This document shows, one piece after another, positions 1 through 64,000 of a stretch of 64,000 nt of DNA (the stretch's first letter is position 1; every line of letters starts with the position of its first letter). This stretch comes from Candidatus Endonucleibacter sp. (ex Gigantidas childressi) (lineage in GTDB: Bacteria > Pseudomonadota > Gammaproteobacteria > Pseudomonadales > Endozoicomonadaceae): the NCBI GenBank assembly GCA_030674875.1, contig JASXSU010000001.1, positions 630,001 to 694,000 on the forward strand, given 5' to 3'. The notes beneath the pieces are model-generated. The model did not search any database. It saw nothing but the letters and a program-made list of their open reading frames with translations, and had not been told where the DNA came from. The position numbers and the translations under genes were made by a program.

Positions 1-305
1 GAGCCAACTGTACATCGGATAAGCGATACCATATTCCAAGCAATAAGGCTCGAAACGTCAGCAAAGGATAGCTGGGCGACCGGTGTTAGAGGCGTAGATT
101 GAGGATAATAACTTCTCAATCTCTTACCATTTCAGCAGCGCTTTTGTATCATCCAGACTACGAAGAATTGGATGATTTAGGTCGCTGACTTAAACGAAGA
201 GCTTGGGCTGTGTTGTAAAGGATTTTTGCATGCCCATATTTTACCAGAATATAATCGTCTTTGTTGAGTTATGCTGAGCCTTCTGTCCAAATCATCACTT
301 AAACA
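1..305. other. Leading stretch without a recognisable gene
   Basis: No reading frame with recognisable protein features was found. The minus strand gives short open pieces interrupted by stops, which could be the remains of a decayed gene, but I could not name it. Confidence 0.4.
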
Positions 306-1658
306 TTACTCCATGCCAATATCAGCGTTGGCTGGAGAGTCTCCTCCACACCCTCTATTTCTACTCTCCCTGACAACGGCTCCACCAAGTGTGATCTCCG
401 TATTCACTAACGAGACAATATCATAGTCACTATCGTCTAACTTACCCAGTCGCCAATTAATCGCCCGATTCTTTTTAAAATGTAGTGCACAGTACCCCAC
501 AACAATAGTGGCCGAACCACAAGCCACAATAAGACTTCCAGCCATCACATAATACGCACTAGTACTTAAATACCTCCGGTTTGCCATATCATCGACATCC
601 AGTACAGTCTTGTAGTGGTTACCATCTTCTCCCACTTGAACTGGGGCGATGACAGACGGCGCATTCATTACCTCACCATCTTCATCAAATGGGATCATAC
701 ACAGATCTGCTGACTCATAAGACGGAGGAACTTCCACCACTATACACCCAGGAAAACTGCCAGCGTTTGTTATATCCACTCTCTCTCCTCCGTTACACTC
801 GAAGTACAAACAATCATCAGTATGAGTGGTACTGGTAGGGTCATGCTCTGTATAAGGCAGCATATACTCCGCCGCCGCACCCAGGCTACTCACTACATAC
901 TCACTAGCCCCTATGGTGCATAAAGCCAAGCCAGTTTTGATCATCATTTTAGAAAATCCATTTGTAAGAAAATCAATCGACTTGTTTACAACCCCCTTTT
1001 GACTGGCAAGCTTGGGCTTAATATTATGCGCCTTGCAGATACCATCCAATCGAAAAAGTATGGCGCGTAGAGTCTCTTCTACCATCAGGACATCTACTTC
1101 GCTATCATCCATATCTACAATCAAATCTTCAGACACACCCATTGTCTCAGAAGAATTTTCATTTTTTTCATACCCTACTAGGTCAAACAAACCTATTATA
1201 TACTGCAATACACCATCCATCCCTCCCTCTTCATAGCGCTTATTCAGTACACCCGACATAACGCCTTCACTACTGTATTTATTCAACATCTCAGCTGCAG
1301 CATTTAAATTATGATGCTCTACGTATTTTAAAATATCACTCAGAGGCCTTTCATCTAACTCTCTCTTAAGCCGGATTAGTACTCTAGCACGCTTAGTTTT
1401 TAAAGACATTCCGATAATAAAATCCTCCATTTTCTGCTGCCTCTCAGGATTCTCGGAAGAAATTAACACGTCTGCAGGCGTAAATCCGTAAGCAATAATA
1501 GACTTTATCTGCTCATCATCATCCACACCAATTCCTACACCTAAAGCGCAAACAGGGAAAAGAACACTCAAGAAAAAGTATAAAAAACTGACCTTTAGCA
1601 TGTAAGCTCTTTGCTTCATCAAAGACATTCTACTTGCAACAATCATAATCGACCTCAC
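306..1658 (-). CDS. Secreted single-span membrane protein, unknown function (paralogue A)
   Basis: A 450-residue protein I do not recognise by family. The N-terminus has a basic stretch followed by a hydrophobic core at about residues 21-40, which looks like a signal peptide. The ectodomain contains an acidic patch around residues 170-190 and Cys-rich segments. A single hydrophobic span lies near residues 367-392 and is followed by a basic KKNR stop-transfer motif and a cytoplasmic tail of about 55 residues. The order signal, ectodomain, one span, tail is that of a type I membrane protein. It is clearly paralogous to the divergent gene at 2454-3755: both share RQQKMEDFI near residue 74, the motif HNIxPKLAxQKG and the same C-terminal layout. 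Several upstream ATG codons make the start uncertain. Function is unknown; a surface or host-interaction role is inference. Confidence 0.75.
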   Translation of the reverse strand: MRSIMIVASRMSLMKQRAYMLKVSFLYFFLSVLFPVCALGVGIGVDDDEQIKSIIAYGFTPADVLISSENPERQQKMEDFIIGMSLKTKRARVLIRLKRELDERPLSDILKYVEHHNLNAAAEMLNKYSSEGVMSGVLNKRYEEGGMDGVLQYIIGLFDLVGYEKNENSSETMGVSEDLIVDMDDSEVDVLMVEETLRAILFRLDGICKAHNIKPKLASQKGVVNKSIDFLTNGFSKMMIKTGLALCTIGASEYVVSSLGAAAEYMLPYTEHDPTSTTHTDDCLYFECNGGERVDITNAGSFPGCIVVEVPPSYESADLCMIPFDEDGEVMNAPSVIAPVQVGEDGNHYKTVLDVDDMANRRYLSTSAYYVMAGSLIVACGSATIVVGYCALHFKKNRAINWRLGKLDDSDYDIVSLVNTEITLGGAVVRESRNRGCGGDSPANADIGME

Positions 1659-2453
1659 TATTTGTTTATTTCAAATAACCAGCTTGCTAGAGCCTAAGTG
1701 CGCCAGCAATACTCCCTGCGATTAAAATGACTAGCTTTTTTCCACTTGCCATATGATCGGATTAAAACCTTCATCACACACAATATCTTTTCACTGCCCA
1801 CTTCTGCACAACCCTCTGTCACGCTACAGCCACCAACTTTTTTAGATCGGCTACGTCACGGCCGTGGGAAAAATATTACTTCGAACTCAAGGCTACCTGA
1901 AACAACTTCATCCACACACTAACATCCAGCAACCCAGATCTTAACCAGCATGATGCGTGAAGTTTCGCATCAATACTCAATTCTCATCAAACACTCGCAC
2001 CTACTCTTTTTGCTTCGCCTTTTTTATGAACCAGAAGAAATCATTGCTATACCACTAAACGTCATAATTTGCATGATAAATTGAGCTTGCAAAAACATAC
2101 AATCAATAAGACTAATACACTACTTTTGAAGACTTAACGATTAAAAATAAATGCCATAACATAACCAGATTATTTTCTTGATCTTTTATAAAGCTAATGT
2201 TACACATACATCATCAAATGCATGGATACACGACGAACTAGATAAATCATACAACTTCACTTTGAATAATAACTATTCAAGAGAGAAATTAGTCAGACTA
2301 AGACACACACATGACTTATAATCCTGCATAAAGGTAAATTAAAACACACGGAAATACCAGCAATAGATTAGCGACTCTCGATACCAGAGGATTCATAGCG
2401 CATATGAATCAGGACAAACTAATATTTAAAATCGACAAATGGCATAATCAATT
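1659..2453. other. AT-rich divergent intergenic region
   Basis: About 795 bases separate the divergent paralogues. I see no convincing ORF, IS element or RNA gene. It presumably carries both promoters, but no promoter pair stood out clearly. Confidence 0.4.
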
Positions 2454-3755
2454 ATGAGCAATAGCAATAGACTATCTCTTATAAAAAATATGACTAGAAA
2501 CTTGACAGTTTTTATTTTTTACCTTAGCGCAATCAATATTTTTCCTGCTGGCGCCTCAGGCCCAACCCTTCTCGTAGACGATAGTTCTGAAATAACATCT
2601 TCACTTGTTTATGGATTAACACCTCCTGATGAGATGCTTTCTACCAAATACCAAGATCGCCAACAAAAGATGGAGGATTTCATAGTTGCGTTATCCACTA
2701 ATTCAGGATATAAGCGCTTACTAACGATGCTTGAGTTAGAGTTAAACCAAAGACCAGTGAACGATATTCTAAGCTATTTAAAACACCATCAAGTAGAAGT
2801 TTCCGATAGCGTATCTACTGCTTGCTACCACGAATTTCTTATGCGGGACGCGATGAATGAATATTACAAGTCGCAAGGAAAAGCTGGATTACTGCAGTAT
2901 TTGAAGGATTTATTTCAACTAGAAGAAAACCAAAACCATCTTGCAGATAGCGATGAAGATCCCCTAGAAGCATTTATTGAAAAAATAGATGATAGCAAAG
3001 TAAAAAGCCACCTGGGAGAAATTACTTTATTTGCCATACAGACTCGACTGGTTCACATTTGCAAGGAGCACAACATTCAACCTAAACTTGCTTGTCAAAA
3101 AGGGTTTACTAATAAAGCCTTGGAGTTCACTGTAAATAAATGCTCCAACGTACTCATCAATGCCGGAAAAATCTTTTGCGCCGCAGGGGTTAATGAGTAT
3201 CTATTAGGCAGCCTTGCTACATCGGCCGAATACACCTTTAATACTTCAAGCCTACCGATCACAGACTGCTACTTCTTCACATGTCCTGGTAACCTTGTAC
3301 GCAAAGGCGACTTAAATGACGCCCATGACTGCCTACAGCTAGCCTAATCTTATTATTCTGACATGCATCTCATGCAACGTATGTCCGCCATTCCAGTAAA
3401 TTCTGATAACCGCCCGATGTACAACCACTCCTCCCCTAGAGAGATAAAAAGTGCTGACCAGCCATATGACGTAATACTAGTGAGCCAAAAGGAGACAGAA
3501 ATACGCAGCACCTGCAGCTATATTAGAAATTCGGATTTTTATGCGATAATATCACTTACATCGCTAGCTGCCGGATTTGTCACAATCGGTGGCGGCTACC
3601 TTATACGTAATTATCGAATAAATGCAGCTCTAAATAAGCGCCTGCAGAATATGCACTCAGAGGATACACATCAGATATCTCAGCAACATCAGCAACATCA
3701 GCAACATCAGCTACCTCCGCTAAACCAGCAAATTACAGGGAGCACGGAGGATTAA
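2454..3755 (+). pseudogene. Paralogue B of the secreted single-span protein, split by an in-frame TAA
   Basis: Two open segments, 2454-3347 (297 codons) and 3363-3755 (130 codons), lie in the same frame and are separated by a single TAA at 3345-3347 and five sense codons. Together they align along their whole length with the 450-residue protein at 306-1658: signal peptide, the RQQKMEDFI motif, HNIQPKLACQKG, the region around the stop (SYYSDMHLM versus SYESADLCM), a hydrophobic span beginning FYAIISLTSLAAG and a basic RNYR flank. No frameshift is needed to join them, so one nonsense mutation or stop-codon readthrough explains the break. If translation stops at TAA, the product is a soluble exported ectodomain without its anchor. 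The tail ends in HQQ repeats encoded by a 9-bp tandem repeat. Confidence 0.75.
3681..3707 (+). repeat. 9-bp tandem repeat, three units
   Basis: Three perfect units of CAGCAACAT encode a Gln/His-rich stretch in the cytoplasmic tail of paralogue B. The unit length is a multiple of three, so slippage would change length without changing frame. Confidence 0.9.
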
Positions 3756-4194
3756 GCATACCAACAAGGCAACCAAAAACCCATAAACAACTCCATGTGG
3801 GCGCACCATTTAATATAAGCAGACAGTGCTCTGGAAATGCCATCATAAGCTATTCATTGCCATTTCCGAGCTTTATACAGACAACGCCCACATTTTCAAC
3901 TTTCAACAACGCCTTTAATTACAAGGCAAACAACCGTAGTAGCAGAACTATCTCACGATGAAGAGCTTACGAGCCTTCATCGATTTGCGGATCACTTTAC
4001 TAATAGTTTGCAGATACTAACATAGCGCAATCTACCTAATCCAATGCACTTGCCACAACCATACATTAACGTAGAGTCGATATATAGCTTCTCCATGACT
4101 CTCATTTCAATGAGGTATACGTTAGCATTAACCATACAAAACTGAACCTTGATCTTCAAGCATACCACTAGATAATTTTTGACCAATCAAAAAC
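3756..4194. other. Gene-poor stretch before the IS630 relic
   Basis: No supported gene. A short minus-strand ORF here overlaps the upstream part of the degenerate IS630 relic and looks spurious. Short inverted segments (GTGGGCG with CGCCCAC near 3797 and 3886) could form a long hairpin, without further support. Confidence 0.35.
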
Positions 4195-4560
4195 CGTTCA
4201 TGGTGTAACTATTATCGAATTTTTCAAAAAATCTCGTGCGTATATGCATTAATAGAAGTTATGCATATAATTATTGATGGTACTGACTACCATTCGCCAA
4301 AAGTGTTGTTCGAGCAAACCGAAAAAATGAAAATTAAGCTACAACACCTTCCGACTTACAGTTCAAATTTGAACCATATTGAGCTACTTTGGAATGTCAT
4401 GAATGAACATCTTAGGAATAATGGATACTGCGCGACTGCGAATAGATTTCGACAAAAAACAAATCACTCTCTCTATGACACTTTACCTTAAATTAGCGTT
4501 TCATTGATCAGCAGGGTAGTCACAATTTTGAGATACTGAAACCTGTATCTTGAATTCTCT
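4195..4560 (+). mobile_element. IS630-family (Tc1/mariner-like) transposase relic
   Basis: The open segment 4261-4491 encodes the C-terminal DDE region of an IS630 transposase: a strand with IIIDGTDYHSP (the second catalytic Asp region), then LPTYSSNLNHIELLWNVMNEH, which matches the family pattern LPPYSPNLNPIERLWKxMNE with the final Glu. An upstream piece in another frame reads GVTIIEFF, the usual segment just before the Asp. After 4491 the homology to the family C-terminus continues past a stop. The N-terminal half is missing or unrecognisable, so the element cannot be autonomous. IS630 elements insert at TA, which is relevant to the TA-flanked short repeats found throughout the window. Confidence 0.75.
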
Positions 4561-4567
4561 TGGATAT

Positions 4568-4680
4568 ATACTCGTTACCATCGACGGCACGGATAGACTA
4601 CAAACGAATCAAGCCTCATGAACCGGCTAATAGTAGACGACGAGATAAGTGTAAATGATGTCGATAGCCCACATATCAAA
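4568..4680. repeat. Degenerate dispersed repeat, family 2
   Basis: Starts with TACTCGTTACCATCGA, close to the TACCCGTTACCATTGAAGG end seen elsewhere, and continues with a GACTACAAACGA-type middle shared with the copies at 10658 and 47595. A further short piece of the same type lies near 4888. The rest of 4491-4941 shows no gene. Confidence 0.5.
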
Positions 4681-4941
4681 GGGGATAAATATAGACTATG
4701 AACAGGCAACACTTAAAGAATATCCCTAACCAACTCTTCCCAGCAAACTAACACAACTCTTCTACCATTAACTACTTTGAACCATCTATAATATCCTGCC
4801 CCCAAAACAGCAAAAGGCCTTCAAGGTAATGTAGTGACAATCAGGAAATGACTGATTCATATCTGCGAGCATCCTTAGGTGGAGCTGTATCAGTTACCAT
4901 TGATATACCGACTACTATCGCAACCAATAGTAACGAACACA

Positions 4942-5931
4942 TTAACTGCGACTAAAGTTAAAAGTGATGACGTCAGAGATTTCAGACCTATTCATTATAA
5001 GCATTAACAAACGATCAATTCCCAATGCCACACCTGCACAATCTGGCATACCGTGAACTAAGGCGTTGATTAACCGGTGATCGTGAGGATAAATAGGAAG
5101 ACCACGGCTTTCTCTTTTGCGTTGCTCGCTTTTAAAACGATAGAGCTGCTCTTCAGAATCTTGTAGCTCGTGATAACCATTAGCCAACTCTACGCCATTC
5201 ACAAATAACTCAAACCTTGAGCTTACTATATCACCATTTTTATCCTCCCTGACCTTCGCCAACGCGGACATGCAAGCTGGGTAGTCATAAACAAATACTC
5301 CAGATAGAATTCTAGCGTCACCTGTCCCGAGAGTCGGCTCTATCAGAGTAGAAAATAGAAGATTAAGGCAATCATTTCTATCACACTCGGTCAACCGACT
5401 ATCAACTTTTTGTCGAACTAAGCACCTTAACGCATGATCAGAAACCGTATAAGGATTAATGCCTAGGTGCTCATCAAATAGATTTCCGTAGCTACATCGT
5501 TTCACTTCTTTAAAAGAGGATACAGACCTTAACAAACTTGCCACATCATCCATTAATCTTTGCTGATCCATTCCTATTCGATACCACTCCAACAGTGTGA
5601 ACTCAGGGTTATGGCGAACTCCTATTTCACCATTTCTAAAAACGTGTTCCATGGAATAAATATCCCCACTACCTGCAGCCAAAAGCCTTTTCATGGCAAA
5701 TTCTGGAGAAGTATGAAGGTAGCAAGTTTGAGGGTTTAGCTTGCCGATGGGCTGGAAGTCACAATGAAAACTATCTATATATACATCCACTGTAGCTGAG
5801 GTTGATAGTATCGGGGTTTCTACCTCCATAACCCTCTGAGAGTCAAAGTAAGATCTTAGACCACGGAGTAATATTGCACGCTCTTTGAGAACTGCAATGG
5901 AAGCAGACGGGCGCCAATCATTTTTGGACAT
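4942..5931 (-). CDS. epmA: Elongation factor P beta-lysyl ligase EpmA
   Basis: A 329-residue class II aminoacyl-tRNA synthetase-like protein (GenX/PoxA), the usual length for EpmA. It resembles the catalytic core of lysyl-tRNA synthetase without an anticodon-binding domain. Visible landmarks are FRNGEIGVRHNPEFTLLEWYR-type motif 2, the NGVELANGYHEL segment and motif 3 with GVALGIDRLLMLIM near the C-terminus. The family activates (R)-beta-lysine and attaches it to the conserved lysine of EF-P, which relieves ribosome stalling at polyproline. Both partners, efp and epmB, lie immediately beyond it, so the modification pathway is genetically clustered. Translation starts at the ATG at 5931. The gene appears intact. 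Confidence 0.95.
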   Translation of the reverse strand: MSKNDWRPSASIAVLKERAILLRGLRSYFDSQRVMEVETPILSTSATVDVYIDSFHCDFQPIGKLNPQTCYLHTSPEFAMKRLLAAGSGDIYSMEHVFRNGEIGVRHNPEFTLLEWYRIGMDQQRLMDDVASLLRSVSSFKEVKRCSYGNLFDEHLGINPYTVSDHALRCLVRQKVDSRLTECDRNDCLNLLFSTLIEPTLGTGDARILSGVFVYDYPACMSALAKVREDKNGDIVSSRFELFVNGVELANGYHELQDSEEQLYRFKSEQRKRESRGLPIYPHDHRLINALVHGMPDCAGVALGIDRLLMLIMNRSEISDVITFNFSRS

Positions 5932-5987
5932 AAACTACTTCCTCTAATTAATCTTTTCGGAGAAAAAGTAATTATATAGTTGGTATA

Positions 5988-6111
5988 TACCCAAAGGATT
6001 TCAAGTTGCTACTAGGCGGCAAGTAAGCGAAGTCCCACAAGCCTACGAGTAGTAGGTGATCGGGGTGAGCGAGCGCAGCCAACAACGTAGCAGATTGAAA
6101 GGCGACAGGTA
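5988..6111 (-). repeat. 124-bp MITE, family 1, flanked by TA
   Basis: An exact 124-bp element with the same ends as the copies at 17264, 17390 and 51600, here inverted relative to them. It begins TACCCAAAGGATTTCAAG and ends CTTTCAATC-like sequence to GGTA, giving imperfect terminal inverted repeats of about 28 bp. TA dinucleotides flank it at 5986-5987 and 6112-6113. It contains no ORF. It sits between epmA and efp, in the intergenic space downstream of efp. Confidence 0.85.
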
Positions 6112-6113
6112 TA

Positions 6114-6165
6114 TACCCGTTACTATTGAAGGTAAGAGTGCACGCCTTCAAGGGAAAAATAGGTA
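6114..6165. repeat. 52-bp hairpin repeat, family 2
   Basis: It follows directly on the 124-bp MITE, sharing the TA at 6112-6113, with the next TA at 6166-6167. Its ends are inverted: TACC...TTGAAGG at the left and CCTTCAAGGG...GGTA at the right, so transcripts would fold into a hairpin. Confidence 0.7.
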
Positions 6166-6237
6166 TAGGAAAGTTATATTGCTATAAGTAAGGCAATAGA
6201 GAGACACTTATTCTCTCTAAAAACCAGAAGAACTCTA

Positions 6238-6807
6238 CTATTTCACACGACTAACATATTCTCCTTTGCGCGTATCAATTTTCAACATTTCACCTTCAGC
6301 AATAAATAATGGTACTTTAACCATTGCTCCCGTAGCTAGCTTTGCTAGTTTGGAAGCACCTTGAGCGGTATCACCCTTATGACCAGGATCAGTTTCAATA
6401 ACCTTAAGCTCAACAAAATTTGGCGCAATAACAGAAAGCGGAGAGCCATTATACAGGGTTACGTTATACACTTCTTGCTCTTTCAGCCAATTGACGGTAT
6501 CGCCAAGAGGTATTTTGCTAACAGCGTATTGCTCATAAGACCCATCTGTCATCATAAAATGCCAAAATTCACTATCTGTGTAAAGATACTCCATATCAAG
6601 CTCCACTACATCAGCAGCATCAAGACGCTCACCCGACTTAAATGTACGCTCCCAAACACGTCCAGTTATCAGGTTTCGGAGTTTAACTCGATTAAATGCC
6701 TGTCCTTTTCCAGGCTTAACGAACTCATTTTCAATGATGGAGCAAGGCCCACCTTCAAGCATTACTTTGAGACCGGAACGAAACTCATTGGTACTATAAC
6801 TAGCCAT
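6238..6807 (-). CDS. efp: Translation elongation factor P
   Basis: The start is the ATG at 6807, giving MASYSTNEF and 189 residues, the normal EF-P length; the longer open frame to 6909 overlaps epmB and has no homology. The three beta-barrel domains are intact. The modified lysine is Lys34 in KPGKGQAF, exactly where EpmA attaches beta-lysine. EF-P enters the ribosomal E site and promotes peptide bond formation at polyproline stretches. It is divergent from epmB with only 22 bases between the two starts, so the promoters must overlap or lie inside the opposite gene. Confidence 0.97.
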
Positions 6808-6829
6808 CAAATTTACCAGGAAAGCCAAA

Positions 6830-7894
6830 ATGATTATGATACCCTGTTCTAAGGCAAGAGTGCATACTCGAAACTCGCAAGAGGCTTGCGCGGACCAAAC
6901 AATCTTCATAGAACAAGAAAATACTCACTGGCAAGAAGCTCTTTCCAACAGTATCTCAACACCCCAAGAGCTACTGTCTCTGCTAGAACTGGAGCCAACC
7001 CTACTACCTGAGACAATTAAGGCTGATAAACAATTTGCTTTAAAAGTGCCTCGGCCATTTGCCTCAAGAATGGAAAAAGGAAACCCTGAAGACCCTTTGC
7101 TTTTGCAAGTACTGCCATTAGGAAAAGAATTATCAAAAACGAAAGGATATAGCCTTGATCCTCTGGCAGAGAATAAACAAATACCACGAAATGGGGTTAT
7201 TCACAAATACTACGGACGCCTGCTTCTTATAACCAGTGGTATCTGTGCAATTAACTGCCGATTTTGTTTTCGAAGACACTTCCCTTACGGGAAGAATCAG
7301 CTAGTAGGTGAAAACTGGAATAATGCTCTTAGCTATATCGCTTCGGACAACACCATTAAAGAAGTAATTCTTAGTGGTGGCGACCCACTTGCCGCCAGCG
7401 ATAAGCGCCTGGGGAAACTTGTGAGCGACCTGAGCGAAATCAGCCATGTTAAAACCTTGAGAATACATACGCGCCTGCCTATCGTAATTCCCCAACGAAT
7501 TACCAGAGAAATGCTTCAATGGCTGACTGGTAGCCGCCTAAAGCCAGTGGTTGTTATCCACTGCAATCATATCAATGAAATTGATTTATCAGTGGAAGCA
7601 GCCTTGTCTAAACTTCAGCAAGCTGGTGTCATTTTACTTAATCAAACCGTATTGCTAAAAGGTATAAATGATTCCTCCGAAGCACTTATTGCATTAAATC
7701 AGAAGCTTTTTCACTCATCCGTTCTTCCGTATTACTTGCACCTGCTTGACCCTGTTCAGGGAGCCGCGCATTTTGATGTTAATGACACTATCGCAAAACG
7801 CTTGATAAAAACAATAATGGCAAAATCTCCTGGTTATTTAGTACCCAGATTAGTTAGGGAGATAGCCGGCTGCCCTTGTAAAACACCAGTATGA
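6830..7894 (+). CDS. epmB: EF-P lysine 2,3-aminomutase EpmB
   Basis: A 354-residue radical SAM protein of the KamA-like YjeK family, close to the usual 342. The iron-sulfur motif CxxxCxxC is at Cys139, Cys143 and Cys146 ([15 protein letters not shown]), and SGGDPL follows at the SAM-binding loop. The C-terminal part has the conserved [16 protein letters not shown] segment. EpmB converts (S)-alpha-lysine to (R)-beta-lysine, the substrate for EpmA. The region around [13 protein letters not shown] aligns with the family N-terminus, so the start is at or shortly after 6830. Gene intact; EpmC, the hydroxylase that acts later in some species, is not in the window. Confidence 0.96.
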
Positions 7895-8041
7895 TCACCA
7901 TAATAGCGCAAACATGTACGCGTTACGGGTCATTTACAGAGTGATTTTAACAATACCCTATTCATTATCTTATCTTTTGAGGCATATTCTGCTAACCCAA
8001 TACTTTTTTGTGTTGTCATTAGATCAAAGTCTCTACCCCTT

Positions 8042-8155
8042 ACCATTGAAGATATGAGCATCCTATAACCGCACGACACCATGTGAGCCTGCTAGCATCA
8101 AGTGATTGAGGTAAATGCAAGCAATCAACAACACACCTTCAAAGGAAATAATACA
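8042..8155. repeat. Dispersed repeat, family 2
   Basis: A TACCATTGAAG left end pairs at a distance with CACACCTTCAAAGG at about 8140. The middle holds the GCAAGCAATCAACAAC-type segment seen in other family 2 copies. The rest of 7895-8347 shows no gene. Confidence 0.55.
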
Positions 8156-8353
8156 GATGGCAGGCCTTACAACTGCCTGCCTATCAAAAATCCTTTTGTC
8201 ACAATTTTATTCCTTTGACAGTATTACTGTCAGAATTGTTAGTCCATTTCCTGCTCATACAAGATATAACTAGGTTATCAACTTAAAATAAGCGAGCCAC
8301 AAACTCTATCCTATTCAACAAATATCTTTTTAACATTTCAGGAGAAAGTGACT

Positions 8354-8824
8354 ATGAAAAAGCTGAATAGAACACATACGAGCCAAGCCAAAACAACGTG
8401 CCATACAGAGCAAATAAGTCAAGAGCATAGTCATATTGAAATACAGTCTATGGATAGACTACCTTTTACGTTTAGCGACCATGATGATATTAAACTTGAA
8501 CGCTTTTGCTCCATGATATTATATAGTATCAACACGCCGTTTCCTCGTTCACAACAACAACTTGGCTACGCCGTATTAGGTATAAAAAACATCTTGAAAG
8601 CCATGAGTACTGTTGAAATTATTAATCGATATCCTGCTGTATCGAAAGTACCATCTGAGAACTGGCGGCCTAACATTAAACCACTGGAAAAGCTTGGAGC
8701 CTTACTAAAACAACCACTGACAAGACAGGCGTTTCCTAATCTTTGGCAATCTGTACGCTTTATGAGTGAACAGGACCAAAAAGAAATTTATGATATTCTT
8801 ATCTTGAAAATAGGCTCCATTTAA
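8354..8824 (+). CDS. Hypothetical protein, 156 residues
   Basis: An orphan ORF with a good ribosome binding site (GGAGA at 8341-8345, eight bases before the ATG at 8354); the in-frame GTG at 8348 is too close to that site to be the better start. The N-terminus is basic and Thr/Gln/His-rich with no signal peptide. The C-terminal half (NRYPAVSKVPSENWRPNIKPLEKLG and on) looks like a small folded helical domain. No family recognised. It is flanked by long repeat-bearing intergenic regions, like the small gene at 47997. Confidence 0.55.
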   Translation: MKKLNRTHTSQAKTTCHTEQISQEHSHIEIQSMDRLPFTFSDHDDIKLERFCSMILYSINTPFPRSQQQLGYAVLGIKNILKAMSTVEIINRYPAVSKVPSENWRPNIKPLEKLGALLKQPLTRQAFPNLWQSVRFMSEQDQKEIYDILILKIGSI

Positions 8825-9374
8825 TAAAGGAGCAGGAACTATATATAAGCAAAGCGCCAAAGGCATAAGATAAGTGATACAATAGTTAACAATTAGATCA
8901 TTTAATATAGGTAGGCAGCACAACTGCACTATAGGCGACTATAGGTTTTATGGTGAAAATTGACACGAGCACATGGACATCCTCCCAAGGAAATTAGATT
9001 TTCCGGCATACGGTCGGAATGAAAGCGATTCAAACGTATTTTACCAGCTCCGAAACCGTCTCATGTTGTACTAGATTACCGAATACTTTGGTTTGCACAG
9101 TGAATAAATTTCAGCCTCTTGACGCCACCTCCTTTGCAATGGTCATGACCATATATCCATTACCATTGAAGGCGTGAACCTCACATCTTCAAGGTGAATG
9201 GATATATGTGCGGAAAAATGAGCTTCTGCGCAACCCTCCCCTACCATCAGCACTGTAAATAGCAAGAGCAAGCTTGCCCGTGATAGTGTGATTTTAAGAT
9301 ACACCTTTTTGACTTAACCACTTATCTCATTCCACGCACTCAGAGCACATATCACATAACTAGGTAGATGGTTG
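8825..9374. other. Intergenic region with one short repeat
   Basis: No supported gene. It holds the hairpin repeat at 9154-9204 and otherwise unremarkable sequence. Confidence 0.4.
9154..9204. repeat. 51-bp near-palindromic repeat, family 2
   Basis: Left end TATCCATTACCATTGAAGG and right end CTTCAAGGTGAATGGATA are inverted copies. TA dinucleotides flank it at 9152-9153 and 9205-9206. This is the cleanest short copy in the window. Confidence 0.8.
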
Positions 9375-10583
9375 TCAAGATGGAGAGTAAATATCCGACT
9401 CATGCAGGCCAAGCACATACAATATACTATCGAGCCCCATTCTTGAAATTGCATGACTCGCTTGCTCTTTTACCAGTGGTTTAGCGTGAAAAGCAATACC
9501 AAGCCCAGCAATTGAAAGCATAGGCAAATCATTAGCACCATCACCTACCGCTATCACTTGATCAAGACTTAACCCTTCATGAAAAGCAAGTTGCTGCAAT
9601 ATCTGCGCCTTTCGTTCACCATTGATAATTGGCTCTTTAGCTTGTCCGGTCACTTTTCCCTTGATAATATCCAGTTCGTTGGCGTAAATATAATCAATAC
9701 CTAACTTGTCTTGTAAGTATTTGGCAAAGTACGTAAAGCCACCAGAAATAATTGCTGTTTTACAACCTAGATATTTCAGATTTTCAATCAGCTTTTCTAC
9801 CCCATTCATGAGTGGTAAATTCTGAGAAATATCATACAGGAACGACTCATCAAGTCCTTTCAACATTGCCAATCGCTGCCTGAAACTACCATTGAAATCT
9901 AACTCTCCCCGCATGGTTTTCTCTGTGATTTCCGCTACTTGTCGGCCAACTCTAGCAGCTTCGGCTAAAAGGTCGATAACCTCCGCTTTTATGAGCGTAG
10001 AGTCCATATCAAAAACCACCAACCTGTAATTTTTTCTGTTAGTAGCGTTCATCTGTAGCACTATATCTAGATTCAGCTCATCGGAAAGTACCGAACATTT
10101 TTGTTTTAACTGTGCCAATTGCATCGATTGCCCTGATAAACGTATTTCTAAACAGGCACTACTATCAAAACATTGGTCATCATAACAACTATTGGACAAC
10201 TTTTTGATATTAACAATAGCTAGCCCTATAGAGGAAATAGCAGCAAAAATGCACTGTAGATCGACTGTTTTCAAAGTATCAGACATAAGAGTCAATACTG
10301 AAAAACCAGTTTTCTGGAAAGACAAATTTTCATGCTCCCCAAGAGGACAACAACAACACAAGTAGCCATATTCAGTTATAGAGTTTTTTACTCCCTCAAG
10401 AAAATTCATATCTACAGACTGCTTAGCTCGTCTAGCAACAATAGCAATAGTCATATAACCACTGATTAATGACTGCGTTATATCCAAAACATCCAGGTCA
10501 TAACCAACAAGAATAGATAATAGCGAAGCCATCGTATTATCTTGATATGAACCGACGACACTCAGCAAAGCCGTATTACTCAC
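9375..10583 (-). CDS. serB: Phosphoserine phosphatase SerB
   Basis: A 402-residue protein with an N-terminal regulatory half (two ACT-like domains, about residues 1-170) and a C-terminal HAD phosphatase. The nucleophile and acid/base are Asp192 and Asp194 in FDMDSTLI. Motif II is in AIISGGFTYF and the Mg-binding motif in VGDGANDLPML. It hydrolyses O-phosphoserine in the last step of serine biosynthesis. The length matches the Pseudomonas-type SerB with ACT domains rather than the shorter enterobacterial form. An unusual run of four Cys (YLCCCCPLG) occurs in the ACT region, where conservation is low. The gene is divergent from the ytjB-like gene, an arrangement conserved across gammaproteobacteria. 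Confidence 0.95.
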   Translation of the reverse strand: MSNTALLSVVGSYQDNTMASLLSILVGYDLDVLDITQSLISGYMTIAIVARRAKQSVDMNFLEGVKNSITEYGYLCCCCPLGEHENLSFQKTGFSVLTLMSDTLKTVDLQCIFAAISSIGLAIVNIKKLSNSCYDDQCFDSSACLEIRLSGQSMQLAQLKQKCSVLSDELNLDIVLQMNATNRKNYRLVVFDMDSTLIKAEVIDLLAEAARVGRQVAEITEKTMRGELDFNGSFRQRLAMLKGLDESFLYDISQNLPLMNGVEKLIENLKYLGCKTAIISGGFTYFAKYLQDKLGIDYIYANELDIIKGKVTGQAKEPIINGERKAQILQQLAFHEGLSLDQVIAVGDGANDLPMLSIAGLGIAFHAKPLVKEQASHAISRMGLDSILYVLGLHESDIYSPS

Positions 10584-10657
10584 TGTTTACCACCCTTTTT
10601 AGATTCTGACGTTTTAGATTGATCATACCTCTTTCTCATTCTGCCTTTCTGTATATA

Positions 10658-10768
10658 TACCCGTTACCATTGAAGATGGGGGGCGACAAACGAACGAAAC
10701 CTTAATCACCTAGGAGTAGGTTATTAAGGCAAGCAGTCAACATCCACTCACCTTCAAAGGAACCCAGC
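10658..10768. repeat. Dispersed repeat, family 2 (long form)
   Basis: Begins TACCCGTTACCATTGAAG after TA, continues with GGCGACAAACGAACGAAACC and a CCTAGGAGTAGG-like centre, and ends near CACCTTCAAAGG. It lies between the divergent serB and ytjB-like genes, so it may affect their promoters. The remaining 10769-11186 shows no gene. Confidence 0.65.
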
Positions 10769-11246
10769 ATAGAAAGTAACTGAAGAGGCAAGTAGTCGGC
10801 AAGAACACCTTAAATCTTCAAGCATGAGAATACACTCACTAACTTTTATATAATTATAATTAAAAGTGTGTACCACCTACAAACAAGCTAAACTCAACGG
10901 GCCTACACATAGTTGGCTGAAGTGATAACCATCAACAATCTACCTCAAAGTGAGCTGATGTATTAGTGGATGCGTAACTTGAGTTAAAATAGCTACTGAA
11001 AATGCTCAATGAAATAATATTCAGTAGTTAATGAACAATAACTCCATGCTTGGTAGTATCCATGAAAATAAGATAGCTACTGAATAGCAAAAGTATTGTT
11101 ATAACTGATAAAAGAGTATAATGACAGATTGGTCTCTTTGTGGAATCTATCAACTAGAGAGCAGCGGAGCATCGTGACACTGCCTATTGATGAAATTTAC
11201 GCTGCACCTTAATGAGCACCCCAAATTAGATAGAGGAGAAAATATT

Positions 11247-12527
11247 TTGACTGTGCCGAAAAAAAACGGCAAAATAGCCCGAAAAATATTTAGCCTATCC
11301 CTGAAGACGCAGCTCATGCTCATCTATGGCCTGTTTATGGGGGTTCTGACTGTTTTCAGCAGCCTACTTATCCACTCTGAAATTGAATACGCCAATCAAC
11401 ATCAAGCGGATACGATGGGTCGTTTAATTAGCGGTCAAACAGCCAGTGCTGCAGCCAATATGCTAATAACTGGTGATCGACTCAGTCTCAGTGCCTTACT
11501 GAATCGACTGGTTCAAACCCCTTATATATCAGAAGCATCCATTTACAGTATTGATAACCTAAGAATGGGGCGTGCTGTAAGTAACAGTGATAATATCGAT
11601 GATGGAGATGGGCCTGTATATTCAGCACCAATCAACTATCAGGATGTTATTGCAGGGTATGTTCGCCTTTCTCTTGATCAGAAACTACTAACTCAAAAAC
11701 CTAAAGAAGCCATTCAGATTATTATTACTGTTAGTAGCATATTACTTATCCTCGGCATGGTGTTTCTATTTTTTTACAGTGATAATCTGGTGCGTAAGCT
11801 TGCTCTTATTGAAAGGCAGCTACATTCTGTATTACCACTGCAACCATCTGCCCCTGAAGACGCAGGGGAAATAGATCGTATTGCTACTTTGGTTGAACAG
11901 CAACTAACAGAAACACGTCGCCTTTCTAATAACGAGAACGTTATCCATCCTGACGATACAATGACTGCTATTATCAGTATCAATGCAAAAAATATTTCCA
12001 GATTTCAACAGCTGCTAGCGCCTCAGGATTTAATGAATATAGTCCGGTTACAAATAGAGATCGCCGTAGAAGCCGCCAGCCTTTATGAGGGTTCTTTAAG
12101 TTATTCTCCAGAAGGAAATATTTACATCCGGTTTTCCAGCACAGAAAGTGAAAGCTTTGCCATGGATGCTCTTTGTTGTGGCTTGCTGATAGACATGCTT
12201 TCTCAAAGAATAGGTGAGCAAAGTATTGCCGCAATAAAGCTAGGAATAGGACTTTGCCTAAGTGATAAAATACCAGAATTTCCGAAAGAACAACATCCAG
12301 CTCTTTGTGATACCGCCGCAAGTCAGGCGCTAATACTTGCAAGCTTGCTAGAATCTGGCGGCCTTCACATGTTGCGAACACAGCTGAGCTGGCTTCCCGC
12401 AGACATCACAGAGATACAAGTATCTGAACACAGTGATGAAATTGTATTCATTAGTGCTATTCCAGAGAGCGAGGCTGCAGAACTCGAAAGGCAGGCTGAC
12501 GCACTTGAAGAAAGTTTAATGGGGTAA
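11247..12527 (+). CDS. YtjB/AhpA-type membrane protein with a C-terminal cyclase-like extension
   Basis: The open frame reaches back to 11187, but a strong GAGGAG site sits eight bases before the TTG at 11247, which would give MTVPKKNGKIARKI; the ATG at 11190 has no such site. There are two hydrophobic spans: one after the basic N-terminus (QLMLIYGLFMGVLTVFSSLLI) and one near residue 160 (IIITVSSILLILGMVFLFFY). They bracket a periplasmic domain of about 120 residues. YtjB (Smp) proteins have this topology and are encoded divergently from serB, as here. The cytoplasmic C-terminus adds about 200 residues (MTAIISINAKNISRF and on) that resemble a degenerate nucleotide-cyclase fold; catalytic residues are not evident. 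Role in cell surface or virulence regulation is known only loosely for the family. Confidence 0.75.
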   Translation: MTVPKKNGKIARKIFSLSLKTQLMLIYGLFMGVLTVFSSLLIHSEIEYANQHQADTMGRLISGQTASAAANMLITGDRLSLSALLNRLVQTPYISEASIYSIDNLRMGRAVSNSDNIDDGDGPVYSAPINYQDVIAGYVRLSLDQKLLTQKPKEAIQIIITVSSILLILGMVFLFFYSDNLVRKLALIERQLHSVLPLQPSAPEDAGEIDRIATLVEQQLTETRRLSNNENVIHPDDTMTAIISINAKNISRFQQLLAPQDLMNIVRLQIEIAVEAASLYEGSLSYSPEGNIYIRFSSTESESFAMDALCCGLLIDMLSQRIGEQSIAAIKLGIGLCLSDKIPEFPKEQHPALCDTAASQALILASLLESGGLHMLRTQLSWLPADITEIQVSEHSDEIVFISAIPESEAAELERQADALEESLMG

Positions 12528-12559
12528 TATGGCTGTAATAAAATATACCTAATGTGTGA

Positions 12560-13140
12560 CTTCCTTATTGCCGCCCCAATTTTTGTGTTTCAGACTGCGA
12601 GTAATGTCAAAGCATTTTGCGCCTAGTTTCGCCATCTATCGGATTCCTAAACTCTAGATTGAGCGTAAACAACCCTTTTATACTTCTATACAACTGTAAA
12701 TCTTGGGCTGTTATGATCTGAGTTGGACGAGCCTTCCATGCATAGAAGGACGATTTACTGCTTCTAATCACTCGACAAAAAAGCGTTATAATCTGGATGT
12801 GAGCGTGTTTTTTTGATGAAGCAGCATGTCACTTCACTTCTTTCGGAAAGAAGGCACTGACTTTTTTTACAATATCTTTATCCATGCGCAACTGTTTATT
12901 TTCTCTGCACAGACGCTGAAGATCAATACGCTAATCTCCAGCCCCCCCTATACCTGCCGACAACTGCTCTTGCTGATCTTTCCAGCGATAGAGTAATATT
13001 AGTCACAATACCCAGTGATTTAGCCACATCAGCTACCGAGTATCCTTGATTTAGAACTCAGGCCATTGCAACTTCTTTAAACTCTTTTGGATATTGTTTG
13101 TAGCTACGTTTCTGCCTCATAATAACACTCAATAATTAAC
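12560..13140 (-). mobile_element. IS3-family relic (orfA and part of orfB)
   Basis: Read on the minus strand, 13125 downwards gives MRQKRSYKQYPKEFKE and then QGYSVADVAKSLGI, the helix-turn-helix start of IS3-family OrfA, interrupted by stops. Further on, SSKSSFYAWKARPTQ and TRRKML match the start of OrfB. Multiple stops and shifts make it non-functional. Confidence 0.75.
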
Positions 13141-13179
13141 TAGTACTGTCTCTTACCAACGTATATGGCTCATTCAACC

Positions 13180-14155
13180 AGAGCAGCAATTTTCCAACTA
13201 TGCAGAAGCGCTAACCTCAACAAAACAGTAACGTGGCATAGCAAAAAGAAAGTATCTAAAGTACCCCCTGCGCCAACATAGTTATCGCCTCTTCTGATTT
13301 CTCCAACTTAAACAAGTGGTGGGGCAGAGAGAGATAAATGCCACTATATTCAGAAGAGTTCAAAGAGCCCATAATCCTAAGAATGATGCCACACAATAAT
13401 GTGTCAGTCGGTCAATTGGCGCGTACTACTAGTGTATAGGGGTAACGCTGTACATTTAGTGAAAGGCATTACCACGCTTCTCACCTTGCAGCACCATGGT
13501 ATAGTTAGCTCATTTAATAGCCCAAGAGTTAGTAATGATAATCATTATTCTGAGGCTCTTTTCTGAACCATTAAGTACCGTCCTGGCTACCCACGCAAAC
13601 CATTTGCAAATGCTGAAGCAACACGAAACTGGGTATATGCTTTGTCCGGTAGTACAACGAAACACACAAGTACAGTGGACTGTAACTTCTGACGCGGGGT
13701 CAACGGCATCGTGGTGCGCCTGTCATAAATAACAACCAAGCAGGCAAAACACCGAACACCACTATACATTGCAGCCCATCAAGCGCTCGGTGGACTTTTG
13801 GTCGTCGTAGCCACTGAGCAGCAATCAGGCAGTATAATCAATGACCATGGTAAACTCTGGGGTATTGACCCCCTGCTTGGCAATCTTAAAAGTAGAAGCT
13901 TTAATTTAGACTCTACACATATAACGAACATTGACTAAATGGATAAACTGATGGACTGCTGACGATTGCTGTTGTGTGGCACCTGCTCGCTGGGCATTGG
14001 TGTTATGGGGATGAAAATAAATTATCACTAACCGTGCAGCCAAAAGCCTGTTTCACTTAGGATCAGATAGACTTCTACGGGTACTCACAAACAACTGTGT
14101 AAAAAACGATCAAACTACTCTCTTATCCCTATTCAATGTTTTGTCCCGTACATAG
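13180..14155 (+). mobile_element. IS4-family relic, copy C, interrupted by an IS3 relic
   Basis: Segments 13180-13265 and 13755-14155 match consecutive parts of the IS4 elements at 24553 and 34762 and end in the same terminus, TTTTGTCCCGTACATAG (ending at 14155). The coding frame is heavily broken. The intervening 490 bases belong to another element. Confidence 0.75.
13320..13740 (+). mobile_element. Second IS3-family relic nested in the IS4 relic
   Basis: At 13339 the frame MPLYSEEFKEPIILRMM, followed by NNVSVGQLARTTSV, is the start of an IS3-family OrfA different from the one at 13125. At about 13578 the sequence RPGYPRKPFANAEATRNW is the typical C-terminal end of OrfB. The centre of the element is deleted. 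Confidence 0.7.
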
Positions 14156-14263
14156 GGAAATAGATATAGATCTAGAAAAGCGCAAAATAATCACAACAGA
14201 ACGAATTATTTGAAAATCACACTGAGACTTATAAAATTACTTGCAGCGTGATTAAATTGCACG

Positions 14264-14761
14264 CAGATTCAAATTCCAAGTCACCACAGCCTAAGCTGCT
14301 AACTCAGCCCTGTGCTCACCCATTATCAGAGCGGGTGTTTTGAAATTAAAATCTTTTCTTGGCCGAGAATTAAGCCGCATCAATGCTCGCTTCACCTCTA
14401 TGTGACCGACCTTCTTGAAGTCTGTATTCTTTGGAAAATATTGTCGTAGCAAGCCATTGGTGTTCTCATTTATACCCAAAGGATTTCAAGCTGCTACTAT
14501 CTGTTCGGCCTTGTGCTTGCGCCAGTATTCCTTGCCAACTCACGGCTCACCGTGGACTGGCTGGCGCCAATGATCTCCGCTATCTCCATTTGGCTGCAAC
14601 CGCTTTTCTTTAGTGCGGAAATCTGGCATCGTTGTTCGTAAGCCAGTTGTTGGTAAATTATCGTCATCACTTCATCTCTTGCCGGAGAAAATGGTAGGAG
14701 CTTACCTTCAGCTGGGCCTTTCTTCTAGCTAGTCAAGTGATGCTCTTCAGATTTGAATCCG
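14264..14761 (-). mobile_element. IS30-family relic, copy 1, internally deleted
   Basis: On the minus strand the transposase begins MTIIYQQLAYEQRCQISALKKSG, with the helix-turn-helix IAEIIGASQSTVSREL. It then jumps through a MITE fragment to the C-terminal segment NENTNGLLRQYFPKNTDF at 14479-14291. The ends are imperfect inverted repeats starting GATTCAAAT. The catalytic core is missing. Confidence 0.85.
14473..14499 (-). repeat. Truncated family 1 MITE inside IS30 copy 1
   Basis: Only one terminus remains (TACCCAAAGGATTTCAAG), joined to IS30 sequence at a deletion. The intact junction with the IS30 sequence is the same as in the copies at 17513 and 51723. Confidence 0.75.
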
Positions 14762-14789
14762 TCGCAATTATTACTTGAGAGCGTGATAG

Positions 14790-16029
14790 CTAAAAATAGA
14801 TGGTCTTTATAACCCATATCATTCCAGAAATTGGTAAGGAAAACGCCACTAAGAACGTACCCATCTTTAATAACTTTTGAGAAATAGGCTTATTTAAATT
14901 TTGTATCTCTGCAGGAGTATCTGCAGGAGTATCTGCAGGAGTATCTGCAAGAGTCTCTGCAGGAGCCTCTGCTGCAGGAAGGCTTTAAAACTTCTGACTC
15001 TTGCAAAGCTTCGTCTTGCCTTCTACAGACTCCTTCTTCCTGTGTTACTTTTTTCCAATGGCCAAAATAAGCGCTAGGCGCATCTTCGCAAATATACTGA
15101 TAGCTATCAACACGCATATTATGCTGTGTGTTTTGTATTTCAGCTTCCTCATCAGCCCTCTTAGTCCCATCATTACCCCACATGATGTGCATCTCCCGCA
15201 TGCCAGCACTAATGACTGAGAAAACCTTGCGATCACTTGCTTGATTAAAATTATTTCCATCTCCATTATCTTCTTTTCTCTCATTTCTTTCTACTATAAT
15301 GCTTTTATACAGTAATCTCAGGTAATCTCGAGCATTGGTTAAGGAGCGACTCTCTCTTTTATTTTCTGCAAAGAGAGCGTCTAGACCCTCAGAAGCTTCA
15401 TTACTGACAACGAGACCACCCTTGTTTTCTTCAATTTTAGCACGCAGAAGTAATATTCCTGTTATTCCAAGCATTATGCGCGTGCGTGCTTTTTGGTCAA
15501 CATTTCTACTCCCACCGTTTGCATGCTCAACGTATGAAGTGTAATAGATATTAGCCAATTCATAAATACTGTGTGTAAGTATAAGATGACTATCATCTTC
15601 ACTATGAAAAGCCCCGATCGCATGACGTAGCATAACACTAATGTAAGTAGCTTCAACAAAAGATGGCAATACCTTTAGCTTCAACACACGAGTTTTTGGG
15701 GATAGCTCATAAGCAGAGTCGATATTTAGATATTCATATATATAGGGAATGAATTTAATAAGAAAAGTATCATGTATCAAAAGTTGTTCACCCCCTAAGG
15801 TACTGCTGACCCTAGCGTAATCATTGATAATACAGGGTAAAGTATCAGAAAACGATATTTTTTTAGTTCCCGATTTTTTGTCGAGTTGCACTACATCATT
15901 CACTTCTATCTGTGGTTTTTTTTTAGTCGCATAAGAGCTAGAAGCCCATATGACTGTATATAAGGCCAAAATGAATACAGATATCAAATGATACCTTCCA
16001 TATGACATAATATTTTTAAACATAAGCAT
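14790..16029 (-). pseudogene. Secreted single-span protein with a PADT repeat stalk, frameshifted
   Basis: The ORF starting at 16029 encodes 379 residues and stops at 14890 after four odd SCRY-type repeats. A signal peptide is visible (VFILALYTVIWASSSYA). If one T is removed in the CCTTCC run near 14979, the frame instead reads PAAEAPAETLADTPADT, three PADT units, and then a hydrophobic span of about 24 residues starting KMGTFLVAFSLPISG, ending at a TAG at 14790. That restores the layout signal, ectodomain, Pro/Ala/Thr stalk and membrane anchor seen in the giant protein at 30287 and in the paralogues at 306 and 2454. The Arg/Cys-rich end is therefore most likely an out-of-frame artefact. Function unknown. 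Whether the frameshift is fixed or variable cannot be told from one sequence. Confidence 0.7.
14909..14968 (-). repeat. 12-bp tandem repeat encoding the stalk
   Basis: Five units of CTGCAGGAGTAT (plus strand), the first three perfect and the last two with one or more changes. In the restored frame of the minus-strand gene they encode PADT units. Confidence 0.9.
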
Positions 16030-16403
16030 TTTCTAACATCTCCCAATCGTAGAAACAAATAATAAAGGAATGCAGCAAGCAAATACACGACACAACATGA
16101 CAGCAGTTCCCACTATTTTATACGTCACTGCACTACTTACTTACCCACCTACCTACACCAACATAGATAGCAACTTGTTTAATTCACACATATAAAATAA
16201 ATTTAAAATCATACGAAACAAAAAAAACAATCATATCCATAGGCACTATATATCAAAGGTTTAGGGAAGAACAAGAATTACCCCATTCTGGACTGATATA
16301 TCTCTCCCAAGTAAACTATTAGGGCTTAGCCCAACTGCCTCTTAATCACTCCTTCAATGGCAAAGGGTAATACAACCTATCTATGCTAATCTTTATTTTC
16401 TGG
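16030..16403. other. Intergenic region upstream of the stalk protein
   Basis: No gene seen. AT-rich, with a low-complexity ACTTACTTACCCACCTACCTAC-like tract near 16135. Confidence 0.35.
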
Positions 16404-17263
16404 CGGATTCAAATCTGAAGTGCATCACTTGACTAGGTAGAAGAAAGGGCCAACTGACGGTGAGCTCCTACCCTTTTCTCCGGCAAGAGATGAAGTGATT
16501 ACGATAACTTACCAACAACTGGCTTACGAACAACGATGCCAGATTTCCGCACTAAAGAAAAGCTGTTGCAGCCAAAGGGAGGTAGCGGAGATCATTGGCA
16601 CCAGCCAGCCGTGAGTTGGCAAGGAATACTGGCGAACGTGGATATAGGCATAGGTAAGCACAAGGCAGAACAGATAGCCGGCGTACAGAGTCGGCTCGGG
16701 CGAGTAGAATAACGCCAAAAATGATCGCGGTGATTGAATCAAAGCTGCGTGTAGAGTGGAGCCCATAGCAGATTCCCGGTTGGTTGTTGAATGATCAGGA
16801 ACGATTTCTTAGCTATGAAAGCATCTACCTACATATTTGGGCGAATAAGCAGGCTGGCGGCGATCTTTACATGCATCTTCGTCGCCAGTGCAAGAAGTAT
16901 GACAAGCGACGAAACGGCAAGTCAACGCGCGGTCAGATAAAGAACCGCGTCAGCATAGATGATCTCCCAAAGATCGTTGACGATAAATCGCGCATCGGAG
17001 ACTGGGAGATTGATACCGTCATTGGCAAGAGGCATAGCTGGGCTTTGGTAACTATCGTCGAGCTGGTCACGAAGTACACAGTCTCACAAAAACGCAGCAA
17101 ATGTGACCAAGACTACGATCAGCTTGCTTAACCCATTTAAGGATATTGTTCACACCATTACGGCTGATAACGGGAAAGAGTTTTCGTACCATGAGAAAAT
17201 CAGCAAAGCATTATCGGCGGAGGTTTACTTTGCGCACCCTACAGCTCTTGGGAGCGAGGGTTA

Positions 17264-17387
17264 TAGCCGTCACCTTTCAATCTGCTATGTTGCTGGCTCC
17301 GCTCGCTCACCTCTATCACCTACTACTCGTAGGCTCATGGAGCTTCGCTTACTTTCCGCCTAGTAGCAATTTGAAATGCTTTGGGTA
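17264..17387 (+). repeat. 124-bp MITE, family 1 (first of a tandem pair)
   Basis: Starts TAGCCGTCACCTTTCAATC after TA (17262-17263) and ends TTTGGGTA before TA (17388-17389). Removing both MITEs and one TA restores the IS30 frame as SWERG-L-NENTNG, which shows TA duplication on insertion. Confidence 0.88.
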
Positions 17388-17389
17388 TA

Positions 17390-17513
17390 TACCAGTCGCC
17401 TTTCAATCTGCTACGTTGCTGGCTCCGCTCGCTCACCTCTATCACCTACTACTCGTAGGCTCATGGGGCTTCGCTTACTTGCCGCCTAGTAGCAACTTGA
17501 AATCCTTTGGGTA
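17390..17513 (+). repeat. 124-bp MITE, family 1 (second of a tandem pair)
   Basis: Same length and ends as the preceding copy. It shares the TA at 17388-17389 and is followed by TA at 17514-17515. Confidence 0.88.
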
Positions 17514-17723
17514 TAAATGAGAACACCAATGGCATGCTACGACAATATTTTCCAAAGAATACAGACTTCAAGAAGGTCGGTCAGATAGAGGTGAAGCGAG
17601 CATTGATGCGGCTTAATTCTCGGCCAAGAAAAGATTTGAATTTCAAAACACCCACCCTGATAATGGGTGAACACAGGTCTGCTTTAGCAGCTTAAGCTGT
17701 GATGCACTTGGAACTTGAATCCG

Positions 17724-18137
17724 CGTATTAATGAGATACCAGCAAGACTGGATAATCAGTTAAAGCCCATTCTTCCCAAACCTAGAGGAAGCCTCCAAGT
17801 CACCATTAACAATCATTTCTGCCACTAGCTTGAAAAAGAAAAGCAATACCGTAAACACGACGTTAGTAACCTGATGAGTCTTTGAAATGATGAAAAAGAT
17901 CGAACCTTGCGCAAACATACTCTTACGCATACCCATGTCCACACCCGTAAGAACATCGCTTATCTTTCTAAATACTAAAATAGTATATCTAGGTGTAAGT
18001 TGACTGTAATCGAGAAAAGCCCCATGTGTCTAACGTAGTAGGTGACTTTGATGCTTGAGAGCAGTCAATCATCTTACTTCTTCACTGGGAACAAGTATAT
18101 ACACACTAAATGAAAGTACCTTCAGGAGAGTAATCCT
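17724..18137. other. Intergenic region upstream of the acyl-CoA dehydrogenase
   Basis: No gene recognised. A weak trace of repeat family 2 (AGCAGTCAATCATC with TCTTCACTGGG) lies near 18060-18095. A ribosome binding site AGGAGAG at 18123-18129 serves the next gene. Confidence 0.4.
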
Positions 18138-19925
18138 ATGACCCAATATAATGCTCCTTTACGTGATATGCGCTTCGTTATGTATGAGGTACTAAATGCA
18201 CCAAATCGTTGGGCCCAGTGGCCTACCACCAAAGAAATTATTGATCAGGAAATCGGAGATGCTATTTTAGACGAGTGCGAGAAATTTTCCTCCCGTGTCA
18301 TTGCCCCCCTAAACCGTCTAGGCGACGAGGAGGGCTGTTTGTGGAAGGATGGCATGGTAACCACTCCGAAAGGTTATAAAGATGCATATAAAGACTTTGC
18401 TAAAGGAGGCTGGGTTGGCCTAGTAGGAAACCCTCAATTTGGTGGTATGGGAATGCCAAAAGTATTAGGATTTCAGATAGATGAAATGATGTGTAGCGCT
18501 AGCCTTTCTTTTGTTTTATACCCAAACCTGACCTATGGTGCCACATCTGCGCTGGAGAGCCATGCCTCTCCAGAGCTAAAATCCCGTTATCTGCCCAATT
18601 TATACAGCGGTAAGTGGACAGGAACTATGTGCCTTACAGAGCCCCATGCAGGTACGGATCTTGGCATTATTAAAACCAAAGCAACACCCTGCACAGATGG
18701 CAACTATTTGATAAATGGAACTAAGATATTTATAACAGGAGGCGAACATGATCTCACGGAAAATATTATTCACTTGGTACTAGCCAAACTACCTGACGCT
18801 CCTCCTGGAACAAAAGGAATATCCTTATTTCTTATTCCCAAGATTAACGTAAATAATGATGGATCTCTTGCTGATAGAAATAATGTCAACTGCAACTCAA
18901 TCGAACACAAGATGGGCATCAAGGCATCAGCTACCTGTGTGTTGAATTTTGATAACGCTAAAGGATACTTGATCGGCGAAATAAATAATGGTTTAGCTGC
19001 TATGTTTGTCATGATGAACCATGCACGACTCTTTGTCGGGGTTCAGGGCTTAGGCTGCGGTGAAATGTCTTATCAAAATGCAGTTGCTTATGCGAAAGAA
19101 AGGCTACAGGGACGCGCCACCACTGCCATGTTAAAAACAAATAAGCACGCCGACCCAATATTAGTGCATGGTGACGTTCGACGGATGTTACTAAACATGA
19201 AAGCAATGAATGAAGCTGGCAGGGCTCTTTCCGCTTATGTGGCAATGCAGCTAGATACAGCCAAACATAGTGAGAACATGGAAGAAAAACGATGTGCCGC
19301 TGACAAGGCTTCATTGCTAGTACCAGTTGTAAAAGCATTTCTCACGGATATAGGGTTGGAGGTGTGCATGACAGGACAGCAGATTTTTGGTGGCCATGGT
19401 TATATTCGAGACTCGGGACAAGAGCAATTAGTTCGCGATGTCCGCATTACCCAAATTTACGAAGGCACCAATGGCATTCAATCACTTGACTTATTAGGCA
19501 GAAAGATTGTTCATAATAATGGTGCCGTTTTTAAGGTCTTTGCCAATGAGATTCGCCTCTCTCTTGAAGAAGAACAGCAATTAGAACTTACTGTGCCATT
19601 GTCAAAAGCCCTAAAGAGACTTGAAAACCTTACTTCCCAACTAATAATGCAATCCCAGCATAACCCCAACGCAATCAACGCTGCCTGTGTTGAGTACCTG
19701 CACGCCTTTGCATATGTAACTTATGGATGGATGTGGTTACTTATGGCTCAAGAAGCCAGAAAGAAACTAAAAACCAAAACTGTTGATCAACCATTTTATC
19801 AAGGAAAACTAATTCTAGCACAGCACTATTTCAAACGACTGTTACCACGGTTTTATGCCTTAGCTGATGCTGCGGAATCAGGGACTGACGAAACCTTATA
19901 TGCTCTAACAAACGATCAGTTTTAG
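18138..19925 (+). CDS. Acyl-CoA dehydrogenase (long, C-terminally extended type)
   Basis: A 595-residue flavoprotein of the long acyl-CoA dehydrogenase subfamily related to DmdC. It has the FAD-binding segment CLTEPHAGTDLG, the dehydrogenase middle domain, the helical domain ending in QIYEGTNGIQSLDLLGRK with the probable catalytic base Glu442, and a C-terminal helical extension of about 130 residues typical of this subfamily. It oxidises acyl-CoA to enoyl-CoA and passes electrons to ETF. Whether the substrate is a fatty acyl-CoA or 3-methylmercaptopropionyl-CoA cannot be decided from sequence alone. Good ribosome binding site; gene intact and apparently alone, converging on the DUF502 gene eight bases away. 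Confidence 0.92.
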   Translation: MTQYNAPLRDMRFVMYEVLNAPNRWAQWPTTKEIIDQEIGDAILDECEKFSSRVIAPLNRLGDEEGCLWKDGMVTTPKGYKDAYKDFAKGGWVGLVGNPQFGGMGMPKVLGFQIDEMMCSASLSFVLYPNLTYGATSALESHASPELKSRYLPNLYSGKWTGTMCLTEPHAGTDLGIIKTKATPCTDGNYLINGTKIFITGGEHDLTENIIHLVLAKLPDAPPGTKGISLFLIPKINVNNDGSLADRNNVNCNSIEHKMGIKASATCVLNFDNAKGYLIGEINNGLAAMFVMMNHARLFVGVQGLGCGEMSYQNAVAYAKERLQGRATTAMLKTNKHADPILVHGDVRRMLLNMKAMNEAGRALSAYVAMQLDTAKHSENMEEKRCAADKASLLVPVVKAFLTDIGLEVCMTGQQIFGGHGYIRDSGQEQLVRDVRITQIYEGTNGIQSLDLLGRKIVHNNGAVFKVFANEIRLSLEEEQQLELTVPLSKALKRLENLTSQLIMQSQHNPNAINAACVEYLHAFAYVTYGWMWLLMAQEARKKLKTKTVDQPFYQGKLILAQHYFKRLLPRFYALADAAESGTDETLYALTNDQF

Positions 19926-19932
19926 TAACATT

Positions 19933-20706
19933 TTAGTCTGTCGATAAGGTTATATTTTTCTCAGATAACTTTGAAGCCTTTACTTCGCTAACAGTTTTCT
20001 CAAATAACTTTGAGGAACCTGATCCACAAGCTACTACGACCTTGAGAAAACTTTCAATAGCGATGTCGGGGTGGATTTCAACCTGCTCCGAAGACAATTG
20101 ATAGATAACTCCGGATGCAGGGCTTGGGGCTGTGGGAACAAATGCTGTATAAGTGCCATCTTCGTGTTTACTGGTAATTAAAGCAATGGTCCATGTTGGA
20201 ACCGATCGCCCATAAAGCCATACTTTTGCTACGTCTCCTTGTAATATACCTGCCTCATTACTTCCGATCATTTCTATCATATCTTTTAACAGTTGATAAC
20301 CTGGTAGATCTTTTAAAACCGCTATTTCTATTTTTTTATAAAGATATCCTCCCGCCTTAGTTTTAACCACTCTGCCTATAATGGAACAAATTATAATAGA
20401 TAGGAATACTACAATAAGGTCAGACAGAAAAATAGAAAAACCATATTTATTAAATAAATGAGCAATAGGGCTTATCCAGTGAGATACTCCACTGACAAGC
20501 CAAGTTATAAAAAAAACAATCACTACTAATGGTAGGACAATCGCCAAACCACCAAGAATTGACTCGCTTAGAAAAATACGGCCAAGCCTAAACTTAAGCT
20601 TTTTTACTAAACTACTTTTATAATTTTTCAATGACGCTTTCATTACTCTATCAGGACTGAGAAGTAACCTAACAAACCTAGCTTTCACCTTTGTATCATT
20701 ATTCAT
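19933..20706 (-). CDS. DUF502 family membrane protein
   Basis: A 257-residue protein with two hydrophobic spans (GGLAIVLPLVVIVFFITWLVS and a second near IFLSDLIVVFLSIIICSIIG). These are followed by the DUF502 core with LKDLPGYQLLKDMIEMIG and the FVPTAPSPASG loop typical of the family. Function is not established; the family is widespread in proteobacteria. It begins 30 bases after the histidine kinase stop on the same strand, so co-transcription is likely. The N-terminus before the first span is longer than usual, and an internal ATG at 20643 is a possible alternative start. Confidence 0.85.
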   Translation of the reverse strand: MNNDTKVKARFVRLLLSPDRVMKASLKNYKSSLVKKLKFRLGRIFLSESILGGLAIVLPLVVIVFFITWLVSGVSHWISPIAHLFNKYGFSIFLSDLIVVFLSIIICSIIGRVVKTKAGGYLYKKIEIAVLKDLPGYQLLKDMIEMIGSNEAGILQGDVAKVWLYGRSVPTWTIALITSKHEDGTYTAFVPTAPSPASGVIYQLSSEQVEIHPDIAIESFLKVVVACGSGSSKLFEKTVSEVKASKLSEKNITLSTD

Positions 20707-20736
20707 TATAACACCATGCTAATTAATTTCTTACCA

Positions 20737-23583
20737 TTATTTTTTTATTAGTAGATAATTTTTAAGGGCAGCAATGGATTCGGACAGCGCTTTCTCAAGA
20801 TCAGGAATCATCATTGCCGCCTCGCTAAGACTACCTTTGTTCGCATCGGCTTCTATTCTCATAGCGATTGTGCTCAACCTTATAGCGCCCAAGTTTTGAC
20901 TGCTTGATTTTAACGTATGAGCTGCTCTAGCCAATACCTCAAGGTCTGCTTGACGAGATGAACTCTGAATATCATCAAATAGATTAGGAGCATCTTCTAT
21001 GTAACTTTCTAATAAATCATCAAAGTCTTCTTCCATGAGATCTTTAAGTGCACCCAGTGTCTTAATTTCAATTAGAGCCTCTGTAAATACCTCATTGCTG
21101 CTCTGACGCTGTACTTCAGTAGCTTCTTGAGTCGTAGCACCTGCACCTAAAGTCAGCCAATGTGTAATACTCTGTATTAAAGCATCTGCTTTTACTGGTT
21201 TAGTTAAGTAGTCATCCATACCTGCTGCCAAACATTTACCCCTATCACCTGACATTGCATTTGCCGTCATAGCAAGTATTGGCGTTCTTCTTTGCTTATT
21301 TGATTTTTCCATTTCCCTTATGTGGCTGGTGGCTTCATACCCACTCATTTTAGGCATTTGGCAATCCATCAGTATCAAATCATAACTACTTTCCCTTACC
21401 ATCTTTAATGCTATCTCTCCATCTTCCGCCAAACCTATCCTATTAAAACCCTCCCTCCTAAGCATACTAAGAGCCACTTTCTGATTAACGATATTGTCTT
21501 CCACTAAAAGAATACTTTCATTTCTAGCAAGCATCTCCGATTCTTCCTTTGCGTTGGAACTGGCGTTTGGATTTGGCTCTGGGTTTGGGTTTGAATTAGC
21601 AAGCCTTTTAGGTGTAGTGTTTCTTCTCATTACCTGTATTGTTGTTTCAAGCAACCTTGACTGCCTGATAGGTTTAGTAAGGCTTGCATCAATACCGATC
21701 TCATTTTGCCTTGTTTGTGAAATGGGGCCAGCAGAGCTGATTAAAATGCGTTTTATATTATTTATAGCAGAGTTATCTTCAATTTCTTTAGATAACATTA
21801 GACCATCTTTGCCTGGCATATTCATATCAAGATATGCCAATTCAAACGGACTACCTTGACTCGCAGCTTCTAGCAGCTTACATAAAGCTTCTTTTGCATC
21901 AGCAGCTTCATCATGGCTGATATTCCAAACATCTAAATAGCTCCTTATAATTTCCCGATTGATAGCACTATCATCAACAATCAGCGCTTTAATACCATCA
22001 AGGCTACTGTCTATATTATCATTTTCGTTTATTTCGGAATCAGATATCTTCATATTTATTTTAAAAGAGAATGTTGATCCATAGTTCTCTTTTGACACTA
22101 CCCGAAGATCACCATCCATCAATGTGATCAACTCCCGAGAAATTGTCAGACCGAGCCCTGTGCCTCCAAACTTACGAGTTGTAGTACCATCAGCCTGAGT
22201 AAAAGCAGTAAATAATTTTCGTTGTACGTTATCTGAAATACCTATCCCTGTATCCTCTACAGAGAACTCTATATCGATAGAATCAGATAACCGCTCTACC
22301 TCCCCAACACGTACTGTAATACTGCCTTTCTCTGTGAATTTTACAGCATTGCCAAGCAGGTTGGTAAGAACCTGGCGAAGCCTTAACGGATCACCCTTAA
22401 GGAGTGATGGCAACTTTGTATCTGCATAACAATTAATCTCAAGGCCTTTTTCTTGGGCTTGACCAGCCAGCAATGAACAAACATCCTCTGTCAATACTTT
22501 CGGGTTCATATCAATAGACTCTATTGCCATTTTTCCCGCCTCTATTTTAGAAAAATCTAGAATATCATTAATTATTTGTAATAACGTATCTGCAGAAGAG
22601 TACGATATTTCTAGGTAATCTCTCTGCTCTTCATCTAGATCAGTACTCTTAAGAAGCTCTAACATTCCCAAAACTCCATTCATTGGCGTTCTTATTTCGT
22701 GGCTCATATTTGCCAAAAACATACTTTTAGACTTAGCAGCCTCAAGTGCAGAATCTTTAGCTTCATTTGTTTCCAAAATACTTACTTTTAATTCAGAGTT
22801 AATATCATCAAGCTCCTTGGTACGATTCGCTACAGCAATTTCTAGCCCCTCCCTATGTTCTTGAAGGCGTATGTCTCGTTTTTTGATTTGCATCAACATT
22901 TCATTAAAACAATCGTACAACTTTCCTATTTCATCATTGTCAAATTTATGTACCTGGCGATCGAATTGTTCATTTTTGGTAATCTCGCTAATAATACTGG
23001 CAAGTTCAGTAATTGGATGACTTAATAACTTTTGAAGTCGCGAAGTCAAGATGTAAACCGCAAAAACAGAGGCGAGTGCAGCGAGCAAGGCTACTAGTAA
23101 GTTTGTCCATAATGCCTGATAAATCTGAGTAAGATCAGACTGAATATAAATAGTGCCAATTAACTTAGAGTCAAAATGTATTGATCTATATAAGTGCAAG
23201 GAGTTATGAGTAAATGCAGTAGCACCATGATCATGATGTTGCGGATCAAACATTGAAGAAGTTTTTTTATTCCTGTGATATGCCGCTATTTGAACACCAT
23301 CAGCATTGACTAGGTAAGCCAACTTAATATAAGGGGCAGTGGTAAACGCGCTTAATAAACGTTTTGCTGAGTCACTATCCTCAAACATTAAAGCGGCTTC
23401 AGCATTAGAGCCAACGAACTCAGCTAATGCCTCAACATTAGCAACGAGAGAGGTTCTAGAGCTAATGAGATCGTTAACAGTCTGAATAGACAAAGAAACC
23501 AACAGAACAGTATATGCCGTAATTTGCAATGCGTAATGTATTTTACGTTTTATTGGTCGATTCTTAAAGCTAAAAATCACCAT
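20737..23583 (-). CDS. barA: BarA-like hybrid sensor histidine kinase
   Basis: A 948-residue hybrid kinase. In order: a membrane span near residues 15-35, a periplasmic CHASE8-type sensor domain, a second span near 155-180, HAMP, the HisKA domain with phospho-acceptor His295 in [10 protein letters not shown], the ATPase with the DTGIGI and [10 protein letters not shown] boxes, a first receiver with Asp586 in [11 protein letters not shown], a second receiver with Asp740 in [11 protein letters not shown], and an Hpt domain with His889 in AAHTLKSSS. This multistep architecture matches BarA, which phosphorylates the GacA/UvrY regulator, although the extra receiver also occurs in other tripartite kinases. 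The linker before the second receiver has a Asn-Pro-rich repeat (NPNPEPNPN). Ribosome binding site AGGTGG precedes the ATG. Gene intact. Confidence 0.85.
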
Positions 23584-24552
23584 AATACCACCTACTTATT
23601 TGATATAATATAAATAACTCAGAGTCGATCTTCAGTATAGATTTATTTTTTGACGTCATAGTTATCACCCCCTTAATTTCATTGTCATTCTTCAACAAAA
23701 AACACCACCTCCTACTAAATAAAATCGTCTCTATCACCTATAATTAAAACAACTGTGTTTTTTAACATATCAAATATGCTCTTTATTTAAGTAGCCATCA
23801 ACACAACTAAGATATAGAGTATTACACCTACTGCAATGTATTCAGCTGCCATTTTACTCTAAAACTATAAAATATTTTTCCTTTCTACCTTGCTCCCAAA
23901 GAACACTTATTGAAGTATTCTGCACTTCTTTTGTAATAATGCTTATCTAACCACTGACCTCCCAGTCACAAGCCAAAACCTAAGATTATGCAGACATCTA
24001 GACTAGAAATATATGGAATAACAGCATCTTTATAGAGCTATGAAAACAATGGGTTATATAGTGTACATCTATTCATTGCAACTAATTACTCCCTGGCAAT
24101 AACATAATTGAATCCTATTGCGCCAACAAACAAAATTCTTCCCCAGATCGACTAATATACTCTTGAACAATGTAATTTACCGACACAGACCCTATGATTA
24201 TCTACTTCCTCAATGATACAGAGGCCATATCAAAAATAGTGACCTATTCTACGCTAAGATTTAATAGCTGCTCCTCACTCACCTCATTGACAAAAGAAGA
24301 CGGTCTTATTAAAACTGTTAAGGCAACCAATATTATCAATAGACAACTCTTCAAAACCACATTCCTTGGAGCCACTGACAAGATTATCATCATGCAATTT
24401 AAATACGATTTTTGTTTTATTATAACAAGCCCTTATATATTAAAGTTAGCTTATATTTGTGGTAGTGCAAAACTTTAATACTTCGCCTCTTGAAATAACA
24501 TACCAGAATGAATGTCATCAAAACATATTTCATTTTTTAACATAGCGTAAAC
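23584..24552. other. Long intergenic region with one doubtful ORF
   Basis: Nearly 1 kb of AT-rich sequence. An ORF at 24194-24478 (94 residues, plus strand) has no recognisable features and no clear ribosome binding site, so I do not call it a gene. No IS remains or repeat copies were recognised. Confidence 0.4.
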
Positions 24553-25728
24553 CTATGTACGGGACAAAAAACCTGAAACCCATGAGTTTCAAGGCATAAT
24601 TAGCATGACGTGACTCTTAGGCAAGATAACCTGCACGGTCTTTTACTTCAGAATAGATTATGGTTGTTGGACATGAAAGACGTCAGTTCATTGGCCTAGA
24701 AGCTAAAAGCTCGCCTGCCCCTACATCAAGTTCGAATCACCTTCATTGCACAGCTTGCAATGGCCTTACTGCGTAGATATTCCACCAACTTGTACCTTGT
24801 GTGTAGCCAAGAGTTTCAGACAAAGGCAGACAGCGAGTCCTGTTATCGCCGTATAAGGCGTTTTTTCTCTGATTATGACTACAGCTAGGTGAGCTGATTC
24901 TGAGTTGCCTGGACATGAATCGCTTTGCCCTATGCATGGATAGAACCAACTGCGCGCATGGTTCCAAAAACATCAACTATCTGGTGGTACCAATTGCTTG
25001 GCAAGAAACCTCAATCCCCATTGTTTGAGCGTGTCTTGACAAAAAAAGAGGAAACTCCAATACCGATGAACGCATAGCGGTAATGGAGCGTGTACTAAAT
25101 CTCATTCCCATAAAGAAAATTGATAACCTTCTGGCAGATCGTGAGTTTATAGGCCACGAATGGTTGACTGGTTACGTCAAAACAAACTGTCATGCATAAT
25201 TAGAGTTAAAAGTAATAATGTGGTGGAGCATTAAAGCAAAAAGACTGCCATTGGCAAGCTATGCAGAGGCGTTAGTATCAATCAAACAGTAACGTGCATA
25301 GAAAAAAGAAAGTATCTGGAGTACCGCTCTATATTGCAGCCCGTCGAACTCTGAAAGGATTGTTGATCGTCGTAGCTACTAAAAAGCCAGACAGCATAGT
25401 AGATGACTGTAGTAAGCGCTGGAGTATTGAAACCATGTTTGGCAATCTAAAAAGTAGGGGCTTTGATTTGGAGTCCACACATATGACGAACCTTGACCGG
25501 ATGGATAAACTGATGGAACTACTGACGATTTCTGTTGTGTGGTACCTACTAATAAGGCACTGGTGTTGTGAGAATGCAAATCAATTGCCGCTGAACAAGC
25601 ATTACCGTCCAGCCAAGAGCCTGTTTCGATTAGGCTTGGATAAGGTTAGACGGGTACTCAAAAACAGCTGTGCAAAAAACAATCAAACCACTTTTTTAGA
25701 TTTGCTAAATATTTTGTCCCGTACATAG
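24553..25728 (+). mobile_element. IS4-family element, copy A, decayed
   Basis: Bounded by inverted ends CTATGTACGGGACAAAA (24553) and TTTTGTCCCGTACATAG (25728). The C-terminal transposase piece at 25294-25728 is open and carries the IS4 signature YREK region, KRWSIETMFGNLKSRG, then DLESTHMTNLDRMDKL. Upstream, coding pieces such as IPVNKIxNLLADREF-like sequence are broken by stops. It is the empty-site partner of copy B: the sequence GCCGTATAAGGCG near 24848 lacks the MITE found in copy B. Confidence 0.85.
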
Positions 25729-25811
25729 GTTGTTTATGTTGTTTATCAGTTGGGTATCTGTTAGCGTGTTACAGCAATAAAAGCAGCATATAATCAGGAG
25801 TAGATAGCACT

Positions 25812-28800
25812 ATGTTTATCTCATTTAAATCTTATTCAATTCCATTCTGTTGCAAATATGTAAAAAGTGTTTTTTTACTGTTGATATTGGCCTGTGGTTG
25901 CAGTGTAAGTTCAGCGCAAAATTATACGTCACCGGCAGAGCAGTTGCACCAACAAGGTGCCGAGCAGCCACTCAAAAAAAGTTGGACCAATAGTCAGGCT
26001 GATGGAGAGGAAAACTTAGCTGGAAGGTGTTTTAGTAGTAGCAACTTATTAGGAGGCGCTGAATATAGCAAAAGCCATGATAATAGCATTAGTTGCTTGC
26101 AACATGTGCTAGATGACAACGATCTTTCTGTTACTCTAGAAGCATTTAAGGGAAAAAACGTGTTTGAAGTGCTTGCTATGGTATATGTAAGTATTTTGCT
26201 AGAAGTTGGTGAGCTTGAACAAGACATAATTAACGCTGGGTTAGAATCACCTAGCTGGATAATAGGTTTTAGCGGTATCACCCAAGAAATAAAGAAGAGA
26301 GCTTGTTGCCGCCTGCCAAAAAGTACAAAAACAACGTTTACACAGCTCACTAAAGAAGAGCAAATGTTCGTTGCAGAGGTATTGAATTCTAGAGCAAAGC
26401 AATGCTTTTATAAGCTTCACACCTTGTGGCAAGATAAGGTTAAGACGAGTAACGCTAGCCCACTAATTTGCGCCAAATTAGATGAACAAGTAAGTTCGCT
26501 GATGTTAAGAGCACAAAATGATACGCACTTCTTAAATGAGGTTGTCTTGAAGCAAACGCGTAACTTAGTGGATGTATTATCAACCCATTATGTAGTAGCT
26601 ACAACAAGTAATACGCCATCAGAGATACAATATCCAGTATTAGAAGCATTGGTGAATTGGGGTGCGCGTAATTCCGATAGCTTAATAAGCAAATTACTAG
26701 ATGATAGCAAACGTTGGGTTACGCAAGATTATCATTTGACTGCAGCAGAAAACAAAACAAATGGCATAAGCGCAGAGGAAAAAGTATTTTTCTCCTATTT
26801 GCATTACAACTCAAAAGATGTAACCGAGGTATGGCATGGTGCAAATGAGTCTTTACGTGATTGTGAAGCCAGAGAGATTGCTAATACTTTATTAGCTAGC
26901 GATGTTATAAAAAATTTAAGTGATCAGTTTAAAACAGTACAACAATTAAATGTCATTTATCAGTCTGGATTTGTGGCATTAGATGCAATGCATAGCAACC
27001 TAGAACAACAAGAAAGCCTTAACCCAGAGGACCAAGCTAAAACAAAGAAAGATAAACAAAACGGATCATTTGGCCAAGAAGACTGGGATGAATACCTAGA
27101 GGAAGGTCTAAAGAAAAACATGAAAGACAGTCTTTTGGGTAAGGTTGCATCTGGTATTAACTATGTATTTAATGTTGTAAAAAATGGCTTTACGGCACCA
27201 CCAACCAAGCAAGAGCAAAGCAAAAAAATAATGACTGCCTGGGTTAATATGGTACAAAAAAATGCCTTGCATTTAACAGATAGCTCAGATAATAAAGGCA
27301 TACAATTGGTTATGGCAGAGTTGATAAAAATAGATAGCCTGCATAAAGAAGGAGATATAACCATAAAAGATGCTTTAATTACACTGGTTGCACAGGATTG
27401 TACTAGTTCAGATAAAGAACAAGCGTTTACCCTGTTAACAGGGTTACAGCGTAAAGCAGATATACGACAAAAAACATATTGCTACCAACCACTTGTTACT
27501 GCTGTTTCAGATAAAAATGCTAATGATTGTGAGTTACAATATGAGCAAGCAGACCAGCCAATAGATATTCCAGCAAGTGGTAATGCTTTTGCAAAACACA
27601 ATAATGCTGAAGAAAAGCATAGAGATTGGTTGTCTATGCCAACAAACGACTATACGTTACAAAAAAGTAAATCACAAAATGATGTTGAGGTTAATGAAGC
27701 GGATGGGAGTTATGAAAGTGATGGTACTAATACAACTGAACCATCACCTTTGCACGTAGATTGGTGTTTTATTAATATAGATTATGAAGAAAAAAATGAA
27801 GAGCAAGCAAGAGGCCAGCGCAAGACTGTGTGGATAGGATCTAGCTATAATTCATCGTTTTACAGTAGGCTTCTTATGGGCGCAGTTGTAGGCTTGTGTG
27901 TTTTAGCTGTTGTGGACTCTGCTACAGCAGCAAGCTCTCCTCAAGCTGAGGCATTTTTTCAGAACCATACCCAAGCACACGATAGCTCAAATTTAAATAG
28001 TAACCATTCTCGGCATATTAGGGATGTGAGTGCAGCCTCTGCTTCTAATGTTATTGGCATCAGTAATGTCACAGGGCTGGAACTTAATTGGCAATCATAC
28101 AGATTACCCCAGTAACGGCAGCTATAAACTAACTGCAAGCTTTAACGTAAAAAACTTCACCAGACCAATACCGGTGTTTACAGGTGATTTCAATGGAAAT
28201 AATGAAACCCTTGACGAGCTGCCATGCTGTTTGATAGACAAACTTGCAGGTAAGGGAATAGTTCAAAACATAAACTTCAATAATGTTGACACTAGGAATG
28301 CAGAATGTGATCCAGCAGTTGCCAATACTATGCATGATGAGTCCATAGTTAGATTTATCAAAATTGAGAATAGTCAGTTTGAAGGGGTTGGTATAGATAG
28401 TAAGATAGGTATGGTCTCTAATTTTATGGTGTCGGCATCTAGCCTTGATAATGTAATGATCGTAAATAGCACTCTTAATGGCACTGGGGTTAAATATGCC
28501 GGTGGGGTAGTAGGAGAAGTAGATAATACTGGGAGTGAATTTTTTAAAGTAATGATAGTAAATGTCAATATTACTGGCTCAGGCAAGTATGCACGTGTCG
28601 GTGGGGTAGTAGGATATAAGGATGCACGTGTCGGTGGGGTAGTAGGATATATGGCAGGTGTGAAAGTTAAAGAAGTTTATATCGGCAACACTATTGTAAA
28701 GGGCGGTGGTAAAGATAGTATTGTTGGAGGTGTTGTTGGATTCTCCGATAAGAATTTCATACAGAATGTTACCGTTATAGATTCGAATATTTCTGGAAAA

Positions 28801-29874
28801 TATGCCGGAGGAATAGTAGGTTACTCAAGGTCTGATGAAGTTAGTACCTGTCATGTTATTAGGACGGAAGTAATGGTCGTTTAGTAGGTGGGGTGATCGG
28901 ATCTGGTGACAGCAGTAAAATGGAAAATGCTACAGTTGCTAATTCTACTATTATTGCGCATACTGAAAGTCCTTCTGTTGGGGGCGGAATAGGGTTTGCT
29001 AATGCTATTACTGCTGTAGACCTTACTGTTATTGATACTGTTATTGATGTTATTATCAAACCCTCAGAATATACATCAGAAGTTGGCGGTGGTTTTGGAC
29101 AGTCAAGTGCAGGCGTACAATTTTCCAATACAATGATCATCAAAACTAACTTGAGTATAGATGGAGGTGGTGGTTCGGTGTCTGCTGGATGGGTGAGGGC
29201 GAGATGATAGGAATTAATATAGATGGACAGCTTGCAGTTAGTCAAAGCTTTATCAATATTAAGGGGGTAAAGAATATAAAAATAGGTGGTGCTGTTGGGC
29301 TTATGGATCCGCTTCTATTTCAAGCTTTACGGTAAGTAGGAGCAGGGTACTATTTGAAGGGAAGGGATCAAATATACAAATAGGATTTTGTATGGGATAC
29401 AACAACGGAAATAGTAAATGTGACTTTGATGAAACTAAAAAGATATTCGATAACTCATCTTACAATGATGCGAACGGAGCCTCACACCATCAGTATAATT
29501 ATAATATGAACTTAGCTAATCAATGCAAGGGGAGTAAGTTGCCTTTTATAGGGGAAGATTGTGAAATTAAACCAGAAGAATATTGTCGTTATAAAGAGCC
29601 TCTTATTATGGTGTGGAATGCACCTTGCTTACGCAAGCGCAAACACCAGCACTAACAGGTGCCTACAGTCGCACTTGGAGCATCTGGTGCTGCTTTTATT
29701 GCCGTTGCTGCTGTTGGTGGTGGTTTTTATTGGTATAAAAGGCATAATAATGGAGGTTGTTGTTCAGGTCATAGGGAGCTGTATACAGAAGATGGTGACC
29801 ATCCAAGCGGAAAAGATGAACAAAAAGCTGAAGAAAGTATGATTATGATTGAGTCTTCAGGTGCAGTTGAATAG
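25812..29874 (+). pseudogene. GLUG-repeat giant surface protein, copy 1, multiply frameshifted
   Basis: The first 767 codons are open and nearly identical to copy 2 at 30287, including the signal peptide and the internal hydrophobic segment GAVVGLCVLAVVDSATA. Comparison with copy 2 then shows single-base changes of frame near 28079 (extra G), 28873 (missing A), 29200, 29304 and 29630, each followed by coding-like sequence in a new frame. The remaining pieces still encode GGVVG repeats and the C-terminal anchor GGGFYWYKRHNN. Translation would stop at 28115, giving a protein with no repeats and no anchor. All the damage lies in the 3' half. Either the 5' half was homogenised recently by gene conversion, or the truncated product is still under selection. 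Confidence 0.85.
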
Positions 29875-29895
29875 CTGTAATTGAATCTGTACGCT

Positions 29896-29931
29896 GCCTA
29901 TTCTTAATTTTTCTGATTGGTAAGAATAGGC
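29896..29931 (+). terminator. Hairpin after copy 1
   Basis: A perfect 11-bp stem, GCCTATTCTTA with TAAGAATAGGC, around a 14-base loop, 21 bases after the stop codon. There is no T-run behind it, so it could be a terminator of weak type or an mRNA 3' end stabiliser. Confidence 0.5.
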
Positions 29932-30286
29932 ATTTGAAGTACGATGGGTTATGGGTACTATTAAGTTGTTTTAAAATTATCTGAGAAGTAAATATAAGTT
30001 TTACCGTTTTTGGTAAATACCTACAATATTAAATTGTAAAATAATGAGTGACAATTACACTATATTTGAAACTATAAAGTTCTGAATGTTTGCGGGCTGC
30101 ATCTTTATCAGTTACTAGCATGCTTGTATTTATTTCACTATAAGTTATTGTATTATATAGCAATTTAGCGCACGGGCTCTCTTGATGCTTTAGACGGCTA
30201 TGTTGTTTATCTGTTGTTTATCTCTTGGTTACCTGTTAACATGTTGCAGCAGTAAAAACAGCATATAATCAGGAGTACATAGCACT

Positions 30287-33200
30287 ATGTTTATCTCATT
30301 TAAATCTTATTCAATTCCATTCTGTTGCAAACATGTAAAAAGTGTTTTTTTACTGTTGATATTGGCCTGTGGTTGCAGTGTAAGTTCAGCGCAAAATTAT
30401 ACGTCACCGGCAGAGCAGTTGCACCAACAAGGTGCCGAGCAGCCACTCAAAAAAAGTTGGACCAATAGTCAGGCTGATGGAGAGGAAAACTTAGCTGGAA
30501 GGTGTTTTAGTAGTAGCAACTTATTAGGAGGCGCTGAATATAGCAAAAGCCATGATAATAGCATTAGTTGCTTGCAACATGTGCTAGATGACAACGATCT
30601 TTCTGTTACTCTAGAAGCATTTAAGGGAAAAAACGTGTTTGAAGTGCTTGCTATGGTATATGTAAGTATTTTGCTAGAAGTTGGTGAGCTTGAACAAGAC
30701 ATAATTAACGCTGGGTTAGAATCACCTAGCTGGATAATAGGTTTTAGCGGTATCACCCAAGAAATAAAGAAGAGAGCTTGTTTCCGCCTGCCAAAAAGTA
30801 CAAAAACAACGTTTACACAGCTCACTAAAGAAGAGCAAATGTTCGTTGCAGAGGTATTGAATTCTAGAGCAAAGCAATGCTTTTATAAGCTTCACACCTT
30901 GTGGCAAGATAAGGTTAAGACGAGTAACGCTAGCCCACTAATTTGCGCCAAATTAGATGAACAAGTAAGTTCGCTGATGTTAAGAGCACAAAATGATACG
31001 CACTTCTTAAATGAGGTTGTCTTGAAGCAAACGCGTAACTTAGTGGATGTATTATCAACCCATTATGTAGTAGCTACAACAAGTAATACGCCATCAGAGA
31101 TACAATATCCAGTATTAGAAGCATTGGTGAATTGGGGTGCGCGTAATTCCGATAGCTTAATAAGCAAATTACTAGATGATAGCAAACGTTGGGTTACGCA
31201 AGATTATCATTTGACTGCAGAAGAAAACAAAACAAATGGCATAAGCGCAGAGGAAAAAGTATTTTTCTCCTATTTGCATTACAACTCAAAAGATGTAACC
31301 GAGGTATGGCATGGTGCAAATGAGTCTTTACGTGATTGTGAAGCCAGAGAGATTGCTAATACTTTATTAGCTAGCGATGTTATAAAAAATTTAAGTGATC
31401 AGTTTAAAACAGTACAACAATTAAATGTCATTTATCAGTCTGGATTTGTGGCATTAGATGCAATGCATAGCAACCTAGAACAACAAGAAAGCCTTAACCC
31501 AGAGGACCAAGCTAAAACAAAGAAAGATAAACAAAACGGATCATTTGGCCAAGAAGACTGGGATGAATACCTAGAGGAAGGTCTAAAGAAAAACATGAAA
31601 GACAGTCTTTTAGGTAAGGTTGCATCTGGTATTAACTATGTATTTAATGTTGTAAAAAATGGCTTTACGGCACCACCAACCAAGCAAGAGCAAAGCAAAA
31701 AAATAATGACTGCCTGGGTTAATATGGTACAAAAAAATGCCTTGCATTTAACAGATAGCTCAGATAATAAAGGCATACAATTGGTTATGGCAGAGTTGAT
31801 AAAAATAGATAGCCTGCATAAAGAAGGAGATATAACCATAAAAGATGCTTTAATTACACTGGTTGCACAGGATTGTACTAGTTCAGATAAAGAACAAGCG
31901 TTTACCCTGTTAACAGGGTTACAGCGTAAAGCAGATATACGACAAAAAACATATTGCTACCAACCACTTGTTACTGCTGTTTCAGATAAAAATGCTAATG
32001 ATTGTGAGTTACAATATGAGCAAGCAGACCAGCCAATAGATATTCCAGCAAGTGGTAATGATTTTGAAAAACACAATAGTGCTGAAGAAAAGCATAGAGA
32101 TTGGTTGTCTATGCCAACAAACGACTATATGTTACAAAAAAGTAAATCACAAAATGATGCTGAGGTTAATGAAGCTGATGGGAGTTATGAAAGTGATGGT
32201 ACTAATACAACCAAATCATCACCTTTGCACGTAGATTGGTGTTTTATTAATCTAGATTATGAAGAAAAAAATGAAGAGCAAGCAAGAGGCCAGTGCAAGA
32301 CTGTGTGGATAGGATCTGGCTATAATTCATCGTTTTACAGCAGGCTTCTTATGGGCGCAGTTGTAGGCTTGTGTGTTTTAGCTGTTGTGGACTCTGCTAC
32401 AGCAGCAAGCTCTCCTCAAGCTGAGACATTTTTTCAGAACCATACTCAAACTGAGTCATTTCTGCATAATACTACCCAAATCGATAGCTCAACTATTAGA
32501 GCCTCTGCTTCTAATGTTATTGGCATTAGTAATGTAGCAGAGCTGAACTTAATTGGCAATCATACAGATTACCCTAGTAACGGCAGCTATAAACTAACTG
32601 CAAGCTTTAACGTAAAAAACTTCACCAAACCAATACCGGAGTTTACAGGTGATTTCAATGGAAATAATGAAACCCTTGACGAGCTGCCATGCTGTTTGAT
32701 AGACAAACTTTCAGGTAAGGGAATAGTTCAAAACATAAACCTCAATAATGTTGACACTAGGAATGCAGAATGTGACCCAGCAGTTGCCAATACTATTACT
32801 GATGAGTCCATAGTTAGATTTATCAAAATTGAGAATAGTCAGTTTAAAGGGGCTGGTAGCTATTTTGAAGGGGTTGGTAGCTATTTTGAAGAGGATGATA
32901 GAGTGTTTAAAGGGAATGCTATAGGTATGGTCTCTAATGTTATGCGGGGGGAATCTAGTTTTGATAATGTAATGATAGCATGTAGCACTCTTAGTGGCAC
33001 TGGGGTTAAATATGCCGGTGGGGTAGTAGGAGCAGCATTTAATAGTGGGAATGAAGTTTTTAAGGTAATAATAGTAAATGTCAATATTACTGGCTCAGGC
33101 CGGGCTCTACGTGTCGGTGGGGTAGCAGGAGAGATGCGAAGCGTGGGAATTAAAGAAGTTTATATCGGCAAGACTATTGTAAAGGGCGCGGGTCAAGCTC

Positions 33201-34396
33201 GTGTTGGAGGTGTTGCTGGATACTCCGCTGATAGTGCCATACAGAATGTTACCGTTATAGATTCGAATATTTTTGGAGGCATTGCCGGAGGAATAGTAGG
33301 TTTCTCAAGGTCTGATAAAGTTAGTACCTGTCATGTTATTAGGGCGAAAGTAAATGGTCGTTTTGTAGGTGGGGTGATCGGATCTGGTGAAAGCAGTGAA
33401 ATGAAAAATGCTACAGTTGCTAATTCTACTATTATTGCGCATACTGAAAGTCCTTCTGCTGGGGGCGGAATAGGGTATGCTAATGCTATTACTGCTGTAG
33501 ACCTTACTGTTATTGATACTGTTATTGATGTTGTTATCAAACACTCAGAATATCAATCAGAAGTTGGCGGTGGTTTTGGAAAGTCATATCGAAGAGTACA
33601 ATTTTCCAATACAATGATCATCAAAACTAACCTGAGTATAGTTGGAGATGATGGTGTTTTGTCTGCTGGATGGGGGGTGGGCCAGATGACGGAAAGTGGT
33701 GCATATGAACAGCTTGCAGTTAGTCAAAGCTTTATCAATATTAAGAAGGCAAATGATGCAAATATAGGTGGTGCTTTTGGGTTTATTGATTCCGCTTCTA
33801 TTTCAAGCTTTACGGTAAGCAGGAGCAAGATACTATTTGAAGGGGATGGATCAAATGTACAAATAGGATTTTGTATTGGAGAGAATAAAGATGGAATAAG
33901 TAATTGTACTTTTGATGAAACTAAAAAGATATTCGATAACTCATCTTACAATGATGCGAACGGAGTCTCACACCATCAGTATAATTATAATATGAACTTA
34001 GCTAATCAATGCAGGAGGAGTAAGTTGCCTTTTATAGGGGAAGATTGTGAAATTAAACCAGAAGAATATAGGCGTTATAAAGAGCCTAGTATTATGGTAT
34101 GGAATGCACCTTGCTTAACGCAAGCGCAAACACCAGTCTCTGCAGCCACAGTGCCTACAGAAGCACCTACAGAAGCACCTACAGAAGCATTAATAATTGG
34201 AGTATCTAGCGTTGCTTTTATTGCCGTTGCTGCTGTTGGTGGTGGTTTTTATTGGTATAAAAGGCATAATAATGGAGGTTGTTGTTCAGGTCATAGGGAG
34301 CTGTCTACAAAAGATGGTGACCATTCAAGCGGAAAAGATGAACAAAAAGCTGAAGAAAGTATGATTATGATTGAGTCTTCAGGTGCAGTTGAATAG
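30287..34396 (+). CDS. Giant secreted surface protein with GLUG-like repeats, copy 2 (intact)
   Basis: A 1369-residue protein, unrecognised as a whole. A signal peptide (VKSVFLLLILACGCSVSSA) starts it. Residues about 40-680 form a largely helical, charged ectodomain with no known motif. A second hydrophobic segment at about 686-708 (LLMGAVVGLCVLAVVDSATAA) resembles an internal signal sequence with an A-T-A cleavage-like end. Residues about 745-1160 contain repeated units of about 35-45 residues, each with GGVVG, GGVAG or GGIVG, a pattern like the GLUG repeats of bacterial adhesins and IgA proteases. A PTEA stalk repeated three times leads to a single span at about 1301-1324 (VAFIAVAAVGGGFYW), basic YKRHN and a 45-residue acidic tail. 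A surface adhesin or host-facing role is inference. Start chosen at the ATG at 30287, eleven bases after AGGAG. Confidence 0.85.
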   Translation: MFISFKSYSIPFCCKHVKSVFLLLILACGCSVSSAQNYTSPAEQLHQQGAEQPLKKSWTNSQADGEENLAGRCFSSSNLLGGAEYSKSHDNSISCLQHVLDDNDLSVTLEAFKGKNVFEVLAMVYVSILLEVGELEQDIINAGLESPSWIIGFSGITQEIKKRACFRLPKSTKTTFTQLTKEEQMFVAEVLNSRAKQCFYKLHTLWQDKVKTSNASPLICAKLDEQVSSLMLRAQNDTHFLNEVVLKQTRNLVDVLSTHYVVATTSNTPSEIQYPVLEALVNWGARNSDSLISKLLDDSKRWVTQDYHLTAEENKTNGISAEEKVFFSYLHYNSKDVTEVWHGANESLRDCEAREIANTLLASDVIKNLSDQFKTVQQLNVIYQSGFVALDAMHSNLEQQESLNPEDQAKTKKDKQNGSFGQEDWDEYLEEGLKKNMKDSLLGKVASGINYVFNVVKNGFTAPPTKQEQSKKIMTAWVNMVQKNALHLTDSSDNKGIQLVMAELIKIDSLHKEGDITIKDALITLVAQDCTSSDKEQAFTLLTGLQRKADIRQKTYCYQPLVTAVSDKNANDCELQYEQADQPIDIPASGNDFEKHNSAEEKHRDWLSMPTNDYMLQKSKSQNDAEVNEADGSYESDGTNTTKSSPLHVDWCFINLDYEEKNEEQARGQCKTVWIGSGYNSSFYSRLLMGAVVGLCVLAVVDSATAASSPQAETFFQNHTQTESFLHNTTQIDSSTIRASASNVIGISNVAELNLIGNHTDYPSNGSYKLTASFNVKNFTKPIPEFTGDFNGNNETLDELPCCLIDKLSGKGIVQNINLNNVDTRNAECDPAVANTITDESIVRFIKIENSQFKGAGSYFEGVGSYFEEDDRVFKGNAIGMVSNVMRGESSFDNVMIACSTLSGTGVKYAGGVVGAAFNSGNEVFKVIIVNVNITGSGRALRVGGVAGEMRSVGIKEVYIGKTIVKGAGQARVGGVAGYSADSAIQNVTVIDSNIFGGIAGGIVGFSRSDKVSTCHVIRAKVNGRFVGGVIGSGESSEMKNATVANSTIIAHTESPSAGGGIGYANAITAVDLTVIDTVIDVVIKHSEYQSEVGGGFGKSYRRVQFSNTMIIKTNLSIVGDDGVLSAGWGVGQMTESGAYEQLAVSQSFINIKKANDANIGGAFGFIDSASISSFTVSRSKILFEGDGSNVQIGFCIGENKDGISNCTFDETKKIFDNSSYNDANGVSHHQYNYNMNLANQCRRSKLPFIGEDCEIKPEEYRRYKEPSIMVWNAPCLTQAQTPVSAATVPTEAPTEAPTEALIIGVSSVAFIAVAAVGGGFYWYKRHNNGGCCSGHRELSTKDGDHSSGKDEQKAEESMIMIESSGAVE
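34154..34189 (+). repeat. 12-bp tandem repeat encoding PTEA units
   Basis: Three perfect units of CCTACAGAAGCA. Copy 1 lacks the array. The resulting PTEAPTEAPTEA stretch precedes the membrane anchor. Confidence 0.92.
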
Positions 34397-34417
34397 CTGT
34401 AATTGAATCTGTACGCT

Positions 34418-34453
34418 GCCTATTCTTAATTTTGCTGATTGGTAAGAATAGGC
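34418..34453 (+). terminator. Hairpin after copy 2
   Basis: Same 11-bp stem as after copy 1, with one change in the loop. Its conservation while the surrounding 3' coding region diverged suggests it matters. Confidence 0.5.
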
Positions 34454-34761
34454 ATTTGAAGCACGATAGGTTATAGGTACTATTAAGTTGTTTTAAAATT
34501 ATCTGAGAAGTAAATATAAGTTTTACCGTTTTTGGTAAATACCTACAATTCCTAGTAAATACCTACAATATTAAATTGTAAAATAATGAGTGACAATTAC
34601 ACTATATTTGAAGCTATAAAGTTCTGAATGTTTACGGGCTGCATCTTTATCAGTTACTAGCATGTTTGTATTTATTTCACTATAAGTTATTGTATTATAT
34701 AGTAATTTAGCGCATAGATTCTCTTGATGTTTTAGTCGGCTATGTTGTTTATATTGGTTAT

Positions 34762-36009
34762 CTATGTACGGGACAAAAAACCTGAAGGCCTTGATTTTCA
34801 AGGCATAATTTAGCAATGGTGACTCTCAGGCAAGGTAACCTGCACGGTCTTTTACCCCAGAATAGGTTATGGTTGTTGAACATGAAAGACGTCAGTTCGA
34901 AGCTAAAAGCTCGTCTGCCTATATCAAGCTCGGATCACCTTCATTGCACAGCTTGTAACGGCCTTACTGCGTAGCCGTTCCACTAACTTGCACCGTGTAG
35001 CCGAAGAGTTTCAGACGAAGGTAGACTACGAGTCCAGTTATCGCCGCATATACCCGTCGCCTTTCAAGTTGCTACGTTGTTGGCTTCGCTTACATACTGC
35101 CTAGTAGCAATTTGAAATGCTTTGAGTATAAAGAGATTTTTCGCTGACTCTGACTACAGTTTTGAGCAACAAGGTGAGCTGATTCTGAGCAGCCTATGCA
35201 TGGATCGCTTTACCCTGCGCATGGATAGAACCAACTAGACGCATGGTTCCAAAAACCTCAACTATCTGGTGGTATCAATTGCTTGGCAAGGAACCTCAAT
35301 TCCCATTGTTTGGGAGTGTCTTGACAAAAAAGGAGGAAACTCCAATACCGATGAAAGCATAGCGGTAATGGATCGTGTACTAAATCTCATTCCCTTAAAG
35401 AGAATTGATAACCTTCTGGCAAATCGTGAGTTTATAGGCCACGTATGGTTAGACTGGTTACGTCAAAACAAACTGTCATGCAGAATTCTGGTTAAAAGCG
35501 ACAATGTGGTGGAACATCGAAGCAAAAAGATTGCCATTGGCAAGCTATGCAGAGGCGTTAGTATCAATCAAACAGTAATGTCGCATAACAAAAAGAAAGT
35601 ATCTGGAGTACCGCTCTATATTGCAGCCCGTCGAACTCTGAAAGGATTGTTTCTCGTCGTAGCTACTAAGAAGCCAGACAACATAATAGATGACTATAGC
35701 AAGCGCAGGAGTATTGATACCATGTTTGGCAATCTAAAAAGTCGGGGCTTTGATTTGGAGTCCACACATATGACGAACCTTGATCGGATGGATTAACTGA
35801 GGGACTACTGACGATTGCTGTTGTGTGGTGCCTACTACCTACTAGTAGGCACTGGTGTATGGGAATGCAAGTCAATTACCGCTAAACAAGCATTACCGTC
35901 CAGCCACGAGTCTGTTTCGATTAGGCTTAGACGGGTACTGAAAAACAGCTGTGCAAAAAATGATCAACCCACTTTTTTAGATCTGCTAAATGTTTTGTCC
36001 CGTACATAG
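34762..36009 (+). mobile_element. IS4-family element, copy B, decayed
   Basis: Ends CTATGTACGGGACAAAA (34762) and CGTACATAG (36009). The longest open piece, 35269-35796, encodes QGTSIPIVWECLDKKG, LLANREFIGHVWLDWL and the YREK-type region KRRSIDTMFGNLKSRG; a TAA after LDRMD and later shifts break the C-terminus. It contains a MITE at 35051. It lies in the same orientation as copy A on the other side of the tandem duplication. Confidence 0.85.
35051..35128 (+). repeat. 78-bp deletion derivative of the family 1 MITE
   Basis: It has both family 1 ends (TACCCGTCGCCTTTCAAG and TTTGAGTA) but lacks 46 bases of the centre. TA flanks it at 35049-35050 and 35129-35130. IS4 copy A has only one TA at the same position and no insert. 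Confidence 0.88.
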
Positions 36010-36020
36010 ATTACTTACCC

Positions 36021-36160
36021 TTATGATATCCGTTACCATTGAAAGTATAAGCAGCCTATAAATTAGCAAATCTTATTACCCTAAGAGTAGTAGTGGATGC
36101 TATTAATAAGAGCAGTCAACTATCTCACACCTTTATGCAAACTAGTACACCCACCATCAT
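36021..36160. repeat. 140-bp direct repeat, right member (family 2 type)
   Basis: Starts TTATGATATCCGTTACC and ends ACCCACCATCAT. It closely matches 38838-38977 in the same orientation and at the same length. It overlaps the stop codon of the second pilW-like gene. Confidence 0.85.
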
Positions 36161-37482
36161 GGGGTCGTCCCGCCACTCTCATCATCATCCTCTTCACTTT
36201 CTACGTCTTCTGGGCATTTTATATCCACATCTGCCGGCAAAGGTTCTGATGGTTCCGGACCTCCATTACAGATGAATTCTTCCACTTGTTTAAATAAACT
36301 CTTTGTTTCATCAGATGGAGGTGCAGGGCAATTCACAGTATCTGTATTGTTTGGGTCTGTACAATCCAATACCGGAGGTTTGAGTACCTCAGGAGGCGTA
36401 TCAGCGATTTCTGGGACTTCGTCCTGTCCCGACTCAGAGTACACTCGCTCTCTCCAGCTATTGTCTCGCTTCGTTGCAAAAATACTTTGGGTCATGGTAA
36501 ACACATAGCGTGGCTCTTTATCATTAATACTAAGAGTGGTACTGCCTAACACATTATAGCTGCGACTCATAGTTACACCTTCGCCAAATTGATTCCCCCC
36601 CCCTACCAAAAGCCCTATCTTCACCCCTCTCACAAAACCCCAATTATCTATATCGCTGGCCGTACGGTAACTAGATACGGCTCGCCCTCCACCATCAGCA
36701 TAGCCATATAACACTTGGAGCTGCTCAACACCTTCAACCATCAAGTGACCACCACCGGATCGAGGAGTACCGTTAGTTTCAAAGCTCTTGCAAAACAAGC
36801 CCTTCTCCCCTTCTGCAGTCTTATCAATAAAGTAACGATTGACTATACTTCCTGATGTGTACACACTAGTACAATCTGCGTCGTACCCAGGGTTAAGTAC
36901 AATAGCTATAGCATCACTCAGGTTGCCACCACCTTCACTGGTACAAGACGCTCCGTCACATAGTCCTGCATAAAAAAGAGTATCTCCAACCTTTTGATAG
37001 GTTATCCAGCCACCACTCCCACGCTTCGTTGTTGCGTTCAGATTAATTCTACAATCCCCATCTCCAGTATTTCTAGACAGAAATCCACTAGCCCATGAAA
37101 AGCCTTTGCATGAAGTATTTGCATCACAGGCAACTTGGCAAGCATTGAGTAGCGTATTCACGTTACGAGTCGTTCCTCCTGAAAATGCTTCATTCGGATA
37201 GATATTGTAACCTCCAATACCAACCCTTACGCTACCGCTACCAGCTTCACGAACATCTCGTCCTAACATGTCCAAAGCATGCTGCGCAGTGGTCTGTGCC
37301 TTTGATCTGGTATCATGATAACTCGAGCTTTGTACGTTGGCGAAGAATACTTGGAACATCCCCTGTATCATCACAACAGAAAGCAATGCGGTGATCATCA
37401 CTTCAATTAATGATAACCCAGCCTGCTTTATCTTATTGTCCAAGTTATGGTTATCTAACTGCGTGTATAAGGCTTTTGTCAT
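36157..37482 (-). CDS. PilW-like minor pilin with an inserted PAN/Apple-like domain
   Basis: The start is the ATG at 37482, five bases after GGAGG, giving 441 residues; the open frame reaches 37593 only through overlap with the previous gene. The prepilin leader ends KIKQAG and the mature protein begins LSLIEVMITALLSVVMIQ, so prepilin peptidase processing is expected. After the pilin helix, residues about 90-165 insert a Cys-rich module with NACQVACDANTSCKGFSW and GDCRINL, spaced like a PAN/Apple domain, a fold used for protein or carbohydrate binding. The later part (VEGVEQLQVLYGYADGGG) is ordinary PilW. A long acidic Pro-rich tail ends the protein. It is the last gene of the operon and a second PilW besides the one at 44859. 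A role at the pilus tip is inference. Confidence 0.82.
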   Translation of the reverse strand: MTKALYTQLDNHNLDNKIKQAGLSLIEVMITALLSVVMIQGMFQVFFANVQSSSYHDTRSKAQTTAQHALDMLGRDVREAGSGSVRVGIGGYNIYPNEAFSGGTTRNVNTLLNACQVACDANTSCKGFSWASGFLSRNTGDGDCRINLNATTKRGSGGWITYQKVGDTLFYAGLCDGASCTSEGGGNLSDAIAIVLNPGYDADCTSVYTSGSIVNRYFIDKTAEGEKGLFCKSFETNGTPRSGGGHLMVEGVEQLQVLYGYADGGGRAVSSYRTASDIDNWGFVRGVKIGLLVGGGNQFGEGVTMSRSYNVLGSTTLSINDKEPRYVFTMTQSIFATKRDNSWRERVYSESGQDEVPEIADTPPEVLKPPVLDCTDPNNTDTVNCPAPPSDETKSLFKQVEEFICNGGPEPSEPLPADVDIKCPEDVESEEDDDESGGTTP

Positions 37483-38677
37483 TAAGTCCTCCATATGCAT
37501 TAATAGTTCTGTTATTTTTAGACTTATCATTTTTAGCGTCATTAAATGAGCTACCCTCGAAATCAACATGAACTGCCAATAGCCCATCAACAACCCGTCC
37601 GTGCATCAAACCTCTAACTTGAGAACTCAATATGGCACTGCTATAAACTAGAACATCATCAATTTCACCTTTAAAATATTTATTTATTTTACCAATAAAA
37701 AAGTATCCTTGTACATGGAGTGGGGGTGCATCTACTGCCCACTTACGAACCAACGCCCCATTTTTGTATAAAGAATAATTATTTCCGCTTCTTATCCAAG
37801 CAATATGAACCCATACCTCAGCAGCAAAAATATTATTCATAACTTGCTTATGACTAGTATAAACTACTGTATTCCAACGTCTCACGTCATAGTCCCAGCA
37901 GGTCCAGGCTATCCTCGTCACACAGTATCTCTCTGAGTGAGGCGTAACAACTCTGCTGTATGCGTCAACCTCTATACCTCCACCGGCTTTAATTGATAGT
38001 CCTGTATTTCTACCACCATCACCTGGCGCACCAAAAAAATCAGCAGCTGCAAGAGACTTAGGCTTAATCCACATAGCCATGGTAAAGTCTCCATTTGCAC
38101 TTGGAGTACCTGCGCCTGAAACTTTTAAATAGTCATTAGCACCATTAAAAGATAAAGCTCGATTAATTAGCAGCAATGCATCTGCGTGAGCTGATAATTT
38201 ACCAGTACTTTTACCTTTTGAATCCCAGTTAATACTAACCCTTCCTCGTAGCGTGCCCCGCTCAGCGCAATTGGTCAAAGCACTACCAGAGTTAACGTCA
38301 AAGCACTCGAACTTCATACTAAGATTATCAATACCATCAAGATCATGACAATATGACTGCTGCACATCATATTTCACTACCTCAGACTGCATACACTTAG
38401 CGCCAACGCAGCTCTGAAGTGACTTACAGTAATCCTTACGATTAGTGACACCATTAATTTCTGTCTTATACAATTGAGGAACAAGGTTGAGCTTAATACG
38501 TTCAAGCATCTCTTCTGAAAGTCGCATCATCGCACTGCGATTAGAGCCGTCTGAAACAAGGCTCAAGCTTTTCATATGTCCATCACTAATCCATAACATT
38601 GCAGTTGAAAGAAGCACAGCGCTAATTAGCACCTCTATAAGGGTCACACCCGATTGCTTTACCTTATGTTTTTTCAT
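37451..38677 (-). CDS. PilV-like minor pilin fused to a LamG/concanavalin A-like domain
   Basis: A 408-residue protein. The prepilin leader KVKQSG is followed by VTLIEVLISAVLLSTAMLWI, and the first 170 residues resemble PilV. Residues about 173-352 form a LamG-like jelly-roll module: RALSFNGANDYLKV, DFTMAMWIKPKSL, VWVHIAWIRSGNNYSLYKNG and YFKGEIDDVLVYSSAIL. The remaining 50 residues (GLLAVHVDFEGSSFND and on) look like the beginning of a second such module that is cut short. Such domains bind glycans or proteins. The gene overlaps the next pilW-like gene by 32 bases, which suggests translational coupling. A lectin-like tip adhesin is a reasonable inference. Confidence 0.83.
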   Translation of the reverse strand: MKKHKVKQSGVTLIEVLISAVLLSTAMLWISDGHMKSLSLVSDGSNRSAMMRLSEEMLERIKLNLVPQLYKTEINGVTNRKDYCKSLQSCVGAKCMQSEVVKYDVQQSYCHDLDGIDNLSMKFECFDVNSGSALTNCAERGTLRGRVSINWDSKGKSTGKLSAHADALLLINRALSFNGANDYLKVSGAGTPSANGDFTMAMWIKPKSLAAADFFGAPGDGGRNTGLSIKAGGGIEVDAYSRVVTPHSERYCVTRIAWTCWDYDVRRWNTVVYTSHKQVMNNIFAAEVWVHIAWIRSGNNYSLYKNGALVRKWAVDAPPLHVQGYFFIGKINKYFKGEIDDVLVYSSAILSSQVRGLMHGRVVDGLLAVHVDFEGSSFNDAKNDKSKNNRTINAYGGLNDKSLIHAVR

Positions 38678-38837
38678 AAAACCATGCCTTCTCTATTATT
38701 GATTTATAGTAACCTTTTTAAATATTCCCTCTGCATAAAAAACATTATAGAATCTGAAAGATCACACCTTCTTTTTCTTTAAACTGGATTAAATATTTTT
38801 ATCTATATTTAATCCTAACAACCTTACTTACCTACAT

Positions 38838-38977
38838 TTATGATATCCATTACCATTAAAAGTATAAACATCTTATAAATGAGCAAATCTTATGACCATA
38901 AGAGTAGTAGTGGATGCTATTAGTAAGAGCAGCCAACTATCTCTCACCTTTATGAAAACTAGTGCACCCACCATCAT
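38838..38977. repeat. 140-bp direct repeat, left member (family 2 type)
   Basis: Same length and orientation as 36021-36160, with scattered substitutions. It lies in the 324-base gap between the fimT-like gene and the LamG pilin, so the two repeats bracket the two domain-bearing pilin genes. Confidence 0.85.
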
Positions 38978-39001
38978 ATGATCTTCTCGTAATTATTATC
39001 A

Positions 39002-39535
39002 TCATCCACAGTCTCCATAATCAGATGATAACGCAATTCTTCCTCTAGTAGTCTTATTACGAATCAAGATCTCTCTGCGAGGCCCGCTTGTAACACCATC
39101 AAGACATAAAGAAAATTTGCTGTCAGTCTTGAAATTAACCTGCCCCCTTGAATTGAACAAGAAACCATTACCAGCACCACTCCACGTCACATTAAAAGAA
39201 GAAGACATATTATTATAAACACGAAGAAGCTTGTCACCACTATCAAGTTTTTCATTACCATTTTCATCAACAAAAACTATCCATCCACCAGACCAATTAT
39301 TACCAGCATTACACTTTACTCCTGATGAACTTCGACAAACAGTAATATTTTTCTTTCGCATAATGGATTCACTTTTAGCTAAAACAATAGAATTATAAAG
39401 TCTCTTCATGGCATAATCTATTCTATATTCACGAATCATTGATCCCATTGATACAAAACCACTCGATAGTATACCAATAATAGCTACAACCACAAGCACT
39501 TCCAATAAAGTAAATCCATATTGTTTTTTTTGCAT
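39002..39535 (-). CDS. FimT/GspH-type minor pilin (second copy)
   Basis: The ATG at 39535 is preferred to the GTG at 39544, because AAAAGG sits eight bases before it; this gives 177 residues. The leader KKQYG precedes FTLLEVLVVVAIIGILS, a standard type IV pilin start. The C-terminal domain has GWIVFVDENGNEKLDSGDKLLRV and FNSRGQV, the GspH/FimT hallmarks, and ends in two Cys-containing loops. It starts 26 bases after the pilY1 stop, so it belongs to the same operon. It probably joins the minor-pilin complex that primes assembly. The first copy is at 46425. Confidence 0.88.
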   Translation of the reverse strand: MQKKQYGFTLLEVLVVVAIIGILSSGFVSMGSMIREYRIDYAMKRLYNSIVLAKSESIMRKKNITVCRSSSGVKCNAGNNWSGGWIVFVDENGNEKLDSGDKLLRVYNNMSSSFNVTWSGAGNGFLFNSRGQVNFKTDSKFSLCLDGVTSGPRREILIRNKTTRGRIALSSDYGDCG

Positions 39536-39561
39536 TTCTTTCACCTTTTAGTATCTATGTC

Positions 39562-42500
39562 TTACTGCACTTCGAATATCTGTCTCCAGGATTGGCGCCC
39601 TGATGATGAAAAGTCATATATAATATCTTCGGTATAAATATTTCCACCAGACCCCTTAATCATTATCTTACTCTCTCCTTTTTGTTCGTAAAAAATGGAT
39701 GGGGATGAGAGATAACCCAACCCAAAATCAACACTTGACAGCGACAGATCATCATTGCTATTAGTGGTATCAAAAACACCTAATATATTCTTAGGAGACG
39801 ATGTTCCTGTTAAGTAATGCAATCCATACAAAAAACCGTGGCCATCAAGCTGACAACTATTCTCTGAAGGTTGATTTTCAGAAAAAAGAACCATACTAAA
39901 CAAATGATTAGCTTTATTCATACTTTTCCCAGACGGTACCATACCATCTCCCCTTAAATCTATTTTCCAGCCAGATTGTTTACGCATCTCACTCTTTAAA
40001 GACTCGAAACTATTCACTGTATTGCCACCAATAACCACAGATATATACTTCTCTTTGTTTTTCAACAAAACCTGACCTGATGTCTTCACAACAATATTCG
40101 TAGTATCAACAAGACTGCCAAGGCTAACATTATCGAATATATGCACCCCATTGACATCTGTCGGCTCTTTTACTCCATAAAAACTGTTAACAGACTTATC
40201 TTTATTATCCTTATTAACTAATAGTCGGCCTGTACCAATATAAATCCAATAATCATTTCCATCACTAAGTGTTAATGGTGCTGCAGTTATGGGTTGCTCT
40301 GTTCGTAGCAATGCACTCACCGACGAGCTCTCAATGCTATTACCTACTTTAAAGCGAAGTAATTCACCAGACAAAATAGTGCTAGAAGTATCAATTGCAC
40401 CGAAATACACTGCATCATCCTGATAGTCCTGATCCCAGTCGGTAGCTGTCATGTCTCCACCGTAGCTATTTGAACGAGACGTTGTTAACGGATCAAGCCC
40501 ACTAACAAGTGTTTTGTTTTTCAAATCATAAGCAAACACATTAAGATTTTGGTCACTTTCACCATGCTCTAACGCATTCCTAAGACCCATTTCACCTGAC
40601 CCAGCAGGACCAGAGGCAAACATCAAATACCATTGGTTTCTTGCCGGTCTCCCCCAATCGCCACCTTTTCCAGCCTTCCTATATTTTACCAATACAGGCT
40701 TGGAAGTACTAAACCCCAATTTAGGGTTGGTTATTTCATCTAGTAATATCGGTGGTTTTTCTGGGTTAGTAACGTCAAGTACAACATAACCTGAGCGCAT
40801 AATACGTTTATGACCTTCAGCAGTTACATCAATAGCTCCGCCACCTTGACGCATACCTATAACAAGGATCGTCCCCCACCCTCCGGGATGATCTGCATCA
40901 GCGGTGAAAATATTAACGTCAAAGGCTTGGGATTCACCATCCATGTAATAAACATGAGGATAATCAGGTTCTACTAACCAACGAAGATGGGGCAAAAGAT
41001 TCATGGGAGCATATGCCCACAATTCATAACCTAGCGGATGAGCTGTTTCTCCTGAGCTCCCAGCTACGTTATAAGCATAGGCATCTTCACTCATAAAACC
41101 TCCATTAAAAGCATGAATTAATCCATCGTTAGCACCAACATAAACAACATGCCTGCGATTTTTATAATGCTCTTTAAATGCCCCATAACTACTGTCACCA
41201 TAACGAACGTCATATCCATCTGCAGGCTCGATAACGGCTACCGGTGTCGAGTTTATAATATCTCCTAGTCGCCACGTTTCATCAATGCCATCTAGATCAT
41301 AGTCAATGGTTCTAGAGCGCCATTCATCGATGTCCTCTCCTCTTATATAATTAACAAGATCTGCAGCCTTACTGGCTGCTATGCCCAAATAACCTTCCTT
41401 ATTAATAAACGTTGCAGGAATAAATGGTCGCACTTCATCACCATTAACAACTTGATCATTATTGCTATCAAGCCAGGTTAGTATATGTCGCCCCCCAGAT
41501 GCCACTGAATTATAAGTTCTCTGATCAACTGGGCTTGTAATACTTGCCAATGCATCCCTAGCATCCCACAACGCATTAAGGTCTTTTAACGGTAACCCCT
41601 CTCCATCTATAACTTTATTATCGTCAACTATGGCGTAACGCTGCACTAACGTCTGCTCTGTATCAGGATCAAAAATTAACTCAATAACTCTATCAATACT
41701 GTAATCATCCAACATACCATTGCCATTAGAGTCTTCCCGCACCCACCCCTTATTATCAATAAATAATGCATGCAGCATCCCCCCCCAAGTAACCACCTTT
41801 TTATTCAATTCCAGTTTTGGCTGAAAGATAGCCTGATACAAAGTACCAGCACCTTTACTGCTATGAGACGCTAGAGCACCATTAGTTCCAGAAGCCATCC
41901 TAGCTGAAATATTTTGAAAAACCTGTCCAAGCTGGCGCTCCAGCAAGGAAGGGTTTCGAATCAAGAAATAATTATCAGGCAAGCCATCTGCACCAGTAGC
42001 ACCAGTAATATTATTGTGACTGTCCCATTCACGAGCATCACCTACATCTGGAGAACCATCGCCATTGAAATCGTTTCCTGGCGAGCTATCCTTATCTAGG
42101 TCAAAGAAGCCACCATATTTTGCAGCAAACCATAATGGCTTCGGTAACTGAGTGGCCGTATTTCCGACAGCATTAAAGATAGTTGCAACCGTTGCCCCCT
42201 GCCCCTGACTAGCATTGTTTCCTGCATCCTGAGCCATAGGAAGAACGATACCATCCTTATCTGTTCCGGTGACGGTGTAAGAATACCAGGTTTCAGATCC
42301 TGCATTTTTTGATTCCTGTCTGACAGACAGCTGAACCTGAAACTCACCAACTGCTGGCGAACAAGCGCTAGCTATACAAAACTCAACACTGGAACTTGCA
42401 TCATAGTCGTAGTCATTACCCCATAAAGAATCTTCCCATGTGAACAAAAATCTGCCACTTTTTTTATCGGGGGCAAGGAACTCCACAACAACATCTGTTA

Positions 42501-44277
42501 ATGAGCATTCACTACGATTACTATGAGCCTGACAAACAGGCTGGAAGGTAACCGTTTTGCCCGCTACATCCAGAGAAAATGAAGGAATACTTTCAGCTAA
42601 TTGAATTGTGTAAGTTTTTACTGATTGCTTACCTGCAAGATCTGTTCGCAGGTCTGCTGTGCGCCCATGCCATGCCAACCCAGCAATATGATAACCTCCT
42701 TCCAATTGTGGTGACTCAGGACAAATACCACGAATATCTGACAGCTTACGTATTTCAACTTCTTCACATTGTTTATTTCCACCAGATTTATCCGCTAAAA
42801 ATATTCCTGGAAAATTCACGTCAGGATTGATCGCTGCTTCCATAAGACCAACGCTATCGGTTAGTTTGCTAACTCCCCCTACGCCATTTATTCCAGGCAC
42901 ATCACTTGCAGCACTAAATTCGTCTGTATCAAATGAATTAAATCCTGTAGAAATTAAAACAATAGTGCAGTTAGCGCAAGCATTACCACTCCCTTGAGGA
43001 CTAACCCAGTTTTCCGTACTCAAACCTTCAATAAAATAGTTATCCTTGTTAGTATTATACTGCGCAGATGGCTTCTCTTCTCCTGCAAAATACCTAAGAG
43101 CTTCCAAATACATTTCCGCCAGAGGATTCCCCCAATTACTACAATGTTTTTTTGATGTTGTCCCACGGCTAATGCTATTACTAAATGTATTCGTGCTAAT
43201 GCCATAAGTACTGCAATCCAGATACTTACTATACTTATAACTGTATTTGGCAATACGGAAAGTATTAATATGATTAATAATACCATTTACAGCGCTATTA
43301 AATACACCGGTAGTGATATCTATTTCATCATTGGCTGAATCATCATTTCCAGTTAACTTGGTAATATTCCTTCTCAGCAAACCTCCAGAAATATTTTTAT
43401 CATATCCTCCACTGATTAATCCAAACCGTATACTACCTTCTTCACCATAACGTTGGAGCATACCCATTGGTTTATATTTTCCATCAACATAACTTTTGCA
43501 ATGCTTGGAATTATCTGCATTTTTACCCGCAACACACGATTGAATATATACATTATTCTCAGCAAGCTCCAATGAAGATGAAGGGGAGTTCTCACTCCCC
43601 CATTGACACTGTCGCATTTCAGTAGAAGCCCATCTAGGCCACTCACCAGACGCTACTCTTACCACCGGAGCGCCATTTTCAGAAACTGATAAATTACAAA
43701 GACTTATAGTGTTATTATTAAATGGCGTAAGACTACTAACAGAAGCATTAACAGTGCCTTTATACACTTTTACAAAGGAATGAATATCTCTTGGCAAGTA
43801 TGCTCTTTCTAAAATAGTTTGATCTACGGTATCCGTAAAACGTTTACCTCCAAATAATACTTGCCTCAGAATATCTATTCTGGACATTGTCGCCCAGTTT
43901 AGAAAATTACCACTCCAAGAATCAGTTTTAGTAGTACAAAAATGCTGATTAACACCACTCGCTTTATTTATCGGACTATACTTTCTATTTGCCTTGATAT
44001 ATGTATAACACCATTGATTATCAAAATAGCCCAGATAGTTAAAACTATCATTATACGTGGTATCCATGACACCATCACCATCAAGGTCAGAATAATCACT
44101 GTACGCTTTCTTAAATAACTCATGATTTACTGACATTACGAGCATTACTAGCGGATCAGTGGCCTTGCTCAATGATGGCGGTGTCGCAGAATACAGGCTC
44201 GAAAGTGACTCCCCGTAAACATCAAAAGACAAGGCAAGATATAATATATAAACCCATGGCTGCAATTGTGTTTTCAT
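39562..44277 (-). CDS. pilY1: Type IV pilus tip/biogenesis protein PilY1
   Basis: About 1571 residues from the ATG at 44277, which has GGAG eight bases upstream; the in-frame GTG at 44286 overlaps that site. A signal peptide begins the protein. Calcium-binding-like loops are frequent, for example SDLDGDGVMDTTY near residue 67, DFNGDGSPDVGD and EDSNGNGMLDD. The C-terminal third carries the PilY1 beta-propeller signature VVYVGANDGLIHAFNGG and later GGDMTATDWDQDYQDDAVYFG. No RGD or clear VWA metal site was recognised in the N-terminal part, although the region from residue 60 is large enough for one. PilY1 sits at the pilus tip with minor pilins and controls extension, retraction and surface sensing. 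Its place between pilX and fimT-like genes is typical. Confidence 0.93.
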   Translation of the reverse strand: MKTQLQPWVYILYLALSFDVYGESLSSLYSATPPSLSKATDPLVMLVMSVNHELFKKAYSDYSDLDGDGVMDTTYNDSFNYLGYFDNQWCYTYIKANRKYSPINKASGVNQHFCTTKTDSWSGNFLNWATMSRIDILRQVLFGGKRFTDTVDQTILERAYLPRDIHSFVKVYKGTVNASVSSLTPFNNNTISLCNLSVSENGAPVVRVASGEWPRWASTEMRQCQWGSENSPSSSLELAENNVYIQSCVAGKNADNSKHCKSYVDGKYKPMGMLQRYGEEGSIRFGLISGGYDKNISGGLLRRNITKLTGNDDSANDEIDITTGVFNSAVNGIINHINTFRIAKYSYKYSKYLDCSTYGISTNTFSNSISRGTTSKKHCSNWGNPLAEMYLEALRYFAGEEKPSAQYNTNKDNYFIEGLSTENWVSPQGSGNACANCTIVLISTGFNSFDTDEFSAASDVPGINGVGGVSKLTDSVGLMEAAINPDVNFPGIFLADKSGGNKQCEEVEIRKLSDIRGICPESPQLEGGYHIAGLAWHGRTADLRTDLAGKQSVKTYTIQLAESIPSFSLDVAGKTVTFQPVCQAHSNRSECSLTDVVVEFLAPDKKSGRFLFTWEDSLWGNDYDYDASSSVEFCIASACSPAVGEFQVQLSVRQESKNAGSETWYSYTVTGTDKDGIVLPMAQDAGNNASQGQGATVATIFNAVGNTATQLPKPLWFAAKYGGFFDLDKDSSPGNDFNGDGSPDVGDAREWDSHNNITGATGADGLPDNYFLIRNPSLLERQLGQVFQNISARMASGTNGALASHSSKGAGTLYQAIFQPKLELNKKVVTWGGMLHALFIDNKGWVREDSNGNGMLDDYSIDRVIELIFDPDTEQTLVQRYAIVDDNKVIDGEGLPLKDLNALWDARDALASITSPVDQRTYNSVASGGRHILTWLDSNNDQVVNGDEVRPFIPATFINKEGYLGIAASKAADLVNYIRGEDIDEWRSRTIDYDLDGIDETWRLGDIINSTPVAVIEPADGYDVRYGDSSYGAFKEHYKNRRHVVYVGANDGLIHAFNGGFMSEDAYAYNVAGSSGETAHPLGYELWAYAPMNLLPHLRWLVEPDYPHVYYMDGESQAFDVNIFTADADHPGGWGTILVIGMRQGGGAIDVTAEGHKRIMRSGYVVLDVTNPEKPPILLDEITNPKLGFSTSKPVLVKYRKAGKGGDWGRPARNQWYLMFASGPAGSGEMGLRNALEHGESDQNLNVFAYDLKNKTLVSGLDPLTTSRSNSYGGDMTATDWDQDYQDDAVYFGAIDTSSTILSGELLRFKVGNSIESSSVSALLRTEQPITAAPLTLSDGNDYWIYIGTGRLLVNKDNKDKSVNSFYGVKEPTDVNGVHIFDNVSLGSLVDTTNIVVKTSGQVLLKNKEKYISVVIGGNTVNSFESLKSEMRKQSGWKIDLRGDGMVPSGKSMNKANHLFSMVLFSENQPSENSCQLDGHGFLYGLHYLTGTSSPKNILGVFDTTNSNDDLSLSSVDFGLGYLSSPSIFYEQKGESKIMIKGSGGNIYTEDIIYDFSSSGRQSWRQIFEVQ

Positions 44278-44316
44278 AAATACCACTCCATAAACTTAAT
44301 TCCCTAGGATACCATC

Positions 44317-44862
44317 TCAATTATTTTTCTTATAAGTGCTCTGCAACATCGCTCGTGCACTTTTTGATGCCCCACTGGCTTTCACCGTTATTCTGAAAAA
44401 TTGAGACCAATCATTAATATTGGTTATATCTGGTTTTAGCCCGTCATGATCCTTAGGCAAATAACAACGAAACTCAATAATATACCAACCATTAAAAAGT
44501 ATTCCACCAAAATTCATCTCAACTTTTTTCACTCTAGAGCTATTACTCCACAAATCTTTTTCCCGCCATGGTGAAACCGAATTAGCACTACAGCTTGCAG
44601 CATCATTGACATGCGAACCACTAAAGCATAGCCCCTGATTACACTCAGATGTAAATTCCGTAACATCTAAGTTAGTTTCAGAAATATATTTTTCAGCTTC
44701 AAGTAACGTTGCCTCAGCAGCATAAAAAGCAAGCTGCTGATTATTATAATTACCAGCAATCTTTTCTTCAATACTTGAAGAGTTTATTGCAGTAACACCA
44801 ACTATCGTCAAAATCAGTAAAAACACTAAGCTCATAAATAACACGCTTCCATGCTGTTTCAT
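44317..44862 (-). CDS. pilX: Minor pilin PilX
   Basis: A 181-residue protein beginning MKQHGSVLFMSLVFLLILTIVG, the PilX N-terminal pattern with a short leader before the hydrophobic helix. SSSIEEKIAGNYNNQQLAFYAAEATLLEAE continues the conserved N-terminal domain. Four Cys occur in the C-terminal half. The start overlaps the pilW stop by four bases (ATGA), so translation is coupled. PilX belongs to the minor-pilin/PilY1 priming complex. Confidence 0.9.
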   Translation of the reverse strand: MKQHGSVLFMSLVFLLILTIVGVTAINSSSIEEKIAGNYNNQQLAFYAAEATLLEAEKYISETNLDVTEFTSECNQGLCFSGSHVNDAASCSANSVSPWREKDLWSNSSRVKKVEMNFGGILFNGWYIIEFRCYLPKDHDGLKPDITNINDWSQFFRITVKASGASKSARAMLQSTYKKNN

Positions 44863-45911
44863 TTACGGCTCCTATTCCTAAGTTCAATAGTCGTCATAAA
44901 AGCTCTGCGAATATATTTATCATTTGCAATAATATCAGAGCCAGCAAAAAAATACGTCTCCGGCTGCGGAGAAACATCTCTATAACTTCTAATAAGAATC
45001 TCAACCTTAACACTAATAATGCTTTTCCATTCATCGCCATATATTGGCATATCAGAAGACAAACGATATTGATTAACAATACCATCATTATCAGCATCAT
45101 AACCATAAAAGACCCTCAGCGCCTCAACACCTTCTACTAAAGCTTCCGCTGCTAGCTTTCTACCAAAAATATCTTCGCCACCTCTCTTCATATACAGTGT
45201 TGGTATACCATTACTGTTACGAATATAGTATGCTACTGATGAAACTGGTACTAATTGAGACTTACTATGATCAAACAGTTTTTCTCCCCGCTGCGATTCC
45301 ATACAGTTAAAAGAGCCTTGCTGAAGGTGCGTACAGTTATATAAAGATCCGCTTGGAATCGCTGCATAATAAACCTCCGATCCACTAGTATTAGACCCGG
45401 CAATAAAAATAGAAATCTGTTTGCAATCCTGACTAACAAGGGCCAACAAATCACCCTGATTAAAATTATGCCTTGTTTGAAGCGTTACAAACATGGAATC
45501 AGTATTTTGACTGACAACAGACACACCTCCTTCCCAGTTAACTTTGTGTACAACAAGCGCCTCAGAAATGGCATGCTTATCCACTGACTCTTTGACACTG
45601 ACACCAGCAGGAATACCTAGAATCCCTTTATCAAAATGAGTCATCCATAACCTGCTCTGATCCTCACTAAAAAGAGCATTACCCAGCTGCACCCACGAGG
45701 GACAACCAGTATAAGCTGCCATTCGCACATCTCTCGTAAGAAGCTCAAGAGTCACCCTGGCATTTTCCTGAATACGAACAAGCTCATCCTGCAATACATA
45801 GGTTTTGTTAGCAGACACAAAAAGCTGCCCCATTCCTGTAATTAAAATCATTCCAAGCAGTAAAGCTATCAGTAATTCTACTAAAGAAAAACCAGAATGA
45901 CTTCGAATCAT
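44859..45911 (-). CDS. pilW: Minor pilin PilW
   Basis: A 350-residue protein. The leader MIRSHSG precedes FSLVELLIALLLGMILITGMG, then the conserved ELLTRDVRMAAYTGCPSW segment and, near the C-terminus, EALVEGVEALRVFYGYDADNDGIV, both typical of PilW. It overlaps the genes on both sides by four bases. This is the standard copy, without the extra domain found in the gene at 36157. Confidence 0.93.
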   Translation of the reverse strand: MIRSHSGFSLVELLIALLLGMILITGMGQLFVSANKTYVLQDELVRIQENARVTLELLTRDVRMAAYTGCPSWVQLGNALFSEDQSRLWMTHFDKGILGIPAGVSVKESVDKHAISEALVVHKVNWEGGVSVVSQNTDSMFVTLQTRHNFNQGDLLALVSQDCKQISIFIAGSNTSGSEVYYAAIPSGSLYNCTHLQQGSFNCMESQRGEKLFDHSKSQLVPVSSVAYYIRNSNGIPTLYMKRGGEDIFGRKLAAEALVEGVEALRVFYGYDADNDGIVNQYRLSSDMPIYGDEWKSIISVKVEILIRSYRDVSPQPETYFFAGSDIIANDKYIRRAFMTTIELRNRSRK

Positions 45912-46432
45912 ATAACGCTCCTTATAATCAGGTCGTTTATCTTAAACTCCCCATCGTTATTTTCGAAAGACAATAAAATAATATAAATACGACTATCACC
46001 GTGCTCTTTATAGGTTATTGCCCCGCTAGCATCAGGCAACTGACATGAGATCTGGAATTTCCATTGATCGATATCATACCGAGCAAGCTGGTCCGGTAAG
46101 CACGAACCTGATTCGCAAGTATCCGGATAGTTTGTACTGGAACAAGAAGAAGGAATAGCATCATCAGCCCCAGTCACATAATTATTAGTTGTTAATGCCT
46201 GAGCTTTATTAATTAGAATACGATTAAGCATATCCGTAGCAAGAATCATCCCTCTAGACTGTAGGTAAGCCGTATGATTATACTGTATACTACGACTATG
46301 AAGGCCTGCCATACCAAGAATACCGACAGCAAGCACAAAAAAAGAAACCAGCACTTCCATTAACCCAAAACCCAACTCCCTTTTTTTATTTTTTATCACC
46401 CTGCTTCCCCTGCTAATCATCAATTCATCCAT
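45908..46432 (-). CDS. pilV: Minor pilin PilV
   Basis: The leader KKRELG precedes FGLMEVLVSFFVLAVGILGMAGL, the PilV hallmark. The open frame starts at 46474, but that part overlaps fimT; the ATG at 46432 (MDELMISRG) is the more likely start and a GTG nearer the leader is also possible. Two Cys pairs are present (SSCSSTNYPDTCESGSC). The stop overlaps the pilW start. Role as in the priming complex. Confidence 0.88.
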   Translation of the reverse strand: MDELMISRGSRVIKNKKRELGFGLMEVLVSFFVLAVGILGMAGLHSRSIQYNHTAYLQSRGMILATDMLNRILINKAQALTTNNYVTGADDAIPSSCSSTNYPDTCESGSCLPDQLARYDIDQWKFQISCQLPDASGAITYKEHGDSRIYIILLSFENNDGEFKINDLIIRSVI

Positions 46433-46949
46433 CGCAACTTTCCAACTCTGCCACCCGTGCTCTTCCGGTAACACTGATACTTACTGTGCGCATAGCATCA
46501 CCGTCAGTAATTGTTCCACACAAAGTAAACGTGCCTGCATCAATAGCCATTCCTCTGCTATTAAATCGTAAATACCGACCTCTGTTCCAGATAATACTGA
46601 TCGATGAAGATAATACTGGCTGTACACGAATTATCTGATCAGCATCATCAATATTACCATTCCTATTTTCATCCGTGAATATTATCCATCCTGATGCCCA
46701 ATCTTCTCCACTTCCTGCACATTGACTAGCATTAGTAGCACGACAAAGACTAACAAACAGGCCTCTTTTTACTGCTTCACTTCTGGTAAGTACTATGCTT
46801 TTGTATATTTGTTCAGTAGCCATAACAATACGTCGATCAGCAAGCATAGACTTCATGCTCGGAGCTGCTAAAGAAAGAAGAATTATAGCAACCGTAAATG
46901 TCACTACTAATTCAGGTAATGTAAATCCTTTTTCATGGTATAAATCCAT
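46425..46949 (-). CDS. fimT: Minor pilin FimT (GspH family)
   Basis: First gene of the pilus operon. The ATG at 46949 follows GGAGA at the correct distance; the longer frame to 47003 runs into an IS30 relic and is rejected. The leader YHEKG precedes FTLPELVVTFTVAIILLSLAAP. The GspH domain is shown by GWIIFTDENRNGNIDDADQIIRV and LRFNSRGMAI, and the protein ends with a Cys near the C-terminus. Some FimT proteins bind DNA during uptake; there is no direct evidence of that here. Confidence 0.9.
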   Translation of the reverse strand: MDLYHEKGFTLPELVVTFTVAIILLSLAAPSMKSMLADRRIVMATEQIYKSIVLTRSEAVKRGLFVSLCRATNASQCAGSGEDWASGWIIFTDENRNGNIDDADQIIRVQPVLSSSISIIWNRGRYLRFNSRGMAIDAGTFTLCGTITDGDAMRTVSISVTGRARVAELESCDG

Positions 46950-46983
46950 GATTTCTCCAAACAAGAAAGATGTGTTTTCGCTG

Positions 46984-47228
46984 GATTCAAACAATAAGTG
47001 CAATCGGCTGCCCTGTGTAGACTTCGAGTGGTGTCCACCCTCCTAAAACCTTCCTAGGCATGGTATTATCAACATTTCCATTGTCCTCACATCGTCTTCT
47101 GCCAGATGACTCAACGCCATTTTTTTAGGCCAGGTTCTCCGAATGATGCCATTGGTATTGTCGTTATTTCCCAGCTGATAACTAGCATAAGGCTTGGTAA
47201 AGTAGATATCTGCATTCTTGGCTTCCAT
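46984..47228 (-). mobile_element. IS30-family relic (a second IS30 type) upstream of the pilus operon
   Basis: The minus strand reads PYASYQLGNNDNTNGIIRRTWPKK and then, after a frameshift, MPRKVLGGWTPLEVYTGQ. These are the C-terminal part of an IS30 transposase different from the other IS30 copies in the window. The relic ends about 35 bases before the fimT start codon, so it occupies the expected promoter region. Confidence 0.8.
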
Positions 47229-47996
47229 TTTTAGTGTGAAAGCTACAAATATACCGGCAGCTGGCTCACCTATAAAATTTCAGTCAATAGCACTTATTAT
47301 ATTAATCCAGCTTTACAATATAACAGGTTAGCAATCCTCAATTGAAATTTATCAAAATGAACAATCTGACATAATACTCCATAGTATAGCGAAGCACCTT
47401 TATGTATCTTCAACTCATATATAGTTTCGGCGTATTTAACTCATACTGAATAAATATAAATATTCAATTCCAAACATAATCACTTATTTTTATGGCCACA
47501 AAATCTTTCTATCACTTTAATTGGGTAGTAGATAAGCTTGCAATTGCTATACACTTTCAGTCTTTTATTACGTTTCAGCTCCATGCTTATTATATACCCG
47601 TTACCACTTACGGGGGGGGCTGACAAACGAAGGAATCCTATGAGCCTAGGGAAATAGGTAACTCGCGTAGTGAAAGCAATCAACAACCTTGCATCTTCAA
47701 TTTGGGAATTACGGAGTAGAAGTAAATAACAAAGACAAGTAAACCAAATATGGAATATAAACATTATTGCGCTCAACCAGTTATCTGATTTCTTGCTGCA
47801 AAAACATAAGCATACTAATGCAACCCTTCTTTCATTTATGTGGATGTCGCGTATACAGGTAATCTAGCCAAGACATTATTTTTAATTTGAAGCCATGGAT
47901 TCAGAAATAAAAAAACATGAACCTTATACCACCTAGACACCCTACTAGACATCAAGTAATAAAATCAACTTATCATTCAATTTAAGGAGACATAAA
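47229..47996. other. Intergenic region
   Basis: No supported gene. A minus-strand ORF at 47480-47776 runs through a repeat copy and is not credible. It holds the family 2 repeat at 47595. Confidence 0.4.
47595..47715. repeat. Dispersed repeat, family 2 (long form)
   Basis: Starts TACCCGTTACCACTTACGG after TATA, continues GCTGACAAACGAAGGAATCC and GAGCCTAGGG, and closes with GCATCTTCAATTTGGG. The order matches the copies at 10658 and 49939. Confidence 0.65.
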
Positions 47997-48254
47997 ATGG
48001 GTCCTATAAAAAGAACTGGCACAACAACATCAAATGATTGGCTACACAAAATATCAGGCAAAAGAAAAGCCCAATTCAAAAAAACAACAACTACAAGCAA
48101 GATTCATCATGCAGATTTTAGAAAGCTAAGTACATGTGATGTAAAAAACACGCTTCCTTCTATCGAGTATCATTGCCCCTCAAAACAGAAAAAGACAGCC
48201 TTAAAAGAGGCGACTAAAGTGTATGAACAACTAGATAACTTATTTAAAATCTAA
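47997..48254 (+). CDS. Small basic hypothetical protein, 85 residues
   Basis: A strong ribosome binding site (AAGGAGA, seven bases before the ATG) supports translation. The product is rich in Lys and Thr, has no signal peptide and no hydrophobic span, and matches no family I know. Its Lys/Thr-rich start is loosely like that of the 8354 gene, too weakly to claim kinship. Confidence 0.55.
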   Translation: MGPIKRTGTTTSNDWLHKISGKRKAQFKKTTTTSKIHHADFRKLSTCDVKNTLPSIEYHCPSKQKKTALKEATKVYEQLDNLFKI

Positions 48255-48387
48255 AGATGAAACATCATTGATGTATGCTCTACCATATTACCAGATGACC
48301 GGAATGAAAGCGCTGATGGCCAATAACCAGGCTGTTTCTTAATAATTTTTAGACAAAATGAATGCATTAATACAACAATAGCAAGTT

Positions 48388-48900
48388 TTGCACATAACAA
48401 AGGGACACTCCAAGATCATGATAATAGCAACACAGGCGTTTTGTGCTTTAAATAGCCTCATAATCGAACACTATATAAATGAAGAAAATGTTAGGATTAT
48501 TCCTCCCTGTGATAAGAACCCTTGCAACACTCTTATATGCAGAACTTTCAACAAAGAGTACAGTAGTAATCTGCAAGAAATGCTTGAGAATTTCTGTTTA
48601 TTTGCACATATACTACCAGTAGGAGATATTGAAGCTCCTAGAATAATAGTTCCTGATATCCTCCGATCCAAAGACCTTCTGCCTGCATCTTATACCTAGG
48701 AAGAAATTACAAGAAGTGATTTCTTGGATTTAACTAACGGAACTGTTTCACAAGGCGAAAATCAGTTGCAAGAAAATGCCCATGCCTCTGCCCAGGCCGC
48801 TGCACTTTTTTGGGCTAATGCACCACAGAATGCATCAGGAAGCTTCTCCACCTTCAATCTCCATCAACGATGCGTCTGCATGGAACGACAACGCATCTAA
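48388..48900 (+). pseudogene. Hypothetical gene interrupted by an in-frame TAG
   Basis: An open frame of 103 codons (start TTG at 48388 or ATG at 48418) ends at TAG at 48697-48699. The same frame then continues open for 66 more codons with ordinary composition (NGTVSQGENQLQEN, AHASAQAAALFWANAP) to TAA at 48898. The simplest reading is one gene of about 170 codons with a nonsense mutation. Family unknown. The N-terminal part includes CDKNPCNTLIC. No good ribosome binding site was found. Confidence 0.45.
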
Positions 48901-49106
48901 ATAGTTCAATGAGTAGTCCGTAGCCTGACCACACGAGCATGACTACGGTAGCCTAAGCTGTTAAATCATTGAAATAGGGATATCCACATATTTAGTTAAA
49001 CTAGCCATCTAATTTTACACTGTAAAAACATAAGGACACTAACATAACTCTCCTTTCGATTATGTGAATGCTCCTAAAATTTTTGACCTGAATGGTCGCG
49101 GATATA

Positions 49107-49568
49107 TTACTTTGCTTTTTTAACGGCAAGCAGCCTGATTTTACTAATCATAGTACTTATGCGTTCTACCGGCTCAGCATCAGCACTATTACTGAATAGC
49201 TTTATTTCAGCGTCAACAGCCTCGCTAAGCTTTACCTTCCCAGCTGCCTGCCCATTAAGGTCAATCCTTTCCACGCCTGGCTTTATGGCTATCAGATAAC
49301 GCTCAAGCATTGTAAAAAAACGTAGGGCAATACCAATAATATGAGCAGGAACAACATTACTACTTGTCATATCTTTGTGAATCCCTACTTTCAAAGGTCT
49401 AGGGGAAGAAACTATGAATGCTTTAGGCCAAACCAAGCGAACAACTCGTAACGCGTCCGAATTCATGATTTCACTTTCAGGACGGCTTTCCAGTTGTTTG
49501 AGAAGCTTCCGAGCACCTTCTGGTAGATCACTTGGATAACCAGATGTGCAACGTTTTTCTAATGTCAT
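49107..49568 (-). CDS. ProQ/FinO family RNA chaperone-like protein
   Basis: A 153-residue protein carrying a FinO/ProQ domain at about residues 30-130: WPKAF, RPLKVGIHKDM, then LRFFTMLERYLIAIKPGVERIDLNG and QAAGKVKLSEAVDAE. These are the family's RNA-binding landmarks. The C-terminal Tudor-like domain of E. coli ProQ is absent, as in the short ProQ-like proteins. It probably binds structured RNAs or 3' ends and affects stability. Neighbours are unrelated. The start at 49568 could be a little further downstream. Confidence 0.85.
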   Translation of the reverse strand: MTLEKRCTSGYPSDLPEGARKLLKQLESRPESEIMNSDALRVVRLVWPKAFIVSSPRPLKVGIHKDMTSSNVVPAHIIGIALRFFTMLERYLIAIKPGVERIDLNGQAAGKVKLSEAVDAEIKLFSNSADAEPVERISTMISKIRLLAVKKAK

Positions 49569-50065
49569 TTACTGCATTGTCCGTTTGCGGATGGATTAAC
49601 TTTAGTGCCATATACTGACTAATTATACCCACTCCCCTTTGAAAACATGAGGTTTTTGACTATTATCACTCACCCCAAATACTGACCATTCCTAGACTTA
49701 CCGAGGCTTTTCTCGCTTGTCGCCTACTCACACTTTACAAGTTGTAATTGCTATAAATAAATGTGGCAGCTTAATTTCCACTGCTTTACTCCTTAAAACC
49801 TTAGTAGAAAAAGAATTGCAACGTTTTTTAGATAGACTCCGTTAATGCCCCATTCCCGTTGCACCTGCGTACTTGAAGATACACAAGCTAAGTCATCAAC
49901 CGCCCCTGCTTTACCTACATTTTCCAGTACTCGTGTAGATACCAGTTATCAATAAAAGTAGAGGTAGGCGACAAACGAGCCAAGCTCCATGAACCTACGA
50001 GCAATCGGTACTTGGGGTGAGATCAGTAACACCCCCCCACATTCAAGGGGGAACGTGGTATCGGC
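49569..50065. other. Intergenic region with repeat copy
   Basis: No gene seen. A family 2-like trace lies near 49625 (TATACCCACTCCCCTTTGAAA) and a full copy at 49939-50064. Confidence 0.4.
49939..50064. repeat. Dispersed repeat, family 2 (long form)
   Basis: Starts ATACCAGTTATCAATAAAAG, has the GGCGACAAACGAGCCAAGC and CCTACGAGCAATCGG middle, and ends CACATTCAAGGGGGAACGTGGTAT, an inverted match to the start. It ends directly behind the GH84 stop codon. Confidence 0.7.
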
Positions 50066-51133
50066 CTATTTACCCCCACCCCCAGAAATATCATCTAACC
50101 ACGCAAGTACCTCCTTCGTATAGGATAATTGTGCGAGGTTATCAAACTTACCAAACTCAGCTTTCAAACGCTTGATAGTATTAGGTGCGAAATTATCACC
50201 ACCCACTTCTGTGAAGTAAAGTAAATTGTCCTGTATTATGTTCCCAAGCTCATTCCCACATAATTCATGCACCACAGATTTAAACGATTCATTTGCATTA
50301 AATTGATCTTTCTGAAGATAAATATCTGCTAAGGTAGCAAGCGGAATCATAGACAATCTTGGCTGAATCATTGGGTTAACCGCATGGCCGCTGCTCCATT
50401 CCGACAATCGCCACGGGCGACCAGTAAACGAGTAAATACGCAGACGTTTCTGCAGCCATGCAGGATCATTTACCGGATAGTTATCCCAAATAAAAGGCTT
50501 TCGCTGGAATAGCTCTGTCATACGAGCTAACCCCGCCTCATCATATCCCATTGAAATAACATGATCACCAGTCCAAAAAATTTCAAATTTGGGATCTAAC
50601 GTTGCTCCCATCTCAGACCAGTACTGCTCTGGCTTAGGACCGTAAATCCTGGAAAGCAGTGGGTCTCTAGAGTAATAAGTGCCTACTACTTGAAACTTAT
50701 CAGCATTACTTTCGCTTGCAATAAATTCCGCAATCTCTGACTGTGTAGCAGCCAAGTTAGGAATATCGTTACAAAAATCATCAAACAAAATGGATAGCAT
50801 TGTAGGCTTAATACTATTGATTAACGCAATTTTTGTTCGCAACAGCTCTTTAGTTTTATAATCAAGAGCCTGAACCTCGAAAGGAGTAAATCCAACACCG
50901 AAATCCATACCTTTTTCCTGAAAAGCATGGCTTAACGCTCTTAGGTTCTCTAGCTCTGTTTCAGGCCAAGGGTCGCGCCACTGCTCTCGAAGGAAGGGAT
51001 CATTCTTTGGAGCGTAGATAAAAAAACCAAAGCCTTTTCTAGCACAAAAATCCACATACTCATTGCGAACCTGCCAATCCCAGCTCTTTTTTTGATCATA
51101 AAACCCCTCAATCACACCATAGGCAAAAGACAT
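50066..51133 (-). CDS. GH84 family beta-N-acetylglucosaminidase (O-GlcNAcase-like), no signal peptide
   Basis: A 355-residue protein that is essentially one GH84 (NAGidase) catalytic domain. It opens with AYGVIEGFYDQKKSWDWQVR, has FIYAPKNDPFLREQW, the catalytic Asp pair Asp118-Asp119 in SILFDDFC, then EIFWTGDHVIS, KPFIWDNYPVNDP and NPMIQPRLSMIPLATLAD. Each of these matches the order in human OGA and the clostridial NagJ enzymes. GH84 enzymes use substrate-assisted catalysis to remove beta-linked GlcNAc, including O-GlcNAc on Ser/Thr. There is no signal peptide, carbohydrate-binding module or anchor, so it is either cytoplasmic or exported by an unrecognised route. GAGGAGGG precedes the ATG. 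Gene intact; neighbours are unrelated. Action on host O-GlcNAc proteins is inference. Confidence 0.9.
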   Translation of the reverse strand: MSFAYGVIEGFYDQKKSWDWQVRNEYVDFCARKGFGFFIYAPKNDPFLREQWRDPWPETELENLRALSHAFQEKGMDFGVGFTPFEVQALDYKTKELLRTKIALINSIKPTMLSILFDDFCNDIPNLAATQSEIAEFIASESNADKFQVVGTYYSRDPLLSRIYGPKPEQYWSEMGATLDPKFEIFWTGDHVISMGYDEAGLARMTELFQRKPFIWDNYPVNDPAWLQKRLRIYSFTGRPWRLSEWSSGHAVNPMIQPRLSMIPLATLADIYLQKDQFNANESFKSVVHELCGNELGNIIQDNLLYFTEVGGDNFAPNTIKRLKAEFGKFDNLAQLSYTKEVLAWLDDISGGGGK

Positions 51134-51180
51134 TTTTTTACCCTCCTCATAACCATCAAACTATGTATACCCGTTACCGG

Positions 51181-51920
51181 CGGATTCAAACCTGAAGTGC
51201 ATCACTTGACTAGGTAGAAGAAAGGGCCGACTGAAGGTAAGCACCTACCCTTTTCTCCGGTAAGATATGAAGTGATGACGATAACTTACCAACAACTGGT
51301 TTACGAACAACGATGCCAGATTTCCGCACTAAAGAAAAGCGGTTGCAGCCAAAGGGAGATAGCGGAGATCATTGGCACCAGCCAATCCACGGTGAGCCGT
51401 GAGTTGGCAAGGAATACTGGCGAACGTGGATATAGGCATAGGCAAGCACAAGGCCAAACAGATAGCCGGCGTACAGAGTCTGCTCGGCCGAGTAGAATGA
51501 CGCCAAAAATGATCGCGGTAATTGAATCAAAGCTGCGTGTAGAGTGGAGCCCGGAGCATATTTCAGGGTGGTTGCTGAATGATCAGGAACGACTGATTAT
51601 ACCCGTCGCCTTTCAAGTTGCTACGTTGTTGCCTGCGTTCGCTCACCCCGATCACCTACTACTCGTAGGCTCATGGGGCTTCGTTTACTTGCTGCCTAGT
51701 AGCAACTTGAAATGCTTTAGGTATAAATGAGAACACCAATGGCTTGCTACGACAATATCTTCCAAAGAATACAGACTTCAAGAAAGTCGGTCAGATAGAG
51801 GTGAAGCGAGCATTGATGCGGCTTAATTCTCGGCCAAGAAAAGATTTGAATTTCAAAACACCCGCCCGGATAATGGATGAACACAGGGCTGCGTTAGCAG
51901 CTTAAGCTTTGATGCGCTCC
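51181..51920 (+). mobile_element. IS30-family relic, copy 3, internally deleted at a MITE
   Basis: Left end CGGATTCAAACCTGAAGTGC. The N-terminal part is open from 51272 (MTITYQQLVYEQRCQISALKKSG, IAEIIGTSQSTVSREL, EWSPEHISGWLLNDQERL), then a MITE begins and the sequence resumes at NENTNG, so about 200 codons including the catalytic core are missing. It was inserted into a family 2 repeat: TACCCGTTACC lies just left of it, and the repeat's GCAGTCAACAAGGCCACACC half lies to the right. Confidence 0.87.
51600..51723 (+). repeat. 124-bp MITE, family 1, inside IS30 copy 3
   Basis: Full-length copy from TACCCGTCGCCTTTCAAG to TTTAGGTA. TA flanks it at 51598-51599 and 51724-51725. The right junction with IS30 is identical to that of the copies at 14473 and 17513, while the left junction differs because of the deletion. 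Confidence 0.88.
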
Positions 51921-52057
51921 TGTTACTATTTGAGATCTGTGTGCGATAGCAGTCAACAAGGCCACACCTTTAAGTGATGCATGTATATTCTGTTCTTAAA
52001 AAACCATTTTATGCGTGGTACGGTTAGAGCTATTACTCATGCAGAGCTTATGTTTCA

Positions 52058-52675
52058 TTAAATCATGCTTTTTAATGATAGCCTGATTAGTTCCTCGCAA
52101 GTGATTCCCTCGCAGTAAATAGAATTTACTACTTTGTTAGCTTGCATGGGTTTATAACCAAGGGTAATGAGGGCGGAAACGGCTTCGGCTTCAGTATTAG
52201 CTATTACCTGACTGCCATCACCACTTTGAGACATTCTCATAAGCCTTCTATCAGACTGTGATGTGGGAAGCCAGTTATCCAGCTTGTCGCGCATTTCAAT
52301 AATAAGGCGCTCCGCTGTTTTTTTGCCTACGCCCGGTAGTTTAACAAGTGTGGCACTGTCGTTATAATGAACGCAGCGGATAAAGGCTTCGCTTTCTATG
52401 CTAGATAAAATAGTTAATCCCAGCTTCGGCCCAATGCCATTGACTTTAATTAATGCTCTAAATAAATTCCTTTCATTTTTATCGCTAAAGCCATAAAGCA
52501 GCTGAGCATCTTCGCGAACCACAAAGTGAGTGTGTAGAATGATCTCTTCCCCAACTTCAGGTAGATTGTAAAATACAGACATTGGAGCCTCTATCTCGTA
52601 ACCAATAGCGGCCACGTCAACAACTAATATTGGAGCCTGTTTTTCAAGCAGTACCCCTTTGATTCTACTAATCAT
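52058..52675 (-). CDS. ruvA: Holliday junction branch migration protein RuvA
   Basis: About 205 residues from the ATG at 52675 (MISRIKGVLLEK); an ATG two codons earlier is also possible. The N-terminal OB-fold, two helix-hairpin-helix motifs (VNGIGPKLGLTIL and LPGVGKKTAERLI) and the C-terminal domain that contacts RuvB (AVSALITLGYKPMQANKVV) are all present. A tetramer binds the Holliday junction and loads RuvB. The usual downstream partner ruvB is not here but at 60323 on the other strand, and ruvC lies 1.1 kb upstream rather than adjacent. Gene intact. Confidence 0.95.
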   Translation of the reverse strand: MISRIKGVLLEKQAPILVVDVAAIGYEIEAPMSVFYNLPEVGEEIILHTHFVVREDAQLLYGFSDKNERNLFRALIKVNGIGPKLGLTILSSIESEAFIRCVHYNDSATLVKLPGVGKKTAERLIIEMRDKLDNWLPTSQSDRRLMRMSQSGDGSQVIANTEAEAVSALITLGYKPMQANKVVNSIYCEGITCEELIRLSLKSMI

Positions 52676-53029
52676 AAGCAATACTTTGGATAGTTTTTGT
52701 ATCCACTCCTCTTGAAAGTGTGAGATTGATGATCGCTCTCACGCACCATATTACCATTAGCTAATGGGTTCGTGGGACTGTGCTTGTCTACATTCAATGG
52801 AAACTAGTATAAATCTACCGTATTTAAACTTGCTCCTCTCAATGGTTGGTCATTTGGGCAAGGCACGGAAGAAGTATCTATTTTGTCAATCATCATTAGG
52901 ACGGAGTAAAGTTATCATAACTAACGCAGGTGTTATTATTGCTAACAATTATTAACTTGAAAGGGAACTTTAACATTATACTGCCCTCTAAGATGACTCA
53001 TTCAGAATGCTACTGGCAGTATAAATTAT

Positions 53030-53620
53030 ATGTCCCGTGAAAACCTGTTTTTCAATTTACTTTGGAAACTCCTTCCTGCTGCTAATTTGGCTGGCGACTA
53101 TTATCCAGGTATGGATGCTAGACAGTCTACATACTCTTTTTTTAGGTCCCCTCAAATAGAGGAAGCCTCTTCAGCAAAACCAGAGGCATCTAACTGCCCG
53201 CAACTGGAAAAGCCCTTTCGCAGCTTTGCTTCCTATATCAAAGGCTGTGGCACGCTTCCTCTTAACGACCGAGCGCTGATTGTTTTGCGAAGTGCGCACT
53301 TGAGTAGAGCCTACCACTTGCTCCCAGCGCTATCCAAGATGGCGCTAGATCAGGGCTTGAAGTTCAGCGATATACAGCTTATTCCTCTTGGCCGCTACGC
53401 GCCAGGCTGGAGTGTGAGAGAGCAGCTGTTAATCAGAGCTGCCGATGATCTTTATAAAAAACACGGCCTAGATGTTAAAATATGGAAAAGGTTACTCAAG
53501 CTTTATAGTCATGGACAGATACTGGATATTATTTTTTGTGCTGGAGCCTATTATTTGTGCGAGACTTAATAAATAGCTTAAGCTGCACAGTAAATAATAA
53601 CTCTAGCGGATTAAATGATG
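53030..53620 (+). pseudogene. Carboxymuconolactone decarboxylase (AhpD-like) family gene with a 3' frameshift
   Basis: The ORF 53030-53569 encodes 179 residues with the family pattern LNDRALIVLRSAHLSRAYH, then GWSVREQLLIRAADDLYKKHGLD and LLKLYSHGQILDIIFCAGAYYL. It ends abruptly with CET at 53569. In the next frame the expected end continues as VRDLINSLSCTV, aligning with the usual VARVLNSL-type finish. One base missing near 53558 explains this. Some function of the truncated form is possible, since the core helices remain. The usual CxxC of AhpD is not present. It lies on the opposite strand between ruvC and ruvA, where no gene is normally found. Confidence 0.6.
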
Positions 53621-53636
53621 CTCGCCGTGCGGTCTT

Positions 53637-53755
53637 ATACCAATTTCCCTTTGAAAGTTTGAGGTTGCTGGCTGGGTGCACTCACTTTAATCACCTACTG
53701 CTCTTAGCTTTGCGGGGGATTGTTAGTTTGTCGCCTATTTACACCTGCAATGTTA
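53637..53755. repeat. Dispersed repeat trace, family 1/2 type
   Basis: TATACCAATTTCCCTTTGAAAG starts it, followed by TTGAGGTTGCTGGCTGGGTG, CACTCACTTTAATCACCTACTG and TTGTTAGTTTGTCGCC, all seen in degenerate form in other copies of the superfamily. The right end is poorly defined. Confidence 0.5.
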
Positions 53756-53804
53756 TTGGTTTTGATGCGCTATTTTCAACTTGGTGCGGCAATTTATGAG
53801 GTAG

Positions 53805-54317
53805 TTAATTTCTTATTTTACTCTTTCCTAAGCCTGCCATTCGAATTAATCCGGCTCGTGTGTGGACATGGCACAGGGCGATTCCTAGCGCATCAGCTGC
53901 ATCGGCTTGAGGAGTGGCGTCAAGTCTCAAGATGGATTTCACCATATACTGAACCTGTACTTTGTCTGCTGAGCCTTTACCCACCACAGCTTGTTTAACC
54001 TGACGGGCAGAATACTCAGCTACTTCTAATCCATGGTTAACAGCAGCAACAATTGCTGCGCCTCGGGCTTGACCTAGCTTAAGGGCTGAGTCAGCATTTT
54101 TTGACATAAACACGCGTTCGATGCCGACATCCTGCGGACAATAGCGTTCAATGATAGTAACAATACCGTTATAGATTTGTTTAAGACGCTCAGGTAAAGC
54201 AGCATCTTTAACACGAATGCAGCCTGAAGCTATATATATACAACGGGCTCCTACTTCTTCGATAACACCATAGCCGGTAATCCTTAATCCAGGATCAATA
54301 CCTAAAATAATGGAAAT
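53805..54317 (-). CDS. ruvC: Holliday junction resolvase RuvC with a probable AUU start codon
   Basis: The frame encodes a complete Ruv[17 protein letters not shown] (first catalytic Asp), [23 protein letters not shown] (Glu), and [13 protein letters not shown] (the two C-terminal Asp residues). Full length, about 170 residues, needs a start far upstream of the first in-frame GTG at 54113. Upstream of ILGIDPG there is no ATG, GTG or TTG before a stop. An ATT at 54317-54315 stands exactly where Met aligns in E. coli ([10 protein letters not shown] versus [10 protein letters not shown]), six bases after a strong AGGAGGT. AUU initiation, as known for infC, is therefore likely; an ATC one codon earlier is an alternative. 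RuvC cuts Holliday junctions together with RuvAB. Confidence 0.88.
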
Positions 54318-54970
54318 GATAGCACCTCCTTTTTATTCAAAATATTTTACATATATACCTGAAGTTATTGGATATGCAAGTTTGGTGGAAAATGGGTGTT
54401 AGGACTTGTAAGACTAGAGTGGCGTTATAATGATGATAGCTGAGTACATGATAACGTATACTGTATCGGTGCAGGGCTGAAAGTAGTGTGGAAAAAAAAT
54501 GTCACCCCGGGACAGTCATAATGCTTAAGTCGATAAGAGCCTAGGTTACACAATTAGGATGACAATGAAAAAGAGTTTGCGTATTATGTAGGGTGGGTTA
54601 GAAAAGTGCTACTAGTAGTGTTTGTTTTGATCGCCACTGCAGCTCTGGTTATATATGTCTGACCGGAAATATCACAGGTTTGTTGAGGTAGATTTTCCCA
54701 AAAAATATAGACTTTCATAATTGGTGACGCAGGCAGGAGCGGAAATAGCTGTAAAGAGACTTAACTGTAGTTTTATGCCTAAAAGATTTGCAGTTCAACG
54801 CTTTGGTCAGCCTACCACCGCAGTAGCATAGTGCTCCTGAGCTTCTGTGGATCGCTCACTTGTCGCCCATATCGGATCCAACTCCTTTGGGTATATAATT
54901 GTGTTAGTGCTTAGGCTATGATGTGTTTTGAATTTGAACCAGCGAGGTTGTTTTAAGGTGGCCAGATATC
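54318..54970. other. Intergenic region between ruvC and the YjiH-type gene
   Basis: No gene seen. A repeat terminus (CTTGTCGCCCATATCGG, then CCTTTGGGTATA) lies at about 54860-54897 and looks like the truncated right end of a family 1 MITE. Confidence 0.4.
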
Positions 54971-56323
54971 ATTATTAAAAAATCGTTCAGAGCAGCCGTA
55001 TTTCTATCCTTTCTCATACCATCTTTGGCGGGCTTGTTTCTGTTTGTTACTCCAGTAAGTTATGGGGGAAATCTATCGATACCTATAGCTATATTGTCTG
55101 GTGCTGTACAGTCAATCTTGGGTGAATATTTACCCACTATCATTACTGCTATTGTGGTAACGGCAAGTATAGTGACAGTTGTTGTTAAGTTGGCTAGGCC
55201 TGCATTTGTTAATAATAGTAATTTTCTAATCGGGTTATTTGATGTTTCACCGCTATGGTGTGTTATTCGAGTTTTCGGGGCCGTCTTTATAGTACAGAGT
55301 TATTTTCAGATTGGTTCTCTTGCTGTTTGGTCTGAAGAGACAGGAGGGATGATGTTGAATGACCTGTTGCCAGTCTTGTTTAGCATATTTATTGTTGCAG
55401 GATTACTGCTACCGCTGGTTATGAGGTTTGGGTTGTTAGAGTTGGTTGGTACGCTTTTTACCAGTGTGATGAGACCTGTATTTAACCTACCTGGGCGATC
55501 AGCAGTTGACTGTGTTGTATCTTGGTTAGGCGACGGTAGCGTTGGTATTCTCATGACCAATAAACAATATGAGCTTGGGTTTTATACACAGCGCGAAGCT
55601 GCAGTTATTGGTACTACTTTCTCAACTGTATCTCTTACTTTCTCTTTCGTGATTCTTGCCCAGGTTGGCCTGCAACATTTATTTCCGTTGTTTTTCTTGA
55701 CTATCTTTCTAGCTAGTATTGTTGCCGCTATTATTGTTCCCAGATTGCCTCCCTTATCGTGGAAGAAAGACATCTTTATCAATGGTCAGGAAAGAAGTAT
55801 TAAGGAGGACATCGTTCCCGAGGGTTGGACTAGTTTTTCCTTGGGTATGCAGAGAGCGCTGGAGAAGGCAGAAGGTGTTGACAGCGTTGTAGACATAATA
55901 AAAGATGGAGTTAAAAGTGCCATTGATATGGTGTGTGGAGTGATTCCCGTTGTTATGGGAATAGGAACTATTGCCCTTATCATTGCGAAATATACCCCCA
56001 TATTTACTTATTTAGGAATGCCTTTTGTGCCGCTATTGGAGTTGTTACACATTCCTCAAGCTACTCAAGCGTCCACCACTTTGGTTGTGGGGTTTGCTGA
56101 TATGTTTGTGCCATCTATATTGGCTTCATCTATACAAAGTGAGATGACTCGCTTTGTTATAGCCGCTTTATCCTTAACGCAACTAATTTATCTTTCTGAA
56201 ATAGGTGCTTTGCTACTGAGCAGTAAAGTGCCTATTTTTATCTGGGAGTTATTTGTTATTTTTATTCTCAGAACTTTAGTCACGCTACCGGTTATTGCAG
56301 GTATGGCACACCTTGTTTTTTAA
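54971..56323 (+). CDS. YjiH-type membrane protein with nucleoside-recognition (Gate) domains
   Basis: A polytopic protein of about 450 residues and 10 or so spans. It starts with the family pattern FLIPSLAGLFLFVTPV and contains LPGRSAVDCVVSWLGDGSVG and GFADMFVPSILASSI, both typical of YjiH/SpoIIIA-like Gate-domain proteins. Members are probably transporters, with unknown substrate. The first canonical start is a TTG at 55025, inside the first span; coding similarity extends further up to about IIKKSFRAAVFLSF. No ATG, GTG or TTG lies in that stretch, but ATC-ATT-ATT codons at 54968-54976 follow AAGGTGG. An AUU or AUC start is possible, as in ruvC nearby; loss of the start codon is the alternative. 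Confidence 0.75.
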   Translation: MIKKSFRAAVFLSFLIPSLAGLFLFVTPVSYGGNLSIPIAILSGAVQSILGEYLPTIITAIVVTASIVTVVVKLARPAFVNNSNFLIGLFDVSPLWCVIRVFGAVFIVQSYFQIGSLAVWSEETGGMMLNDLLPVLFSIFIVAGLLLPLVMRFGLLELVGTLFTSVMRPVFNLPGRSAVDCVVSWLGDGSVGILMTNKQYELGFYTQREAAVIGTTFSTVSLTFSFVILAQVGLQHLFPLFFLTIFLASIVAAIIVPRLPPLSWKKDIFINGQERSIKEDIVPEGWTSFSLGMQRALEKAEGVDSVVDIIKDGVKSAIDMVCGVIPVVMGIGTIALIIAKYTPIFTYLGMPFVPLLELLHIPQATQASTTLVVGFADMFVPSILASSIQSEMTRFVIAALSLTQLIYLSEIGALLLSSKVPIFIWELFVIFILRTLVTLPVIAGMAHLVF

Positions 56324-56439
56324 TATACTAACATCTTTGATGAGACTGGTTATTATCAGAACTCTTTTTTTTGACTTTATTATGGAGCGTTTATATTTTT
56401 CTTTACGAAAAAACATAGTGTGCTGATAGGAATATCTTT

Positions 56440-58011
56440 ATGTCATTAATTAACATTGCTGTTGCAGTTACTACTGCCTTTGTTGCTGTGATACTTACCT
56501 CATTTTTTAATAGACAGCAATCATTACGCAATCGTGAGAGGCTGGAGTTAAATCTCGGTCAGTGCAATGATCAGCTGGCCAAGAGTGAGCAGGTAGAGGC
56601 CGGGTTGAACAATGAACTGAGAATCATTAGGGATGAAAGGCAGGAGCTCTTAATTGAAAATAAACGCTTTGAAGTAAGTCTTGCAGGCATTGAGGAAAGA
56701 CGCTCTGAGAGCGCTAATGAACTACTTGAACTTAAAAATAGAATTATGGAGTATGAGCATAATTTTCAGAGATCCTGTCAGATTGAAGGGCAAGCCAAAG
56801 AACAGAGCGTTCATCTTGTTCATCTGCAAACAGAGAAATCAGAACTTCTGGATAAACTGGAGTCTGAGCGTTCAGCCCGTACAAAAGCAGAAAAAGATTC
56901 TCAAGAGCTGAAAGCCAGATTAGAAGAGCAGCAAAACCATAATCAAATGGCAATCAAACAGCTTAATGAAAATAAGGATGCTCTGAAGCAAGAATTTAAT
57001 AATATTGCGAACGAGATTTTTGAAGCTAAAGCAAAAACTTTTTCAGATCAACATAAAGATCGCTTGGAAGGCACGCTTAAGCCATTCAGGGATCAGTTGG
57101 CCGATTTCAAAAATAAAGTGGAAGAAGCAAGGAAGGATGATCATGCAGGGCGTGCAGCATTAAAGCAACAGCTTGAAATGTTGCATACATTGAATCAAAA
57201 GATTACTGATGAAGCGAGCAACCTTACCAAGGCGCTTAAAGGAGATAAAAAGCTTCAGGGTACTTGGGGTGAGATTCAGGTTGAAAAAATCCTTGAAAGT
57301 AGTGGGCTGATAAAAGGCCGTGAGTATGAAAGAGAGCCTAATTTTAAGGATAATGAAGGACAGAATAAGAGGCCAGACTTTGTTGTTTATCTTCCAGAGG
57401 GCAAGCATCTGATTATTGATTCAAAGGTATCCCTTGTTGATTATATAGATTATGTTAATGCAAATGTAGACGCTATTCGAGAAAAGGCTCTATCTAGGCA
57501 CATTAATAGCATACGTACTCATATTAAAGAATTAAGTAAAAAAGGTTACTCAAAGTTGCCAAGCATACAGTCACCAGACTTCGTATTTATGTTTATGCCC
57601 ATTGAGCCGGCCTTCATGGTTGCTTTTCAGCATGATCAGCAATTGTTTAGTGATGCTTTTGAGCAAAGGATTGTTGTTGTGGCTCCAACAACGTTATTGG
57701 CAACATTAAGGACTGTGGCAAATTCATGGTCAATTGAACGACAAAACACTAATGCAAGAGCTTTGGCTGACAGGGCTGGCTCGGTATATGACAAGCTCAG
57801 GGTGTTTGTTGATAAAATGGAAAAGCTTGATAGCCAGTTAGCTATGGCACGTGATACCTATGATGATGCTATGAATACTTTGAGGCAGGGCCGGGGGAAT
57901 CTTGTTTCGCAGGCTAATGAGTTTATGAATCTTGGAGTGAGGGTAAAAAAAGAGTTTTCTCAGCAAACATTGGGTGCTGCTGACCTGAGGCCAGAAGGCA
58001 CCTTAGAGTAG
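56440..58011 (+). CDS. rmuC: DNA recombination protein RmuC
   Basis: A 523-residue protein with an N-terminal span (INIAVAVTTAFVAVILTSFF), a coiled coil of roughly 200 residues rich in Glu, Lys and Gln, and the C-terminal RmuC nuclease-like domain: LQGTWGEIQVEKILESSGL, RPDFVVYLPEGKHLIIDSKV and FMPIEPAFMVA. RmuC limits recombination between inverted repeats, which is of some interest in this repeat-rich genome. Gene intact; it converges on the MscS gene 25 bases away. Confidence 0.93.
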   Translation: MSLINIAVAVTTAFVAVILTSFFNRQQSLRNRERLELNLGQCNDQLAKSEQVEAGLNNELRIIRDERQELLIENKRFEVSLAGIEERRSESANELLELKNRIMEYEHNFQRSCQIEGQAKEQSVHLVHLQTEKSELLDKLESERSARTKAEKDSQELKARLEEQQNHNQMAIKQLNENKDALKQEFNNIANEIFEAKAKTFSDQHKDRLEGTLKPFRDQLADFKNKVEEARKDDHAGRAALKQQLEMLHTLNQKITDEASNLTKALKGDKKLQGTWGEIQVEKILESSGLIKGREYEREPNFKDNEGQNKRPDFVVYLPEGKHLIIDSKVSLVDYIDYVNANVDAIREKALSRHINSIRTHIKELSKKGYSKLPSIQSPDFVFMFMPIEPAFMVAFQHDQQLFSDAFEQRIVVVAPTTLLATLRTVANSWSIERQNTNARALADRAGSVYDKLRVFVDKMEKLDSQLAMARDTYDDAMNTLRQGRGNLVSQANEFMNLGVRVKKEFSQQTLGAADLRPEGTLE

Positions 58012-58036
58012 TTCGTTACATTCTTAACCGTCTGCC

Positions 58037-59146
58037 CTAAATTAAAGGGGTATCACTGTTTTTGTCAGATGGCCACTGAATGTCCAAAGTTCTGGTTGGA
58101 AAGGCGATATCTGCACCATGCTTATGAATAATATGCGCTGTATTTAATAGTATGCTTTCTTGTACTCTCAAGAAATCTTCGTATTCCTTACACATGGTAA
58201 AACAGTATATCTGTATATCCATAGACGATGAGCTAAATCCTATAAGTCTAACCTCAATAGCCTTTTGCAAATCTATTTCTCCGGAATTGTGAATATACCA
58301 AGTTATTTCTTTCGTTATTTCTTGAAGGGTGTCCAGATCCTGGTATCTCAAACCTATAAGCTGCTTTATTCGACGGTTGGATATTCGAGAAGGGTTTATA
58401 ACGGCGGAATTCCCAAACATGGCGTTAGGAACATAGATAGGCTGCCGCTCATAGTTTCTTATCCGTGTTTTTCGCCAGCCTATGTCTTCAACCCAGCCCT
58501 CAACATCAGTGCCCATTACTTTGATTTTTTCACCAACATGAAAAGGCCGGTCAAGGTATAATACCAGTCCTCCAAACAGGTTAGTCAGCATATCTTTAGC
58601 TGCCAAGCCTACGGCCAAACCACCAAGCCCGCCGAAAGCCAGTAGTCCAGAAATGCTTATACCTGCACTTTGAAGAAGCATCATGCTAAAGACAATAATG
58701 ATCAATAGGTGTGAAAATTTATAAAGTACTTCCGCTGTATTGGCGTCAAGCGCACTACCACTGAATTGAATAGCTTGGAGGTTTCGATAACTGAGATTTA
58801 TCAAGCCGAGAAGAAACCATGCCAATAGCAAGATGATGGCAAGGCGTTGAATAAGCGGAATGGCTTGTAAAATAGGTAAATTAGTAAAAGAGAGAGTCAG
58901 ATTAAGTATCCAGCCCAAAGCCATTATCCAGATTGATAAGCTCAGCGGTAGTCGAGCGGCTTTCACAATAGCGTTAATGTATGGGCTTTTTTTAATATCA
59001 ACATGTTGTGATAGGTGTGAAAGAGAGCGGCGAGCCATATAGCTAAGAGCGGAAGTTAGTAGTATAATAACTAAGCATTGGCTCAGCCAAGGAATGTAAT
59101 CTTGGCGGCATTCTTGTAAAAAGGGACCCATTTTATCTAACCACAT
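58037..59146 (-). CDS. MscS-family mechanosensitive channel
   Basis: A 369-residue protein with about four to five spans and then the MscS pore helix and beta domain: GGLGGLAVGLAAKDMLTNLFGGLVLYLDRPFHVGEKI and the VEDIGWRKTRIRNYERQPIYVPN segment. It is longer than E. coli MscS and resembles the YbdG/YnaI-type channels. It releases solutes on hypo-osmotic shock. Start at the ATG at 59146. Gene appears intact. Confidence 0.92.
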   Translation of the reverse strand: MWLDKMGPFLQECRQDYIPWLSQCLVIILLTSALSYMARRSLSHLSQHVDIKKSPYINAIVKAARLPLSLSIWIMALGWILNLTLSFTNLPILQAIPLIQRLAIILLLAWFLLGLINLSYRNLQAIQFSGSALDANTAEVLYKFSHLLIIIVFSMMLLQSAGISISGLLAFGGLGGLAVGLAAKDMLTNLFGGLVLYLDRPFHVGEKIKVMGTDVEGWVEDIGWRKTRIRNYERQPIYVPNAMFGNSAVINPSRISNRRIKQLIGLRYQDLDTLQEITKEITWYIHNSGEIDLQKAIEVRLIGFSSSSMDIQIYCFTMCKEYEDFLRVQESILLNTAHIIHKHGADIAFPTRTLDIQWPSDKNSDTPLI

Positions 59147-59235
59147 GTACTTCTACTCAAATATCAAAAAAGGTTATATCCAAGGTAGTTGGATATGCTA
59201 ATAGGCAGGGGGTGGAATCAGTACTATCGTACACC

Positions 59236-59337
59236 GGCCCACTACCTTTGAAGGTGAAGGTGTTCTCGCTCATCCCAATCTCCTACTATTCGTAGACTCA
59301 TACTCTCCCACCTTCAATGGTAATTGGTATAAATGCT
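59236..59337. repeat. Dispersed repeat, family 2
   Basis: Inverted ends: CCACTACCTTTGAAGGTG at the left and CCACCTTCAATGGTAATTGG before TATA at the right, with a CTACTATTCGTAG palindrome in the centre. Related, more degenerate sequence occupies 59345-59475 and ends in AACGGGTATA. No gene lies in 59147-59538. Confidence 0.65.
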
Positions 59338-59538
59338 TAGGTGCGTGAAGGTAAGCTAGCATTGATGTACTCATTCTCCTTGAATATGTAGGGTTGCTGG
59401 TGGCTCTTACTTCACTCCTCCACCTACGACTCATAGGGATACGTGGGTACTTGTTTGTTGCTTAACGGGTATAGATGGATAAATGCGGAATTCCAGTTTC
59501 ACCTTCAACTTCCTTATCAAAGAAGCTCGTAATAAGCT

Positions 59539-60043
59539 TTAGCAATTACCTGTCTGTAGCCCCCCTATTTTTGGTGAGAACTCTCTTAACGCTTTTCTAT
59601 AAACGTACCTTTTAAATGAAACGACTTGCCCTAGCGGATACCAGTAACTTGTCCATATCCACCAGTCGAATTCTGGGTTTCTAGAATCATCTACTCGTAT
59701 GCAGTCATAACTGCTTAAAAAGCTTAACAGAAACCATTTCTGTTTTTGCCAAATACACAAAGGATGCTGCTCTTTGCGTACTAAGCGACTAGGCAGGCGA
59801 TGTCGCAACCAGCCACGGGTGCATGCAGTATATCAACATTTTCCGGTTGAAGCCCTACTTTCTCCTGAAGCTCTCTGTACATCGCCTGTTCTGGCAACTC
59901 ATTATCATTGATACCCCTTGAGGAAGTTGCCATGCATCCTGATTGATTCGCCGAGCCCATAAAACCTGTCCGAGGTGATTTGCTAGGATAATGCCCGCAT
60001 TGGGTCTGAACCCATCTGAATCGATCACACAAACGACCACCAT
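59539..60043 (-). pseudogene. rppH: RppH (RNA pyrophosphohydrolase), frameshifted and with an altered Nudix box
   Basis: Three minus-strand frames together cover RppH. The first gives [20 protein letters not shown] and [15 protein letters not shown]. The second gives [22 protein letters not shown]. The third gives [43 protein letters not shown] and [17 protein letters not shown] missing G after PQG and another base near the ATRGWLR-like region explain the frames. The Nudix box REUxEExGU has Lys in place of a catalytic Glu (RELQEKVGL). The gene is therefore dead. RppH starts 5'-end-dependent mRNA decay, so its loss may lengthen mRNA half-lives. The start is the GTG at 60028 or the ATG at 60043. 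Confidence 0.88.
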
Positions 60044-60322
60044 AATATATTATATTCGGCATTATGCCATGAACAGCATTGATACCGAAATCAGCATTTC
60101 AAACTTAACTCCTAATCATGGGCTACTGATTTAGCTTTAATGATAGAAATAACTTGGGGAAATCAGTTTATAAATGCGCCAGGTTTAAACGCCACATTTG
60201 GATAGAGTTTACGCTGAAATAAATTAATGTGTCGCCATTCTCAAACACGATAGGATATAATTCTCAGTACTTATATGCTTCGTTAGGTGTTAGTCCGACT
60301 ATTTCTACAGGCTTTCATATGT

Positions 60323-61330
60323 ATGATAGAAGCAGATCGTTTAATATCGGCTCAGGAAAAACCACTGGAAAAACCTCAAGATAGTGCGATACGTCCTGTC
60401 AGTTTTTCAGGCTATATAGGACAACTAAAAGTCCAGGAGCAAATGGGGGTTTTTATTAAGGCTGCTCGTAACAGAGGTGAAGCGCTTGATCATACGCTGA
60501 TATTCGGACCTCCAGGCTTAGGGAAAACGACACTTTCTCATATTCTTGCTAATGAAATGGGTAGCAATATAAGAACAACATCCGGCCCTGTGATTGAAAA
60601 AGCCGGTGACTTGGCAGCATTGTTGACCAACCTTGAACCTAACGATATTCTTTTCATTGATGAAATTCATCGAATTAGCGCTGCTGTTGAAGAAACTTTA
60701 TATCCTGCGATGGAAGACTACCAACTAGACATCATGATTGGAGAGGGGCCTGCCGCACGGTCAATAAAACTAGACTTACCTCCATTCACATTGGTGGGGG
60801 CAACAACGCGAGCAGGGTTGCTAACATCTCCGTTACGAGATAGATTTGGTATAGTGCAGCGATTGGAGTTTTATAGTGTTGATGATCTGGCTACGATTGT
60901 TAGTAGATCAGCCCGAATTCTTGATGTTTCTATTGATATCCCTGGCACCCAAGAAATAGCATGCCGTTCAAGGGGGACGCCACGTATAGCTAACCGGTTG
61001 TTAAGACGAGTGCGTGACTTTGCTGAAGTAAAAGCAGCAGGCGCTATTTCAAAAGATGTAGCTAGTGCAGCGCTGAACATGCTAGATATTGATAGATGCG
61101 GTTTTGATAATATGGATCGCCGTTTACTACTGACTATGATTGAAAAATTTGACGGCGGCCCTGTAGGGGTTGATAGTATTGCTGCAGCTATCAGCGAAGA
61201 AAGGGATACCATTGAAGATGTACTAGAGCCATACTTGATTCAGCAAGGGTATATTCAACGAACATCGAGAGGTCGGATAGTAACGGAAAGCGCCTATGCG
61301 CATTTTGGCTTTGAGCCTAGGAACGTATAA
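60323..61330 (+). CDS. ruvB: Holliday junction branch migration helicase RuvB
   Basis: The start ATG at 60323 gives [10 protein letters not shown], which matches the family N-terminus; the open frame to 60287 adds 12 unrelated residues. About 335 residues. The Walker A box is GPPGLGKTT, Walker B DEIHR, and the sensor GATTRAG; the winged helix ends the protein ([25 protein letters not shown]). Hexameric RuvB pumps DNA through the RuvA-bound junction. In relatives it follows ruvC-ruvA directly; here those genes are 6 kb away on the other strand. The link to ybgC-tolQRA downstream is conserved. Confidence 0.96.
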
Positions 61331-61402
61331 ATTACGTTCTTTCCCTCCAGCCACAAAATATACTCTGCCATTGACAGCCCTACACCCCAAGGTGGAGACA
61401 AC

Positions 61403-61840
61403 ATGTTTTTGTCCAGATCAGATCCTTTCAGCATATCGGTACGTGTTTATTTTGAGGATACTGATGCTGGTGGTATTGTTTTTTATGTCAATTACCTTAA
61501 GTTTATGGAGCGTGCCAGAACAGAACTTTTGCGATCTCTGGATATTAAAAGTAGTGAGCTTATGGCAAAAAACCGTATTTTTGTGATAGCTGATGCTCAC
61601 GTTAAGTATCACCTTCCTGCGCGACTGGATGACGTTTTGGGTGTAACTGCGGAGCTTGACTCCGTAGGACGGAGCCGGGTGATTTTTCACCAGCAGATTA
61701 CGCAGGAGCACAATCAAACAATATTATGCACTGGGCGAATAGTAGCGACCTGCTTAAATATGGAAAGCATGAAACCTGCGGCGCTGCCGACCAACATCAA
61801 AATGATGATGCTCCACGCGGTATCGAATAAACTATCGTGA
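61403..61840 (+). CDS. ybgC: Acyl-CoA thioesterase YbgC (Tol-Pal associated)
   Basis: A 145-residue hotdog-fold protein with VYFEDTDAGGIVFYVNYLKFMERARTELLR, which contains the catalytic Asp of the 4HBT family. AAGGTGGAG precedes the ATG. YbgC hydrolyses acyl-CoA or acyl-ACP and is the usual first gene of tol-pal clusters. It lies 72 bases after ruvB and 30 before tolQ. Confidence 0.93.
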   Translation: MFLSRSDPFSISVRVYFEDTDAGGIVFYVNYLKFMERARTELLRSLDIKSSELMAKNRIFVIADAHVKYHLPARLDDVLGVTAELDSVGRSRVIFHQQITQEHNQTILCTGRIVATCLNMESMKPAALPTNIKMMMLHAVSNKLS

Positions 61841-61870
61841 AGCTTTAACCATTTATCGGGAGATTTTTTT

Positions 61871-62560
61871 GTGACAGAAAGCATGTCTTTGTTAGCGTTG
61901 ATAGGCAGCGCCAGTTGGGTTGTCCTCTCAGTGTTGTTGATGCTGACAGCCGCTTCAGCAGTATCTTGGGTGATTATTGTGCAAAAAAGCATACTATTGC
62001 GACTAGCTCAGCAATCGACACAGAAATTTGAAGATCAGTTCTGGTCGGGAATGGATCTTAATCAGCTTTATGATAAAGTCGGAAATGAAGACAACCACCA
62101 TAGCGGTATAGAGCAGGTTTTTAAAGCGGGTTTCCGAGAGTTCTCACGCTTACGAGAGCTCGGTGTGACCAATTCGGATGCCATGATGGAGGGATCTCAA
62201 CGGGCAATGCGTATTGCCATATCCCGTGAACAGGAAAAGCTAGAAATGCATTTACCGTTTCTTGCCAGTACTGGCTCAACCAGCCCCTATGTTGGCTTAT
62301 TTGGTACGGTTGTTGGTATTATGAATTCGTTTCGTGGCCTTGCCCAAGTTCAACAAGCAACACTGGCCTCCGTTGCTCCAGGGATAGCTGAAGCCTTAAT
62401 GACTACTGCTGTTGGCTTGGTGACGGCTATTCCTGCTGTTATTGCCTATAACCGTTACTCTTCCCGTATTGATGCGCTCCTAACCAGCTACGAAACCTTT
62501 GCCGATGAATTCTCAACTATTCTTCATCGCAAGGTTCACAGCCACTCAAATTCAAATTAG
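61871..62560 (+). CDS. tolQ: Tol-Pal system protein TolQ
   Basis: A 229-residue inner-membrane protein starting at GTG (61871). Three spans: near residues 15-37, and the pair including GLFGTVVGIMNSFRGLA and AEALMTTAVGLVTAIPAVIAYNRY. It forms the proton-driven TolQR motor that energises TolA and tightens the outer membrane at division. Nine bases separate it from tolR. Confidence 0.96.
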   Translation: MTESMSLLALIGSASWVVLSVLLMLTAASAVSWVIIVQKSILLRLAQQSTQKFEDQFWSGMDLNQLYDKVGNEDNHHSGIEQVFKAGFREFSRLRELGVTNSDAMMEGSQRAMRIAISREQEKLEMHLPFLASTGSTSPYVGLFGTVVGIMNSFRGLAQVQQATLASVAPGIAEALMTTAVGLVTAIPAVIAYNRYSSRIDALLTSYETFADEFSTILHRKVHSHSNSN

Positions 62561-62569
62561 GAAGGCGAT

Positions 62570-63007
62570 ATGGCTCGAAGCACAACTAGGCGCAAGCCGA
62601 TGTCTGACATCAATATGGTGCCATTTATTGACATCATGATGGTTCTACTAGTGGCCTTTATGGTGAGTGCGCCAATGTTGACTCAAGGAGTTAAGGTAGA
62701 CTTGCCCAAAGTCGTCAGCAAACCAATACCTATTTCTGATAACCAGGAAAATCTAATTATCTCTATTAAAGCTGATGGCAATTACTTTATTGATCTAGGT
62801 AAAAAGCATGACCAAGCGGCATCGTTAAAAATTATACAGGAAAAAGTCAGCAAGGTTGTGGCATCTCAGCCTGACCTACAAGTGTTAATCAAAGGTGATA
62901 AAAATGTTGTATACGGGGTGGTAATTGAGTTAATGGCGCATTTGCAAGGTGTCGGCGTTGAAAATGTGGGGCTTATCACCAACCCGACTGCACTTAATGA
63001 AAAGTGA
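62570..63007 (+). CDS. tolR: Tol-Pal system protein TolR
   Basis: A 145-residue ExbD/TolR protein. The short cytoplasmic start SDINMVPFIDIMMVLLVAFMVSAP holds the span and the conserved Asp that carries protons. The periplasmic domain follows (VDLPKVVSKPI to the C-terminus). GGAAGG lies upstream of the start. The stop is one base before the tolA start codon. Confidence 0.96.
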   Translation: MARSTTRRKPMSDINMVPFIDIMMVLLVAFMVSAPMLTQGVKVDLPKVVSKPIPISDNQENLIISIKADGNYFIDLGKKHDQAASLKIIQEKVSKVVASQPDLQVLIKGDKNVVYGVVIELMAHLQGVGVENVGLITNPTALNEK

Positions 63008-63008
63008 A

Positions 63009-63824
63009 ATGAAGACTATTTTTGATAAATTTCGCTTGGAATTATGCCAAGGTTACAGCATACCCATTGCTGTTTCGATGATAATTCATGGAAGTATATT
63101 TGGCTTTTTAGTGATAAGCTGGCCTCATGCGCCTGTGAAACAGATAGTGCCATTACATCTAAAAGCCAGCTTGATTGAAGCGAAACAACTAAAACCTCCG
63201 GAGCCAAAGACTACCGAACTTGACCGGATAACAGCCGCAAAGATACTTAAGGATAAAGAAAACGATGCTCAGCAAAAAAAAGAGCAAGCCTTGGTTCTCG
63301 AGCAAAAAAAAGAAATAGCCCTGAAGAAGAAACAGCAAGAAGTTAAAGAAAAAGAGAAGCTAAAAGCCAAGAAGAAAAAGCAGGAGCAGGAGCAGGAACA
63401 GGAGAAGGAGAAGCAACAAGCTGACCAACGTCAAAAAGACCTAAAAGAGTTAATGAAGAAGTTAGCTGAAGACAGGGCACAGCAAAAGGAGCAAGCGGAG
63501 AAGGAACAGTTAGACAAAGATGGCTTGGAGGTCGCTTATTACAGCAATCTTTTGATCACTCGAATGTCTCTACATTGGAATCGCCCAGCCAGCGCTCTTA
63601 ATCATATGGTAACTGTTTTAGAAATAGTTCTTTCTCCTTTTGGCGAACTGCAAGGCTTTAAAATAATTACCAGAAGCGGTAACGATGCATTTGATCGTTC
63701 AGTAATCCAAGCGATAAAGCTGGGTACTCCTATTACTGAGCTAAAGGATCTTGATCAGAGAATTTTTGAAAAGTACTTCAGGCGCTTTACATTTAAGTTT
63801 AGTCCAGGGGACCTGATAAAATGA
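63009..63824 (+). CDS. tolA: Tol-Pal system protein TolA
   Basis: The ATG at 63009 directly follows the tolR stop, giving 271 residues. An N-terminal span (IPIAVSMIIHGSIFGFLVISW) is followed by a Lys/Glu/Gln-rich helical domain at about residues 60-175 and a globular C-terminal domain (YYSNLLITRMSLHWNRP to the end). The helical domain is shorter than in E. coli (421 residues in total) and rich in KKKQEQEQEQEKEKQ-like repeats encoded by purine-rich DNA. TolA bridges the TolQR motor to TolB-Pal. The next expected gene, tolB, has not started by the end of the window. Confidence 0.94.
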   Translation: MKTIFDKFRLELCQGYSIPIAVSMIIHGSIFGFLVISWPHAPVKQIVPLHLKASLIEAKQLKPPEPKTTELDRITAAKILKDKENDAQQKKEQALVLEQKKEIALKKKQQEVKEKEKLKAKKKKQEQEQEQEKEKQQADQRQKDLKELMKKLAEDRAQQKEQAEKEQLDKDGLEVAYYSNLLITRMSLHWNRPASALNHMVTVLEIVLSPFGELQGFKIITRSGNDAFDRSVIQAIKLGTPITELKDLDQRIFEKYFRRFTFKFSPGDLIK

Positions 63825-64000
63825 TAACCAGCCATATGCAATATCATACTACTCCAACTATCTCAGACACCTGCACAGGTAATATAAAGACTTCCATGAC
63901 TCACCCTTGTCATCTACTATTCGCCGGCTCATGGAGCTTCGCTCGATTGCCACTTACTCACTCCTTCAATAGTAACGGAAAAACACCACTGTTTTCATGG
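63825..64000. repeat. Repeat-family remains downstream of tolA
   Basis: Contains GTCATCTACTATTCGCCGGCTCATGGAGCTTCGCTCGATTGCC, the central and right parts of the family 1 and 2 repeats, and a TCCTTCAATAGTAACGG end. No ORF; the tolB start is not seen. Confidence 0.55.

What the first reader, a model, noticed from the sequence alone, without database searches (positions are those of the whole stretch)
25812..34396. Tandem pair of giant surface proteins: identical front halves, diverged and broken back halves
Aligning the two copies by eye, the first about 590 codons differ at only three residues and hardly at any silent site. From about codon 598 onward, differences become frequent and copy 1 suffers at least five changes of frame. 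The upstream flanks have also diverged. A simple recent duplication would give even divergence, so the sharp boundary points to gene conversion confined to the 5' half, or to strong diversification of the repeat half. Copy 1 could act as a silent donor of repeat-domain variants for copy 2.
Basis: partly seen in the sequence, partly recalled or inferred. Interest (0 to 1): 0.75.

Follow-up and report, generated by a model that had tools for sequence, protein, structure and literature searches.

The report
Recombining family of variable surface proteins
The two giant genes belong to a family of about forty related copies, many in tandem arrays, whose front halves are kept alike while their repeat-bearing back halves are reshuffled and pushed to differ, as in known systems by which microbes vary their surface.

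Summary
In detail: copies 1 and 2 differ at 4 sites before nt 1775 (3 residues, 1 silent) and at 208 from there on. But the pair is 2 of at least 38 units in this genome, in arrays and as singles, and the 34 alignable units together show the same contrast: pi 0.003-0.016 in nt 301-1800, 0.10-0.15 in nt 2551-3600. Conversion homogenises the front: silent divergence is threefold lower there, and front blocks are inherited independently of backs. The back is mosaic and under diversifying selection (dN/dS 2.44, CI 1.84-3.45, aa 861-1100), with change concentrated in loops beside conserved GGxxG motifs. Copy 1 as silent donor for copy 2 is not supported. The architecture resembles Mycoplasma gallisepticum vlhA; the front domain matched none of 291 other genomes of the order. 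The host is inferred to be 'Ca. Endonucleobacter'-like. Expression, switching and structure were not tested.

The parts
25812..29874 (+). Copy 1: frame-broken member of the family; first open frame 767 codons, then at least five changes of frame
30287..34396 (+). Copy 2: open member, 1369 aa; hydrophobic N-terminus, long conserved domain, TM-like segment aa 687-705, GLUG-like repeats, PTEA stalk, TM-like segment aa 1301-1319, polar tail (surface location inferred)
30649..32080 (+). Homogenised 5' block of copy 2 (nt 363-1794): mean divergence over pairs of copies about 1%
32867..33586 (+). Hypervariable repeat region of copy 2 (aa 861-1100): conserved GGxxG motifs flanked by variable loops, dN/dS 2.44
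34154..34189 (+). 12-bp coding repeat (PTEA stalk), 3 units here, about 69 in the unit at C1:1515k
29875..30286 (+). Inter-unit spacer (412 bp), similar to the spacers in the other arrays read
30201..30237 (+). 11-bp tandem repeat (3.4 units) upstream of copy 2; roughly 1-4 units upstream of other copies; copy 1 has a 9-bp repeat of 2 units at 25729-25746
30264..30269 (+). TATAAT, beginning 23 nt before the ATG; present in 28 of 29 copies examined
25789..25794 (+). The same TATAAT before copy 1
24553..25731 (+). Degenerate insertion sequence (weak DDE_Tnp_1 match) at the left border of the array
34762..36012 (+). Second, interrupted copy of the same insertion sequence at the right border (34762-35050 and 35126-36012), in direct orientation

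Best explanation
The two genes are members of a large paralogous family of predicted membrane-anchored, repeat-bearing surface proteins that diversifies by homologous recombination among about forty copies. Shown from sequence: the copies lie in head-to-tail arrays and dispersed singles; their 5' block is homogenised, at least partly by gene conversion; their 3' repeat half is a mosaic of short tracts shared between loci, also between contigs; and selection favours amino-acid change in loops beside conserved GGxxG motifs. Inferred: the nearly identical 5' block and the spacer act as homology arms that keep the copies recombining, so the conserved half is repeatedly overwritten while variants of the exposed loops are kept by selection. 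Frame-broken copies such as copy 1 are by-products that still share tracts with open copies. Inferred and weaker: each copy has its own promoter with an 11-bp repeat of variable number, so different copies may be on or off at different times. The likely purpose is variation of the cell surface against host recognition or for host-cell binding.
For: Copy number and arrays. Contrast over 34 units. Silent divergence differs between the halves, and dN/dS is 2.44 (CI 1.84-3.45) in aa 861-1100 against 0.44 (0.28-0.73) in aa 121-600: 19 of the 20 long open copies. Near-identical stretch in a distant, otherwise diverged single copy. A start-less 5' block joined to five 3' halves that differ by 11%. 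Mosaicism: four-gamete incompatibility rises with distance, 0 of 2000 permutations in nt 1795-2500 and in nt 2500-3750; 32 of 465 pairs share significant tracts, median 187 nt, 22 of the 32 on different contigs (65% of all pairs are). The 9 frame-broken copies have no indel in nt 363-1794, and none of the 29 rows testable there has a stop. Variable loops: mean entropy 1.08 bits at the seven residues before GGxxG against 0.07 at the glycines, p 1.8e-8, 8 motifs, 19 copies. Upstream repeats and TATAAT. RecA is present and RuvB lies in the window.
Against: Within the 5' block itself the recombination signal is weak (82 of 2000 permutations reach it, 44 sites). Frame-broken copies have pN/pS 0.28 in that block, so purifying selection on a still-translated N-terminal part could also keep it intact. 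The tract in the single copy has one clear edge only. Neighbours are hardly more alike than distant copies. dN/dS does not exceed 1 with confidence before aa 861 or in aa 1101-1280, and silent divergence is uneven behind the front (0.058-0.148 in aa 701-1280). A sigma-70 scan of two spacer stretches shows no clear excess of promoter-like sites. No second strain, no reads and no expression data were available; contigs C1, C2, C3 and C6 end in or near family copies, so array assembly is uncertain. No structure was obtained: structure prediction was busy at eight attempts.
Confidence: 0.7

Rival explanations
1. No special exchange: the family expanded recently, the front half is held by purifying selection, and the back half simply evolves fast under relaxed or positive selection.
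For: dN/dS 0.44 in the front and 2.44 in the back; pN/pS 0.28 in the front block of 8 frame-broken copies; weak recombination signal inside the front block.
Against: Silent divergence also differs about threefold with separate intervals. Start-less units are 99.65% alike in front and 11% apart behind. A near-identical stretch sits in an otherwise diverged distant single copy. Tracts are shared between copies across contigs.
Confidence: 0.15
2. Silent-cassette system: one or few expression sites are fed by archive copies, copy 1 being a donor for copy 2, as in Anaplasma msp2 or Neisseria pilE/pilS.
For: Broken and start-less copies share tracts with the others: 17 of 32 significant pairs are broken-intact.
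Against: 20 of 34 aligned copies have a start and at least 1228 open codons, and 29 of 29 examined have a similar upstream block, 28 with TATAAT. The pair copy 1-copy 2 shows no significant tract.
Confidence: 0.1
3. Assembly artefact: a mixture of strains or collapsed repeats in a metagenome assembly makes chimeric copies that look like conversion.
For: C1, C2, C3 and C6 end in or near family copies. The genome is in 12 contigs and the assembly is inferred to be metagenomic.
Against: Completeness 98.75%, contamination 0.4%. Copies differ by 0.7-20% in the 3' half at loci with different surroundings. The single copy at C3:1257k has an intact 1571-codon frame and diverged ends, yet carries the near-identical stretch.
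Confidence: 0.07
4. Diversity-generating retroelement mutating the repeat half.
For: A hypervariable 3' region with a conserved remainder.
Against: No reverse transcriptase (PF00078) match in the genome (the same search finds one in 3 of 14 control genomes). Variable sites are not biased to adenine: 0.48 of A, 0.65 of C, 0.47 of G and 0.34 of T majority sites vary in nt 2550-3300.
Confidence: 0.01

Closest known systems
vlhA (pMGA) lipoprotein haemagglutinin family of Mycoplasma gallisepticum
   Same: Numerous variable surface-protein genes in one genome, whose promoters carry a short repeat of variable number about 40 nt upstream of the transcription start (abstract of PMC6258824); here an 11-bp repeat of variable number lies upstream of TATAAT. 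That vlhA genes stand in arrays is recalled.
   Different: No family model for vlhA was matched; 11-bp instead of GAA repeats; no evidence that repeat number sets expression; long proteins with GLUG-like repeats in what is inferred to be a Gram-negative bacterium.
vlhA of Mycoplasma synoviae; mgpC of Mycoplasma genitalium
   Same: Variants arise by recombination: M. synoviae vlhA recruits pseudogene sequences (start of abstract, PMC2825196); that mgpC draws on partial copies is recalled, the listing shows only the start of the abstract of PMC2169797.
   Different: M. synoviae is described as expressing from one unique promoter; here 20 of 34 aligned copies are long open genes and 29 of 29 examined have a similar upstream block.
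Anaplasma msp2 and the multigene outer-membrane family of Ehrlichia
   Same: Hypervariable region between conserved ends and many paralogues; the review calls the Ehrlichia genes tandemly arranged full copies (passages of PMC4534519).
   Different: Different protein family; no single expression cassette seen; the variable part here is the repeat half before the last TM-like segment.
GLUG-like proteins of relatives in the same bacterial family
   Same: 10 of 56 other genomes match P0002, with all listed rows in aa 652-1180 at 22-35% identity.
   Different: The N-terminal domain was found in none of 291 other genomes of the order.

Membership tests
vlhA-like arrays (way of working) | Tens of paralogous surface-protein genes in tandem arrays at several loci (feature recalled) | tested here: met
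   At least 38 units: arrays of 11 (C1:141-191k), 8 plus fragments (C3:1315-1356k) and 7 plus a fragment (C6), besides the window pair and others; surface location is inferred
vlhA-like arrays (way of working) | Each gene with its own promoter bearing a repeat of variable number | tested here: inconclusive
   Similar upstream blocks in 29 of 29 copies, TATAAT in 28; 11-bp units roughly 1-4; no transcription data, and sigma-70 scans found no clear excess over shuffles
vlhA-like arrays (way of working) | Phase-variable expression tied to repeat number | not testable with these tools
   No RNA or protein data
vlhA family (membership) | Homology to vlhA proteins | tested here: inconclusive
   No match above a curated cut-off in Pfam or NCBIfam for the family proteins scanned, except the PT disordered repeat in the copy at C1:1515k; no direct comparison with a vlhA protein was made
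Silent-cassette/expression-site systems (msp2, pilE, vlsE type) | One complete gene, the other copies lacking start or promoter | tested here: not met
   20 of 34 aligned copies have a start and at least 1228 open codons
Silent-cassette/expression-site systems (msp2, pilE, vlsE type) | Gene conversion tracts in the variable region | tested here: met
   32 of 465 pairs beyond the global 5% threshold
GLUG motif family (PF07581) | Score above Pfam's gathering cut-off | tested here: not met
   12.2 bits against 20.5 for a copy 1 piece; not listed for copy 2
Diversity-generating retroelement | Reverse transcriptase in the genome | tested here: not met
   0 matches to PF00078
'Candidatus Endonucleobacter' (host identity) | BIR/IAP genes in an Endozoicomonadaceae-like genome | tested here: inconclusive
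   28 BIR matches in about 12 open frames; the two congeners have 11 and 9. PMC11521996 also reports IAPs in some Endozoicomonas (passage). Genome names are withheld

The most novel reading that the evidence does not exclude
A recombining, promoter-repeat-controlled surface variation system of about forty genes in an intranuclear bacterial parasite of an invertebrate: a homogenised front half serves as a recombination anchor and the loops of a repeat solenoid form a variable face selected against, or for binding to, the molecules of a host that has no antibodies.
Probability: 0.3. Interest if true: 0.82.

Novelty: new variant of a known kind. Interest (0 to 1): 0.62.

Why it matters
Antigen-variation families of this size are known mainly from pathogens of vertebrates, where antibodies are the usual explanation (recalled). 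If the host is, as inferred, a bivalve without antibodies, strong diversifying selection (dN/dS 2.4) on the repeat loops points to another selective force, such as innate lectins, phages or host-cell receptors, and makes it testable. The family is also a clear natural example of one gene whose two halves evolve in opposite ways: one made uniform by conversion, the other kept diverse.

Tried and rejected
Diversity-generating retroelement: rejected (no reverse transcriptase; no adenine bias). Long-read indel errors as cause of the broken frame of copy 1: unlikely, 1 of 9 non-triplet indels is beside a homopolymer of 5 or more. Tandem neighbours exchanging preferentially: not seen; mean 5' divergence 0.0094 adjacent (23 pairs), 0.0085 same array (76), 0.0108 elsewhere (366), and 3' divergence 0.1135, 0.1124, 0.1207. 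Insertion sequence as a specific array mobiliser: the element has at least about 40 copies over the genome (60 matching pieces; 40 of 176 candidates were scored), so bracketing of the array may be background; but at four array or single-gene starts (C1:8.8k, C1:141k, C1:655.8k, C2:4.3k) it lies at the same place, which suggests block duplication. Solved structures: only weak matches to BAG-family chaperone regulator chains (E 0.025, 0.14, 0.086), not used. Relatives in viral contigs: none. The genome-collection scan gave one weak match, not followed; records of the own genome may be left out there. NCBIfam gave only matches far below their cut-off. dN/dS for aa 1301-1369 is not relied on, because some tails in the set are out of frame or of another type.

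Sets differ between calls. Searches used 31 of 34 aligned units (C2_739, C6_0003 and C1_0002 dropped as truncated). One search used 20 and one search used 19 long open copies (C6_0003 dropped), among them C1_151, whose tail is altered and which one search counted as frame-broken; the 20 'intact' units include C6_0010 in its place. One search left C1_151 out of the frame-broken set (8 instead of 9). The stop check could not be applied to the five start-less rows. One search gave 33 significant pairs with 200 permutations; one search repeated it with 500 and gave 32, the number used. Confidence in the best explanation was lowered from 0.72 to 0.70, and the no-exchange rival raised from 0.13 to 0.15, after rechecking, where one edge of the tract is gradual.
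Full report
WHAT IS THERE. Copy 2 (30287-34396) is one open frame of 1369 codons; copy 1 (25812-29874) begins with 767 open codons and then changes frame at least five times. The protein of copy 2 starts with a hydrophobic segment, has TM-like segments at aa 687-705 and 1301-1319 (and a weaker hydrophobic window at aa 117-135), GGxxG repeats at aa 911-1165, a PTEA stalk and a polar tail. Pfam gives no match above cut-off for either window copy; a copy 1 piece scores 12.2 bits for Glug against a cut-off of 20.5. The name 'surface protein' is therefore an inference from anatomy.

THE CHECK. Copies 1 and 2 differ at 212 of 4002 compared positions. A single change point at nt 1775 (codon 592) raises the log-likelihood by 109.5, against at most 9.8 in 200 permutations. 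Before it there are 4 differences, three of them changing a residue.

NOT A PAIR BUT A FAMILY. A DNA search of the window's genome with copy 2 shows relatives on contigs C1, C2, C3 and C6. That search scored 40 of 89 candidates and cut its list, so counts are lower bounds. Reading those stretches gives 38 units: 34 long enough to align together, plus two 1.4-kb fragments, one unit cut at a contig end and one diverged single copy (C3:1257k). A further 347-bp fragment, an intact relative at 72% DNA identity (C1:472k) and two relics without a long open frame (C2:240k, C3:634k) are outside that count. Arrays are head to tail, with a spacer of about 412 bp. Twenty of the 34 aligned units have a start and at least 1228 open codons; 1 of the 20 (C2_0004) runs to a contig end and 1 (C6_0003) stops before the stalk. 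Thirteen of the 20 end in the same residues as copy 2 or nearly so. So copy 2 is one of many open genes and copy 1 one of several broken ones.

THE SAME CONTRAST OVER THE FAMILY. Mean pairwise diversity over the 34 units is 0.003-0.016 per 150-bp window in nt 301-1800 and 0.10-0.15 in nt 2551-3600; the first 300 bp are more variable (0.04-0.05). Copy 1 versus copy 2 lies within the family range: 0.42% in nt 363-1794 (8% of 465 pairs are closer) and 12.2% in nt 2500-3750 (60% are closer). The boundary is sharp for this pair but stepwise for the family.

WHY THE FRONT IS UNIFORM. Silent divergence, which selection on the protein should hardly touch, is 0.0235 (bootstrap interval 0.0149-0.0337) in aa 121-600 and 0.0699 (0.0499-0.0909) in aa 861-1100. 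A start-less type of unit shares a near-identical junction of about 570 bp (7 units); the five such units in the alignment are 99.65% alike in nt 363-1794, yet differ by 11.2% in nt 2501-3750, about as much as other pairs: front and back are inherited independently. The single-copy gene at C3:1257k, with an intact frame of 1571 codons, differs from copy 2 at 4 of 240 third positions and 1 first or second position in aa 281-520, while in aa 1-120 third positions differ at 39 of 117 codons. This is best read as a conversion tract, but with one clear edge: on the 3' side 9 of 200 third positions differ in aa 521-720 and 11 of 36 in aa 721-760. The 9 frame-broken copies have no indel in nt 363-1794 and are more alike there (0.0053) than the intact ones (0.0132). 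Against this, the permutation test inside the front block is weak (82 of 2000), and pN/pS of 0.28 in 8 frame-broken copies leaves room for selection on a truncated product. In the five start-less units pN/pS is 2.9, on only 11 variable codons.

WHY THE BACK IS DIVERSE. dN/dS is 2.44 (1.84-3.45) in aa 861-1100 and not clearly different from 1 in aa 761-860 (1.25, 0.68-2.62) or aa 1101-1280 (1.37, 0.94-2.00); in aa 701-760 it is 0.49 (0.25-0.94) with the highest silent divergence before the tail (0.148) (19 copies). Around 8 GGxxG motifs the first, second and last glycines hardly vary (mean 0.07 bits) and the seven residues before them vary strongly (1.08 bits, p 1.8e-8); residues just after vary too. 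The pattern is that of a conserved repeat scaffold with variable loops; that it is a solenoid is inference, as no structure could be computed. In the same half the nearest relative of a copy changes along the gene, incompatibility between sites rises with distance (0 of 2000 permutations), and 32 of 465 pairs share significantly long identical tracts, median 187 nt. Of the 32, 22 are between contigs, as expected from the 65% of all pairs that are, so distance does not seem to limit exchange. Copy 1 shares tracts with C1_146, C1_155 and C3_1351, copy 2 with C3_1326; copy 1 and copy 2 do not share a significant one (7.7 against 13.5).

FLANKS AND CONTROL REGION. The left border of the window array is a degenerate insertion sequence, 24553-25731, with a weak DDE_Tnp_1 match; a second, interrupted copy follows the array at 34762-36012 in the same orientation. 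The element has at least about 40 copies in the genome. This explains the 'diverged upstream flanks': the first unit of the array has the border, the next has the spacer. Immediately before the ATG the 29 copies examined share a similar block, with TATAAT 23 nt upstream in 28 of 29 and repeats of mostly 11 bp, roughly 1-4 units, further upstream (the unit counts are rough pattern counts). Sigma-70 scans of 29800-30320 and 34380-35000 found no clear excess over shuffles and no terminator, so promoter function is inferred.

WHERE IT LIVES. The genome carries 28 BIR-domain matches in about 12 open frames, and its two congeners 11 and 9. PMC11521996 (outline and abstract, sections 6 and 32, found passages) describes such inhibitors of apoptosis in 'Ca. 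Endonucleobacter', a parasite of deep-sea mussel nuclei, and also counts some in Endozoicomonas. I infer a 'Ca. Endonucleobacter'-like host; the name is given by no call. Neither congener matched by protein or profile search, and the N-terminal domain was found in none of 291 other genomes of the order. The repeat half has distant matches in 10 of 56 other genomes.

WHAT IT WORKS LIKE. The nearest parallel is the vlhA family of Mycoplasma gallisepticum, whose promoters carry a GAA repeat of variable number (abstract and section list of PMC6258824; passages of PMC11261720). It is a parallel of architecture; descent was not tested directly. Single-expression-site systems (passages of PMC4534519) fit less well because so many copies are open. 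Searches for this family in print: 'GLUG' with 'Endozoicomonas', 0 papers; 'GLUG motif', 2 papers, neither on this group by title; 'Endonucleobacter' with 'surface protein', 0 papers; a five-term search whose 15 listed papers (of 1,103) contain no mention of Endonucleobacter. The library lacks preprints and most subscription journals.

VERDICT. I rate it a new variant of a known kind: a new, apparently lineage-specific family using the known principle of recombinational surface variation.

Noticed in passing
window 36157-46474 (minus strand): Type IV pilus minor-pilin cluster (PilW twice, PilX, GspH, PilY1 domain in a 1574-aa protein) in which one pilin-like protein carries a LamG/concanavalin-like domain and one PilW protein a PAN domain just below its cut-off: pilins with lectin-like domains.
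   Followed up: no
window 50066-51133 (minus strand): NAGidase (PF07555, beta-N-acetylglucosaminidase) domain in a genome inferred to be of an intranuclear parasite.
   Followed up: no
G000, e.g. C1:1333k-1335k, C2:117k-119k: 28 BIR-domain matches in about 12 open frames, up to 1423 codons long; the two congeners have 11 and 9.
   Followed up: partly
L015:6990-7821: 12-bp coding repeat with about 69 units (PTEA stalk) in the family copy at C1:1515k; the same kind of repeat has 3 units in copy 2, so stalk length varies greatly.
   Followed up: partly
L011 (G000 C1:166567-166729) and L025 (G000 C6:21755-21838): An 81-bp tandem repeat, about 4 and 3 copies, inside the family copies C1_164 and C6_0024 on different contigs.
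   Followed up: no
window 24553-25731 and at least about 40 places in G000: A mostly degenerate DDE insertion sequence, abundant over the genome, a sign of past transposon expansion.
   Followed up: partly
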